Of a stretch of 41,978 nucleotides of DNA, positions 1 to 41,978 are shown one piece after another. The notes beneath the pieces are model-generated. The model was not told the DNA's origin and did no database searches. It saw only the letters and a program-made list of their open reading frames with translations. Origin of the DNA: Syntrophobacteraceae bacterium (GTDB taxonomy: Bacteria; Desulfobacterota; Syntrophobacteria; Syntrophobacterales; Syntrophobacteraceae); NCBI GenBank assembly GCA_013314815.1, contig JABUEY010000018.1, positions 1 through 41,978 on the forward strand, written 5' to 3'. Positions within the stretch are counted from its first letter, which is position 1. The number at the start of each line of letters is the position of its first letter. The position numbers were made by a program, and so were the translations under genes.

Positions 1-2209
1 GGGGATGAACCGTAAACATTATAACAAACATTATAACAGGAGGGGTGTTCCCCACATGCGTGGGGATGAACCGGAATTCCTTGGACGGGTGCGGGGGAGG
101 ATGCTGTGTTCCCCACATGCGTGGGGATGAACCAGTCTCAACTCGGGGGGAGTAGTCAAGGACTATGTGTTCCCCACATGCGTGGGGATGAACCAGTCTG
201 GGGCGAGTTTCGCTATCGGGGATATCCGTGTTCCCCACATGCGTGGGGATGAACCGGCCCCGTTCACGATGGCTTCGGCGATCGCCGCGTGTTCCCCACA
301 TGCGTGGGGATGAACCGGTCAGCCGACGAATCCTGTGCATGATCCAGCAGTGTTCCCCACATGCGTGGGGATGAACCGCGGTATGCCCGGTGCGAGGTGA
401 GACCTCGGTCGTGTTCCCCACATGCGTGGGGATGAACCGGGGGCAATCGTCCAAAATGAAAGATGTTTATGGTGTTCCCCACATGCGTGGGGATGAACCG
501 GGCACGAGCCAGTTTGCCCAGTGGGTGCGCGAGTGTTCCCCACATGCGTGGGGATGAACCGCTGGAGCTCGACCGAACGGACGACCCATTCGCGTGTTCC
601 CCACATGCGTGGGGATGAACCGGGCAAGAGCCAGTTTGCCCAGTGGGTGCGCGAGTGTTCCCCACATGCGTGGGGATGAACCTGCGAGCGGGATGGGTGA
701 CGTGACTGACGAGTTGGTGTTCCCCACATGCGTGGGGATGAACCGCACACCGGCGCCTGGTGCGAACTGCCTCACCGGTGTTCCCCACATGCGTGGGGAT
801 GAACCGCTGTCAATATTGGTGTGAGCAAGGCCGTACGGGTGTTCCCCACATGCGTGGGGATGAACCGCCATTGGCCAGGCGCTGGTCTCCGACGCTCAAG
901 TGTTCCCCACATGCGTGGGGATGAACCGAATAATGTCGACCAGCTCAACCATGAGTTCGGGTGTTCCCCACATGCGTGGGGATGAACCGCACTCAGGCGT
1001 GCTGGCCCGGCAGAGCGACGGGTGTTCCCCACATGCGTGGGGATGAACCGCCAGATCAGACCAATTACCATCAACTTATGAGGTGTTCCCCACATGCGTG
1101 GGGATGAACCGCGCAGCAGATCTCTTATTTCCGCGCGATCGACGTGTTCCCCACATGCGTGGGGATGAACCGGTTAGATCTGAACAGAACAAAATGCTGG
1201 AAACGTGTTCCCCACATGCGTGGGGATGAACCGGTCTTGGCCGCCTTCTCCTCCTCGGTCCGTCGGTGTTCCCCACATGCGTGGGGATGAACCGAAAAAT
1301 TACACGGTGGTGCTCCATACGCAGCGGTGTTCCCCACATGCGTGGGGATGAACCACGCGCAGGGCGAGCAGCGCCTGCCTCGAGTACGTGTTCCCCACAT
1401 GCGTGGGGATGAACCGCTGGAGCTGCAGCGGATCGTTTTCCCCATGGCGTGTTCCCCACATGCGTGGGGATGAACCGACGTTCCGCAAATATATGGACGG
1501 CCAGCCCGCGTGTTCCCCACATGCGTGGGGATGAACCGGCGTACCCAGACTTCCAGTCCCTTCCCCATCCGTGTTCCCCACATGCGTGGGGATGAACCGG
1601 GGAAAGCAACAAAAAAATGCGTGTTGGCGAAGTGTTCCCCACATGCGTGGGGATGAACCGGGCAACTGGGGTGGGGGGTGTATGCGGCAACAGTGTTCCC
1701 CACATGCGTGGGGATGAACCGAGGTGGGGCTTCTCCCAGGCGGAACCCATAATGTGTTCCCCACATGCGTGGGGATGAACCGCGCACGTCATCATACAGA
1801 ACCGTGCACAACCCGTGTTCCCCACATGCGTGGGGATGAACCGATGTCTGAAAGTGTGGCACCTAATAGTTGCCAGTGTTCCCCACATGCGTGGGGATGA
1901 ACCGCTGGATCGCCCGGTACGATGGCAGGCAGTGGCGTGTTCCCCACATGCGTGGGGATGAACCGACCTCAGGCAAAACCACTACCCGGAGTGGACCGTG
2001 TTCCCCACATGCGTGGGGATGAACCGGCCGCGTCGGACCTGGACCTGTGAGGGTTGGTGTGTTCCCCACATGCGTGGGGATGAACCGGACCGGCCGTAGT
2101 CGTCGCAGATCACGCAATAGTGTTCCCCACATGCGTGGGGATGAACCGTCTTGGGTGGAGGGGAACGATCCGGTGCACATGTGTTCCCCACATGCGTGGG
2201 GATGAACCG
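1..2209 (+). CRISPR. Type I-E-like CRISPR array, 36 complete 29-bp repeats plus one partial
   Basis: The 29-bp repeat begins GTGTTCCCC and ends GGGGATGAACCG, with an internal CCCCACATGCGTGGGG palindrome that would form the crRNA hairpin. It closely resembles the E. coli type I-E repeat. The first repeat is cut by the window edge (only 1-12 is present). Complete repeats start at 45 and recur every 61 bp up to 655, then every 61 bp from 717 to 2181. Spacers are 32 bp except one of 33 bp (684-716). Four repeats (starting at 106, 167, 655 and 1327) end in A or T instead of G, as expected where the last repeat base comes from the protospacer-adjacent motif during acquisition. By analogy with I-E arrays, transcription runs left to right, so the leader and cas genes lie off the left edge; none is in this window. 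The last repeat (2181-2209) is intact, with no decayed terminal copy. Confidence 0.97.
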
Positions 2210-2501
2210 GCACCACTATCGATAGCACTCCGGCCTCATTGAAGCATCGATTTGCCCGAAGACCTGACTGCAAAATTGGGGGATTTCCGGCGCGTTTATG
2301 CTCCGGCCTCATCTCACATACTGGTTCGTCGCTGGATTCCCCAATGCTCCTGAAGCACAGGTGACGGGATTGCCATTGGCCTTGTTTTTGGGAGATCCCA
2401 GCAAACGCCGGAGCAGCGCTCATGCGTGTTGCACGGCGCAGTTCGAGCCTTGTGCCTTGTGTGTGTGATGCTCGGATATGCCGGAGGATGCGCGCACCGT
2501 G
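2210..2501. other. CRISPR trailer-side intergenic DNA, no gene seen
   Basis: After the last repeat the sequence leaves the array abruptly. I see no further repeat copy, no cas gene and no convincing coding frame. The short open frames here are uninterrupted only because of base composition and have no recognisable protein character. Confidence 0.5.
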
Positions 2502-2521
2502 ATATCCATTGCAGTGGATAT
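2502..2521. repeat. 20-bp inverted repeat upstream of mqnB
   Basis: Perfect 7-bp arms, ATATCCA and TGGATAT, are separated by 6 bp. The site lies about 20 bp upstream of a candidate promoter at 2540-2568, where an operator could sit. No regulator can be named from the sequence. Confidence 0.35.
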
Positions 2522-2539
2522 GAGGGCGATACCAATTGT

Positions 2540-2568
2540 TTGACACCCCCGGTGCCCTTTGTTAGCCT
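2540..2568 (+). promoter_or_regulatory. Candidate sigma70 promoter for mqnB-mqnD
   Basis: A perfect -35 hexamer TTGACA (2540-2545) is followed after 17 bp by TAGCCT (2563-2568), which keeps the three most conserved -10 bases (TA...T). Transcription would start near 2575, about 120 nt before the mqnB start. The -10 is weak, so this is a prediction from spacing and position. Confidence 0.4.
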
Positions 2569-2697
2569 TAGTCGACAGGTCGGATTTTCTGCCGGGGAAG
2601 GTCGCGAAAATCGAAGACATCACCTGGATGGATGCCGGGATCCGAAGAAGGCGGCAAGCGGGGGAGCAGCGGGAGTCGGGGAGGCACGGACGAGAAG

Positions 2698-3534
2698 ATG
2701 GGAGAACTGGAGCGGCAGCCCGGGGATTCGGCTCATGGGTCGGCAGTATGGATTGCCGTGCTGGGGGCGGTGATCCAGGAGGTCGAACTCCTGTTTCGCA
2801 TCCTGGAGAACTCCCGGACCTTGAGTTTTCGAGGCGAGTCGATCCGCCTGGGGGATTTTCGCGGCCTGCGACTTCTTATCGGGACAACCGGCCTGGGCAA
2901 GGTCAATGCGGCCGTCACCACGGCGGCATTGCTCGAACGCTTTGAAATTGCCCGGGTCTGGAATACCGGCTGTTCCGGGGCCTATCCGCAGGGGCACCTC
3001 GAAGTGGGCGATGTTCTCATTACGGACCGGGCGCTGGCGGGAGACGAAGGAATCCTTTCGCACAACGGAATTCTTTCGGCGGTGCACATCGGCATACCCG
3101 TCATCGAGTGGCACGGGGAGAAGTTCTACGACTGTTTCCCCCTGGACCGCCAACCGGGGTGGCAGGCGATGAAAGAAACCGCGCCGCCAGGCCTTTACCC
3201 CGCCGCCGGCGATGACCCGGGAAACTCGTTCAGGCTGGAATACGGTCCGAGCCTCACCGTCGGAATGGTCAGCGGAGACGCGGAAACGGCCCGGGAGAGA
3301 TACACGCGGTACGGGGCTCTTGCCGAAAACATGGAAGGCAGCGCTGTGGCCCAGGCATGCTTCCGGTTCGGAATCCCGTTCCTGGAATGCAGGGGGATGA
3401 GTAATACGGCAGGTGACCGCGACAAGCGAAACTGGCAACTGCAGAAGGCGATCCGGAACAGCCATGCGATCCTGCTGCGGTTCCTGGGCGCGAGCCTGGA
3501 ACGTGAAAAAGCAGGACAGGAACCGACAATATGA
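2698..3534 (+). CDS. mqnB: Futalosine hydrolase MqnB
   Basis: This protein probably removes the base from (aminodeoxy)futalosine, giving dehypoxanthine futalosine for the futalosine route to menaquinone in the cytoplasm. It has the nucleoside-phosphorylase-like fold signatures of the MqnB/MTAN family: IGTTGLGKVNAA near residues 60-71, NTGCSGAYP near 91-99 followed by EVGDVLITD, and a late NMEGSAVAQACFRFGIPFLE stretch that would contact the ribose and carry family acidic residues. The next gene is mqnD, overlapping by 4 bp, which strongly supports the assignment. ATG 2698 is chosen because GGGAGG lies about 15 nt upstream and the conserved fold begins some 15 residues later; ATG 2632 is in frame but has no clear ribosome site. 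It could alternatively be another nucleosidase of this superfamily, but context makes MqnB most likely. Confidence 0.87.
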   Translation: MGELERQPGDSAHGSAVWIAVLGAVIQEVELLFRILENSRTLSFRGESIRLGDFRGLRLLIGTTGLGKVNAAVTTAALLERFEIARVWNTGCSGAYPQGHLEVGDVLITDRALAGDEGILSHNGILSAVHIGIPVIEWHGEKFYDCFPLDRQPGWQAMKETAPPGLYPAAGDDPGNSFRLEYGPSLTVGMVSGDAETARERYTRYGALAENMEGSAVAQACFRFGIPFLECRGMSNTAGDRDKRNWQLQKAIRNSHAILLRFLGASLEREKAGQEPTI

Positions 3535-4376
3535 ACGGAAGACTCAGCCTCGGATTTTCTCCCTGCCCGAACGACACCTGCATCTTCTGGGGTCTTGCCG
3601 AAGGACACGTGGATTTGTCGCCCTTCAGCCTGGATATCACCGTGGCAGACGTGGAAGTGCTTAACCAGCGTGCGGTTCAGGGCTCCCTGGACATTACGAA
3701 GATATCCATCCATGCCATGGTTCACCTGCTGGGTGAATACCGGCTTCTTCGGTCCGGCGGTGCTCTGGGGCGCGGATGCGGTCCGCTCGTGGTGGCCGCC
3801 CGGAACTTGACCATGCAGGACCTCTCGAACCGAACCATCGCGGTTCCGGGCAGACTCACCACCGCGAACCTGCTGCTCAAACTCAACGGCATACACCGCG
3901 GCGACTGCGTGGTCATGCCTTTCGACAGGATCATGCCGGCGGTGGCCCGTGGAGAAGTGGACGGGGGAGTCATCATCCACGAGGGCCGTTTCACCTATCC
4001 GTCCATGGGTCTTCAGCTGGTTCTCGACCTGGGAGCATGGTGGGAAATGCAGACCGGCCTCCCGTTGCCCCTTGGCGGCATCATCATGAAGCGCAGCCTC
4101 GGACGTGACACAGCGCGGTTCGTGGAAGCCAGGATCAGGGAAAGCCTCCTCCTTGCCCGACAATACCCGGACAGGGCGAACCCCTTTATTTCCAGGCACG
4201 CCCAGGAGATGGAGCCGAAGGTCATCGGGCAGCACATCGACATGTTCGTGAACGATTTCAGCCTGAACCTGGGCAGCGAGGGGGAAACCGCCGTGAAGCA
4301 CATGCTGGAGGCCGCTTCAAAAATGGAGGGCCTGCCGTTCGCTTCCGAATCCGTTTTCTGGGACGAAGCCACATAG
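3531..4376 (+). CDS. mqnD: 1,4-dihydroxy-6-naphthoate synthase MqnD
   Basis: MqnD converts cyclic dehypoxanthine futalosine to 1,4-dihydroxy-6-naphthoate, the naphthoquinone precursor of menaquinone. The protein has the family hallmark GFSPCPNDTCIFWGL near the N terminus (about residues 8-22), the ISIHAM strand around residue 62, and HEGRFTYPSMGLQ near residues 151-163. The fold is that of periplasmic-binding-like proteins, but no signal peptide is visible, consistent with a cytoplasmic enzyme. At 281 residues it has the usual length. Its ATG overlaps the end of mqnB in an ATGA junction, indicating translational coupling. MqnA, MqnC and the later prenylation and methylation genes are not in this window, so the pathway is split in this genome. 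Confidence 0.93.
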   Translation: MNGRLSLGFSPCPNDTCIFWGLAEGHVDLSPFSLDITVADVEVLNQRAVQGSLDITKISIHAMVHLLGEYRLLRSGGALGRGCGPLVVAARNLTMQDLSNRTIAVPGRLTTANLLLKLNGIHRGDCVVMPFDRIMPAVARGEVDGGVIIHEGRFTYPSMGLQLVLDLGAWWEMQTGLPLPLGGIIMKRSLGRDTARFVEARIRESLLLARQYPDRANPFISRHAQEMEPKVIGQHIDMFVNDFSLNLGSEGETAVKHMLEAASKMEGLPFASESVFWDEAT

Positions 4377-4406
4377 CTGTTTCAAAATGAAGGGAGAACC
4401 AGGTAC

Positions 4407-5513
4407 ATGACACCGAAGGCACCGCTTTGCTTCCTGTTTCCTCACACCACTCTTTCCGAGAGAGATTACCGCAGTGTTTGCGTACTGCTCCCCCGCCTCT
4501 TCCTGCTCCAGGTCGCCCGCCCGCCCGCTCCACCCAGCTGGGCCGCGGACCGCGTGTTTGCATGGCCCGCCGTTCCCGAAGAACAGGAACGGGAACGGAT
4601 CATTCAATATCTCAAGAGCTACGAATACTACGCCGACCTCTACGGCGAACAGGGAAACCTCGCCGCAATGAGCCTCCACAAGGGGGGGAACCTGGGAGAA
4701 AGCCGCCTGAAGATAGAGAGCGCATTGAAAGGGAAGACCCACCAGGATCCCGATCTCGGAAAGACGCTCCTCCTTGAAGCCGCCCTGTTTCTCGAAATGG
4801 CTCGAGATCTGGATGAAAGGGAGATGGAACTCGAAGGGACCTTCGCCCGCATCGGGAAGCTCGAAGACGAATTCCGCACGATCCTCGGAATAACGGGCGA
4901 AGAAGAAGTGGACGAAGCCGCCGAAACCCTCAGCCCGCCGCTCGCACCCGGGAAGGCCGACCTGTCCTTTATGCTTTCCAGGCGCATCGCCCTGTGGCTT
5001 CGCCTGTTCTCGTTCAATCCACCCGACGCGCAGCCGGTCCTGGTCGCCACCTGCCCCGAAGTGGTCGACGAAGTGATCGATGCACTGCGTGGCCGGTATG
5101 AAGGCGCGGGCAGGAGCCTGGACTCCGAAAGCATGACGCTTGCAGCCATCCCGGACCTGTCCGCAGCGGCTGCAAAGGATTTCGAATCCTTTTTGAGCGA
5201 CCCGTCCGAGGCCGATGTACTCGAATCCTGCCGAACCGCAATGGAAAACGCCCTCGGGCGGCCGGGCACTCCGGAGTACCTCGATGTTCTGGCAGAAAGG
5301 GCAGACGCACTGCGCAGGCGGCTCAATCGACTGTGCTCGGAAACCAGCCCGGTTCCGCCCGCACCCATCGAAATCGTACTCACCCGCATAGAGGCCTTTT
5401 CGCTGGACGAACTCCACTTGAGTGTGGACAGGCAGGGACACGGGGCATGGGGAGGGAAAACCGCCATGAAACAAGCGCCCGTGTCTGTCTTGAGCATCCG
5501 GCACAGGATCTGA
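4407..5513 (+). CDS. Conserved-looking hypothetical protein, 368 aa, downstream of mqnBD
   Basis: I do not recognise this family. The start at 4407 has GAAGGGAGAA about 10 nt upstream, and the gap from mqnD is only 30 bp, so it is probably co-transcribed. Residues 1-50 include a hydrophobic, proline-rich stretch without a clean signal peptide. From about residue 58 the protein is helical and charged: a Glu/Arg-rich segment with YLKSYEYYADLYGEQG, then coiled-coil-like ERMEL and DEFRTIL regions, an LSRRIALWLRLFS helix, and a segment PVLVATCPEVVDEVIDALRGRY resembling a small alpha/beta element. GC-rich third positions match the neighbours, so it is a real gene. A link to menaquinone synthesis is suggested only by position. 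The N terminus is uncertain; a start near residue 58 would remove the odd proline-rich part. Confidence 0.6.
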   Translation: MTPKAPLCFLFPHTTLSERDYRSVCVLLPRLFLLQVARPPAPPSWAADRVFAWPAVPEEQERERIIQYLKSYEYYADLYGEQGNLAAMSLHKGGNLGESRLKIESALKGKTHQDPDLGKTLLLEAALFLEMARDLDEREMELEGTFARIGKLEDEFRTILGITGEEEVDEAAETLSPPLAPGKADLSFMLSRRIALWLRLFSFNPPDAQPVLVATCPEVVDEVIDALRGRYEGAGRSLDSESMTLAAIPDLSAAAAKDFESFLSDPSEADVLESCRTAMENALGRPGTPEYLDVLAERADALRRRLNRLCSETSPVPPAPIEIVLTRIEAFSLDELHLSVDRQGHGAWGGKTAMKQAPVSVLSIRHRI

Positions 5514-5732
5514 GAACCCGAGGCCGGAGGAAAGTTCAGTCCTTCCGGAAAACATCCATGAGCCGTGGGCTCACCACCAACTGTAAAAAACGCACAAGAG
5601 ACTCTTAACCAGCTGATCTCTTGGAAAAACGGACCACACAGTTCCGACGTTTTGTCATAAACGCGCACCCGGACAGCTGCTGCAAACCGGACAGTTGCCG
5701 CACAGAGGTGGAATACACCTGCGACAACCTCA

Positions 5733-5780
5733 TTCCACAATAATACCGTTCCACTACAACATCGTTCCACAACAACATCA
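5733..5780. repeat. Three tandem 16-bp repeats
   Basis: Three contiguous 16-bp units begin with TTCCAC: TTCCACAATAATACCG, TTCCACTACAACATCG and TTCCACAACAACATCA. They lie in the 300-bp gap between two convergent genes (ends at 5513 and 5810) and are not part of a plausible reading frame. Function is unknown; the gap otherwise holds no recognisable feature. Confidence 0.7.
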
Positions 5781-5809
5781 GGTACTCGTTTGCCGGATGA
5801 ACAGAACGT

Positions 5810-6463
5810 TCAGTCTTTTACCGGTTCGCCGTCTCTGAATTCACTTTCGATTCGCGTGCCGTCGGGGAACGCAACGACTCCCCGGCCTTCGAACCTGCCG
5901 TTCTTGAACGGACCCGAGTAGACCACGCCGTCCCCGCGGGTGAACGTCCCGAAAATGGGTTCATTGTTGCTGAATTCGCCCTCGTAGGCTCCTTCCGCCG
6001 TGACATAAACGCCCGTGCCATTGAGCCGCCCGTCCCTGAATTCACCCTTGCACACGGTCCCGTCTGCAAAGAAGCATGTACCCCGGCCGTTGAAATCTCC
6101 GTCTTTGAACTCCCCTTCGTAGCGGTCTCCATTCTTAAGAAAGAGCACGCCCTTTCCGTTCATATTCCCGTTGCGGAAGTCTCCTTCATAACGGTCGCCC
6201 TGCCGTGTTGTGAATCGAGCATGGCCGCCGGTGAACTCGCCCCGGGAGAATTCTCCGCTGTACTCGTCCCCTGTTGCGGTCGTGAAGACTCCCCGTCCGT
6301 GCGGCAGAGTCTCTTCAAAACTGCCTTCGTATCTGCCTCCGTCTTCCATGAGGAAGATACCCCACCCGCCGCTGCAGTCGCCGTCGATACATCCGCCGTG
6401 TACAGGGACGGCGGAAACCCAGATGCACAGCACAATCATGATGGATACTCTCTTCACCGGCAT
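5810..6463 (-). CDS. Exported MORN-repeat protein
   Basis: The protein starts with a short positively charged segment and a hydrophobic stretch (residues about 7-22) ending VHGGC, which looks like a Sec signal peptide; a lipobox is possible but not canonical. The rest consists of about eight MORN-type repeats with the pattern G-x-Y-x-G-x-F-x-x-G-x-x-x-G-x-G, for example GDRYEGDFRNGNMNGKG and GDRYEGEFKDGDFNGRG. MORN repeats form extended beta-hairpin ladders that bind proteins or lipids; in bacteria their roles are mostly unknown. AAAGGAGG precedes ATG 6463 by 7 nt, so the start is secure. It stands alone, convergent with the mqn cluster, and is separated by 200 bp from the ubiB-like gene upstream. 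Confidence 0.85.
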   Translation of the reverse strand: MPVKRVSIMIVLCIWVSAVPVHGGCIDGDCSGGWGIFLMEDGGRYEGSFEETLPHGRGVFTTATGDEYSGEFSRGEFTGGHARFTTRQGDRYEGDFRNGNMNGKGVLFLKNGDRYEGEFKDGDFNGRGTCFFADGTVCKGEFRDGRLNGTGVYVTAEGAYEGEFSNNEPIFGTFTRGDGVVYSGPFKNGRFEGRGVVAFPDGTRIESEFRDGEPVKD

Positions 6464-6665
6464 TTTTTCCGCCTCCTTTCTTTATTTCCTAATTCGGCGC
6501 AATATGCAAAAAAGCTGAATCTTTTCGATAAGGAGCCAGGCAGGAAAGATATCGACGACTCCATGAAGGGGCAGGGGGATGCCCATGTGGTCTTGCTGCG
6601 GTGGGAAAGGAAGAGGAAAGGAGAAGAGGCACCGGGAAGTTCGCCGGCGGCCTCAATCCGTTGTT

Positions 6666-8354
6666 CTACAGTCTGCCGGATCTCAGAATGGATAGGACCA
6701 GCCAGATTCCCAGAAAGGTCGCGACAATGTAACCCACGAGTCCGAAGGCGGCGGTGAGCGAAACATCGCGGATCCCCAGAAAGGAGATGTCGAACCGGAA
6801 CAGTTCGAGGCTTGAATTGAGAACCATGGCGGCGGCCAGGAGGGAAGCGGAGATGATGAGCCCCATCGTGATGCGGTTGACACCTTTTTCCACGTTGCTG
6901 TTGAGCGGTTCGAGTCCGCTGTGAACCAGCTCCACCTTCTGCCTGCCTCCGGCTGTCTGTTTCAGGATATCGTGAACGAGCTTCGGCATGGCCTTGACAT
7001 ATTTGCCCGTAATGCGGGCATCCCGGCCGACGTTCTTGAACAGGCTCCTCGCATCGTACCCTTTCTGGAGAAGTTCCCTGGCAAACGGCCGGGTGACTTC
7101 CAGTATGCTTGCATCGCTTCCCAGGATCTTACCCAGGGCCTCCGTCTGGATGAAGGTCTTGAGCAGGAGGAGGAGGTTCCTGGGCAGACGGATGTGGTAC
7201 TTCAGCACCAGCTGCATCACCTGGTCGTAGACGTCCCGCACGGAGATATTCTGGAGAGACCTGCCGTAGAAGGCTTCGCTCATGTCCTTCAGGTCGGTTC
7301 GAAAGGCTTTGAGATCCATGGTTTCTTCGTCGATCAGTCCGGCATCCATGAGAGCATCCATGACCATGTCGTAGTCGTGTTCCGCGTAGCCCAGGAAAAG
7401 GTTGGCGATCTGGCGCATCATTTCTTCGTCCAGGTAGCCCGTGATCCCGAAATCCACCAGGGCGACCCGTCCGTCGTACATGACGATGGTGTTGCCGGGA
7501 TGAGGGTCGGCGTGGAAGAAGCCGAACTTCATGAGCTGCCTTGAAAACGACCTCAACCCTATCATGGCGATTTCTTTGGGGTCTATGCCGTGCGCCCGAA
7601 TGGTTTCCACCTGGTCCATCTTGATCCCCTCGATGTGTTCCATCACCAGGACCGACCGTGTGGTGTACTCCCAATAAACCCGGGGTATGTAGATCTCCTC
7701 GACGTCTTTGAAGTTATACGCGAATTTTTCGATGCTTCCCGCTTCGATGAGCATGTCCAGTTCCCGGAAGATGATCCTTTCGAACTCCCTGACCAGGTTG
7801 ACCGCCCCAATGATCCGCCCCACTTCGAATGCACGTTCGATCTTCTCCGCCATGTAATACATGAGGCGTATGTCTTCCCGGATCTTCCTGTCGATGCCGG
7901 GACGGATGATCTTCACGGCCACTTTTTCCCCGGTGAACAGCCTTGCCGCGTGGACCTGACCGACCGATGCCGCCGCAAGTGACGTCGTATCGATGTCGGC
8001 GAAGATGTCCTTGAGCGGACGTCCGGTCTCTCTTTGAATTACCGCTTCCACGTCGGAAAAGGGTATGGGAGCAACCTGGTCCTGAAGTTTTTTGAATTCC
8101 AAGATGTATTCGGGTGGGAAAAGATCCGCCCGGGTGCTCATGAGCTGACCGAGTTTGACGAAGCTGGGGCCCAGTTCTTCGAGTACGAGGCGTATGCGTT
8201 TCGGAGATGGGAAACTCGATTTGAGAAACGATTCATCCTTCGAGAGAGTCTTTTCCTTTTCGTCCCCGCCGTCGGAGATTCTTTCCGCGAGATCCCCGAG
8301 TCCGTGTTTCAGCAGGACTCGAGAGATGGTCCCGAATCTTCGTACACCTCTCAC
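6666..8354 (-). CDS. ubiB: UbiB/ABC1/ADCK-family atypical kinase-like membrane protein
   Basis: This family supports quinone or other isoprenoid lipid metabolism, probably as an ATPase/kinase-like chaperone for lipid intermediates at the inner membrane. Hallmarks include the KxGQ motif in FVKLGQLMSTRADLFPPEY near the N terminus, AAASVGQVHAARLFTGEKVAVKIIRPG (Ala-rich loop and invariant Lys), the catalytic-like FFHADPHPGNTIVM, and the metal-binding ALVDFGITG. Two hydrophobic segments at the C terminus would anchor it. GTG 8354 is preferred because AAAGGTGG lies 7 nt upstream and the protein then begins like family members (MRGVRRFGTIS); an in-frame GTG at 8396 lacks a ribosome site. In an organism using the futalosine pathway, the relevant quinone would be menaquinone. 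The gene name is by family only. Confidence 0.85.
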   Translation of the reverse strand: MRGVRRFGTISRVLLKHGLGDLAERISDGGDEKEKTLSKDESFLKSSFPSPKRIRLVLEELGPSFVKLGQLMSTRADLFPPEYILEFKKLQDQVAPIPFSDVEAVIQRETGRPLKDIFADIDTTSLAAASVGQVHAARLFTGEKVAVKIIRPGIDRKIREDIRLMYYMAEKIERAFEVGRIIGAVNLVREFERIIFRELDMLIEAGSIEKFAYNFKDVEEIYIPRVYWEYTTRSVLVMEHIEGIKMDQVETIRAHGIDPKEIAMIGLRSFSRQLMKFGFFHADPHPGNTIVMYDGRVALVDFGITGYLDEEMMRQIANLFLGYAEHDYDMVMDALMDAGLIDEETMDLKAFRTDLKDMSEAFYGRSLQNISVRDVYDQVMQLVLKYHIRLPRNLLLLLKTFIQTEALGKILGSDASILEVTRPFARELLQKGYDARSLFKNVGRDARITGKYVKAMPKLVHDILKQTAGGRQKVELVHSGLEPLNSNVEKGVNRITMGLIISASLLAAAMVLNSSLELFRFDISFLGIRDVSLTAAFGLVGYIVATFLGIWLVLSILRSGRL

Positions 8355-8512
8355 CTCGATACCACCTTTCCCGGCATTGCGGAATCCCGGCAACACCGTA
8401 TGCTCAAATGCGCGAAGACAATGCAGACTCGGCTAAATCCCGCCTGCGGACGTTTTCCCCAAAGCAGAAAGGCCTCGTGAAGCCCCCCTGGTGCACCGAG
8501 GGCAAATGCCGT

Positions 8513-8541
8513 TTGACTTTTGTAACAGCTGTGGATATGAT
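8513..8541 (+). promoter_or_regulatory. Sigma70-type promoter of the thiamin operon
   Basis: TTGACT (8513-8518) and TATGAT (8536-8541) are separated by exactly 17 bp, each one mismatch from consensus. Transcription would start near 8548, about 12 nt before the first pairing element of the TPP riboswitch. Confidence 0.82.
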
Positions 8542-8559
8542 GTGCAACGTAAAGCAAGA

Positions 8560-8645
8560 ACAGCCGTTAGGGGTGCTCGATAATCGAGCTGAGAACAAAC
8601 CCTTAATACCTGATCTGGGCAATGCCAGCGTAGGGAAATGGTTGT
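8560..8645 (+). ncRNA. TPP riboswitch (THI element)
   Basis: The conserved TPP-aptamer core is readable in order: GGGGTGC, a P3 hairpin CTCGA-TAA-TCGAG, CTGAGAAC, AACCCTT with the following ACCTGATCTGG, then the highly conserved AATGCCAGCGTAGGGAAAT. The closing helix P1 pairs ACAGCC (8560-8565) with GGTTGT (8640-8645). It sits between a strong promoter and an intrinsic terminator in front of thiF. Binding of thiamin pyrophosphate should favour termination and switch off the whole thi operon. Confidence 0.96.
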
Positions 8646-8677
8646 GAGCGAAAAAACCGATCGAGCTCTCGTTGAAT

Positions 8678-8710
8678 AACCGTTTCCCGAAATGGGGAAC
8701 GGTTTTTTTT
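8678..8710 (+). terminator. Riboswitch-controlled intrinsic terminator, abutting the thiF start
   Basis: An 11-bp stem (8678-8688 with 8694-8704, one G-U pair) closes a 5-nt loop and is followed by eight T residues ending at 8710. The thiF ATG begins at 8711, directly after the T tract. The GGGGA of the 3' arm is the only purine-rich ribosome-site candidate, so the same hairpin could also hide it. Confidence 0.92.
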
Positions 8711-9478
8711 ATGGCGTTACGTACCGGCCACCTGGATGAAATCGAAAGAAAGATCTACAGCCGGAACATCCTCATCCCGGAAGTGGGTGAAGCCGGTCAG
8801 GTCAAGCTTCTCGACAGCCGTGTTCTCGTCATCGGCCTGGGCGGCCTGGGGAGCCCCGCCCTCTATTACCTGGCCGCGAGCGGCATTGGAAAGATCGGCA
8901 TCGCCGACCACGATCGAGTCGACCTGTCCAACCTGCAGCGCCAGATTCTTCACGGGCACCGGGACGTGGGCAGGCAGAAGACCCAGTCCGCCGCGGAGAG
9001 CATCGCCCGCCTGAGAACCGATATCCGGCTGGACATTCACCCTTTCAAAATCACCAGTGAAAATGCACGGGACATCATAGCCGGGTATGACTTTGTTGTC
9101 GAGGCGACCGACAGCTTCGAGTCCAAATTCCTTGTTAACGATGCCTGTGTTGAATTGAGAAAACCGTACAGCCATGCGGGGGTCTTGGGAACTTTCGGAC
9201 AGACGATGACCGTGGTGCCCGGTGAGGGTCCTTGTTTTCGGTGCGTATTTGGCGAAGCACCTGCAGGGGGTGTTGTTGAAAGCACGGCGGAGGCGGGAGT
9301 TCTGGGATGCGTGGCGGGAGTCCTTGGCTCGCTGCAGGCCGCGGAGGCTGTCAAGTACCTGCTCGGCTGCGGCAGGCTGCTCGTCGGCAGGCTGCTCACC
9401 TTCGACGCACTGGCCATGACTTTCAGGGAAATCCAACTGCCGCCTGCCGGACGCTGCGGCATATGCGGGCCGCAATGA
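8711..9478 (+). CDS. thiF: ThiF/HesA/MoeB-family adenylyltransferase (ThiS activation)
   Basis: This E1-like enzyme should adenylate the C-terminal glycine of ThiS so that it can accept sulfur for thiazole synthesis. The ATP-binding motif VIGLGGLGSPALYYLA lies near residues 41-56, followed by DHDRVDLSNLQRQILH with the conserved Asp, Asn and Arg residues. Two Cys pairs, CFRC (near residue 175) and CGIC at the C terminus, are the usual structural zinc ligands. GVLGCVAGVLGSLQAAEAVK is the conserved crossover-loop region. ATG 8711 is chosen because an in-frame TTG at 8672 would put codons inside the terminator. It is the first gene of a thi operon under TPP-riboswitch control, which favours ThiF over MoeB. 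Confidence 0.9.
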   Translation: MALRTGHLDEIERKIYSRNILIPEVGEAGQVKLLDSRVLVIGLGGLGSPALYYLAASGIGKIGIADHDRVDLSNLQRQILHGHRDVGRQKTQSAAESIARLRTDIRLDIHPFKITSENARDIIAGYDFVVEATDSFESKFLVNDACVELRKPYSHAGVLGTFGQTMTVVPGEGPCFRCVFGEAPAGGVVESTAEAGVLGCVAGVLGSLQAAEAVKYLLGCGRLLVGRLLTFDALAMTFREIQLPPAGRCGICGPQ

Positions 9479-9571
9479 CGGCTTGAACCCGGGCACGGAC
9501 GCCCGGGCCGCCATGAGGTCGAGAAAAGCTTCCCTGACAATGAACGATCCACACCAGAGAGGTGAATCAAG

Positions 9572-10348
9572 ATGAACCAACCACTCGTTATAGCAGGCCG
9601 GACTTTCCATTCCCGGCTGCTGATGGGAACCGGCAAGTTTTCTTCTTCCGAGGTCATGAAGAACGCCCTGGAGGCATCGGGCACGGAAGTGGTCACCGTC
9701 GCACTCCGAAGAGTCGAACTCGACAATCCCCAGGACGATATCCTCAGTGCCATCGACACAAACCGCTATCTTCTGCTTCCGAACACTTCCGGAGCCAGGG
9801 ATGCGGCGGAAGCCGTACGCCTGGCCAGGCTCGCCCGTGCCGCAGGGTGCGGCTCCTGGGTCAAACTGGAAGTGACTCCCGATCCCCACTACCTGCTGCC
9901 CGACCCCGTCGAAACCCTCAAGGCGGCGGAGATCCTCATCCAGGACGGCTTCATCGTTTTGCCGTACATCCACGCCGACCCCATTCTTGCCAAGCGCCTC
10001 GAGGACATCGGCACGGCGACGGTCATGCCTCTCGGTTCCCCCATCGGCTCGAACAGGGGCATAAGGACAAGAGACGCCATCGAGATCATTATCGAGAAGG
10101 CCAACGTTCCGGTGGTGGTGGATGCGGGCCTGGGCGCTCCTTCCCACGCGGCCGAGGCCATGGAAATGGGAGCGGATGCCGTGCTGGTGAATACGGCCAT
10201 TGCCGTTGCAGGAGACCCCGAGTCGATGGCCCGGGCGTTCAAAAAGGGAGTGGAAGCAGGCAGGGAGGCATATCTTGCCGGTCTTGGACATTCCAAAAGA
10301 ACAGCGGAGGCATCCAGCCCTCTGACTGGTTTTCTGAGGTTGAACTGA
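9572..10348 (+). CDS. thiG: Thiazole synthase ThiG
   Basis: ThiG builds the thiazole phosphate ring from 1-deoxy-xylulose 5-phosphate, dehydroglycine and ThiS-thiocarboxylate. The sequence carries the family motifs [12 protein letters not shown] near residues 14-25, TVALRR, WVKLEV with the lysine that forms the Schiff base with the sugar (about residue 96), [28 protein letters not shown] and the phosphate-binding [22 protein letters not shown]. At 258 residues it is full length. AGAGGTGAATCAAG precedes the ATG. It starts 93 bp after thiF and ends one base before thiH begins. ThiH, encoded next, would supply dehydroglycine from tyrosine, as expected in an anaerobe. Confidence 0.97.
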
Positions 10349-10349
10349 A

Positions 10350-11465
10350 ATGAGTTTCTACGACCAGATCCAGGCGTTTGAATGGGCGGAAATCGGCAAG
10401 GTCATTGGTGAACGCACCAGCGATGATGTGGAAAGAGCCCTGGGCACCCGGCCCATGAACCTCGATTCACTCATCAGCCTGCTCTCCCCCGCCGCAGAAC
10501 CTTACCTCGAACAGATGGCCCGGGAAGCCCACCGTCTGACTCAACAGCGCTTCGGAAAGGTCATCGGCCTTTTTGCGCCGCTCTACCTTTCCAACGAATG
10601 CGTCAACGGCTGTGTTTACTGCGGCTTCAACGCGCGCAATCCCGTCGATCGCCTGACACTCACCGTGGACCAGGTGATGGCGGAAGCCCGGCATATCCGG
10701 GACATGGGTTTCAGGCACCTTCTGCTGGTTTCCGGGGAGGCGCCTCACATCGTCTCCATGGATTACCTCAAGGCGGTGGCGGATCGACTCGGCGAATGGT
10801 TCCCGTCTCTTTCCATCGAGATATACCCGCTGGACACGTCATCCTACGCGGAACTCATCGAGCATGGAGTGGACGGACTCATCGTCTACCAGGAAACCTA
10901 CGACAAAGACCTTTACGGACAGGTTCACCCGAGGGGAAAGAAGAGCGACTATCGCTGGAGGATCGAAACGCCGGACAGAGGCGGCACGGCGGGATTTCGC
11001 CGCCTGGGGCTGGGATCGCTCCTGGGTCTCAACGACTGGAGGACGGAAGGATTTTTCCTGGGCCTGCACGCCAGGTACCTGCAGAAGACTTACTGGAAGT
11101 CCCACATCAGCATTTCCTTTCCGCGGCTGAGACCTGCCGCCGGAGGCTTCCAGCCCAGGTTTCCCGTTTCCGACCGCAACCTGGTCCAACTGCTGACGGC
11201 GCTGCGCCTGTTTCTTCCCGATGCCGGATTCACCCTGTCCACCCGTGAACCCGCGACTCTTCGGAACCACCTCATCCCCCTCGGGATCACCCTCATGAGC
11301 GCCGGATCTCACACGGAACCCGGGGGCTACACGAACATCACCGATGCGGAGGCACAGTTCGAGATTGCTGACAGTCGTTCCCCCGAGGAAGTCGCGGGGG
11401 TACTCAGGCAGATGGGGTACGAACCGGTCTGGAAGGACTGGGACGCAGCTTTTCTACGCAGCTGA
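10350..11465 (+). CDS. thiH: 2-iminoacetate (dehydroglycine) synthase ThiH, radical SAM
   Basis: ThiH cleaves tyrosine with a 5'-deoxyadenosyl radical to give dehydroglycine for ThiG. The radical-SAM cluster motif CVNGCVYCGF (CX3CX2C) is at about residues 85-94, in the family setting YLSNECVNGCVYCGFNARNP. The LLVSGEAPH strand and EIYPLDTSSYAELIEHGVDGLIVYQETYD follow, and the C-terminal SAGSHTEPGGYT is typical of ThiH. Length (371 residues) is normal. The gene follows thiG with a single-base gap, and purine-rich GAGGTTGAACTGAA just upstream provides the ribosome site inside thiG. The oxygen-sensitive ThiH, rather than the oxygen-using ThiO, fits an anaerobic lifestyle. Confidence 0.97.
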   Translation: MSFYDQIQAFEWAEIGKVIGERTSDDVERALGTRPMNLDSLISLLSPAAEPYLEQMAREAHRLTQQRFGKVIGLFAPLYLSNECVNGCVYCGFNARNPVDRLTLTVDQVMAEARHIRDMGFRHLLLVSGEAPHIVSMDYLKAVADRLGEWFPSLSIEIYPLDTSSYAELIEHGVDGLIVYQETYDKDLYGQVHPRGKKSDYRWRIETPDRGGTAGFRRLGLGSLLGLNDWRTEGFFLGLHARYLQKTYWKSHISISFPRLRPAAGGFQPRFPVSDRNLVQLLTALRLFLPDAGFTLSTREPATLRNHLIPLGITLMSAGSHTEPGGYTNITDAEAQFEIADSRSPEEVAGVLRQMGYEPVWKDWDAAFLRS

Positions 11466-11528
11466 AGCTTCTCGGGGAGGCACGGCCTCGGAACGCACTC
11501 TTCGCGCGGTCAACAGGAAAACCACCCA

Positions 11529-11729
11529 ATGGAAATCATCTTGAACGGCCAAAAGCAAGTTTTCTCCGAACCCCTCACCGTGGCCGGGCTCCTCGACCGG
11601 CTGGGAATCCACCCGAAATCGATCGTGGTCGAAAAGAACCTGGATATCGTGGACAGGGAGAACTTCGAGAGGGAAACCATCCGGGACGGCGATACCGTGG
11701 AGATCATCCGGCTGGTTGGAGGAGGTTAG
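11529..11729 (+). CDS. thiS: Sulfur carrier protein ThiS
   Basis: A 66-residue ubiquitin-fold protein that carries the thiazole sulfur as a C-terminal thiocarboxylate. It starts MEIILNG, contains the LLDRLGI helix and a late DGDTVEIIRLVGGG, ending in the required Gly-Gly (here three glycines). It would be adenylated by the thiF product and would donate sulfur to ThiG. It ends immediately before the thiE ATG, with the Gly codons GGAGGAGG also serving as the thiE ribosome site. In many bacteria thiS comes before thiG; here it lies after thiH. Confidence 0.95.
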   Translation: MEIILNGQKQVFSEPLTVAGLLDRLGIHPKSIVVEKNLDIVDRENFERETIRDGDTVEIIRLVGGG

Positions 11730-12380
11730 ATGAACAGGGAGATGAGAAAAGTCCTGTTTCGCCAGGTGGATTTGTACCCGGTGACATGTGAACGCCTGTC
11801 GGCGGGAAGGTCGAACCTGGAAGTACTCGATGCCGTTATCCACGGCGGCGCCCGGATCATTCAGCTTCGGGAAAAGGAGCTTTCATCCAGGGAACTCTAC
11901 GCCATGGCTCAGAAGTTCAGGGAGGAAACGGCCAGATCCGGAGTCCTGCTTATCATCAACGACCACCTGGACATCGCTCTTGCCGTCGGCGCGGACGGAG
12001 TCCATCTCGGCCAGGACGATCTCCCTCTTCAGGCGGCCCGGCGCATCGCCCCCGAGCTGCTCATCGGCATTTCCACGCACTCCCTCGATGAAGCGCTGGA
12101 AGCTCAACGAGGCGGCGCGGACTATGTCAACATCGGTCCCATCTTTTCCACCCAAACCAAGGAGCACGTGGGAAGATCCCTCGGACCCGAAGCGATCACC
12201 GAGATCGGGGGCAGGCTGGAACTTCCGTTCTCCGTCATGGGCGGCATCAACGATTCCAACATCGACGAGGTGCTGCAAAGGGGGGCGCGAAGAATCGCCG
12301 TGGTCACCGCGGTGACCCGGGCACCCGACATCGCTGAAGCCGTGCGGTCGCTCAGGGAGCGAATCAGGCGTTGTGTTTAG
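11730..12380 (+). CDS. thiE: Thiamin-phosphate synthase ThiE
   Basis: ThiE couples the thiazole phosphate to hydroxymethylpyrimidine pyrophosphate, giving thiamin phosphate. The TIM-barrel motifs are clear: GGARIIQLREKELSSRE near residues 39-55 (substrate-binding QLR and K), LLIINDHLDIALAVGADGVHLGQDDLP (Mg-binding Asp residues), IGISTHSLDEA, YVNIGPIFSTQTK with the phosphate and pyrimidine loop, and VMGGIN. Length is 216 residues, normal. It is the last gene of the operon and is directly adjacent to thiS. thiC and thiD, for the pyrimidine half, are not in this window. Confidence 0.96.
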   Translation: MNREMRKVLFRQVDLYPVTCERLSAGRSNLEVLDAVIHGGARIIQLREKELSSRELYAMAQKFREETARSGVLLIINDHLDIALAVGADGVHLGQDDLPLQAARRIAPELLIGISTHSLDEALEAQRGGADYVNIGPIFSTQTKEHVGRSLGPEAITEIGGRLELPFSVMGGINDSNIDEVLQRGARRIAVVTAVTRAPDIAEAVRSLRERIRRCV

Positions 12381-12472
12381 ACGAGTGAATCTCGATCCGC
12401 TGGGTCGATGAAAGCCGATAACGAGGTGGTCAGCCTTCCGGGAATCCTGGAAGTCTTTTCAGGGAGAGCGCC

Positions 12473-13207
12473 TTATTCCTTCGCACGGTTGACCGAGTGG
12501 TAGGCCAGCACGAAAAGGACCGTACCGATTCCTGCCAGCAGAAGAAGGGAATCGGAATCGGGAGGCAGACCGAACGCGCTTTTTCGGATGGACGCAGCGG
12601 CATGTGTGAGGGGAAGGAAGTTGAGGATACTTTGAACCCAGGAAGGCATACGGTCCACCGGGAAGAAGGTGCCTCCCAGGAACGACATGGGGGTGATGAA
12701 GAAGTTGGTGAGCAGGGCCTGGTCGGCATGGGACTTGACGAGCATGGCCAGTCCGACTGCCAGGGACGCGAACAGGTAGCTGTTCAGGATCACCGAAATC
12801 CAGAAAAAATGATCGTAGTTCAGGGTTACTCCGGAAAGAAATGCAATAACAAGGATCACCACGACGGAAAGCAAAGCGCGCGTGATCCCTGCCAGGACTT
12901 CTCCAGTCACGTAGGCGATGTTGCGAATCGGAGCGGCCTGGAATTCTTCGAAGATACGCCAGTAGAACCGGGCGATGTTGATTTCGCTCGCAATGGCGAA
13001 TGCCTGGGTCATGCTGTTCATGGCGATGAGACCGGGGATAAGGAATTCGAGATACGGGCGCCCTTCCACCATGACGTCCTGCCCCATTCCAAGGCCGAAA
13101 GCGATGAGGTAAAGGAGGGGACCTACGGACATGGATGCGAGCTGCCTGAAGAATTTCTTCTTCAGGATCAGGAGCTCCCTCTGGTAGATGGCAAGACATC
13201 CTCTCAT
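12473..13207 (-). CDS. ABC-2 type transporter permease
   Basis: A 244-residue integral membrane protein with about six hydrophobic segments and the ABC-2/NodJ-DrrB pattern: an N-terminal RELLILKKKFFRQLASMSVGPLLYLIAFGLG, the central FLIPGLIAMNSMTQAFAIASE, and the late FFITPMSFLGGTFFPVDRMPSWVQ motif typical of drug, polysaccharide or lipid exporters. Its ATG overlaps the end of the ATPase gene by 4 bp, so the two form an exporter that would work as a dimer of each. The substrate cannot be told from the sequence. The gene converges with thiE. Confidence 0.9.
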   Translation of the reverse strand: MRGCLAIYQRELLILKKKFFRQLASMSVGPLLYLIAFGLGMGQDVMVEGRPYLEFLIPGLIAMNSMTQAFAIASEINIARFYWRIFEEFQAAPIRNIAYVTGEVLAGITRALLSVVVILVIAFLSGVTLNYDHFFWISVILNSYLFASLAVGLAMLVKSHADQALLTNFFITPMSFLGGTFFPVDRMPSWVQSILNFLPLTHAAASIRKSAFGLPPDSDSLLLLAGIGTVLFVLAYHSVNRAKE

Positions 13208-14043
13208 GGCTGAACCTTCTTCCCCGTTGCGGCTATGAACACATCCTCGAGATTCACCCTTCGAAGAGAGAAGCTGCCTCTCTGGTGGGCCACGTGCCTG
13301 TTTGCCTCGTCTCGATCCTTGAAGTACACCGTCTCCATCTCGCCGTTGACGATCCGGTCCAAGGCCCAGGCTCCCAAGCGCGACATGAGGTTTTGAGGCG
13401 TATCCACCGCAACGATGGAACCTTCGTTGAGAAAAGCCACCCGTTCGGCAAGGAATTCCGCTTCTTCGATATAGTGCGTGGTAAGGAATATGGTGGCGCC
13501 CCTCTGCTGGATCTTCTTGATGAGACTCCAGATGCGCCTGCGGATGGCTGGATCCAGCCCGACGGTCGGTTCGTCGAGAAAGAGGATCCCGGGAGAGTGC
13601 ATCAGGGCCCGTGCCACCATGACCCTGCGTTTCATCCCCCCCGAGAGCTGCTTGACGGGGCTTTTCATCCTGTCCCGGATTTCCACGTAATCCAGGAGTT
13701 CGAGGATCCTCGATTTGCGTTCCTGTCGAGGCATATGAAAGAGTTTGCCGTGGATATTCAGATTTTCGTAAACGGTCAGTTCATGGTCGAGGTTAATCGT
13801 CTGGGGAACAAGCCCGCACTGCCTCTTGGCGTCCAGGGACTGCCTGGTGATATGGAAACCGTTGAGATACGCATCGCCGGAGGTCGGGTACGCCAGGCCT
13901 GTGAGGATCTTGATCGTAGTGGTCTTGCCTGACCCGTTGGGACCCAGGTAAGCGAAAAGCTCGCCGGCAGCCACGTGGAGATTCACACCCTTGAGTGCCT
14001 GGACTGTCTTGTAATTCTTTGTGAGATTTTCTATTCTAATCAT
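13204..14043 (-). CDS. ABC transporter ATP-binding protein (ABC-2 exporter)
   Basis: The nucleotide-binding subunit for the permease encoded just downstream. Walker A GPNGSGKTTT lies near residues 34-43, the Q-loop in CGLVPQ, the signature LSGGMKRR near 135, Walker B ILFLDEPTVGLDP, and the H-loop in FLTTHYIEEAE. The last 60 residues are the variable C-terminal extension of CcmA/DrrA-type proteins, ending in VNLEDVFIAATG. At 279 residues it is shorter than many DrrA proteins but complete. The gene begins 400 bp left of the divergent activase operon. Confidence 0.93.
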   Translation of the reverse strand: MIRIENLTKNYKTVQALKGVNLHVAAGELFAYLGPNGSGKTTTIKILTGLAYPTSGDAYLNGFHITRQSLDAKRQCGLVPQTINLDHELTVYENLNIHGKLFHMPRQERKSRILELLDYVEIRDRMKSPVKQLSGGMKRRVMVARALMHSPGILFLDEPTVGLDPAIRRRIWSLIKKIQQRGATIFLTTHYIEEAEFLAERVAFLNEGSIVAVDTPQNLMSRLGAWALDRIVNGEMETVYFKDRDEANRHVAHQRGSFSLRRVNLEDVFIAATGKKVQP

Positions 14044-14340
14044 GAGACTGGTTTCATGGCTGCGGCTGCGATTCGACCGAAGAGATATCGGAATGGTCCT
14101 GTATACATCGCGCTCATGTGAAATTCTGACCGAACGTCTTCCTCAGAAGCTGCCGACTCTTGAAGCTCCACGATGCATAAGAGCATAAAAGAAGCCCGGG
14201 ATCGAAGGATACCTGTTCCAGGCACCGGGCGCACTTTCGTCCGTGCAGCCGCGTCGGCCCGGTGCCCCCTTTTGCACGGTTCGGGAGGATGGTGGAAGCT
14301 CCCTCCGCGTCTATGCCCGATTCGATGCAATTTGGCTTTT
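14044..14340. other. Divergent intergenic region, no gene seen
   Basis: About 400 bp separate the ABC exporter from the activase promoter. I see no convincing reading frame, tRNA or riboswitch fold. It contains a GC-rich CACCGGGCGC / GCCCGGTGC pairing possibility (around 14221-14267) but no T-tract. Confidence 0.4.
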
Positions 14341-14355
14341 ACACATCACATGTGT
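14341..14355. promoter_or_regulatory. Perfect inverted repeat, possible operator
   Basis: ACACAT-CAC-ATGTGT forms perfect 6-bp arms around 3 bp, 90 bp upstream of the activase promoter. It could be a binding site for a dimeric regulator; which one is unknown. Confidence 0.3.
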
Positions 14356-14444
14356 CAAGGAAGTTTTTCACCGGCCCGGCCCGTCGAAGAGGATGGCGCT
14401 GCCGGAAAGGCGGTGAATGCAGACTGCATGCACAATCATAAAGA

Positions 14445-14473
14445 TTGAACAATCCCGGCAAAGAATTTATATT
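14445..14473 (+). promoter_or_regulatory. Candidate sigma70 promoter of the activase operon
   Basis: TTGAAC (14445-14450) and TATATT (14468-14473) are 17 bp apart. The start point would fall near 14480, 70 nt before ATG 14550. The TTG of the -35 box is in frame with the gene, which argues against using it as a start codon. Confidence 0.65.
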
Positions 14474-14549
14474 ACACCCACTTCGGACTGATGAAAACTC
14501 AGGGTCGATGATCTGGAATCGGAATTATCGGAGTCAAAGGAAACAACAT

Positions 14550-17500
14550 ATGGAATATGATGTAGGGATAGATGTAGGTTCGATAAGCATCAATTGCGTC
14601 ATGATCGACGATCATGGAAAGGTGGTTTATGAGGCCCCTTACCTTCGTCATTTCGGTCTTGTCTTCGAAGAAGTTCACAAGCTCCTCAAGCACATCGCCA
14701 GCCTGTCTTTTCACCCCGGCATCTCCGGCATACGATCGGTGTCGTTCACTGGAGTCCAGGGGCAGCTTATAGCGGAAGCCCTGTCCGCTCCGTTCGAGGT
14801 GGAGACCATCTGCCAGGTGCTCGGAGCCATCCAGGTCGTTCCAGGCGTGAGGACCATCATCGCCATAGGGGGCCAGGACGCCGCTTTGTTCCAGCTTGCC
14901 CACAGTGATGATCAATGGCACCTCGAGGCGTTTAACATGAACGGCCCTTGCGCTTCAGGAACGGGATCATTCATCGATCAGCAGGCGGAGCGCCTGGCCC
15001 AGTCCATGTACGGCGCCGATTTTCATATGAGCCAGGAAAAGCTGCAGCAGACTCTCGAAGACTTCATCAACCTCGGCCTGCAAAGCACCTACCCCGCTCC
15101 CGTCGCCTGCCGTTGCACCGTTTTCACCAAGTCCGACATGATCCACCTGCAGAACAAGGGGGAGAGCCTGCCCAACATCATCGCGGGGCTGCACTTCGGC
15201 AACGCCGCCAATTACATGAGCACCATAGTCGGGAACCGGGAACTCGACGATCCCATCGTCTTCATCGGCGGCATGGCGTCCAACAGTCTCCAGGTGCGGG
15301 CCTTCCAGCACTATTTCCCGAAAATCCAGGTTCCCCCGATGCATACCTCCCTCGGTGCTCTCGGCATTGCACTTCACACCCGGAAACAGAAGCTGCGCAA
15401 CCGGGTCGATCCAAGTCAACTCGAACGCAAGGTACACCATACCACCCAATCCTTTGCGCATGCCGAACGCCTCGAACTCAAACTCACCCGGTTCAACCCC
15501 GACAATTCCCTCTCTCCCTGGGCGGCCAGGCAGAAGAAACCCGTGCAGGCCTGCCTGGGAGTCGACGTCGGTTCGACCACTACCAAGTATGCTCTCATCG
15601 ACGACGACGGTCGGATCCTTCACAAATGCTATGTGCCCACCCGCGGCAAACCCATCGAAGTCACCCAGGGGCTTCTTCAAACCCTGCTGGACGCCGTGGG
15701 GCGAAAAGTGCGCCTTTCCGCCATCGCCACAACGGGCTCCGGACGCAATGTCGTGGGAGACTTTCTCAGCGCCGACCTCATCATCGACGAAATCACGGCT
15801 CATGCCAGGGGCGCGGTGGAGGTGGATCCGGAGATCGATACGATCTTTGAAATCGGAGGACAGGATTCAAAGTACATCCGAATCGAGAACACTCACCCTC
15901 TTGATTTTGACATGAACAAGGTCTGTGCGGCCGGCACGGGCAGCTTCCTGCACGAACTCGCCAACAAGATGAAAATCAACATCGTGCAGGAATTCCAGGA
16001 AATCGCCCTTTCCTCCCAGGCGCCCATCCACCTTGCCGAACGCTGCACCGTGTTCATGGAATCGGATCTTGTGAGCTACGCCCAGAAGGGAGCCCGCCGC
16101 GAAGACCTTATTGCCGGCCTGTGCTACGCCATTGTCTACAACTATCTCAACCGGGTGGTCGAGAAGCGCTACGTGGGCCAGCGCATCATGTTCCTCGGCG
16201 GACCGTCGCTCAACGAAGGCATCGTGGCTGCCTTCGAAAAGGTGCTCCAGAGGCCCATCCTCGTACCCAGGCACCGGGAGGTCATGGGGGCTTATGGAGC
16301 CGCCCTCGCGGTGAGGGAGCTCGTTCAGAGAGAGGAAATCCCCGAGCGGGTGCGGGATCTCGAAGGGCTGGCGCGCGTCAAGGTGGACTTTTTCGAGTCG
16401 ATATGCCGCGCGGATAAGAAATGCCACAACGAATGCAAACTGAAGGTTTACAACTTTGGGGCGCACAAGAGCGTCTGGGGGGGAGACTGCGGCCGATACG
16501 AACACAGCCGCACGGACACCCTGAAGCAGACCAATCACATCCTGGAACGCCAGCAACTCTTCCTGGAGGTTCTTGCCGAGAAGGGAATCGTTCCGGGGGA
16601 CCTTGCCGGCCAGTCGGGCCGTTCCGGACCCACAATCGGCATTCCTTTCGCCCTCCATACACTGGAATGGGGCGTCTTCTGGGCCCACCTTTTCGCGGAA
16701 CTGGGCTATTCGGTTTTGATGAGCCCTCGTTCGAACAACGCCCTGGCCCTGTCGGGCGTCGAGAGCATGACCTGTGAAACCTGTTTTCCCGTCAAGGTAT
16801 TCCACGGCCACGTCCGCTACCTGTTGGACAGGGCAGAGTACCTCTTCCTGCCGAACGTGATCAACATGCCGACGCCGGAGACGCGGGAAATGGGATTCCT
16901 CTGTCCCCTGGTCGAGAGCTCTCAGTACATGGTCAAGGCCGCCTTCGAGATTGCCGACGACAAGATTATCCGTCCCACTCTATACTTGAAGCACGGACCT
17001 GGCGGGCTGGTGCGTTCGTTCATGGCAGCTTTTCCCGGAAGCCTGAAACCGGACACGCCTCGTCTTGAGGAGGCGGTTCGAAAGGCATGGGACCGGCAGG
17101 CAGCCTTCAAGAAGCGCCTGGTTGAACGTGGCAGGGAGGTTCTGGACTCGACTCCGTCGGCTGAACCCGTCTGGATTGTGACGGGGCGGCCGTATAACCT
17201 GTATGACGAGCGTCTGAACCTGCAACTGGGAAGACAACTGGCCAGGCTCGGCATCAAGGCCGTCCCCCTGGATTACCTGGACCTCGATTCTGAACCGCTC
17301 AAGGATTTCCCCAATATGTACTGGGGCCTGGGTTCGAAAATCCTCAGAGCAGCCCGGCAGATTGCTCGCACGCGAAACTGGTACGGAGTTCACCTGACCA
17401 ATTTCAGCTGCGGAGCCGATTCATTTGTCGAGCATTTCTATCGTCACATGCTCCGGGGAAAACCGTCCCTGATCCTCGAACTGGACGAACACAGCGCGGT

Positions 17501-17615
17501 GGCGGGTCTGCTCACCCGCATCGAAGCCTACCGAAACGTTGTGAAGAACCTCCAGCGAAAACAGGACGGGAGTTCCTCCGAATCTCAAATGCCGCTTGAA
17601 GCCTTGTGCCAGTAG
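14550..17615 (+). CDS. Double-ASKHA CoA-substrate-specific enzyme activase with C-terminal FeS domain
   Basis: A 1021-residue protein of the BadF/BadG/BcrA/HgdC activase superfamily, ATP-driven electron donors with a [4Fe-4S] cluster. It has two ASKHA ATPase domains: the first starts DVGIDVGSISINCVMIDD (residue 4 on) with NGPCASGTGSF and ACRCTVFTKSD; the second starts CLGVDVGSTTTKYALIDDDG (about residue 340) with CAAGTGSFLHE and AERCTVFMESD. The Cys in each pair are the expected cluster ligands. The C-terminal part (from about 610) has a Cys-rich CRADKKCHNECKLKVYNF segment, CETCFPVK, and the DUF2229-like region. AAAGGAAA lies 9 nt before ATG 14550. It would hand electrons to the HgdB-like protein encoded next; the substrate is unknown. 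Known relatives activate 2-hydroxyacyl-CoA dehydratases or double-cubane-cluster proteins. Confidence 0.88.
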   Translation: MEYDVGIDVGSISINCVMIDDHGKVVYEAPYLRHFGLVFEEVHKLLKHIASLSFHPGISGIRSVSFTGVQGQLIAEALSAPFEVETICQVLGAIQVVPGVRTIIAIGGQDAALFQLAHSDDQWHLEAFNMNGPCASGTGSFIDQQAERLAQSMYGADFHMSQEKLQQTLEDFINLGLQSTYPAPVACRCTVFTKSDMIHLQNKGESLPNIIAGLHFGNAANYMSTIVGNRELDDPIVFIGGMASNSLQVRAFQHYFPKIQVPPMHTSLGALGIALHTRKQKLRNRVDPSQLERKVHHTTQSFAHAERLELKLTRFNPDNSLSPWAARQKKPVQACLGVDVGSTTTKYALIDDDGRILHKCYVPTRGKPIEVTQGLLQTLLDAVGRKVRLSAIATTGSGRNVVGDFLSADLIIDEITAHARGAVEVDPEIDTIFEIGGQDSKYIRIENTHPLDFDMNKVCAAGTGSFLHELANKMKINIVQEFQEIALSSQAPIHLAERCTVFMESDLVSYAQKGARREDLIAGLCYAIVYNYLNRVVEKRYVGQRIMFLGGPSLNEGIVAAFEKVLQRPILVPRHREVMGAYGAALAVRELVQREEIPERVRDLEGLARVKVDFFESICRADKKCHNECKLKVYNFGAHKSVWGGDCGRYEHSRTDTLKQTNHILERQQLFLEVLAEKGIVPGDLAGQSGRSGPTIGIPFALHTLEWGVFWAHLFAELGYSVLMSPRSNNALALSGVESMTCETCFPVKVFHGHVRYLLDRAEYLFLPNVINMPTPETREMGFLCPLVESSQYMVKAAFEIADDKIIRPTLYLKHGPGGLVRSFMAAFPGSLKPDTPRLEEAVRKAWDRQAAFKKRLVERGREVLDSTPSAEPVWIVTGRPYNLYDERLNLQLGRQLARLGIKAVPLDYLDLDSEPLKDFPNMYWGLGSKILRAARQIARTRNWYGVHLTNFSCGADSFVEHFYRHMLRGKPSLILELDEHSAVAGLLTRIEAYRNVVKNLQRKQDGSSSESQMPLEALCQ

Positions 17616-17706
17616 GAATCGACTCGGTGAACCCGGTTTTCGAATTTGACCGTTTTATCTGCTGCGCTTCCGGCGCGGCAGTCATCTTATTCATGGGAAG
17701 ACCCGC

Positions 17707-19083
17707 ATGAGTGCAGTTTCAAATGAATTATCCTCTTTTGAACGATTCCAGACCAGTGTTCGACAGTTCGACGTCACCGGAAGGACTCTCCTGGTTCCCG
17801 ACATGGCCCCGTTTCATGCCAGGCTTCTGGCTGCATGCTTCAGGGCGGTCGGAGTCCATGCTGTCGTGATGGAAACCTACAGGGGACTGGCGCTGGGCAA
17901 GGAATTCACTTCCGGGAAGGAGTGTTTCCCCTGCCAGGTGACTCTTGGAGACATTCTCTACCACCTCAAGAAAGAAAAGGACCGGCTGGGGGCGGAGTTC
18001 TCACCCGAGCGCTACGTCTATTTTCTCCCTGAAGCGGACGGTCCGTGCCGCTTTGGAATGTACAACAAGATGCAGCGGCTGATCCTCGATCGTTTCGAGG
18101 AATTCAGAGACGTGCCCATCGTCTACCTGTCCACCCGTAACGCCTATTCGACGGAAAGCATCATGCCGCCGGAACGCTCCTCCGCCTTTCGCAAACTGAG
18201 CTACGTGGCGGTGGTCGTGGCCGATGTCATGGACCGCATGGTCTGGCGCATTCGCCCTTACGAAATTCGTGAAGGAATGACCGATTCGTTCGCGGACAAG
18301 GCCATCGACCTGATCGCGGCCGCCATCGAGAGCATCGGAGAAAGTCTCAGGTTCGAGGTGCTGCACGAACTGGTGGAAGAGATTGCGGGAACGGCCGCAA
18401 CATTTATCGATCCGCGAAAACCGCCCAGGCCCCGCATAGGCATAGTGGGGGAGATCTACCTGAGGAGCCATCCGGATTCGAATCAGAATCTCATCAGGCA
18501 ACTCGAGATGTACGGAGCGGAAGTCCTCAACGCTTCCATAGCCGAGTGGATCAACTTCGTTTCATTCGAGCAGAGCAGGAAGCTGCAACGGGACATGAAG
18601 TCGGCATGGGCGGCGAGGGATTACGAGAATCTGAGGGGCGTGTTTCGGGATCTCGTGTCCATCGAGATCGAGAAGCTATACCAGAAATGGCAGCAATATC
18701 GAGTCTACAGGAGAGCTTGGAGGCACCTGGATATTCCCGGTGACCACAGTATTGCATCCATCGAGCGCAAGCTGGACTCCGACCGCCTCTTCAATTTCGC
18801 CATAGGAACGGAAGCCGCCCTCAGCATCGGTGGAGCCCTGGCATACGCTCATGACGGCTTCGACGGCGTCGTGAACGTATTCCCCTTCACGTGCATGCCG
18901 AGCACCATCTGCACGGCGGTCCTCAAGCCGCTGCTGCACAAGATGAAAATCCCTTACCTTGATGCCCCGTACGACGGGACGATACAGCCCAATCGGGAAG
19001 TGGCTCTGCGCACTTTCATCTACCAGGCGAAACAGCATATGAAATCCCGTTTGGAAGGGAAGAACAATAATAAGGCTGAATGA
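17707..19083 (+). CDS. HgdB-like 2-hydroxyacyl-CoA dehydratase-related FeS protein
   Basis: This 458-residue protein resembles the companion polypeptide of large activases (COG3581-type, related to 2-hydroxyglutaryl-CoA dehydratase subunits). Conserved Cys are seen in GKECFPCQVT (near residue 76), ADGPCRFGMYNKMQR (near 116) and FPFTCMPSTICTAVLKPLL near 396, followed by the PYLDAPYDGTIQPN motif common to HgdB-type proteins. These Cys could hold an iron-sulfur cluster that is reduced by the activase encoded 90 bp upstream. There is no separate HgdA-like partner nearby, so it is probably not a classical dehydratase. The reaction is unknown. It ends in an ATGA overlap with the RNase G gene, so the three genes are likely one transcript. 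Confidence 0.8.
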   Translation: MSAVSNELSSFERFQTSVRQFDVTGRTLLVPDMAPFHARLLAACFRAVGVHAVVMETYRGLALGKEFTSGKECFPCQVTLGDILYHLKKEKDRLGAEFSPERYVYFLPEADGPCRFGMYNKMQRLILDRFEEFRDVPIVYLSTRNAYSTESIMPPERSSAFRKLSYVAVVVADVMDRMVWRIRPYEIREGMTDSFADKAIDLIAAAIESIGESLRFEVLHELVEEIAGTAATFIDPRKPPRPRIGIVGEIYLRSHPDSNQNLIRQLEMYGAEVLNASIAEWINFVSFEQSRKLQRDMKSAWAARDYENLRGVFRDLVSIEIEKLYQKWQQYRVYRRAWRHLDIPGDHSIASIERKLDSDRLFNFAIGTEAALSIGGALAYAHDGFDGVVNVFPFTCMPSTICTAVLKPLLHKMKIPYLDAPYDGTIQPNREVALRTFIYQAKQHMKSRLEGKNNNKAE

Positions 19084-20555
19084 TGTCACAAACCATGATC
19101 ATAAATGCAGTACACCCTGAAGAGTTTCGAGTCGCGCTCCTCGAAGGCCAGACCCTGGAAGGGTTTTTTATCGAGACGGCCACCCGGGGAAAGGTGGTCG
19201 GGAATATCTACAAGGGCATCATCACACACGTACAGCCAAGTCTCCAGGCCGCCTTCGTCAATTATGGAAAGGACCGCAACGGTTTTCTTCCTTTTGCGGA
19301 GATTCATCCGGAATACTATGAAAAGGACACCGAGGATCCGGTCCGTATCCAGGACGTCATTCACCAGGGCCAGGAAGTGCTCGTCCAGGTAGTCAAGGAA
19401 GAACTGGGAAACAAGGGGGCCCTTCTCACCACCTACATCTCCCTGGCAGGCCGGGACGTGGTTTTGATGCCCGGCCAGAACCAGCGCGGGGTATCGAGGA
19501 AGATCGAGGACGAGGAACGGCGCGAGAGGCTGAAGGAACTGGCCCGTGACCTGCGCATTCCCGAGGAATTTGGAGTCATTATCCGCACCGCGGCGGAGAA
19601 CCGGACCAAACGGGAGGTGGGCAAGGATCTGAATCACCTCATGAAGATATGGGAGGAAATCAAGAAGAAGGTCCAGGAGACGCCTCCTCCCGCTTTGATC
19701 TACAAGGAACAGGACCTTGCGGTCAGGGTGATCAGGGACTACTTCAGCGCAAACATCAAGACCATCCTGGTAGACGACAAGGACGTATACAAGCAGGTCA
19801 AGGACTTCCTGCGCATCATCAGTCCGAGACACCAGAGGATAGTGAGACTTTTCAAGGAAGACGGCCCCATTACCGGCAAGTACAACCTCGAAGATCAAAT
19901 CGCCCAGGTTTTCCGGAAAAAGGTTCCCCTCAAGTCCGGCGGATACCTCCTCATCGATCCGACCGAAGCACTGGTCGCCATCGACGTGAATTCAGGAAGA
20001 ACCAACAGCGAGGGGGACCTGGAGGAAACGGTCTTCAAGGTCAACATGGAAGCGGCCGCCGAGATTCCCAGGCAGCTCCGCCTGCGGGACCTGGGCGGAT
20101 TGATCGTCATCGATTTCATAGACATGCGGGACAATCGTCACGCACGCGATGTAGAACGGCGCCTGAAGGAAGAGATAAAAAAAGACAAGGCCAAGATCAC
20201 CGTCGGCCGCATATCACGCTTCGGCCTGCTCGAACTCTCCCGCCAGCACCTGGGCCTCAACATCCTGCGCGGCTCCTACAAGGAATGCCCACTGTGCCAG
20301 GGAGCGGGCATGGTCCGCTCCTCGGAAACCACCGCCCTGTGCTATTTGCGAAAGATCTGGCAGACCCTCGCCCAGAAAAAACCCGCGTCGGTCAAGGCCA
20401 CCTTCTCGCCGGACGTCGCCGGATACCTGTTGAACCGGAAACGCGCGGAGATCACCCGCATGGAGGAACGTTACCAGGCGGCTATTGTCATAGAGGGAAA
20501 CGCCAGCCTCCTGCCTCACGAAGGGCACCTGGAGTTCACACCCAGAGAGACCTAG
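19080..20555 (+). CDS. rng: Ribonuclease G/E family endoribonuclease
   Basis: This enzyme cuts single-stranded A/U-rich RNA and helps process 16S rRNA and decay mRNA. An N-terminal S1 domain is visible in GNIYKGIITHVQPSLQAAFVNYGKDRNGFLPF. The catalytic DNase I-like domain has the metal-binding Asp in ALVAIDVNSGR and VIDFIDMRDNRH. The zinc-link Cys pair is CPLCQGAG (near residue 401), used for dimer-dimer contact. With 491 residues and no long C-terminal scaffold, it is RNase G-like, not RNase E. The start overlaps the end of the previous gene in an ATGA junction; a second ATG at 19083 follows immediately. Co-transcription with FeS genes has no obvious functional reason. Confidence 0.94.
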   Translation: MMSQTMIINAVHPEEFRVALLEGQTLEGFFIETATRGKVVGNIYKGIITHVQPSLQAAFVNYGKDRNGFLPFAEIHPEYYEKDTEDPVRIQDVIHQGQEVLVQVVKEELGNKGALLTTYISLAGRDVVLMPGQNQRGVSRKIEDEERRERLKELARDLRIPEEFGVIIRTAAENRTKREVGKDLNHLMKIWEEIKKKVQETPPPALIYKEQDLAVRVIRDYFSANIKTILVDDKDVYKQVKDFLRIISPRHQRIVRLFKEDGPITGKYNLEDQIAQVFRKKVPLKSGGYLLIDPTEALVAIDVNSGRTNSEGDLEETVFKVNMEAAAEIPRQLRLRDLGGLIVIDFIDMRDNRHARDVERRLKEEIKKDKAKITVGRISRFGLLELSRQHLGLNILRGSYKECPLCQGAGMVRSSETTALCYLRKIWQTLAQKKPASVKATFSPDVAGYLLNRKRAEITRMEERYQAAIVIEGNASLLPHEGHLEFTPRET

Positions 20556-20656
20556 GTGGATGACGGACAGGTCCTCCACCAGCGGGATCCACCGTTGCTC
20601 CAGGTGGAAGGACAGGACCCTGCGCAGGCTCCCCACCCTCGCAGGAGCAGTGACTT

Positions 20657-20683
20657 CGGGAGGAAGTGTCCAGCGTCCTCCCG
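20657..20683. terminator. Hairpin between convergent genes, possible bidirectional terminator
   Basis: CGGGAGGA (20657-20664) and TCCTCCCG (20676-20683) form a perfect 8-bp stem around an 11-nt loop, between the RNase G stop and the LOG gene stop. There is no T-tract, so termination is only suggested. Confidence 0.35.
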
Positions 20684-20706
20684 GGTTCACGGGTCTTACG
20701 CCGGAA

Positions 20707-21360
20707 TCACACAATCACATAGCGTTTGATGGTGTGGACGACTTCGTCGGGATCATCGAGCAGCGTCACGAATTCGAGGTCCCCAGGGGAGATGTAGCTT
20801 CCCCCGAGCAGCGTTGCGCGCACCCAGTCCAGCAGTCCCGACCAGTAATCCTTGCCTACCAGGATCACCGGAAAAGGCTTTATCCTCTTGGTCTGGATGA
20901 GGGTGAGCGCTTCGAATATTTCATCCAGGGTGCCGAAACCGCCCGGCATCCCGATGTATGCCTGAGCATACTTGACAAACATGACCTTTCGCACAAAAAA
21001 ATACTGAAAGTCGATCCTCAGATTCGAATACGGATTCGGCTCCTGCTCCAGCGGCAGTTCGATATTCAAACCCACCGATTTGGCTCCGCCTTCCCGCGCA
21101 CCCTTGTTGCCCGCTTCCATAATGCCCGGCCCGCCGCCCGTTATGACATGGAATCCGTTTTGAGCGAGCTTCCTCGCGATGACCACCGTCTTCTCATAGG
21201 TTTCATCTCCAGGCCTGACTCGAGCGGAACCGAAGATGGATACTGCGGGATAGAGCTCCGAGAGCGTTTCGAAACCGTCCACAAACTCCGCCATGATCTT
21301 GAACAGCCGCCATGAATCGTGGACGGTTATCGCGTTGATGACATACTGTTTTTCCCCCAT
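20707..21360 (-). CDS. LOG-family protein (TIGR00730 type)
   Basis: LOG-family proteins are Rossmann-fold enzymes, some of which are cytokinin-type nucleoside 5'-monophosphate phosphoribohydrolases. The protein has SIFGSARV near residue 40, ITGGGPGIMEAGNKGAREGG, and the diagnostic PGGFGTLDEIFEALT around residues 139-153, where Glu acts in catalysis. The preferred start is ATG 21360, with AAGGAAG 8 nt upstream; an upstream in-frame TTG (21396) has no ribosome site. Length from there is 217 residues, normal. The physiological substrate in bacteria is often unknown; it may salvage or remove modified nucleotides. It is convergent with the RNase G gene. Confidence 0.88.
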   Translation of the reverse strand: MGEKQYVINAITVHDSWRLFKIMAEFVDGFETLSELYPAVSIFGSARVRPGDETYEKTVVIARKLAQNGFHVITGGGPGIMEAGNKGAREGGAKSVGLNIELPLEQEPNPYSNLRIDFQYFFVRKVMFVKYAQAYIGMPGGFGTLDEIFEALTLIQTKRIKPFPVILVGKDYWSGLLDWVRATLLGGSYISPGDLEFVTLLDDPDEVVHTIKRYVIV

Positions 21361-21396
21361 TTCCAGCTTCCTTTTGTTTAGGTTACCCGATTTCAA

Positions 21397-21768
21397 TTGA
21401 CCCGTCCGTCTTGAAGTGGTTCATGCCCAGGATGCATCGCTTCAATGAAATCCATGTCCGGAACCGCCCACGGAACCGGAACCGAATAAACTGAGGTGAA
21501 TTATATTAGGAAGTGTCAGCCGCCAAATCAAGCGGATATTGGTTTGTGCCGGTTTCCATATCGCCGAAAAACAGACACATGGTTCGCCTCTACAACACAG
21601 TATGAAACGGAAATATGGATAAACAGGTTGAATCGTCAAATCAAATGGGATATTTACCGTCTTGAAGATCGAGCCGGAATGTTCCGGATCAGCCCGTTCT
21701 TCACATGACAGACCAGGAGAGGAAGATGCGCGTACTGTGCATTTCACCCGCTACGGAGGCTATGGGAC
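21397..21768. other. AT-richer intergenic region between divergent genes
   Basis: This 370-bp stretch is clearly less GC-rich than its surroundings. It must hold promoters for both flanking genes. One weak rightward match, TTGAAT (21628-21633) and TATTTA (21651-21656), is spaced by 17 bp. I see no gene or RNA motif in it. Confidence 0.4.
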
Positions 21769-22038
21769 ATGGAGATCAAGGATTTCGTCAAAGCAGCCTT
21801 GAAGAAGGTTGCACAAAAAGTCAAAGACGGTTCGCTGGACAAGCAGGAACCGGGATATAACGATTCTGAGGAAATGCTCCTCGACTGGATATGGATAGAA
21901 CTCAAAGAGGAATCCCCCGACAAGGATGCCGTGATCGACATGGACCTCGACGATCTCTACGAGGTGATCGAGAGTTCGGCGGACATGTACGAGGATTACC
22001 ACATACTCCTGGAATCCATCAGGACCGAAGCCGACTGA
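21769..22038 (+). CDS. Small acidic hypothetical protein, 89 aa
   Basis: I do not recognise this protein. GGAGG lies 9 nt before ATG 21769 and codon use fits the neighbours. The N-terminal 30 residues are lysine-rich (MEIKDFVKAALKKVAQKVKDG), while the rest is strongly acidic, with MLLDWIWIELKEE and DAVIDMDLDDLYEVIESSADMYEDYH. No Cys, signal peptide or membrane segment is visible. It is followed by an intrinsic terminator 29 bp after its stop, so it is probably a single-gene transcript. A small helical adaptor or regulator is possible but unproven. Confidence 0.65.
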   Translation: MEIKDFVKAALKKVAQKVKDGSLDKQEPGYNDSEEMLLDWIWIELKEESPDKDAVIDMDLDDLYEVIESSADMYEDYHILLESIRTEAD

Positions 22039-22066
22039 AACGGGTCGTGGCAGGAACTCTTTCGAG

Positions 22067-22090
22067 GCGCTCCCGAGCGGGCGCTTTTTT
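22067..22090 (+). terminator. Intrinsic terminator
   Basis: GCGCTC (22067-22072) pairs with GGGCGC (22079-22084), with one U-G pair and a 6-nt loop, followed by six T residues. It ends the short gene before it and lies 17 bp before the methyltransferase start. Confidence 0.75.
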
Positions 22091-22106
22091 ATTTGCGGAA
22101 AAAGGG

Positions 22107-23282
22107 ATGAACGTTAAGCCGGTCCATTTACTCCCGGGGTCCGAAAGGCGCATTCTCCAGGGACATCGCTGGGTCTTCAGCAACGAGATCGCCGATCGCA
22201 TGGCGGACTACGAACCCGGCAGCTGGGTGGAAGTCTACTCCTCCAAGAAGATGCTGCTCGGCACGGGATACATCAACCCGAAATCACTCATCGCAGTGCG
22301 CCTCGTGTGTCCGCCCGGTACCCATATCTCAAAAGACATGCTGCATCGGCTCATCTTCGATGCCGCCGCACGGCGAAGCGAACTCTACTATCCGGGATCC
22401 TCCTGCTACCGGGCCGTATACGCAGAATCGGACGGACTGCCCGGACTCATCGTGGACCGCTATGGAGAAATACTCGTATACCAGACCACCACTATGGGCA
22501 TGGCCAGAATAGAACCTCTCCTGCAGGAACTTCTCCTCGATATCTTCAAACCTGCCGCTCTCATCTTTCGAAACGACACCCGGCTGAGACTCCTCGAGGG
22601 CCTTCCACTGGAAAAGGGTGTGGCCGCAGGAAAACTCCCCTCCGAGTGCCGAACCGTCATCGACGGCCTTCACATGCATCTGGATCCCCTGGAAGGCCAG
22701 AAAACCGGGCTGTATCTCGATCAGCGGGACAATCGCCGAGCCGTGGCCGGCTGGGTGAAAGACAGGAGGGTCCTCGATCTTTTCTGCTACGGGGGTGCGT
22801 GGAGTCTTACTGCCGCGGCGGCGGGGGCACGCGAGGTGCTGGGAGTCGACCAGTCTGCGGATGCCGTCCGGCTGGCTCGTACAAATGCACTCGAAAATGG
22901 AGTCGCCGACCGATGCCGGTTCCTGGTCGATGACACATTCCACCTGTTGAAAACCATGAACAGAGGTTCCTTCGACATGATCATACTCGACCCGCCGGCA
23001 TTCGCAAAAACCAGGAACTCCCTTCCCCAGGCAAAGAAAGGATATACCGATCTCAACCGCAGGGCACTCCTTGCACTTGCTCCGGGAGGTATCCTCGTCA
23101 GCTGTTCCTGCTCCTACCACCTGGGCGATGATGCGTTCAGAGAGGTCCTCGTGCGAGCGGCCCAGGCGGCAGGCCGGCAGCTGCGGCTGCTCGAAGCTCG
23201 CGGCCAGGCCCTGGATCACCCCGTTTTGCTGTCCATGCCCGAAACCCGTTATCTCAAATGTCTTGTCCTGGAAGTCGCCTGA
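22107..23282 (+). CDS. rlmI: RlmI-like 23S rRNA m5C methyltransferase
   Basis: A 391-residue class I SAM-dependent methyltransferase of the RlmI (YccW) type, which methylates C5 of a cytosine in 23S rRNA (C1962 in E. coli). An N-terminal PUA domain is seen in SERRILQGHRWVFSNEI. The middle EEHR-type region contains AESDGLPGLIVDRYG. The catalytic domain carries QKTGLYLDQRDNR, SAM motif I in VLDLFCYGGAWSLTAAAAGA, motif IV DPPAFAKTR, and motif VI LVSCSCSYHL with the likely catalytic Cys. ATG 22107 follows GGAAAAAGGG. It lies just after a terminator, so its promoter must overlap that region or rely on read-through. It is the last clearly housekeeping gene before the phage-type region. Confidence 0.88.
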   Translation: MNVKPVHLLPGSERRILQGHRWVFSNEIADRMADYEPGSWVEVYSSKKMLLGTGYINPKSLIAVRLVCPPGTHISKDMLHRLIFDAAARRSELYYPGSSCYRAVYAESDGLPGLIVDRYGEILVYQTTTMGMARIEPLLQELLLDIFKPAALIFRNDTRLRLLEGLPLEKGVAAGKLPSECRTVIDGLHMHLDPLEGQKTGLYLDQRDNRRAVAGWVKDRRVLDLFCYGGAWSLTAAAAGAREVLGVDQSADAVRLARTNALENGVADRCRFLVDDTFHLLKTMNRGSFDMIILDPPAFAKTRNSLPQAKKGYTDLNRRALLALAPGGILVSCSCSYHLGDDAFREVLVRAAQAAGRQLRLLEARGQALDHPVLLSMPETRYLKCLVLEVA

Positions 23283-23357
23283 CACCGCCCCGTGAATTGT
23301 CCGGCCTTCGTTGCGCCGATACCCTTCCCTCCAGTGTCCTCTTCCTGTGCAGAAAGC

Positions 23358-24095
23358 CTACTCGAATTCCCTTCCCACCCAGCGAATACGGCCGAGGACA
23401 TGGTTCATGAGTCCTTTTGGAGGGTCGATAGCGAATTCGAAGGGCCGGTAATCAACCGTGTTGTCCGAAAGGCAGGTCAGCTTCAGACTTTCCCCGTCCC
23501 TGCCCAGTACAAGGCGCTTCAACGCCGTGCTGCCGTCCGGAAGGATCACGAGATAGATCCGCCCGGGCAGAACATGCCGACGCTCCTCCTCTCGCGCGTC
23601 CACAAAAGCCGTTTCCCCCTGGTTGATGGTGGGAGACATGGAATCTCCTCTCACCCGGATGAGAAAGAAATCCTTTCCCGACTCACCCTGCCTGCCCAGA
23701 ATCCTCTCCACCCACGAAGATGTGAACGGGTAGTATTCGGCAACTTCCTGGTGAAGCAGCCGCCCGTCCATCCCGGCCGTCACCCTCGATTCAAGCAGCG
23801 GCACGAACACCGGCCGGTCTTCACCGGTACCAGCCGGTAAGCCGGCCTGCCGTTGGAAAGGAGTCCCCGTCCCGCTCAACAGCCACTCGGCTTCGACGTG
23901 AAACTCCTCGCACAACACCAGCAGAAAATCCGCGGGAGGCGATGTCACTGCATCCCGGTAATTCACCAGCGTATTCTTGGACACCCCCGTTCTTCGAGCG
24001 AACTCGGGCAACGAAAGACCAGAATTATGGATTATGCTGCGGATTCTTCCAGCGAGCTTCTCTCTATCCTTTTTCCTTTTCATACTCCATCCCAT
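23358..24095 (-). CDS. Phage-type repressor: XRE helix-turn-helix plus S24 peptidase
   Basis: The N terminus is a DNA-binding HTH (LPEFARRTGVSKNTLVNYRDA, about residues 34-54). The C terminus is a LexA/CI-like S24 domain with the catalytic serine in VRGDSMSPTINQGE and the lysine in TALKRLVLG. An Ala-Gly pair in ESRVTAGMDG, between the domains, is a likely self-cleavage site, so the repressor would be inactivated by RecA after DNA damage. ATG 24095 has AAGGAG 11 nt upstream; ATG 24083 is an alternative. It faces left, divergent from three small genes, the usual arrangement of an immunity region. It stops 76 bp from the end of the rlmI-like gene, so a prophage boundary may lie in that gap. Confidence 0.88.
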   Translation of the reverse strand: MGWSMKRKKDREKLAGRIRSIIHNSGLSLPEFARRTGVSKNTLVNYRDAVTSPPADFLLVLCEEFHVEAEWLLSGTGTPFQRQAGLPAGTGEDRPVFVPLLESRVTAGMDGRLLHQEVAEYYPFTSSWVERILGRQGESGKDFFLIRVRGDSMSPTINQGETAFVDAREEERRHVLPGRIYLVILPDGSTALKRLVLGRDGESLKLTCLSDNTVDYRPFEFAIDPPKGLMNHVLGRIRWVGREFE

Positions 24096-24164
24096 TCCTT
24101 GAATATCTCCTTGCAAGGCTCCCATGCAGACTCCACCCGGCTTCAGCCCCTCCGGTGATCCTTT

Positions 24165-24180
24165 TTTAGCATGAACTAAA
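24165..24180. promoter_or_regulatory. Inverted repeat in the repressor/early-gene gap, candidate operator
   Basis: TTTAG (24165-24169) and CTAAA (24176-24180) form an inverted repeat around 6 bp inside an A/T-rich patch. It lies between the divergent repressor and first small gene, next to the TTGACG of a rightward promoter candidate, where a repressor would bind. Confidence 0.4.
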
Positions 24181-24188
24181 TTTTTGGA

Positions 24189-24217
24189 TTGACGGTTCAC
24201 TTCTTTGGTGCTAGCCT
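24189..24217 (+). promoter_or_regulatory. Candidate rightward early promoter
   Basis: TTGACG (24189-24194) and TAGCCT (24212-24217) are 17 bp apart. It would drive the small gene at 24265. The -10 is weak. Confidence 0.35.
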
Positions 24218-24264
24218 TCGCCGTGAATTGCCGGCATTCGTCGTAATCGACGCAGCAGGAAGAT

Positions 24265-24537
24265 GTGGACTGGCCGCGGGAAGTCAAAGCCGTTCTCGGG
24301 AAAAAGGATGTTGCCTCGGACTGCACCTTTCGCGAAGCGGACATTCTCGAACAATCCCCTGCCCGGGTGCACGGCGCCGTTCGAGCTCATTCGGCCCGCA
24401 TCAGGCAGGGCGGTGAAAATCCGTGGAATTTCTTCGCCCTTACCGGCTTGAACCCTGTGCATGGAACTCCCGAGGATGACCGGATGATCAGGATCTTATC
24501 GGCATCCATCCAAACCGTCCATCGGATTGATTCATAA
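24265..24537 (+). CDS. Small hypothetical early-region protein, 90 aa
   Basis: I do not recognise this protein. It is chosen over other frames because third codon positions are strongly G/C and the translation is balanced: DWPREVKAVLGKKDVAS near the start, then TFREADILEQSPARVHGAVR, and GGENPWNFFALTG near residue 60. The only available start is GTG 24265, after an in-frame stop; AGGAAG lies very close upstream, so the ribosome site is suboptimal. It is the first rightward gene after the repressor, the position of ner/cro-like or other early phage genes, but no helix-turn-helix is evident. It could be mis-started or a remnant. Confidence 0.42.
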   Translation: MDWPREVKAVLGKKDVASDCTFREADILEQSPARVHGAVRAHSARIRQGGENPWNFFALTGLNPVHGTPEDDRMIRILSASIQTVHRIDS

Positions 24538-24680
24538 TAATGGATCATCTGCCTTTTGCAAGACAGAATTCAGGTTTACACCATTGGATCAGGATCGGAA
24601 CAGAGGGTCATCCCGAAAGGATCGGATGAATTCTGCCTGGAGGGAAACGACACGGCACCCGGAACAGGAAGGAGACCGTT

Positions 24681-24950
24681 ATGAGGTCGAACGGGCAATG
24701 CGTGATGTGCGGACAGGACAAGAAGATAACGGCTCATGGACTATGCACCGCCTGCTATCACAGGCAGAGAAGGAGGAAGGGGACAGACCGGGTGAAGGGT
24801 GCGAAGGCTGCCGGCCTTGTTCTTCAGGTCGATTTCCAACCCATGTCCGGCCTCTTCGAGGACCTGAAACAGCGTGCGGACGCAGAACTCAGGGACGTAT
24901 CCAGCCAGGTTCTGTGGGAACTGAGCAAGAATTTCGAAAGGCGGGCATGA
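24681..24950 (+). CDS. Small zinc-ribbon protein, 89 aa
   Basis: The N-terminal half holds two Cys pairs, CVMC (residues 7-10) and CTAC (22-25), separated by KKITAHGL, followed by a basic YHRQRRRKGTDR stretch. This is a short treble-clef or zinc-ribbon type finger with a basic tail, likely binding DNA or RNA. The C-terminal part (SGLFEDLKQRADAELRDVSSQVLWELSKNFERR) is helical. GAAGGAGA precedes the ATG by 5 nt, an excellent ribosome site. Position between the repressor and a small HTH gene suggests a phage early gene. The function is not known. Confidence 0.68.
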   Translation: MRSNGQCVMCGQDKKITAHGLCTACYHRQRRRKGTDRVKGAKAAGLVLQVDFQPMSGLFEDLKQRADAELRDVSSQVLWELSKNFERRA

Positions 24951-25067
24951 ACCGCGCCGGCACCACATTATGAACACCGGCGCGTCGCTGTTGTGCTTTC
25001 CCGCCTGCCGGGCTTCGTCCACGGCGGCGGCGGATATTCGAGCATGCGCGACAAAAGGAGAGACACG

Positions 25068-25277
25068 ATGCACAAGCCAGGCCACAGGGGCAGAATGAGA
25101 GATCACGCGGTCATCCTGCTCAGACTGCTCGAAGAACACAAACGCATATCACTGGTTCGAATCGCCGAGGAACTGGGTTCGAGTGAACAGACCGCGCGAA
25201 GGTGGGTGGACTCCTACAGCTGCGTGCTGCCCATCCGGATGGAGAAGGGCATCGTCATCGTGGGGGATACCGAATAG
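25068..25277 (+). CDS. Small winged-helix/HTH protein, 69 aa
   Basis: AAAAGGAGAGACACG immediately precedes ATG 25068, so this start is preferred to in-frame starts upstream. The protein has a DeoR/MarR-like helix-turn-helix: RISLVRIAEELGSSEQTARRWVDSY spans about residues 29-53, followed by a short beta wing PIRMEKGIVIVGD. It ends soon after, so it is a bare DNA-binding domain. It may control early phage transcription, or form part of an immunity switch with the divergent S24 repressor. That role is inferred from position only. Confidence 0.68.
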   Translation: MHKPGHRGRMRDHAVILLRLLEEHKRISLVRIAEELGSSEQTARRWVDSYSCVLPIRMEKGIVIVGDTE

Positions 25278-25434
25278 TCTGGCTGCCGCATCACGCGGCG
25301 AAAAAACGAAAGAGCCGGCGGGCGGCCGAGAGCATCGTTCCCTTTGCTGACTTCGGCCGTGCCGGCGGCTCCATCCCTGGGCTGGTAAGAATTCATCCGC
25401 CCCCAGTATCCGCTGTTTCAGACTTATAGAAGCC

Positions 25435-25671
25435 TCAGTAGCCCCTGCTTTTTTCCCTCTGGTCAACGATCGCTCCACCGACAACTCCCGCAGCGCCTCC
25501 GATTGCCGCACCGGCTGCGGGGCTTCCCCCGGCCGCGGCTCCAATGGCCGCGCCCGCGCCCGCACCGATTGCTCCACCGCTCAGCAAGCGCTGCTCCGTT
25601 CGCGTCATCCCGGCACAACCCGCAAGCATGATCAGAACGGAAAGTACTCCAATGATCCGTTTCACTTTCAT
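25435..25671 (-). CDS. Glycine-zipper lipoprotein
   Basis: A 78-residue lipoprotein. The N terminus KVKRIIGVLSVLIMLAGCAG is a signal peptide with lipobox LAGC, so Cys about 19 would be lipidated. It is followed by a glycine-zipper region rich in GAGAGAAIGAAAGG and AAIGGAAGVVGGAIVD, as in OmpA-like/SlyB/YMGG-type outer-membrane small proteins. AGGAGGTCCTGAT precedes ATG 25671. Such proteins sit in the outer membrane or periplasm and may affect envelope stability. It looks like a host gene, though it lies within the interval between phage repressor and phage late genes. Confidence 0.85.
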   Translation of the reverse strand: MKVKRIIGVLSVLIMLAGCAGMTRTEQRLLSGGAIGAGAGAAIGAAAGGSPAAGAAIGGAAGVVGGAIVDQREKSRGY

Positions 25672-25888
25672 ATCAGGACCTCCTGTAGAGGGTTTCATGC
25701 GTTATTATTACTACTATTCTTAAAAATAATGCCTCCGCCCGGAAGGTCAAGCTCCGCAGCCCGGCGCCCCCCCTGCCCGCGCAGCGGACGTGTCCAGCCC
25801 CGGGGCCTCTTCCTCAACCTGGATTGCGGCGACCCTGCGACAAAAACCCGGAGCAACGTCATGACCATCCCGCAGTTCCGAACATCAT

Positions 25889-25916
25889 TTGACAATCCGG
25901 CGGCATGACTTAGATT
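25889..25916 (+). promoter_or_regulatory. Promoter of the small Cys-protein gene
   Basis: TTGACA (25889-25894) is a perfect -35, followed after 16 bp by TAGATT (25911-25916). It faces right and lies about 110 bp before ATG 26027. Confidence 0.55.
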
Positions 25917-26026
25917 TTAAGCGTGAAGCGGGCAGTCGCTGCACATAATCTCTGGAGGATATCATTGACGTTGCAGTTTGAAGAGCGAGCGCCGCATAAG
26001 GGCGCTCCGGAATATGGAGGATTGAA

Positions 26027-26212
26027 ATGGCCGAAGTGAAAATGCCTCATCCCGCGCATGAGCAGCATCTGTGTTATCTGCACAACCTCGGGTATGTGGA
26101 ATCAAACCTGGAAGACTACAAGAAGATCGTGAGGAATCCGAACTTCGTGTGCAAGAACTGCGGACGCGCCGCCGCCAGCGACAAGAACCTGTGCAAGCCG
26201 GACAAGCTGTGA
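26027..26212 (+). CDS. Small Cys-rich protein, 61 aa
   Basis: A short soluble protein. It contains LCYLHNLGYVESNLEDYKKIVRNPNFVCKNCGRAAASDKNLCKP, with the CKNC pair and a later Cys plus one upstream Cys, giving four Cys that could hold a zinc ion. GGAGGATTGAA precedes the ATG, and a good promoter lies upstream, so it is expressed alone. I believe similar small proteins occur in other sulfate-reducing and related Desulfobacterota, but this is from memory and not checked. The function is unknown. Confidence 0.75.
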   Translation: MAEVKMPHPAHEQHLCYLHNLGYVESNLEDYKKIVRNPNFVCKNCGRAAASDKNLCKPDKL

Positions 26213-26260
26213 TCCGAAGGGCGATATCGACCCGTCCGCTTGTACACCCAAGCAGGTGAA

Positions 26261-26318
26261 CACTCCGGATCCAACGCAAAAGGTGATTTCGGAATGCCCC
26301 CTGGCGTGATCCGGAGTG
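26261..26318. repeat. Long inverted repeat downstream of the Cys-protein gene
   Basis: CACTCCGGATC (26261-26271) and GATCCGGAGTG (26308-26318) are perfect 11-bp arms 36 bp apart; ACGC and GCGT just inside extend the pairing with a small bulge. No T-tract follows. It could be an mRNA-end hairpin or a mobile-element trace. Confidence 0.6.
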
Positions 26319-26470
26319 GAGAGCTTCAGCCGACCGCATGACAGGAAGGAAGCTATTCCCAAACGGAGGCAAGGATCTGGATGCCTCAGTGCCGGCCCGG
26401 CATCCGCCTGGAATAGTGAACCTTCGTTTCAGGGAAGAATCGAGCACCCCCGTACGAGTTCGGCAGGCTG

Positions 26471-27055
26471 CTAATGGGCGGCGTTGTAAATCAGCTTCGG
26501 GTCAAGATCATAAGTCCATGGTGCACCGGAATTTTTCCAGCCGTTCTTCATTCTCTTGCCCTTGAAAGAGCTGTCTTCATCCTGGACCTTGTCCCCCTCA
26601 AATCCGTCCACCACATTATAGACATTCGTGAAACCCGCTGCCGCCAGGCGATTCGTCGAGGCGGCGCTGCGATGTCCAGATCGGCAAACGACCAGGATGA
26701 TGTCTTTTGTATCGAAGGCCTTCTTCACGGATGCTTCAAAGTCGGGATTATCCTGCAGGGCATAATCTTTCTTCTCGGGATCCCATTTTCCCGTCCAGGT
26801 TCTTGAAGGGATGTTGTGAGCCATCGGAGGATGACCGACATAGACATATTCCTCCGGTGTGCGACAATCGAGAATTTTTACTTTCTCCGGGTCCTTCAAC
26901 CACATCAAGTAGGCGTTGGCCGCATCCACATACTTGCCCAGGGTCGTGTGTTTCTTTTCGTCCTTCGGGGCGGGCATCTCCGCAGAAACGAATGAAAAGG
27001 ATCCCACTACGAAGAAAAGTACCAGGAAAACAAGAAGTCTCGTTGATCTGTGCAT
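26471..27055 (-). CDS. Exported rhodanese-domain protein
   Basis: The N terminus (MHRSTRLLVFLVLFFVVGSFSFVSA) is a Sec signal peptide with cleavage probably after VSA, so the protein is periplasmic. A single rhodanese domain follows, with the ILDCRTPEEYVYVGHPPMAHNIPS region near residues 61-84 and the active-site loop VVCRSGHRSAAS near 121-132, whose Cys would carry a persulfide. The end contains KGKRMKNGWKNSGAPWTYDLDPKLIY, a tail found in some periplasmic rhodaneses. GAGGAGGAG lies just before ATG 27055. It may handle sulfane sulfur outside the cytoplasm, which suits a sulfur-metabolising anaerobe. It is a host-type gene located between the prophage modules. Confidence 0.9.
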   Translation of the reverse strand: MHRSTRLLVFLVLFFVVGSFSFVSAEMPAPKDEKKHTTLGKYVDAANAYLMWLKDPEKVKILDCRTPEEYVYVGHPPMAHNIPSRTWTGKWDPEKKDYALQDNPDFEASVKKAFDTKDIILVVCRSGHRSAASTNRLAAAGFTNVYNVVDGFEGDKVQDEDSSFKGKRMKNGWKNSGAPWTYDLDPKLIYNAAH

Positions 27056-27106
27056 ATCTCCTCCTCTTCAACAAATCGCAGCAGTTCAGGCCGGGCCAGC
27101 GCCGAC

Positions 27107-27136
27107 ATTATAAGGGATGGGAAGAATCCCCTGCAA
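27107..27136 (-). promoter_or_regulatory. Promoter of the rhodanese gene
   Basis: On the minus strand TTGCAG (27131-27136) and a perfect TATAAT (27107-27112) are 18 bp apart. Transcription would begin near 27100, about 45 nt before the start codon. Confidence 0.7.
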
Positions 27137-27758
27137 GTTTTCCCTTTCGAAACGTCGAATGCCCCCGGCCCGGCGGCAGAGTGACTGAACAGTCCGGCAT
27201 TCAACTTCTCCCACATCGGTTACTGCAGGCGATCCACTCCCCACATCCTCAAGCAACGAACCATGGCGAAACAAAGACGGAACCTTGTCGTGCATTCTTC
27301 TCCTCAAATAGCCATTGTCCATCAAGTGGGTGACGCTCGGCCTCTGTAATCCGCCCTGGTCTGCATTCGAAAAATTTTTCCCCGCCGCCGGCTTCAACTC
27401 CATTGTTCCGGTCGCCGCCCGGCTTCCATCCTTGACTGTCAGCCATCCCTCGACAGGGTGCGAGGCCGGTTGTGACTCTCCCGCGCCAGGATCAAAATAT
27501 GTTGGACAACCCGCATGCGCATGCTAAGAAATAGACTGGGGGCAGGTGGCGGGACGATCCACGGATGGACCGTTTACTTTCACCGAATGCCCGTCGTGTC
27601 TTATCCGGAACGGGCTGCGCCGTCCTGAACCGCGCAAACCCGGAATTCGGATCACCGGACGGTCTTATCGAGTCATCGTTCGCCTGGTACCATGGATTCA
27701 TCCCCCTTGAAGGTCAAGATAAAGGAACAAGGGGTGACAGGGAGACGACCCGCCCGAT
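27137..27758. other. Intergenic region with no supported gene
   Basis: More than 600 bp separate the rhodanese promoter from the histidine-kinase gene. The short open frames here lack ribosome sites and protein-like composition. No tRNA, attachment-site repeat or insertion-sequence end is obvious by eye. Confidence 0.45.
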
Positions 27759-29576
27759 ATGGAACACCTGAATGTACTTCTTATCGAAGACGACGAAGAC
27801 GATTTCGTGATCATTCGCGATCTCCTTTCGGAAATCCGATCATGCAGTTACCATCTTGAGTGGGTTTCGAAGCGGGACAACGCACTGGATGCCTTGAAGT
27901 CGTCCGTTCACGATATCTGCCTTCTCGATTATCGCCTGGGCGAAACGAACGGCCTGGAAATCCTCGAGGACGCCATGGCCGCTGGCTGTGAGCTTCCGAT
28001 CATCCTCCTGACGGGCTACGGGGATTATGAAGTGGACGTCAGGGCGACAAGATCCGGCGCGGCGGACTTTCTGCCCAAGGATCAGATGACTTCGCATGTG
28101 CTCGAACGCGCCGTCCGCCACGCCCTCGAACACAAACAGGCCCGGGACGCACTGAAGAAAGAACGCGACAGGTTCATGAACATCCTGGAATCCATGCATG
28201 ATCCTGTCTACATCATCGACTGGGATTATACACTGAGATATATCAACCCAGTGGGGACAAGGCTTTTCGGACCGCAGTCCGCCGCACGGTGCTACGAGTA
28301 CTTCCACGGCAGGCGGGACCCATGCCCGTGGTGTAAGAACTCCCGGGTCATGCGGGGCGAGCCGGTCCGCTGGGAATGGACGACCGCCGATGGAAGAACC
28401 TACGACGTCTTCGACACTCCCCTCCTGAACAGCGACGGCACGATTCACAAACTGGGGATTCTGCACGATATTTCGGAATACAAGCGGGTAAGTGAGGCTC
28501 TGTACAAAAGCGAGGAAAAATACCGGATGCTCGTGGAAAATGCCGCGAGCATCATCATGACCATGGACAGTAGGGGAGCGATCACGTTCTGCAACGAGTT
28601 CGGGCAGAGATTTTTCGGGCTTACCGAGGCTGAGATGCTCGGCAGGAGCCCCGTAGGAATGATCGTACCGGACAGGCCGGAATCCAGGAGCGATCTTGCC
28701 TTCATGATCCAGGACATCGTTATGCATCCCGAACGCTACGAATGCAACGAAAGCGAAATCACTTTACGGAGCGGGAGAACGGCATGGATCGCCTGGACGA
28801 ACAAGGTCATCCAGGACGACCGGGAACGGCTGACGGGGATCCTCTCCATCGGGTACGATATCACGGAACGAAAACTGGCGGAGAAGACTCTTCGCGAATC
28901 CGAAAGGCAGCTTCGCTTTCTGTCGTCCAAACTTCTCACCGCCCAGGAAGAGGAGCGGAAAAGGATCGCGAGGGAGTTGCACGACAGTATCGGTTCGTCG
29001 TTGAGTGCGATCAAGTTCAGCCTGGAGCAGGTGTTGGAGAGGCTGGACGAACCGGAAGCGGTCCGGAAGTCCGTGGAAGCACTCATTGGTGCCGCGGCGA
29101 ACGCCATCGAGGAATCCAGGCGGATCATGACGGACCTGAGACCTTCCATTCTCGACGATCTCGGAATCGTCGTGACCATCGGATGGTTCTGCAGGCGGTG
29201 CAGGTCCATCTATTCCGACATACTCATCACCGAAGACATCTCCGTGGACGAGGCGGATATTCCCGAGCACCTGAAGATCGTCATATTCAGGATCATCCAG
29301 GAGGCCATGAACAATATGGCAAAATACAGCAAGGCCGGCGAGGTCCGGCTCTCTTTGGGAATGAACGAGGAACGGATCGAACTGACCGTTGCGGACAACG
29401 GCAGGGGGTTCGATCTCCATGAATGCCTCTCCCGTGAGGGCACCAGGAAAGGCCTGGGCATCACCAGCATGAAGGAACGCACCGAGTTGTCGGGCGGCAC
29501 GTTTTCCATCGAAACGGGCATCGGAAGAGGTACGCTGATTCGAGCCTGCTGGCCTTCAAGAATCCCGTGCGCCTGA
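27759..29576 (+). CDS. Hybrid sensor: REC-PAS-PAS-histidine kinase (NarX/DesK type)
   Basis: A 605-residue cytoplasmic signalling protein without membrane segments. An N-terminal receiver has acidic residues 11-12, phosphoacceptor D57 in CLLDYR, T85 and K107. Two PAS domains follow (about 137-245 and 252-372). The first carries C178, C189 and C192 in CYEYFHGRRDPCPWC, which could bind iron or a cofactor. The HisKA_3 dimerisation helix has H408 in ERKRIARELHDSIGSSLSAIK. The ATPase domain has the N box EAMNNMAKYSKA, DNGRG (546-550) and GLGITSM. Its partner would be a NarL/FixJ-type regulator, not found nearby. With REC first, another kinase probably controls it. No clear ribosome site is seen near the ATG. 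The signal is unknown; redox is a guess from the Cys motif. Confidence 0.9.
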   Translation: MEHLNVLLIEDDEDDFVIIRDLLSEIRSCSYHLEWVSKRDNALDALKSSVHDICLLDYRLGETNGLEILEDAMAAGCELPIILLTGYGDYEVDVRATRSGAADFLPKDQMTSHVLERAVRHALEHKQARDALKKERDRFMNILESMHDPVYIIDWDYTLRYINPVGTRLFGPQSAARCYEYFHGRRDPCPWCKNSRVMRGEPVRWEWTTADGRTYDVFDTPLLNSDGTIHKLGILHDISEYKRVSEALYKSEEKYRMLVENAASIIMTMDSRGAITFCNEFGQRFFGLTEAEMLGRSPVGMIVPDRPESRSDLAFMIQDIVMHPERYECNESEITLRSGRTAWIAWTNKVIQDDRERLTGILSIGYDITERKLAEKTLRESERQLRFLSSKLLTAQEEERKRIARELHDSIGSSLSAIKFSLEQVLERLDEPEAVRKSVEALIGAAANAIEESRRIMTDLRPSILDDLGIVVTIGWFCRRCRSIYSDILITEDISVDEADIPEHLKIVIFRIIQEAMNNMAKYSKAGEVRLSLGMNEERIELTVADNGRGFDLHECLSREGTRKGLGITSMKERTELSGGTFSIETGIGRGTLIRACWPSRIPCA

Positions 29577-29854
29577 TCTCTGCCCCCTTTCCCCAGGATC
29601 CGCCGCACATGCCGCAGTCTCCCACCTGACCACGTGCTTCTCCCACAGATTTTCTGCCGTCCGCCCCGTCTCCACCCGCCGTTTTTCTTCAGTCCACTTC
29701 AAAAAAATTCCCCGTTCCTGCCACTACGTGGAAAACGAGCCTGCTAGCTTCCCCGCCAGGGTCCACTGCCAGGTCTTCTTTCGGGCGTCCCGACTCAGGC
29801 GGCCCGGCAGGTGCGGGCCTGTATGCCATACTTCCGGAACGGGGAGGGCTGAAC
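29577..29854. other. Gap before the phage late module, possible module boundary
   Basis: This 278-bp stretch holds no gene I can support. It separates the kinase gene from the first phage late gene. It should contain the late promoter or the left junction of the phage module, but I could not identify either. Confidence 0.35.
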
Positions 29855-30268
29855 ATGATCTTGGGTAATATTCCGATAATCGGCCAAGTGGTCGGCAAGG
29901 TTATCGGACTGATCGACAAAGTGGTGGAAGACAAGGACCAGGCTTCGAGACTCAAACACGATCTTCAGATCGAACTCCTGAACAGGGACTTCTCCTTCAT
30001 CGAAAAGGAAATCGATGCCCGGGCTCAGATCATCGCCGCCGAAGCCCGGGGCAAAAGCCGGCTCCAGCGCAACTGGCGCCCCCTGCTGATGCTCACCTTC
30101 ACCTACATCATCGCCCACAATTACATCATATCCCCCATGTTCAGCCTCCCCAGACTCGATATTCCCCCAGACATGTGGGAACTGCTCAAGCTCGGCATGG
30201 GAGGCTATATCGTCGGACGGTCCATCGAAAAAGGTGTCGAAGCCTGGCGCAAACAGGATCCCACCTGA
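29855..30268 (+). CDS. Phage holin of the 3-TM/GTA type
   Basis: A 137-residue protein with an N-terminal hydrophobic segment (LGNIPIIGQVVGKVIGLI), a charged helical part with EKEIDARAQIIAAEARGKSRLQRNWRPLLML, then TM segments around LTFTYIIAHNYIISPMF and LGMGGYIVGRSIEKGVE. The QRNWRP-LLML junction is typical of the holin family called GTA_holin_3TM (PF11351), first described in gene transfer agents and common in Mu-like phages. It would open the inner membrane at lysis. It is the first gene of the late module; no endolysin is visible beside it. Confidence 0.75.
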   Translation: MILGNIPIIGQVVGKVIGLIDKVVEDKDQASRLKHDLQIELLNRDFSFIEKEIDARAQIIAAEARGKSRLQRNWRPLLMLTFTYIIAHNYIISPMFSLPRLDIPPDMWELLKLGMGGYIVGRSIEKGVEAWRKQDPT

Positions 30269-30292
30269 TCCCATGCAGGAAAGGCCGCGATC

Positions 30293-30655
30293 ATGACCGC
30301 AATGGACGGTATGACCCTGGATGCAATTCTCAAGATCATCTCCAACTTCGGCATACCCGGAATGGTCCTGGTGATCTGGTACTTCAGCGAGAAGTCCCAT
30401 GAGCGAACCCTCAAACAGTACCGTGAAGACATGATGGGCCAGCGCATGATGTATGAAGACGGCATGCAGGAAATCAGGCGCATGTACGAGAACAACGTGG
30501 AACTCGTCAAAAACTATGCGTCCCTCGCCGGCAATCTCAAGGATGTGGTCATGATCAATACCCGATCCTGGCAGCGTGTATCCGACGACGTCAACCGGAA
30601 CCAGTTCTGTCCGATGGTGCGTTTGAAAAAGGACGCCGTGGGAGTACAGCCATGA
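30293..30655 (+). CDS. Phage protein with one TM segment and coiled coil
   Basis: A 120-residue protein with a single N-terminal TM segment (FGIPGMVLVIWYF, about residues 19-31) and a long helix rich in Glu, Arg and Met (KQYREDMMGQRMMYEDGMQEIRRMYENN). It sits between the holin and a small coiled-coil protein, the place where Mu-like phages carry lysis accessory genes. A spanin-like or holin-regulating role is possible. It overlaps the next gene by 4 bp. I do not recognise a named family. Confidence 0.62.
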   Translation: MTAMDGMTLDAILKIISNFGIPGMVLVIWYFSEKSHERTLKQYREDMMGQRMMYEDGMQEIRRMYENNVELVKNYASLAGNLKDVVMINTRSWQRVSDDVNRNQFCPMVRLKKDAVGVQP

Positions 30656-30894
30656 ACGAGAGACTGAAGTTCCTGGGCAGGCTCGAAGAAAAACGCCTCG
30701 AGGCCGAACAGATGAAGCTGCGCATGGAAGGGTTGAGGGATTCCGTTCGAGATATCCTCGACCCGTTCGAACCGGTCGAGCACGTCAAAGCCGACGCTGC
30801 AGCGGCATTGACCGTGGAGCTCGCGGCCGTCCAGATCCGGTTGAGAGAGGCTCTTGCCGAAATGACCGCCATAAGGAAGGCTCTTTCCCGATGA
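30652..30894 (+). CDS. Small coiled-coil phage protein
   Basis: An 80-residue, almost entirely helical protein (FLGRLEEKRLEAEQMKLRMEG ... LREALAEMTAIRKALSR), with heptad-like Leu spacing. It overlaps its neighbours on both sides by 4 bp (ATGA junctions). Position matches the small coiled-coil gene that comes just before the terminase genes in Mu-like phages (Mu gp25/gp26 region). The function is not established. Confidence 0.62.
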   Translation: MNERLKFLGRLEEKRLEAEQMKLRMEGLRDSVRDILDPFEPVEHVKADAAAALTVELAAVQIRLREALAEMTAIRKALSR

Positions 30895-31577
30895 CCCGTT
30901 CCGCTCCCATCATGCACCGGGATAAATCCGGAGATCGCAAAACGATTCGCGCCGGATGCTCTACGGGGTTCTCTTCCCGAACCAGCCGGACATCGAGCGA
31001 GAAGGGGATGCACGAAACCGAAAGGTTCCTGCACGCCGAGGTCCTTCACATTATCGACGGATTTCCTCTGAGCCGTGTGGCCGAGATAACCGGGCTTCGC
31101 CTGGAAGAACTCGAGGCCGCCTGCGTTCGCGACCACTGGCAGGAGCGTCGGCGCGAGTTTGTCGGAGCAGTGCTCGACATTCGCCGGAACACGACCATGT
31201 TGAGAAAGCGCCTGATCGAAAAGGCTCTCGACAGCCTGGATCCCCGGGACATTTCCGCCGTGGCCAGGCTCGAAACCGCGGCGGCAAGAGAAAAGCCCGC
31301 CTGGGACATCCTGTCTTTCCACCTTTCTGACAAAAAAACCATCCAGGTCGATCCCATCGATGCCCTTCAAAAGGCAGTGGAACGAAAAACCGCGTTGATG
31401 CTGCACCGCCCCGAAAACTTGTCTCTCCAGGGCATCAGGGAGCTCAAGGAAACGCTGCAGCTCATCGAAACTTTGAAGCTGAGTGGCAAAGACGAAGAGA
31501 AGAACCGGACGTCCCGGGGGCTGTCGGAGGCCCGAATCGAGGAAATCCGCAGGAAGATACTCGGAATCTGCGAGTGA
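30891..31577 (+). CDS. Terminase small-subunit-position protein with N-terminal HTH
   Basis: Located directly before TerL, as in Mu where gp27 precedes gp28, so it probably recognises phage DNA for packaging. A helix-turn-helix is visible in FPLSRVAEITGLRLEELEAACVRDHW (about residues 58-83), followed by long helices and a C-terminal NRTSRGLSEARIEEIRRKILGI. The ATG at 30891 overlaps the previous stop, suggesting coupling, but the first 39 residues look disordered; ATG 31008, with GAAGGGG immediately upstream, is an alternative. Sequence likeness to Mu gp27 is not clear by eye, so the function rests on order and on the HTH. Confidence 0.66.
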   Translation: MTRSAPIMHRDKSGDRKTIRAGCSTGFSSRTSRTSSEKGMHETERFLHAEVLHIIDGFPLSRVAEITGLRLEELEAACVRDHWQERRREFVGAVLDIRRNTTMLRKRLIEKALDSLDPRDISAVARLETAAAREKPAWDILSFHLSDKKTIQVDPIDALQKAVERKTALMLHRPENLSLQGIRELKETLQLIETLKLSGKDEEKNRTSRGLSEARIEEIRRKILGICE

Positions 31578-33178
31578 AAGAGACGTTTGAAATGATCGAA
31601 ACCATGAGATCCATCCAGGCTGAAGAGATTCTCGATGAAGCCCGGCAGGCCGGCAAAGACCCGGTTAAAACGGGCAGGGAGCCTGGTTTCCCATGTGGAG
31701 ATCTCCCGCGGACATCGCGGGCTCCGGCGGCCCTGCTTCCCTACCAGCGGGCATGGATTGCCGATACGAGCCCCGTAAAGGTCTGCGAAAAATCCAGGCG
31801 GGTGGGCATATCCTGGTCCGAAGCCGCCGATGATGCACTCACCGCCGCATCGCGGAAAGGAATAGACGTCTGGTACATCGGATACAACAAGGACATGGCC
31901 CTGGAATTCATCAACGATACGGCGTTCTGGGCGAGGCACTATGGTCTGGCTGCCTGCTCGACGGAAGAAGCCGTAATCAGGGATGAAGACAGGGACATTC
32001 TGGCGTTTCGAATCCGGTTCGCATCCGGGCGTCGGGTGACCGCGCTGTCGAGCAGGCCGAGCAACCTGCGAGGCAAACAGGGAAAGGTGGTGATCGACGA
32101 GGCGGCCTTTCACGACGACCTGCAGGGGCTTCTGAAAGCGGCCATGGCCCTGCTCATGTGGGGAGGCCGAGTCGCCGTCATCTCCACTCACAACGGAGAA
32201 GACAACCCCTTCAACCAGTTGGTGAAAGATGTCCGCGCGGGTAGAAAGCCCTACCGCCTGCACCGTATCACCCTGGACGACGCCCTGTCGCAGGGGCTCT
32301 TCCGGCGCATCTGCCTCAAGACCGCACGGCCGTGGACCCTGGAATCTGAAAACGCATGGAGGAAAAGCCTCATCGAGTTCTACGGGGAAGACGCCGACGA
32401 GGAACTCTTCTGCGTGCCGGGTCGCGGTTCGGGGGTCTTCATGTCACGAGCCCTCATCGAGGCATGCATGGACCGGGATATTCCCGTTTCGCGCTGGACC
32501 TGCCCGCCGGACTTCGTCGAACTGCCCGAACACATCCGGACGGCCCATGCTCTCGATTGGTGTGACCTGCACCTGGCTCCCCTTCTCGCCGGTCTGCCCG
32601 AAAATCATCCCACGTACATCGGCGAAGACTTCGGTCGAAGCGGGGATCTCACCGTGATCGTTCCCCTGCAGGAATGCTCCGGCATGAAGTATCGTACTCC
32701 TTTCGCTGCGGAACTCCGCAACGTCCCATTCCGGCAGCAGGAGCAGATCCTCTTCTACATCGTCGACCGACTGCCGCGCTTCCGTGCCGGCGCACTCGAT
32801 GCCCGGGGCAACGGCCACTACCTGGCGGAAGTGGCCCTGCAACGATACGGGTCCGCTCGAATTCACCAGGTCATGCTTTCGGACCGGTGGTATCTCGAAA
32901 ACATGCCTCCGTACAAAGCGGCTTTCGAAGACAGGGCCATCACCATCCCGGGAGATCCGGACATACTGGACGATCACCGAGCCATCCGCATCGAAAGAGG
33001 GATTGCCAGGGTGCCGGAGGGAGTTCGAAACCGGGGCCGGGACGGCGGCCGCAGGCATGGAGACGCCGCAATGGCCTGCGCACTGGCCTGGTATGCCGCC
33101 CACAGCAGCCAGGCCGGACCGGTGGAATACCAGACCGTGGCGGGGACTCGCTTCTCGGACCAGCGGGGAGCCTACTGA
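31574..33178 (+). CDS. Terminase large subunit (Mu gp28-like)
   Basis: The packaging motor and nuclease. The ATPase has a Mu-gp28-type variant Walker A, CEKSRRVGISW (residues 71-81), and Walker B VVIDEAAFHDD (172-182); a coupling motif is likely in VISTHNGEDNPFNQ. The RNase H-like nuclease has IGEDFGRSGDLTV (D352), LDARGNGHYLAE near 413 and HGDAAMACALAW near 499, supplying the three metal-binding acids. At 534 residues it is full length. The start is GTG 31574, overlapping the previous stop; ATG 31592 is an alternative. Mu-type terminases package by headful from integrated DNA, but no Mu transposase is visible here. Confidence 0.92.
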   Translation: MKETFEMIETMRSIQAEEILDEARQAGKDPVKTGREPGFPCGDLPRTSRAPAALLPYQRAWIADTSPVKVCEKSRRVGISWSEAADDALTAASRKGIDVWYIGYNKDMALEFINDTAFWARHYGLAACSTEEAVIRDEDRDILAFRIRFASGRRVTALSSRPSNLRGKQGKVVIDEAAFHDDLQGLLKAAMALLMWGGRVAVISTHNGEDNPFNQLVKDVRAGRKPYRLHRITLDDALSQGLFRRICLKTARPWTLESENAWRKSLIEFYGEDADEELFCVPGRGSGVFMSRALIEACMDRDIPVSRWTCPPDFVELPEHIRTAHALDWCDLHLAPLLAGLPENHPTYIGEDFGRSGDLTVIVPLQECSGMKYRTPFAAELRNVPFRQQEQILFYIVDRLPRFRAGALDARGNGHYLAEVALQRYGSARIHQVMLSDRWYLENMPPYKAAFEDRAITIPGDPDILDDHRAIRIERGIARVPEGVRNRGRDGGRRHGDAAMACALAWYAAHSSQAGPVEYQTVAGTRFSDQRGAY

Positions 33179-33194
33179 AAAGGAAATCCAGACC

Positions 33195-34820
33195 ATGCCT
33201 TCGATTCTCTATGACGCTCTGGGAAGACCGCTTCACACCAGCGAAACCTTCCGGCCGGACACCCGGGAACTCGCATCGATCCGCGTTCGAGACAGGTGGA
33301 GCGGCTACCCGTCCAACGGACTTACCCCGGAAAGACTCGCCCGCATCTTTCTCGAAGCCGACGGAGGGGACATGCTTCGCCAGGCCGAACTGTTCGAGGA
33401 AATGGAGGAAAAGGACGCCCACCTGTCGAGCCAGTTCCAGATCCGGAAGCTGGCCGTCCAGGGACTCGACTGGGAACTCATCCCCGGCGGAGAGAACCCG
33501 GCATCACGTGAAACGGCAGTCTTCTGCCGCGATTTTCTTGAAGCCTTCCCGGATTTGGATGGAGTCGTCCTCGACCTGCTGGACGCCCTGGCCAAGGGCT
33601 ACAGCGTTCTCGAAATCCTGTGGGAAGCATCCGAAAAACAGGCTTCCATCCGCGCTCTACCATGGGTCCACCCCAAAAAGGCCACTTTCCGGGATTCCAA
33701 TACGCTGCGCATTCTTACCGAAGACGAACCCGTACGCGGGATCGAACTCCCCCCTTTCAAGTTCGTCTACCACCGCTACAAGGCAAGATCCGGCCATGAC
33801 AGCCGGGGAGGCATTCTGAGAGTCTGCGCGTGGATGTACCTGTTCAAGAACTATTCCATCAAGGACTGGGTGTCCTTTGCAGAGGTGTGCGGAATGCCGC
33901 TCCGAGTAGGGAAGTATGAACCGGGAGCCAGCAAAGCCGACAAGGAAGCCCTCATTCAAGCCATTCGCTCCCTCGGAACCGACGCGGCAGGAATCATATC
34001 CAAGTCGACGGAGATCCAGTTCATAGAAGCTCAGAAATCTTCGTCTCTCAACATCTATGAAAGCCTTGCCAGGTTTTGCGATGCCCAGACTTCCAAGGCT
34101 ATTCTCGGCCAGACACTCACAAGCGAAGCAGGCGGCCCGGGCGGCTCGGGTTCCTACGCGCTGGGAAGGGTTCACGGTGACGTCCGGCAGGATCTCACCG
34201 AAGCCGATTGCATAGCTCTGGCCAAGACCATCACCCGCCAGATTCTCACTCCTCTCGTCGGTTTCAATTTTGGTTGGGACGCCCCCGTGCCCCTCTTCAG
34301 GTTTCTTTTCGAACCGCCCGAAAACCTGAAACTGACCGCGGAAACGTACAGGATACTCATCGACTGCGGGTTCGACATGAGCCAGGAGCATATGAGTGAA
34401 CGATTCAAGGTGCCCATGAGAAAGCAGCACGAACAGCCCCTTTCTCGTAGAAAAGCCGATGATCGGGGCTCCATACCGGCCTCGACGCTCATGGAAGCCT
34501 CCTTGAAGACAATGGACCGCGACAGGAAGAAAGGTCGGCCTGTCTCCCGGGATCCCAATCCAGACGAACCGGAACCGGGGCAGGAGTTCCTGGATGCCCT
34601 GGCGGATTCCATGCCGCTTCGGGGAGCCCCCCTGGATGCGGTGTTCCAGACCCTGATGCCCGCCATCCGGGAGGCCCGCTCCTACGAGGACATCCTCGAA
34701 GAAATCTACGCGCGGTACGGCAGTCTAAACACGTCGATGCTCCACGAGATGCTCAACCAGGCCATGTTCGCCGCCAATGTATGGGGGTGGCTCAAGTCCC
34801 GGCAGGAGGCTAACGACTGA
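33195..34820 (+). CDS. Portal protein (Mu gp29-like, DUF935)
   Basis: The portal forms the ring through which DNA enters and leaves the capsid. The 541-residue product has the DUF935 pattern: MEEKDAHLSSQFQIRKLAVQGLDWEL in the N-terminal third, DLLDALAKGYSVLEILWE, the FVYHRYKARSG segment, RVCAWMYLFKNYSIKDWVSFAEVCGMPLRVGKY and EAGGPGGSGSYALGRVHGDVRQDL. The last 130 residues are more variable. ATG 33195 has AGGAAA about 9 nt upstream and follows TerL by 16 bp. Its stop TGA shares one base with the ATG of the MuF gene. Confidence 0.93.
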   Translation: MPSILYDALGRPLHTSETFRPDTRELASIRVRDRWSGYPSNGLTPERLARIFLEADGGDMLRQAELFEEMEEKDAHLSSQFQIRKLAVQGLDWELIPGGENPASRETAVFCRDFLEAFPDLDGVVLDLLDALAKGYSVLEILWEASEKQASIRALPWVHPKKATFRDSNTLRILTEDEPVRGIELPPFKFVYHRYKARSGHDSRGGILRVCAWMYLFKNYSIKDWVSFAEVCGMPLRVGKYEPGASKADKEALIQAIRSLGTDAAGIISKSTEIQFIEAQKSSSLNIYESLARFCDAQTSKAILGQTLTSEAGGPGGSGSYALGRVHGDVRQDLTEADCIALAKTITRQILTPLVGFNFGWDAPVPLFRFLFEPPENLKLTAETYRILIDCGFDMSQEHMSERFKVPMRKQHEQPLSRRKADDRGSIPASTLMEASLKTMDRDRKKGRPVSRDPNPDEPEPGQEFLDALADSMPLRGAPLDAVFQTLMPAIREARSYEDILEEIYARYGSLNTSMLHEMLNQAMFAANVWGWLKSRQEAND

Positions 34821-36199
34821 TGCCTCGAATCGCTCCTCAACCGCTGCCCTTCAAGGAAGCCCTGGATTTCTTCAGGGGCCGGCGCCTTGCCGTCTCGGCC
34901 CGATCATGGAGAGACGTGTGGGCCTCCGAGCATGTTCATGCTTTCACCGTGGCCAGGGTCACGGCGCTGGACGTCATCGAGGACATACGCAGCGCGGTGG
35001 ACAGGGCGATCGAAGAAGGAACCTCCCTGGAGCGGTTCAAATCCGACCTGTCCGACACCCTCGAAAGAAAAGGCTGGCTCGCCCGTACAGCCGCAGACGC
35101 GGAACGGGCCATCGCCCCCTGGCGCCTGGACACCATCTACAGGACGAATATCCAGGCAGCCTACCAGGCCGGACGCTACAGGCAGATGGTCGAAGCCGCC
35201 TCCCTTCGCCCCTACTGGATGTACGATTCCGTGGGCGACGGGCGCACCAGGCCACTCCACGGATCCCAGAACGGCAAGATTTACCCCTTCGACCATCCCT
35301 TCTGGGAAACCTGGTATCCCCCCAACGGCTTCCGCTGCAGGTGCACGGTCCGCGCCCTCTCGGAAAGAGCGCTCAAACGGCGCAGGCTTCAACCGTCTCT
35401 CGAAACGACCCGCCTGAAACCCGATGAGGGTTTCCACTACAATCCCGGCATGGTGAGGTGGGCGCCCGACCTGAGAAAATACGGTCCCAAAACCCTCCGG
35501 CATCTGCACCGTGAAGGGATCGGCGCACCCCTTGGCCTCGAACAGCTGGAACAAAAAATCACCCTCTTTCGCGACGGATACCGAACCTCAGGGATCCATG
35601 CATCGAGGAAGCCTTTAAGAATCGTTCCCATGCAATCCCCTTCGTCCCATGGCTGGACAAGAATCGAAACGGGCGAAATCGCACTCCAGGAAGACATCCT
35701 GAGCGATATCCGTCAAACCCTCGAACAGGGGGCCGCGAAGACAACGCGGCAGATCGAAGCCTTCCAGACCCTCCTGCACGAACTGGGGCACCACCTCGGG
35801 AAAGAAATAAACCCCGCTGGATACGCGAAAGACGCGGCGTACAGAGCTTTGGTCGAAGCGGTGAACGACCTCTGGGCCAGGCACAACCTTGCGGGTTTTC
35901 TCCGCACCCTGGATATACGGTTCGATGCCGGGAAGGCAGCAGCCGTATTCGATACCCAACTTCGTTCCACCCAGGCTTGGTATCTCCGATCCGTACTCCG
36001 ACTGCTCGAATTCGACAATGCCGCCGAAAAGGCCCTGGTTGAAGACCTCAACCTCGAGGAAGATCCTGAAAATCTGTCGGATCGCCTGTGGAACATCGTC
36101 CGGGCGAAGAAGCCTCATCTCCATGCCTGGGGGCATTTCGGGGAGACCTTGATCGACCCGGCCGGATGGGTGCGTCTCCTCGACCTGCTGAAAAAATGA
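34820..36199 (+). CDS. MuF/gp30-type minor head protein with C-terminal HExxH metallopeptidase-like domain
   Basis: Residues about 40-180 are a typical MuF/SPP1-gp7 head-morphogenesis domain: RLDTIYRTNIQAAYQAGRY (104-121), DSVGDGRTRPLHGSQNGKIYPFDHPFW and PPNGFRCRCTVRALSE with its paired Cys. A linker follows. The C-terminal part (about 245-459) is extra: LLHELGHHLGKE places a zincin motif HELGH at residues 320-324 (codons from 35777), and E346 in ALVEAVNDLWARH is a candidate third zinc ligand, as in gluzincins. Known MuF proteins often carry variable C-terminal domains, including enzymes and toxins, that may be packaged in the head and delivered with DNA. Here the domain may process head proteins or act on the host. 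The cleavage activity is inferred from the motif only. Confidence 0.85.
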   Translation: MPRIAPQPLPFKEALDFFRGRRLAVSARSWRDVWASEHVHAFTVARVTALDVIEDIRSAVDRAIEEGTSLERFKSDLSDTLERKGWLARTAADAERAIAPWRLDTIYRTNIQAAYQAGRYRQMVEAASLRPYWMYDSVGDGRTRPLHGSQNGKIYPFDHPFWETWYPPNGFRCRCTVRALSERALKRRRLQPSLETTRLKPDEGFHYNPGMVRWAPDLRKYGPKTLRHLHREGIGAPLGLEQLEQKITLFRDGYRTSGIHASRKPLRIVPMQSPSSHGWTRIETGEIALQEDILSDIRQTLEQGAAKTTRQIEAFQTLLHELGHHLGKEINPAGYAKDAAYRALVEAVNDLWARHNLAGFLRTLDIRFDAGKAAAVFDTQLRSTQAWYLRSVLRLLEFDNAAEKALVEDLNLEEDPENLSDRLWNIVRAKKPHLHAWGHFGETLIDPAGWVRLLDLLKK

Positions 36200-36327
36200 G
36201 GAGCATCCAGTGACACGGGCACCGAATACGAGATCTGCCGTTCCTGTTCCCGGTCTTCACGCAGCGCGGCTCGATTTCCGCCGAACCGGCAGCGTCGGGT
36301 TACCGTTCACACAGAGGATTCGAACCC

Positions 36328-36855
36328 ATGACCACGCTGAGCATCGCACTCGATGAAAGACGAACGAAATTCATTCTTCTCCGGCTGCTCAAAACCATGA
36401 GCGACCTCACCGCCGCCATGCGACAGGTCGGAGAGGTGGCGCGAGAACGGACCATGCAAAGCTTCGAGCGGAGCCGTTCGCCTTCCGGGACACCCTGGAC
36501 TCCTTCACGCAGAGCGCTTCGAACGGGCGGAAAGACACTCGTCCGAAACGCCGTTCTCAGGAACTCCATCCACGTTCGGGCATCGTCTGATCGGGTGGAG
36601 GTGGGAAGCCCTCTCGAATATGCCTCCATCCACCAGTTCGGCAGCTCCGGCAACGTCTTCTGCGCCCTCGGGAAAAGCGTTTCATCGAGGATCCTGGGAC
36701 CCGATCGACGCCGGAAATCAAAGTCCGCTTCCTGCCCGGGCACCCAGGAGACCCACTCCCGGGCAATTCCAGCCCGTCCATTTCTGGGATTGAATCAGTC
36801 CGACTGGGGAGAAATCCGGGATGTTCTGACTGACTTCCTTTGCGGCGGTATCTGA
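36328..36855 (+). CDS. Phage virion morphogenesis protein (Mu gpG-like)
   Basis: In Mu, gpG takes part in head/tail assembly. The product has the family features: SDLTAAMRQVGEVARERTMQSFERSRSPSGTPWTPS near the N terminus, then a VGSPLEYASIHQFG segment and the C-terminal PARPFLGLNQSDWGEIRDVLTDFL. The first two-thirds fits the Phage_tail_S (PF05069) pattern. The 175-residue length is normal. ATG 36328 has AGAGGA about 10 nt upstream. It lies in the canonical slot between the MuF gene and gpI. Confidence 0.86.
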   Translation: MTTLSIALDERRTKFILLRLLKTMSDLTAAMRQVGEVARERTMQSFERSRSPSGTPWTPSRRALRTGGKTLVRNAVLRNSIHVRASSDRVEVGSPLEYASIHQFGSSGNVFCALGKSVSSRILGPDRRRKSKSASCPGTQETHSRAIPARPFLGLNQSDWGEIRDVLTDFLCGGI

Positions 36856-36930
36856 CGGAAGCCGGATTCGTCCTGAATCTTCTGCGCCTGACTGGGGATT
36901 GCTGACTGACACAGGAGGAAATCGATTGTC

Positions 36931-37998
36931 ATGAAGGAGAATACGGATGTGCCAAGGGAAAAGCTGACTTTTGCGGAAGCCCTTACGGGGGCGGGGCCTC
37001 CGGAAGGTGTTCCAGGGGAGTTCCAGGTGTTCCCGTCGGGCAGAGTCGAAATCTGCGGCGACGAACCTTTCCTGGTGGACGACGAGGCGCTGAACCGGGT
37101 GATTCAGCGCTTCGAGTCGCGGGGACTCGATATGGTCATCGACTATGAACACCAGACGGAGGAAGGCATTCGAGCTCCCGCCGCAGGCTGGATCAAGAAA
37201 CTCGTGAACCGGGGAGGCCTCGGCCTCTGGGCGGTCGTCCACTGGACCGAGCAGGCAAAGAAATACCTGGAGAGCCGGGAGTATCGCTATTACTCACCGG
37301 TCTTCCTCGTTTCAAAAAAAGACCGCCGCCTGGACGAACTCCTCCGCGTCGCCCTCACCAACGCTCCGCGCCTCAACCGCATCAGACCCATCGTGGCAAA
37401 AGATGATGTATTGAATGGAACGAACCCGAACAAGGAGAAAGTCATTATGGACCTGTTGAAAACCCTGGCAGGAATTCTGGGACTCGGTGAAAACGCAGCA
37501 CCGGAGGAAATAGTCGAAGCGGTGCGAGCACTGGTAAAGAGAGCGCAGGAAGAGACCTCCCCGGGGGAGACGGTGTCGGCCAAAGACCTCCGTCGAGCAC
37601 TCGACCTGGATGAAGGCATTGGCAAAAGTGAAATCATCGCCACCATTCACGCCCTTAGGCAAAGGCCCGACCTCACCCTCGAAATCACGACGCTCAGAAA
37701 ACAGCTCGCCCAGCGGGATCGCGACGCTCTCGTACATGCCGCCCTCAAGGCGGGCAAGATCACTCCGGCTCAACGGTCGTGGGCCGAGGAATACGCCATG
37801 AGTGACCCGGACGGTTTCAAGCTGTTCGTGGCCAAGGCACCCCAGGTGGTACCCATCGATCCGGTAGCCATCCTCCCGGACTCCCTGTCCAACGGAACCG
37901 GCATTTCCGATGCGGCCCAGCTGTCCATCAACAGGATGATGGGAGTCGGGACCGACACCTGGAAGAAGTACGGCCCGCAAGACGGTGGAAAGGTATGA
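36931..37998 (+). CDS. Prohead protease / scaffold precursor (Mu gpI-like)
   Basis: Mu gpI is a maturation protease whose C-terminal part, also made from an internal start, is the scaffold. The N-terminal domain here (about residues 25-165) has FQVFPSGRVEI, GLDMVIDYEHQTEEG with the His likely in the active site, RAPAAGWIKKL, and REYRYYSPVFLV followed by LRVALTNAPRLN, all typical of the gpI family (PF10123). The rest is helical and charged, as in scaffolds. AGGAGG precedes ATG 36931 by about 14 nt, which is longer than ideal. An internal start with a strong ribosome site lies at 37447. Confidence 0.9.
   Translation: MKENTDVPREKLTFAEALTGAGPPEGVPGEFQVFPSGRVEICGDEPFLVDDEALNRVIQRFESRGLDMVIDYEHQTEEGIRAPAAGWIKKLVNRGGLGLWAVVHWTEQAKKYLESREYRYYSPVFLVSKKDRRLDELLRVALTNAPRLNRIRPIVAKDDVLNGTNPNKEKVIMDLLKTLAGILGLGENAAPEEIVEAVRALVKRAQEETSPGETVSAKDLRRALDLDEGIGKSEIIATIHALRQRPDLTLEITTLRKQLAQRDRDALVHAALKAGKITPAQRSWAEEYAMSDPDGFKLFVAKAPQVVPIDPVAILPDSLSNGTGISDAAQLSINRMMGVGTDTWKKYGPQDGGKV
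37447..37998 (+). CDS. Nested scaffold protein from internal start within gpI gene (gpZ-like)
   Basis: Inside the gpI frame, AAGGAGAAAGTCATT immediately precedes ATG 37447, a better ribosome site than that of the full gene. Translation from here gives a 183-residue helical, acidic protein (MDLLKTLAGILGLGENAAPEEIVEAV and onwards) matching the scaffold half. Mu makes its scaffold Z in the same way, from the 3' part of gene I. This entry is the in-frame alternative product, not a separate reading frame. Confidence 0.68.
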   Translation: MDLLKTLAGILGLGENAAPEEIVEAVRALVKRAQEETSPGETVSAKDLRRALDLDEGIGKSEIIATIHALRQRPDLTLEITTLRKQLAQRDRDALVHAALKAGKITPAQRSWAEEYAMSDPDGFKLFVAKAPQVVPIDPVAILPDSLSNGTGISDAAQLSINRMMGVGTDTWKKYGPQDGGKV

Positions 37999-38064
37999 CG
38001 GACCGGGGGGCGCACCGGCTTCCCGCGCATCATTCCCGCCGATTGAACAAAGGAGGAATTGAAC

Positions 38065-38460
38065 ATGGCGGACAGAAAGACGCAGATGAAGGACTCTGAC
38101 CTCATTCCCCTGCCGGTTGCGGCATCGACACTGATCGAAGCCGGCAGGATGGTTGCCGTCAACGCCTCGGGCCATGCCGTGAAGGCGGCTGATGCCGCTG
38201 GACTGAAGGTGATGGGCAAGGCGGACATGCGGGCGGACAATTCAAACGGACAGAACGGAGACATTTTTGTGCTCACCTGCCGAAAGATGGCTTTCAAATA
38301 TAGGAATTCGCCCGCCAACGCCGTGGGCATGCAGCACATCGGCTCGGACGTGTACATCGAAGACGATGAAACGGTGTCCAGCAGTGGAGGTGTGAACAGC
38401 ATCGTTGCGGGCAGGTGCCTGGGAATTGAAAACGACGGTGTCTGGGTGGAAATCGGCTGA
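38065..38460 (+). CDS. Capsid decoration/cement-like protein
   Basis: A 131-residue protein with the pattern of small head decoration proteins: an N-terminal charged segment, LPVAASTLIEAGRMVAVNASGHAVKAADAAGLKVMGKAD, then beta-rich NGQNGDIFVLTCRKMAFKYRNS and GSDVYIEDDETVS, ending GRCLGIENDGVWVEIG. It resembles DUF2190-like cement proteins. AGGAGG lies 8 nt before ATG 38065. It stands between the protease/scaffold gene and the major capsid gene, where decoration genes are usually found. Confidence 0.74.
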   Translation: MADRKTQMKDSDLIPLPVAASTLIEAGRMVAVNASGHAVKAADAAGLKVMGKADMRADNSNGQNGDIFVLTCRKMAFKYRNSPANAVGMQHIGSDVYIEDDETVSSSGGVNSIVAGRCLGIENDGVWVEIG

Positions 38461-38501
38461 AGGCGGGGGCCTCGAGCCCGGGAAAAAACGGAGGTAGAGA
38501 A

Positions 38502-39383
38502 ATGATCATCAACCAGGCGAATCTACAGGGAGTCTACAAGTCCTTCCAGACCATCTTCAACGAAGCTTGGGACATGGCCGCTCCGGCCCAGTGGCCGGCG
38601 GTGGCCATGGAAGTTCCCAGTGAAACCCGCGAGGAAAGCTACGACTGGCTCGGAGATTTCCCCATGATGAAGGAATGGGTGGGAACCCGGGTGATCCGGG
38701 ACCTCACCGCCTTCCACTACGCCATCGTGAACAGGGATTTTGAAGCCACTATCGAGGTAGACCGCAACGACATTGAAGACGACCGCATCGGAATACACAG
38801 GCCGAGAATCCAGCAACTGGCCGATGCAGCCAGGAGACACCCGGATGTTCTCGTGTTCGATCTGCTCAAGAGTGGCTTTTCCACTCCATGCTATGACGGC
38901 CAGTATTTCTTCGACACCGACCACCCCGTCGGCGGCCAGAGCGTATCCAACTTCGGAGGCGGCACGGGAGCCCCATGGTATCTCATGGATCTTGCGCGGC
39001 CCATCAGGCCGCTGATCCTCCAGGTCAGGAAGCAACCCGAACTTGTGGCACTCGATGATCCGACAAACGAGAACGTTTTCATGCGCAGGAAATACCGATA
39101 CGGGGTAGACGACCGGAAGAACGCGGGCTTTGGACTCTGGCAGCTTGCCTACGCCGACCGCCGGCCCCTGGACGCCCAAACCTACGCAGAGGCGCGGGCA
39201 GCCATGATGAGTCTCAAGAACGATGAAGGGGTCCCTCTGGGAATCATTCCGACCCACCTTGTCGTGCCCCCCACCCTCGAAAGCGCGGGCCGCTCCGTGC
39301 TCAAAATCCAGAACGACGCGGCGGGCGCAGGCAACCCATGGTTCGGGACGGCGGAACTCCTGGTCGTCCCGTGGCTCGCTTGA
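38502..39383 (+). CDS. Major head (capsid) protein, Mu gpT-like
   Basis: The main capsid subunit. Family features include the N-terminal INQANLQGVYKSFQTIFNEAWDMA, PSETREESYDWLGDFPMMKEWVGTRVI, and IVNRDFEATIEVDRNDIEDDRIGIHRPRIQQLADAARRHPDVLVFDLL, continuing with CYDGQYFFDTDHPVGG. The C-terminal PTHLVVPPTLESAGRSVLK and AELLVVPWLA are also typical. At 293 residues it is close to Mu gpT. GGAGGTAGAGAA precedes the ATG. It is probably the most heavily translated gene of the module, and a hairpin follows its stop. Confidence 0.94.
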   Translation: MIINQANLQGVYKSFQTIFNEAWDMAAPAQWPAVAMEVPSETREESYDWLGDFPMMKEWVGTRVIRDLTAFHYAIVNRDFEATIEVDRNDIEDDRIGIHRPRIQQLADAARRHPDVLVFDLLKSGFSTPCYDGQYFFDTDHPVGGQSVSNFGGGTGAPWYLMDLARPIRPLILQVRKQPELVALDDPTNENVFMRRKYRYGVDDRKNAGFGLWQLAYADRRPLDAQTYAEARAAMMSLKNDEGVPLGIIPTHLVVPPTLESAGRSVLKIQNDAAGAGNPWFGTAELLVVPWLA

Positions 39384-39385
39384 GC

Positions 39386-39422
39386 CTGCACGGCACCCGG
39401 GAGAGTACACGGGAGCGTGCAG
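39386..39422 (+). other. Hairpin directly after the major-capsid stop
   Basis: CTGCACG (39386-39392) pairs with CGTGCAG (39416-39422); inside, CCCG and CGGG can pair too. There is no T-tract. A hairpin here could protect the capsid mRNA 3' end or reduce read-through to tail genes. Confidence 0.5.
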
Positions 39423-39489
39423 ACGGCATCTTTCCGGAACATGTCCGCCCTTCGCGTGTACTCCCCGGACTCCAGAGAAAGGACTCCCC

Positions 39490-39807
39490 TTGATCAGAAT
39501 CAGGTCCCGAAAGGAAGGCTTCAGGCGCTGCGGTGTCGTACATTCCACCGCGTGGAGCGAATACCCTGCCGGCCGCTTCAGCGCCGACGAACTGAACATC
39601 CTGCGTAACGAACCCATGCTGCAAATCGAGGAAGCCGAAGGATCCGAATCACCCGCCCTTCGTGATTTTGCAAGGATCTTTCAGCCGCGGAAGTCGAAAC
39701 CGGCAAGAACCCTTTCATGCCCTGATAAGCGGGCATTTGAAGCGACTGCGGGTTCCGAATTCCCGGCTTTCGATGCATCGCGTTCCCTCGAGACCGAGGA
39801 GTCGTGA
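39490..39807 (+). CDS. Mu-like HI1506-family protein
   Basis: A 105-residue protein starting with TTG (39490), with AAAGGA 7 nt upstream. It begins IRIRSRKEGFRRCGVVHSTAWSEYPAGRFSADELNILRNEPML, which closely follows the pattern of the HI1506-type protein found after the capsid gene in Mu-like prophages (FluMu). The second half is variable. The role is unknown, possibly in head completion. It ends exactly one base before the gp36 start. Confidence 0.76.
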   Translation: MIRIRSRKEGFRRCGVVHSTAWSEYPAGRFSADELNILRNEPMLQIEEAEGSESPALRDFARIFQPRKSKPARTLSCPDKRAFEATAGSEFPAFDASRSLETEES

Positions 39808-40239
39808 ATGCCCTACTGCACACCAGCGGACATCCGAGACCGCATCGACCTGCGGCGCCTGGTTCAGCTTACCGATGATGAAGGGGAGGGGATCGTCGAC
39901 GATTCTCGTATCGAGAAGGCCATTGCCGACGCCGACAACGAGATCGACGGCTACGTGGGAATTCGTCACGCCGTCCCCCTGCCCTCGCCTCCGCCCCTGC
40001 TCAACAAGCTTTCCGCGGACCTGGCGGTTTATCACCTGTATTCGAGGAGAGGCAGGGTGCCGGAGGTGCATGCCGAAAGGTACCGGAAGGCCGCGGGGAT
40101 TCTCGAACAGATCGCCCTCGGCAAAATCTCCCTCGGGGGTTCCGACCCGGACGGCAATCCTCCCGCGTCCGACGCACCCGAGATGTCGTGCGAAAACCCG
40201 TCGAGGCTCTTTACAAGGTCTTCCATGCACGGGTTCTGA
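39808..40239 (+). CDS. Mu gp36-like protein (DUF1320)
   Basis: The 143-residue protein begins PYCTPADIRDRIDLRRLVQLTDDEGEG, then RIEKAIADADNEIDGYVGIRHAVPLP and LLNKLSADLAVYHLYSRRG, the standard DUF1320 pattern of a head-tail connector-like protein. The tail end after residue 110 is less conserved. It is contiguous with the gene before it. In phages of this type it is thought to be a head completion/adaptor protein; this comes from family knowledge. Confidence 0.9.
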   Translation: MPYCTPADIRDRIDLRRLVQLTDDEGEGIVDDSRIEKAIADADNEIDGYVGIRHAVPLPSPPPLLNKLSADLAVYHLYSRRGRVPEVHAERYRKAAGILEQIALGKISLGGSDPDGNPPASDAPEMSCENPSRLFTRSSMHGF

Positions 40240-40258
40240 CCACAGAGGAAGGACGCTC

Positions 40259-40702
40259 ATGTACCGGATCTCGGAAGTCGAACGAGCCATCATCGAGAGG
40301 CTCAGGCGGCAGATCCCCTACCTGCGGGTCTGCACGTCCCTGGCCCGGTTTCTCGTGGACGACATGGAAGAAGCCGTGCTGAATTTCCCGGCCGTCTGCG
40401 TGGCCTACCAGGGAGGCGAATACGAGCATCGGCTGAATGGAATCCAGGACCGGCGGATGACGTTCACCGTCTTCGTCGCTGCGCGAAACGAAAGAGGCGA
40501 TGAGGCATCCAGGCACGGCCACGGTGAAGAAGCAGGGGTCTACGGGATGCTCGACGATGTTCGAGCCGCTCTTACCTCTCACAGTTGCGGCCTGGACATG
40601 GACCCTCTGCTGCCCGGGATCGAGCAGGCCGTAGACGGCGATTCCAGACTGTCCGTTTACGGTATCACGTTCGAAACCCGGTGCAGGTTCATGATCCCGT
40701 GA
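40259..40702 (+). CDS. Mu gp37-like protein (DUF1834)
   Basis: A 147-residue protein in the slot of Mu gp37, after gp36. It reads MYRISEVERAIIERLRRQIPYLRVCTS at the start, then NFPAVCVAYQGGEYEHR and MTFTVFVAARNERGDE, a pattern common in tail-terminator-like proteins. The late segment VYGMLDDVRAAL and ITFETRCRFMIP also fits. GAGGAAGGA precedes ATG 40259. It likely joins the tail tube to the head. Confidence 0.83.
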   Translation: MYRISEVERAIIERLRRQIPYLRVCTSLARFLVDDMEEAVLNFPAVCVAYQGGEYEHRLNGIQDRRMTFTVFVAARNERGDEASRHGHGEEAGVYGMLDDVRAALTSHSCGLDMDPLLPGIEQAVDGDSRLSVYGITFETRCRFMIP

Positions 40703-40738
40703 GTTCCGTTGACCTCGAATCCATGCAAAGGACGGCAT

Positions 40739-40969
40739 ATGAAGATCTTCATTCATACAAACCGGGGAGGCAGCCGAATGGTTGCCCCTGGCGAAGGTGG
40801 CTCCGCCGGGTGCACTTCGAACCCACTGCATCGAACCGTTCACGACACAAGCAGCGATTCGGCTTCGCATGACTCGATTCACACAACGGAAGCTGCGGCT
40901 CAGGGCTGTGGAAAGAACGAAAAGTCCGAGGCTCCGCCCGATGCGATTCCGGACTCTGAAGGAGAGTAA
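40739..40969 (+). CDS. Small hypothetical phage protein, 76 aa
   Basis: AAAGGA lies 6 nt before ATG 40739, so this start is preferred to an in-frame start at 40709. The protein begins MKIFIHTNRGGSRMVAPGEGG, then becomes polar and low-complexity (HDTSSDSASHDSIHTTEAAAQGC) and ends acidic. It occupies the place of Mu gp38, a small protein between gp37 and the tail genes, but I see no clear sequence match. The gene is 3 bp from the tail-tube gene. Confidence 0.55.
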   Translation: MKIFIHTNRGGSRMVAPGEGGSAGCTSNPLHRTVHDTSSDSASHDSIHTTEAAAQGCGKNEKSEAPPDAIPDSEGE

Positions 40970-40972
40970 AGC

Positions 40973-41911
40973 ATGTATACACGCAGAGCGGTCGTTCTGG
41001 CCAAGATCGAGACTTCGTACGGAACGGACGCCGATCCGACCGGGGAAGCCAATGCCATCCTCACCGGCAGGCCGTCCGTAAAAGGTCTTTCCGACAACCT
41101 GGAAAGGAACTTCGTTTCCCCCACCCTCTCCCCCCTGGCGCCCTGCAAGGCGGGTCATACTGTCGAGGTTTCCTTCGACGTAGAGGCGAGAACCGGCGCG
41201 GAACCCGGAACGCCTCCCGAGATCAGCCCGCTGCTTCGTGCCTGCGGGTTCGAAGAAACCGTCGTCGCGGGCACATCCGTGGCTTACAAGCCGGTGAGCG
41301 ACGATTTCGAATCGGCCACCCTTTACGTATTTCTTGACGGCATCTGCCACAAGATCAGGGGATGCCGGGGAAATATGAAGTTTGTGGGAGAAGTGGGAAA
41401 ATATGGGGTTTATTCATTCAGCATGAGAGGTCTCTACGCGGAACCCGTAGACCTGCCTCTGCCTTCCGCCGCCTATTCCGCCGTTCTGCCGGACCTCGTC
41501 GAATCCGCAACCCTGAAGATGACTCCTGAAGGCGGTTCACAGTACATCCCCGTGATCTCGCGCATCGAATTCGACCTTCACAACGAACTGTTCAGAAGAG
41601 ACGACGTCACCCGGGAGGATGGAGTGCGCGAAATCATGATATCGAGCAGAAAAACATCGGGAGTCATCGATCCGGAAATGGTGCCCGCGGCGGCGAAGAA
41701 CTACTGGAGCGAGTTCAGGAACCGGGTTCCCAACCAGGTCGTTTTCGGATATGGGGCAGCGGGCGCGACCGACAAGATCACTCTTACGGTCCCCCGGGCC
41801 GTCTACGACGAGGTGAATTACCAGGACAGGGGGCCTCTGCTGTCCATACAGCTCCCTTTCATCTGCCAGTACAACCTCGGGGATGACGAACTGATCATCG
41901 TCTACCGGTAG
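40973..41911 (+). CDS. Phage tail tube protein (Phage_tube_2-like)
   Basis: The 312-residue product starts RRAVVLAKIETSYGTDADPTGEANAILTG and has the EISPLLRACGFEETV motif seen in a tail-tube family of long-tailed phages (Phage_tube_2, PF18906); beta-rich stretches such as SATLYVFLDGICHKIRGCRGNMKF and KYGVYSFSMRGLYAEPVDLPLP follow. AAGGAGAGTAAAGC precedes the ATG. In Mu itself this place holds the contractile sheath gene gpL. Its absence here suggests a non-contractile tail, as in transposable siphophages such as B3. The following sequence to the window edge (67 bp) shows no gene start that I can support. Confidence 0.8.
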   Translation: MYTRRAVVLAKIETSYGTDADPTGEANAILTGRPSVKGLSDNLERNFVSPTLSPLAPCKAGHTVEVSFDVEARTGAEPGTPPEISPLLRACGFEETVVAGTSVAYKPVSDDFESATLYVFLDGICHKIRGCRGNMKFVGEVGKYGVYSFSMRGLYAEPVDLPLPSAAYSAVLPDLVESATLKMTPEGGSQYIPVISRIEFDLHNELFRRDDVTREDGVREIMISSRKTSGVIDPEMVPAAAKNYWSEFRNRVPNQVVFGYGAAGATDKITLTVPRAVYDEVNYQDRGPLLSIQLPFICQYNLGDDELIIVYR

Positions 41912-41978
41912 CCACAGAAATGACGGCACCGCGCTGGAACGGGGTGCAGTGCGCGTAAGGTTCGAACGACCAGGAAGG

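Follow-up and report, generated by a model that had tools for sequence, protein, structure and literature searches.

Gene transfer agents (GTAs) are described as particles made of tailed-phage-derived proteins whose genome is endogenised, often at several loci, and inherited vertically, co-diversifying with the hosts; the same source describes them as packaging mostly random host DNA, as being unable to package their own genome fully and as delivering DNA to other cells (PMC9662315). One account counts five genetically distinct types (PMC11409702), and a review gives GTA prevalence as unknown because bioinformatic identification is hard (PMC11841831). Dd1 of Desulfovibrio desulfuricans is presented as a GTA of a sulfate-reducing deltaproteobacterium (PMC11409702; PMC9662315), and PBSX of Bacillus subtilis as a GTA-like element whose packaged fragments of host DNA are evenly dispersed (PMC12946183).

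The system described here, from a sulfur-cycle bacterium of the family Syntrophobacteraceae, can be likened to Dd1 by the description of the host and to PBSX as a GTA-like element. The host of Dd1 belongs to another group, and the gene set and host of PBSX are not known to be related to ours. With RcGTA and other rhodogtaviriforms our system has in common particle genes derived from a tailed phage, vertical inheritance, several loci and a holin family named for gene transfer release. In contrast to RcGTA, its terminase small subunit (TerS) keeps a helix-turn-helix (HTH), and, unlike RcGTA and PBSX, it is known from genes alone. To our knowledge, RcGTA has a different phage ancestor and no Mu-type structural genes. 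The closest phages are the Mu-like transposable siphophages. The capsid is 48-49% identical over its full length to those of Rhodobacter phage RC1 and Rhodovulum phage RS1, and RC1, RS1, Pseudomonas phage Fc02 and a phage within the family (contig C423 of genome G001) resemble it in the kind of genes used for the head and for packaging. The C423 phage also has the order S24-CxxC-Gam-HTH in common with the control block of our system. Unlike these phages, the system has no MuA or MuB, its control block is parted from its late module by host genes, and its inheritance is linked to the host. We consider it probable that the system is a Mu-type prophage that has been domesticated and has become immobile, most likely of GTA type.

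The window, the whole stretch of 41,978 nucleotides analysed, contains an S24 block, then host-type genes, then a Mu-like late module, an arrangement that the initial annotation had read from the sequence and that Pfam and PHROGs confirm:

20707-21396, minus strand: LOG-family gene, left flank, kept in relatives
21769-22038, plus strand: small acidic protein, left flank, kept in relatives
about 22104-23282, plus strand: SAM methyltransferase with PUA domain, left flank (Pfam PF10672/PF17785)
23358-24083 (longest ORF to 24344), minus strand: S24-type repressor (PF00717, 1.3e-12; phrog_4, 4.3e-33)
24189-24217, plus strand: predicted early-type promoter region, TTGACG, 17 bases, TAGCCT (sequence reading and relatives)
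24681-24950, plus strand: small four-Cys protein of Mu-type early region (homologues beside S24)
24993-25277 (likely true start near 25069), plus strand: HTH protein (profile search of 26 genomes)
25435-25698, minus strand: glycine-zipper lipoprotein, host-type (Pfam)
26027-26212, plus strand: 61-aa Cys protein, host-type
26471-27055, minus strand: exported rhodanese, host-type (Pfam)
27759-29576, plus strand: receiver-PAS-PAS-HisKA_3-HATPase histidine kinase (PF00072, PF00989, PF07730, PF02518)
29855-30268, plus strand: holin, GTA_holin_3TM (PF11351, 6.7e-15; phrog_3427, 6.5e-30)
30293-30655 and 30652-30894, plus strand: two small late genes (first, phrog_25899, 5.5e-23)
30891-31577, plus strand: TerS (phrog_36038)
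31574-33178, plus strand: terminase large subunit (TerL), Mu gp28 type (phrog_2, 2.7e-36)
32784-34820 (ORF overlapping terL, likely start near 33200), plus strand: portal (homology)
34820-36199, plus strand: head morphogenesis protein (phrog_220, 2.5e-80)
36328-36855, plus strand: neck protein (phrog_26, 8.2e-29)
36931-37998, plus strand: head protease (phrog_328, 8.8e-67)
38059-38460, plus strand: small protein between protease and capsid
38502-39383, plus strand: major capsid protein, MCP (phrog_371, 1.9e-114)
39808-40239 and about 40236-40702, plus strand: head-tail connector genes (orthologs in G004, G013, G019, G021, G024)
40973-41911, plus strand: tail-tube-type protein (orthologs in the same five genomes)
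contig C135, bases 206-9537: late module continuation (L003) with tape measure, minor tail and gpJ-like genes

The control block (23358-25277) is of Mu type, with S24 repressor, small Cys protein and HTH protein, and the repressor retains both catalytic Ser and Lys in alignment with relatives. The left block had been called phage-like on first inspection; this is borne out, and the block goes beyond the repressor. Elsewhere in the family, in other genera, it reads repressor-Cys-(Mu Gam)-HTH, adjacent to one methyltransferase gene, matching the early region of same-family MuA-carrying phages with A and B removed. The four-Cys protein is 42-52% identical to S24 neighbours in G004, G019, G024 and contig C132 of G001 and in the MuA-carrying C423 phage. 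The HTH protein is 56-69% identical to relatives and 40% to the C423 copy, which sits ahead of the phage late genes, and is a candidate late activator. The order LOG gene-small protein-methyltransferase adjoins S24 also in G004 and on C132 of G001 by neighbourhood comparison, the LOG and small protein pair is likewise present on contig C30 of G013, and the 61-aa Cys protein comes after the S24 block in G013, G019 and G025 too. A complete ACCA-N6-TGGT element, a putative operator judging by its sequence, lies between S24 and CxxC in G019, G024, G001 and G004 and not in the window genome (G000), where the promoter region holds half of it; it is a lead only, because the motif was chosen after the S24 regions had been viewed. 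Promoter regions of the late modules contain no complete copy. An operator common to both halves was rejected, the sole exact late-module match being inside a minor tail gene of G004.

The late module begins at 29855 with the holin and is of Mu type by Pfam and PHROGs. Particle parts of tailed-phage origin are recognised by profile (terminase, protease, capsid, tape measure, minor tail) or by homology (portal, 62-63% identical to the G004 copy), and the two small late genes (30293-30655 and 30652-30894) are 77% and 64% identical to G004. The acidic motifs of TerL are invariant (alignment A1). Membership of the holin in the GTA_holin_3TM family would, on sequence, count for the GTA-type reading. 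The N-terminal HTH, kept by sequence in the TerS proteins (alignment A3) and seen in the predicted structure of the window TerS as helices 42-54, 60-67 and 71-80 (pLDDT about 83-92; 65.5 for the whole model), counts against it, since the known GTA TerS proteins are described as being without a DNA-binding domain (PMC11841831).

The window end and contig C135 have 201 bases in common, with the first mismatch at base 111 and a printed BLAST identity of 100%. C135 takes the module to about 21.5 kb in total, ending with tail genes about 9.3 kb beyond the window, and ABC-transporter genes come next. The presence of a transposase immediately to the right, raised earlier as the mark of a rearranged but complete phage, was rejected: C135 carries tail genes then host transporters, and no transposase or integrase was found among its matches. 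A second Mu-like structural locus lies on contig C10 of the window genome. Among the matches listed, CRISPR spacers of the window genome had none longer than 18 bases to the fetched loci outside the array.

The initial annotation was right that Mu early genes and an endolysin are missing. None was found between 25277 and 29855, and PF09299, the MuA C-terminal domain, has no match in the whole window genome (97.7% complete) nor in G019, G024 or the single-contig genome G004. The search works, as shown by positives in G001, G013, G017 and G021; those of G001, G013 and G021 belong to phages that have early genes and lie on other contigs. A GH108 endolysin lies beside the module in G004 and another in G021, with no match in the window genome. 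The suggestion that the early region was lost or replaced is supported by the absence of MuA from the genome and of MuB from the region between the two halves, and by the host-type intervening genes. Dependence on a helper fares worse, no transposase helper being visible because PF09299 is absent from G000, G004, G019 and G024. The module might still move as an unconventional phage or satellite, if another phage or a transposase that escaped recognition provided the early functions in trans. The locus on C10 speaks for this and a divergent transposase could escape PF09299, but the trees follow the hosts, both flanks are common to G013 and G019, and G004 is a single contig without a MuA match; we think this distinctly improbable.

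The late module is found in six of the 26 family genomes. Its kinase neighbour adjoins it in four of these six; orthologs, examined with a kinase tree, lie upstream of the holin in G004, G013 and G019 as the kinase at 27759-29576 does here, while in G021 the module lies away from the kinase. The kinase had been proposed as something to seek in relatives without the module, and it is present there: in G025 and G017 it adjoins thiD-thiL. The S24 block occurs in 5/6 genomes with the module and 2/20 without (Fisher p 0.0018), and the control-block HTH in 4/6 and 1/20 (p 0.0047), a count that excludes four phage-contig matches (besides the query-set one) and one weak match in G014. S24 was not found in G021, and is present in G001 and G025, where the late module was not detected. 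G004, of a sister genus, has the same order as the window (LOG-small-methyltransferase-S24-CxxC-HTH-kinase-late module), and its copy has a near-identical counterpart in an IMG/VR contig (L011). A single site common to all genera was rejected, since selA-mfd forms the right flank only in G013 and G019 and lies elsewhere in G000, G004, G021, G024, G025 and G017. The IMG/VR record G062 (L019), a candidate MuA-less module, is actually a Mu-like phage, in which a MuA-type N-terminus is present together with contractile-tail-like genes.

In the TerL tree (53 rows of 200 matches) the late-module copies form one clade (97/94) with same-family MuA-carrying phages just outside. In the MCP tree (52 of 115) one phage capsid, L019, falls inside the late-module clade, and a single clade is not rejected (AU p 0.48); both trees were built on all genome rows together with the 45 locus rows of highest identity. 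The Mfd host tree gives the six module-bearing genomes in the same order as both late-gene trees, and for six late proteins the identities correlate with that of Mfd (Pearson 0.88-0.98). Vertical inheritance without a transposase is thus well supported by the trees, the identity correlation and, in one pair, synonymous divergence and flanks. That pair, G013 and G019, shares both flanks and is the one close enough for dN/dS, G000 and G004 being too divergent. Its 26 shared ORFs, from the 965-aa kinase through the fibre gene, have a pooled dN/dS of 0.100 at dS 0.82, and the four flanking host genes 0.085 at dS 0.67. The 26 include four ORFs of other than phage type (a heat-shock-like gene, a gene for an exported protein and two kinases), and three small or poorly shared G013 ORFs (24305, 25041 and 25436) are omitted. 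In this pair, therefore, the late genes and the host genes that flank them agree in age and constraint.

Two separate phage remnants, one of the earlier proposals, find no support in that form. Both halves are kin to one Mu-like phage type, which a sister genome carries complete with early genes (the C423 phage), and both are inherited across genera, yet the two can be parted: G013 and G019 have them on different contigs, G000 and G004 have them linked. They are not two fresh remnants, because the same pieces recur in other genera and the trees agree with the host tree. We give little credence to a decaying Mu-like prophage that has lost its early genes and whose late module is drifting to loss: missing early genes and endolysin and the patchy presence would suit it, but the ORFs are intact in several genera and the relaxed selection that marks decay is not seen in the G013 and G019 pair, where constraint is as strict as in flanking housekeeping genes. 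Vertical inheritance and purifying selection point instead to domestication, which lies outside the three options first proposed.

Domestication may have happened twice. The late modules fall into two groups, G000/G004 and genus g6, which differ in TerS family, morphogenesis and neck genes and tape-measure length (in g6 the morphogenesis and neck genes were not found and the tape measure is short, at 266-305 aa), so phage recombination or two captures are possible. Two related phages captured beside the same kinase, once in each lineage, would also suit the differing right flanks and the many intervening family members without the module. It would make the common kinase position a coincidence, unless this is an insertion hot spot, and the TerL clade leaves out the sampled phages; we regard it as somewhat unlikely. 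A domesticated particle with a non-transfer task, such as killing competitors or carrying a cargo protein, is improbable. Selected particle genes without a mobile genome, with tail and fibre genes kept, suit any such task, but the system also retains terminase, portal, capsid and protease, which would be superfluous for a tail-only weapon.

For a domesticated GTA-type element, the following course can be proposed. An ancestral transposable siphophage, kin to phages still in the family, would long ago have lost its transposase and replication genes and retained two pieces: the control block beside the methyltransferase gene, and the late module with its siphovirus-type tail, here behind a host kinase. 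S24 would repress the control block; once repression ended, the late module would be activated by the HTH protein and perhaps also by the kinase. Headful packaging would load the heads with host DNA, since the element has no mobile genome of its own, and lysis of cells would free particles to carry DNA to kin. Against this explanation count L019 inside the capsid clade, the G021 arrangement, the S24-only genomes G001 and G025, and the lack of a late-module operator and of GH108.

We found no description of a Mu-derived GTA, or of a GTA in Syntrophobacteraceae, in the open-access literature searched. More tentatively, the system could be a new GTA lineage, the first from a transposable Mu-type siphophage, in a Desulfobacterota family. 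Such a lineage would have shed the genes for transposition, would retain the Mu repressor, Gam and activator as a control locus of their own, and would have its particle operon following a host two-component kinase. The combination of vertical inheritance, matched synonymous divergence and no transposase provides a computational means of telling a kept particle from a broken prophage, applicable to any Mu-like prophage without MuA, and L011 suggests that virus catalogues include such loci. Since selection maintains the same set in related species, the system may serve to pass DNA from cell to cell rather than being a broken virus. If so, a transposable phage would join the ancestors of GTA-type systems, and the mostly uncultured Desulfobacterota would have a further route of gene exchange.

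The initial annotation drew attention to an S24 control block and a Mu-like late module parted by host-type genes, with no transposase. This oddity is real, as borne out by Pfam and PHROGs assignments and by a further contig, C135. The window is itself a contig, C29, in the draft assembly of genome G000 (4.06 Mb), and carries these features:

23358-24083, S24 repressor (Pfam and PHROGs)
24681-24950, four-Cys (CxxC) protein
24993-25277, HTH protein
between the HTH gene and the kinase gene, a glycine-zipper lipoprotein, a 61-aa Cys protein and an exported rhodanese
27759-29576, receiver-PAS-HisKA_3 kinase
from 29855, all on one strand, the late module: GTA_holin_3TM holin, terminase, portal, morphogenesis, neck, protease and capsid

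Bases 1-201 of C135 duplicate the window end (41778-41978), with a first mismatch at base 111, so that the module extends onto this contig. At that mismatch the C135 version would end the tail-tube gene seven codons early, by strain variation or assembly error. Because C135 goes on with tape measure, minor tail and gpJ-like genes as far as about base 9537 and then, from 9800, with ABC-transporter genes, the late module comes to about 21.5 kb with no transposase flanking it on the left or right in the window and C135; the transposase that had been envisaged to the right of the window is thus absent there. The GH108 endolysin has no match in G000. The same genome, which has no MuA domain match, holds a second Mu-like structural locus (L123, G000:C10:1-20000) with distant portal, TerL and gp27-like genes. 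Elsewhere in the window, a CRISPR array lies at the left contig end (45-2208; 36 exact repeats of GTGTTCCCCACATGCGTGGGGATGAACC and 35 spacers, those at 500-532 and 622-654 differing by one base), and ARAGORN calls a minus-strand tRNA-Gly (tcc) at 18462-18553, within a long plus-strand ORF (17707-19083); one of these two calls is probably false.

The capsid protein is present in six of 26 family genomes, and in one more, G027, among 59 relatives. In G004, a single contig from another genus, the order is as in the window: LOG gene, small acidic protein, SAM methyltransferase, S24, CxxC, HTH, kinase, late module and tail. The kinase is likewise immediately upstream of the module in G013 and G019, with one small heat-shock-like gene, identified by eye from sequence, between kinase and holin (G013:C30:41297-41779; G019:C67:3429-3908). 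In G021 the module is at a different place, away from the kinase, and the G024 contig stops short of the point where adjacency could be judged. The kinase also occurs in relatives free of the module: in G017 and G025 the orthologous kinase adjoins thiD-thiL. The kinase tree unites these with the window kinase and the orthologs from module-bearing genomes; the kinase gene is a host gene.

Descent of the module follows that of its hosts. The late-module copies, including an IMG/VR contig (L011), form a single clade in the TerL tree (97/94), and the nearest neighbours of this clade are MuA-carrying phages of G021 and G001. The same copies group in the capsid tree (93/93) with one phage (L019) among them, and a clade excluding L019 is not rejected (AU p 0.48). 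A tree of Mfd from 25 hosts gives G000+G004, G024+(G013+G019) and G021 apart, the same order as the late genes for these six. Pairwise identities of six late proteins correlate with those of Mfd (Pearson 0.88-0.98), high values to which the close G013/G019 pair contributes much. That pair has common flanks, which we take from sequence to be thiL-thiD on the left and selA-mfd on the right. For 26 genes between them dN/dS is 0.100 and dS 0.82, against 0.085 and 0.67 for four flanking host genes. Low dN/dS by itself is equally compatible with an active phage; it is the equal age of late and flanking genes, together with the shared flanks, that argues for vertical inheritance. It is highly probable that the late module is at once vertically inherited, under selection and transposase-less. 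Long domestication explains the oddity better than two separate phage remnants or dependence on a helper.

Between G000/G004 and genus g6 the modules are dissimilar in parts. The TerS family differs (PF11985 in G013), g6 late modules yielded no morphogenesis or neck genes, and the tape measure, 266-305 aa long in g6, has 872 aa in G000 and corresponds to a 1050-aa ORF in G004. Two captures of the module, or one capture with later recombination with phages, are possible; a single origin across the family is still moderately favoured. In G013 an exported-protein gene of opposite orientation separates terL from portal (G013:C30:36562-37818), and its G019 homolog adjoins portal at a contig end (G019:C33:143972-145258); the gene is conserved between the two (79% identity, dN/dS 0.16).

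A search of the 26 family genomes placed the MuA C-terminal domain in seven, including G001, G013, G017 and G021, with no match in G000, G004, G019 or G024; in G013 and G021 it is on a separate contig from the late module. Among 14 named genomes the control search gave zero positives, so the family's own phages serve as the positive control. The domain is above cut-off in 7/14 IMG/VR records with related capsids, which makes an ordinary Mu-like phage the usual relative of the late module.

S24, CxxC and HTH adjoin the same methyltransferase gene in G001:C132, G004 and G019:C3 and, as far as contig ends allow, in G024:C498 and G013:C85/C71. Mu Gam lies between CxxC and HTH in G001, G019 and G013 (assigned by PF07352 in the phage copy and by phrog_491 in G019). 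An in-family phage, G001:C423, carries the same S24, CxxC, Gam and HTH genes plus MuA (PF09299, rve) and an ATPase of the MuB type; its late genes, which come next, are related to those of the window. The control block therefore amounts to a Mu-type early region without A and B. Five of the six genomes with the late module have the S24 block, as do two of the 20 without the module (Fisher p 0.0018); the HTH is in 4/6 and 1/20 (p 0.0047). Both p values ignore relatedness. In the G004 repressor (L091, G004:C1:2282818-2283552) the S24 peptidase catalytic pair, intact in the five further full block repressors of the alignment, is gone (Ser to Ala in GDSM, Lys to Arg); this repressor possibly cannot be cleaved.

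In the proposed working, S24 would repress an early-type promoter at 24189-24217 (TTGACG, 17 bases, TAGCCT), a region where relatives carry ACCA-N6-TGGT. Its release would allow production of CxxC, Gam where present, and HTH, whose gene directly precedes the late genes in the phage copy and which would activate the late module. The kinase may couple this switch to a host signal. Heads would be expected to fill, given the retained invariant motifs of the terminase, and, because there is no mobile genome, what they take up would be host DNA. A predicted HTH is retained in TerS, so packaging might begin at a preferred site and not at random.

Such a system would work like a gene transfer agent (GTA). 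Of the six GTA features listed in PMC9662315, three are found here (tailed-phage proteins, an endogenised genome and vertical inheritance) and the other three are matters for experiment, so it is classed as a GTA-like candidate and not a member; GTA-type function has roughly an even chance. The main misfit with known GTAs, as described in PMC11841831, is the predicted HTH of TerS. Among sequenced isolates, Rhodobacter phage RC1 and Rhodovulum phage RS1 come closest by capsid (48.7%), and Chromohalobacter, Klebsiella and Escherichia phages by TerL (54-55%). The open-access papers searched yielded no report of a Mu-derived GTA, or of a GTA in this bacterial group. L011 (IMGVR_UViG_3300022181_000106), catalogued as a virus contig, is nearly identical to the late module of G004; host-fixed particle genes may thus be among the entries of virus catalogues.
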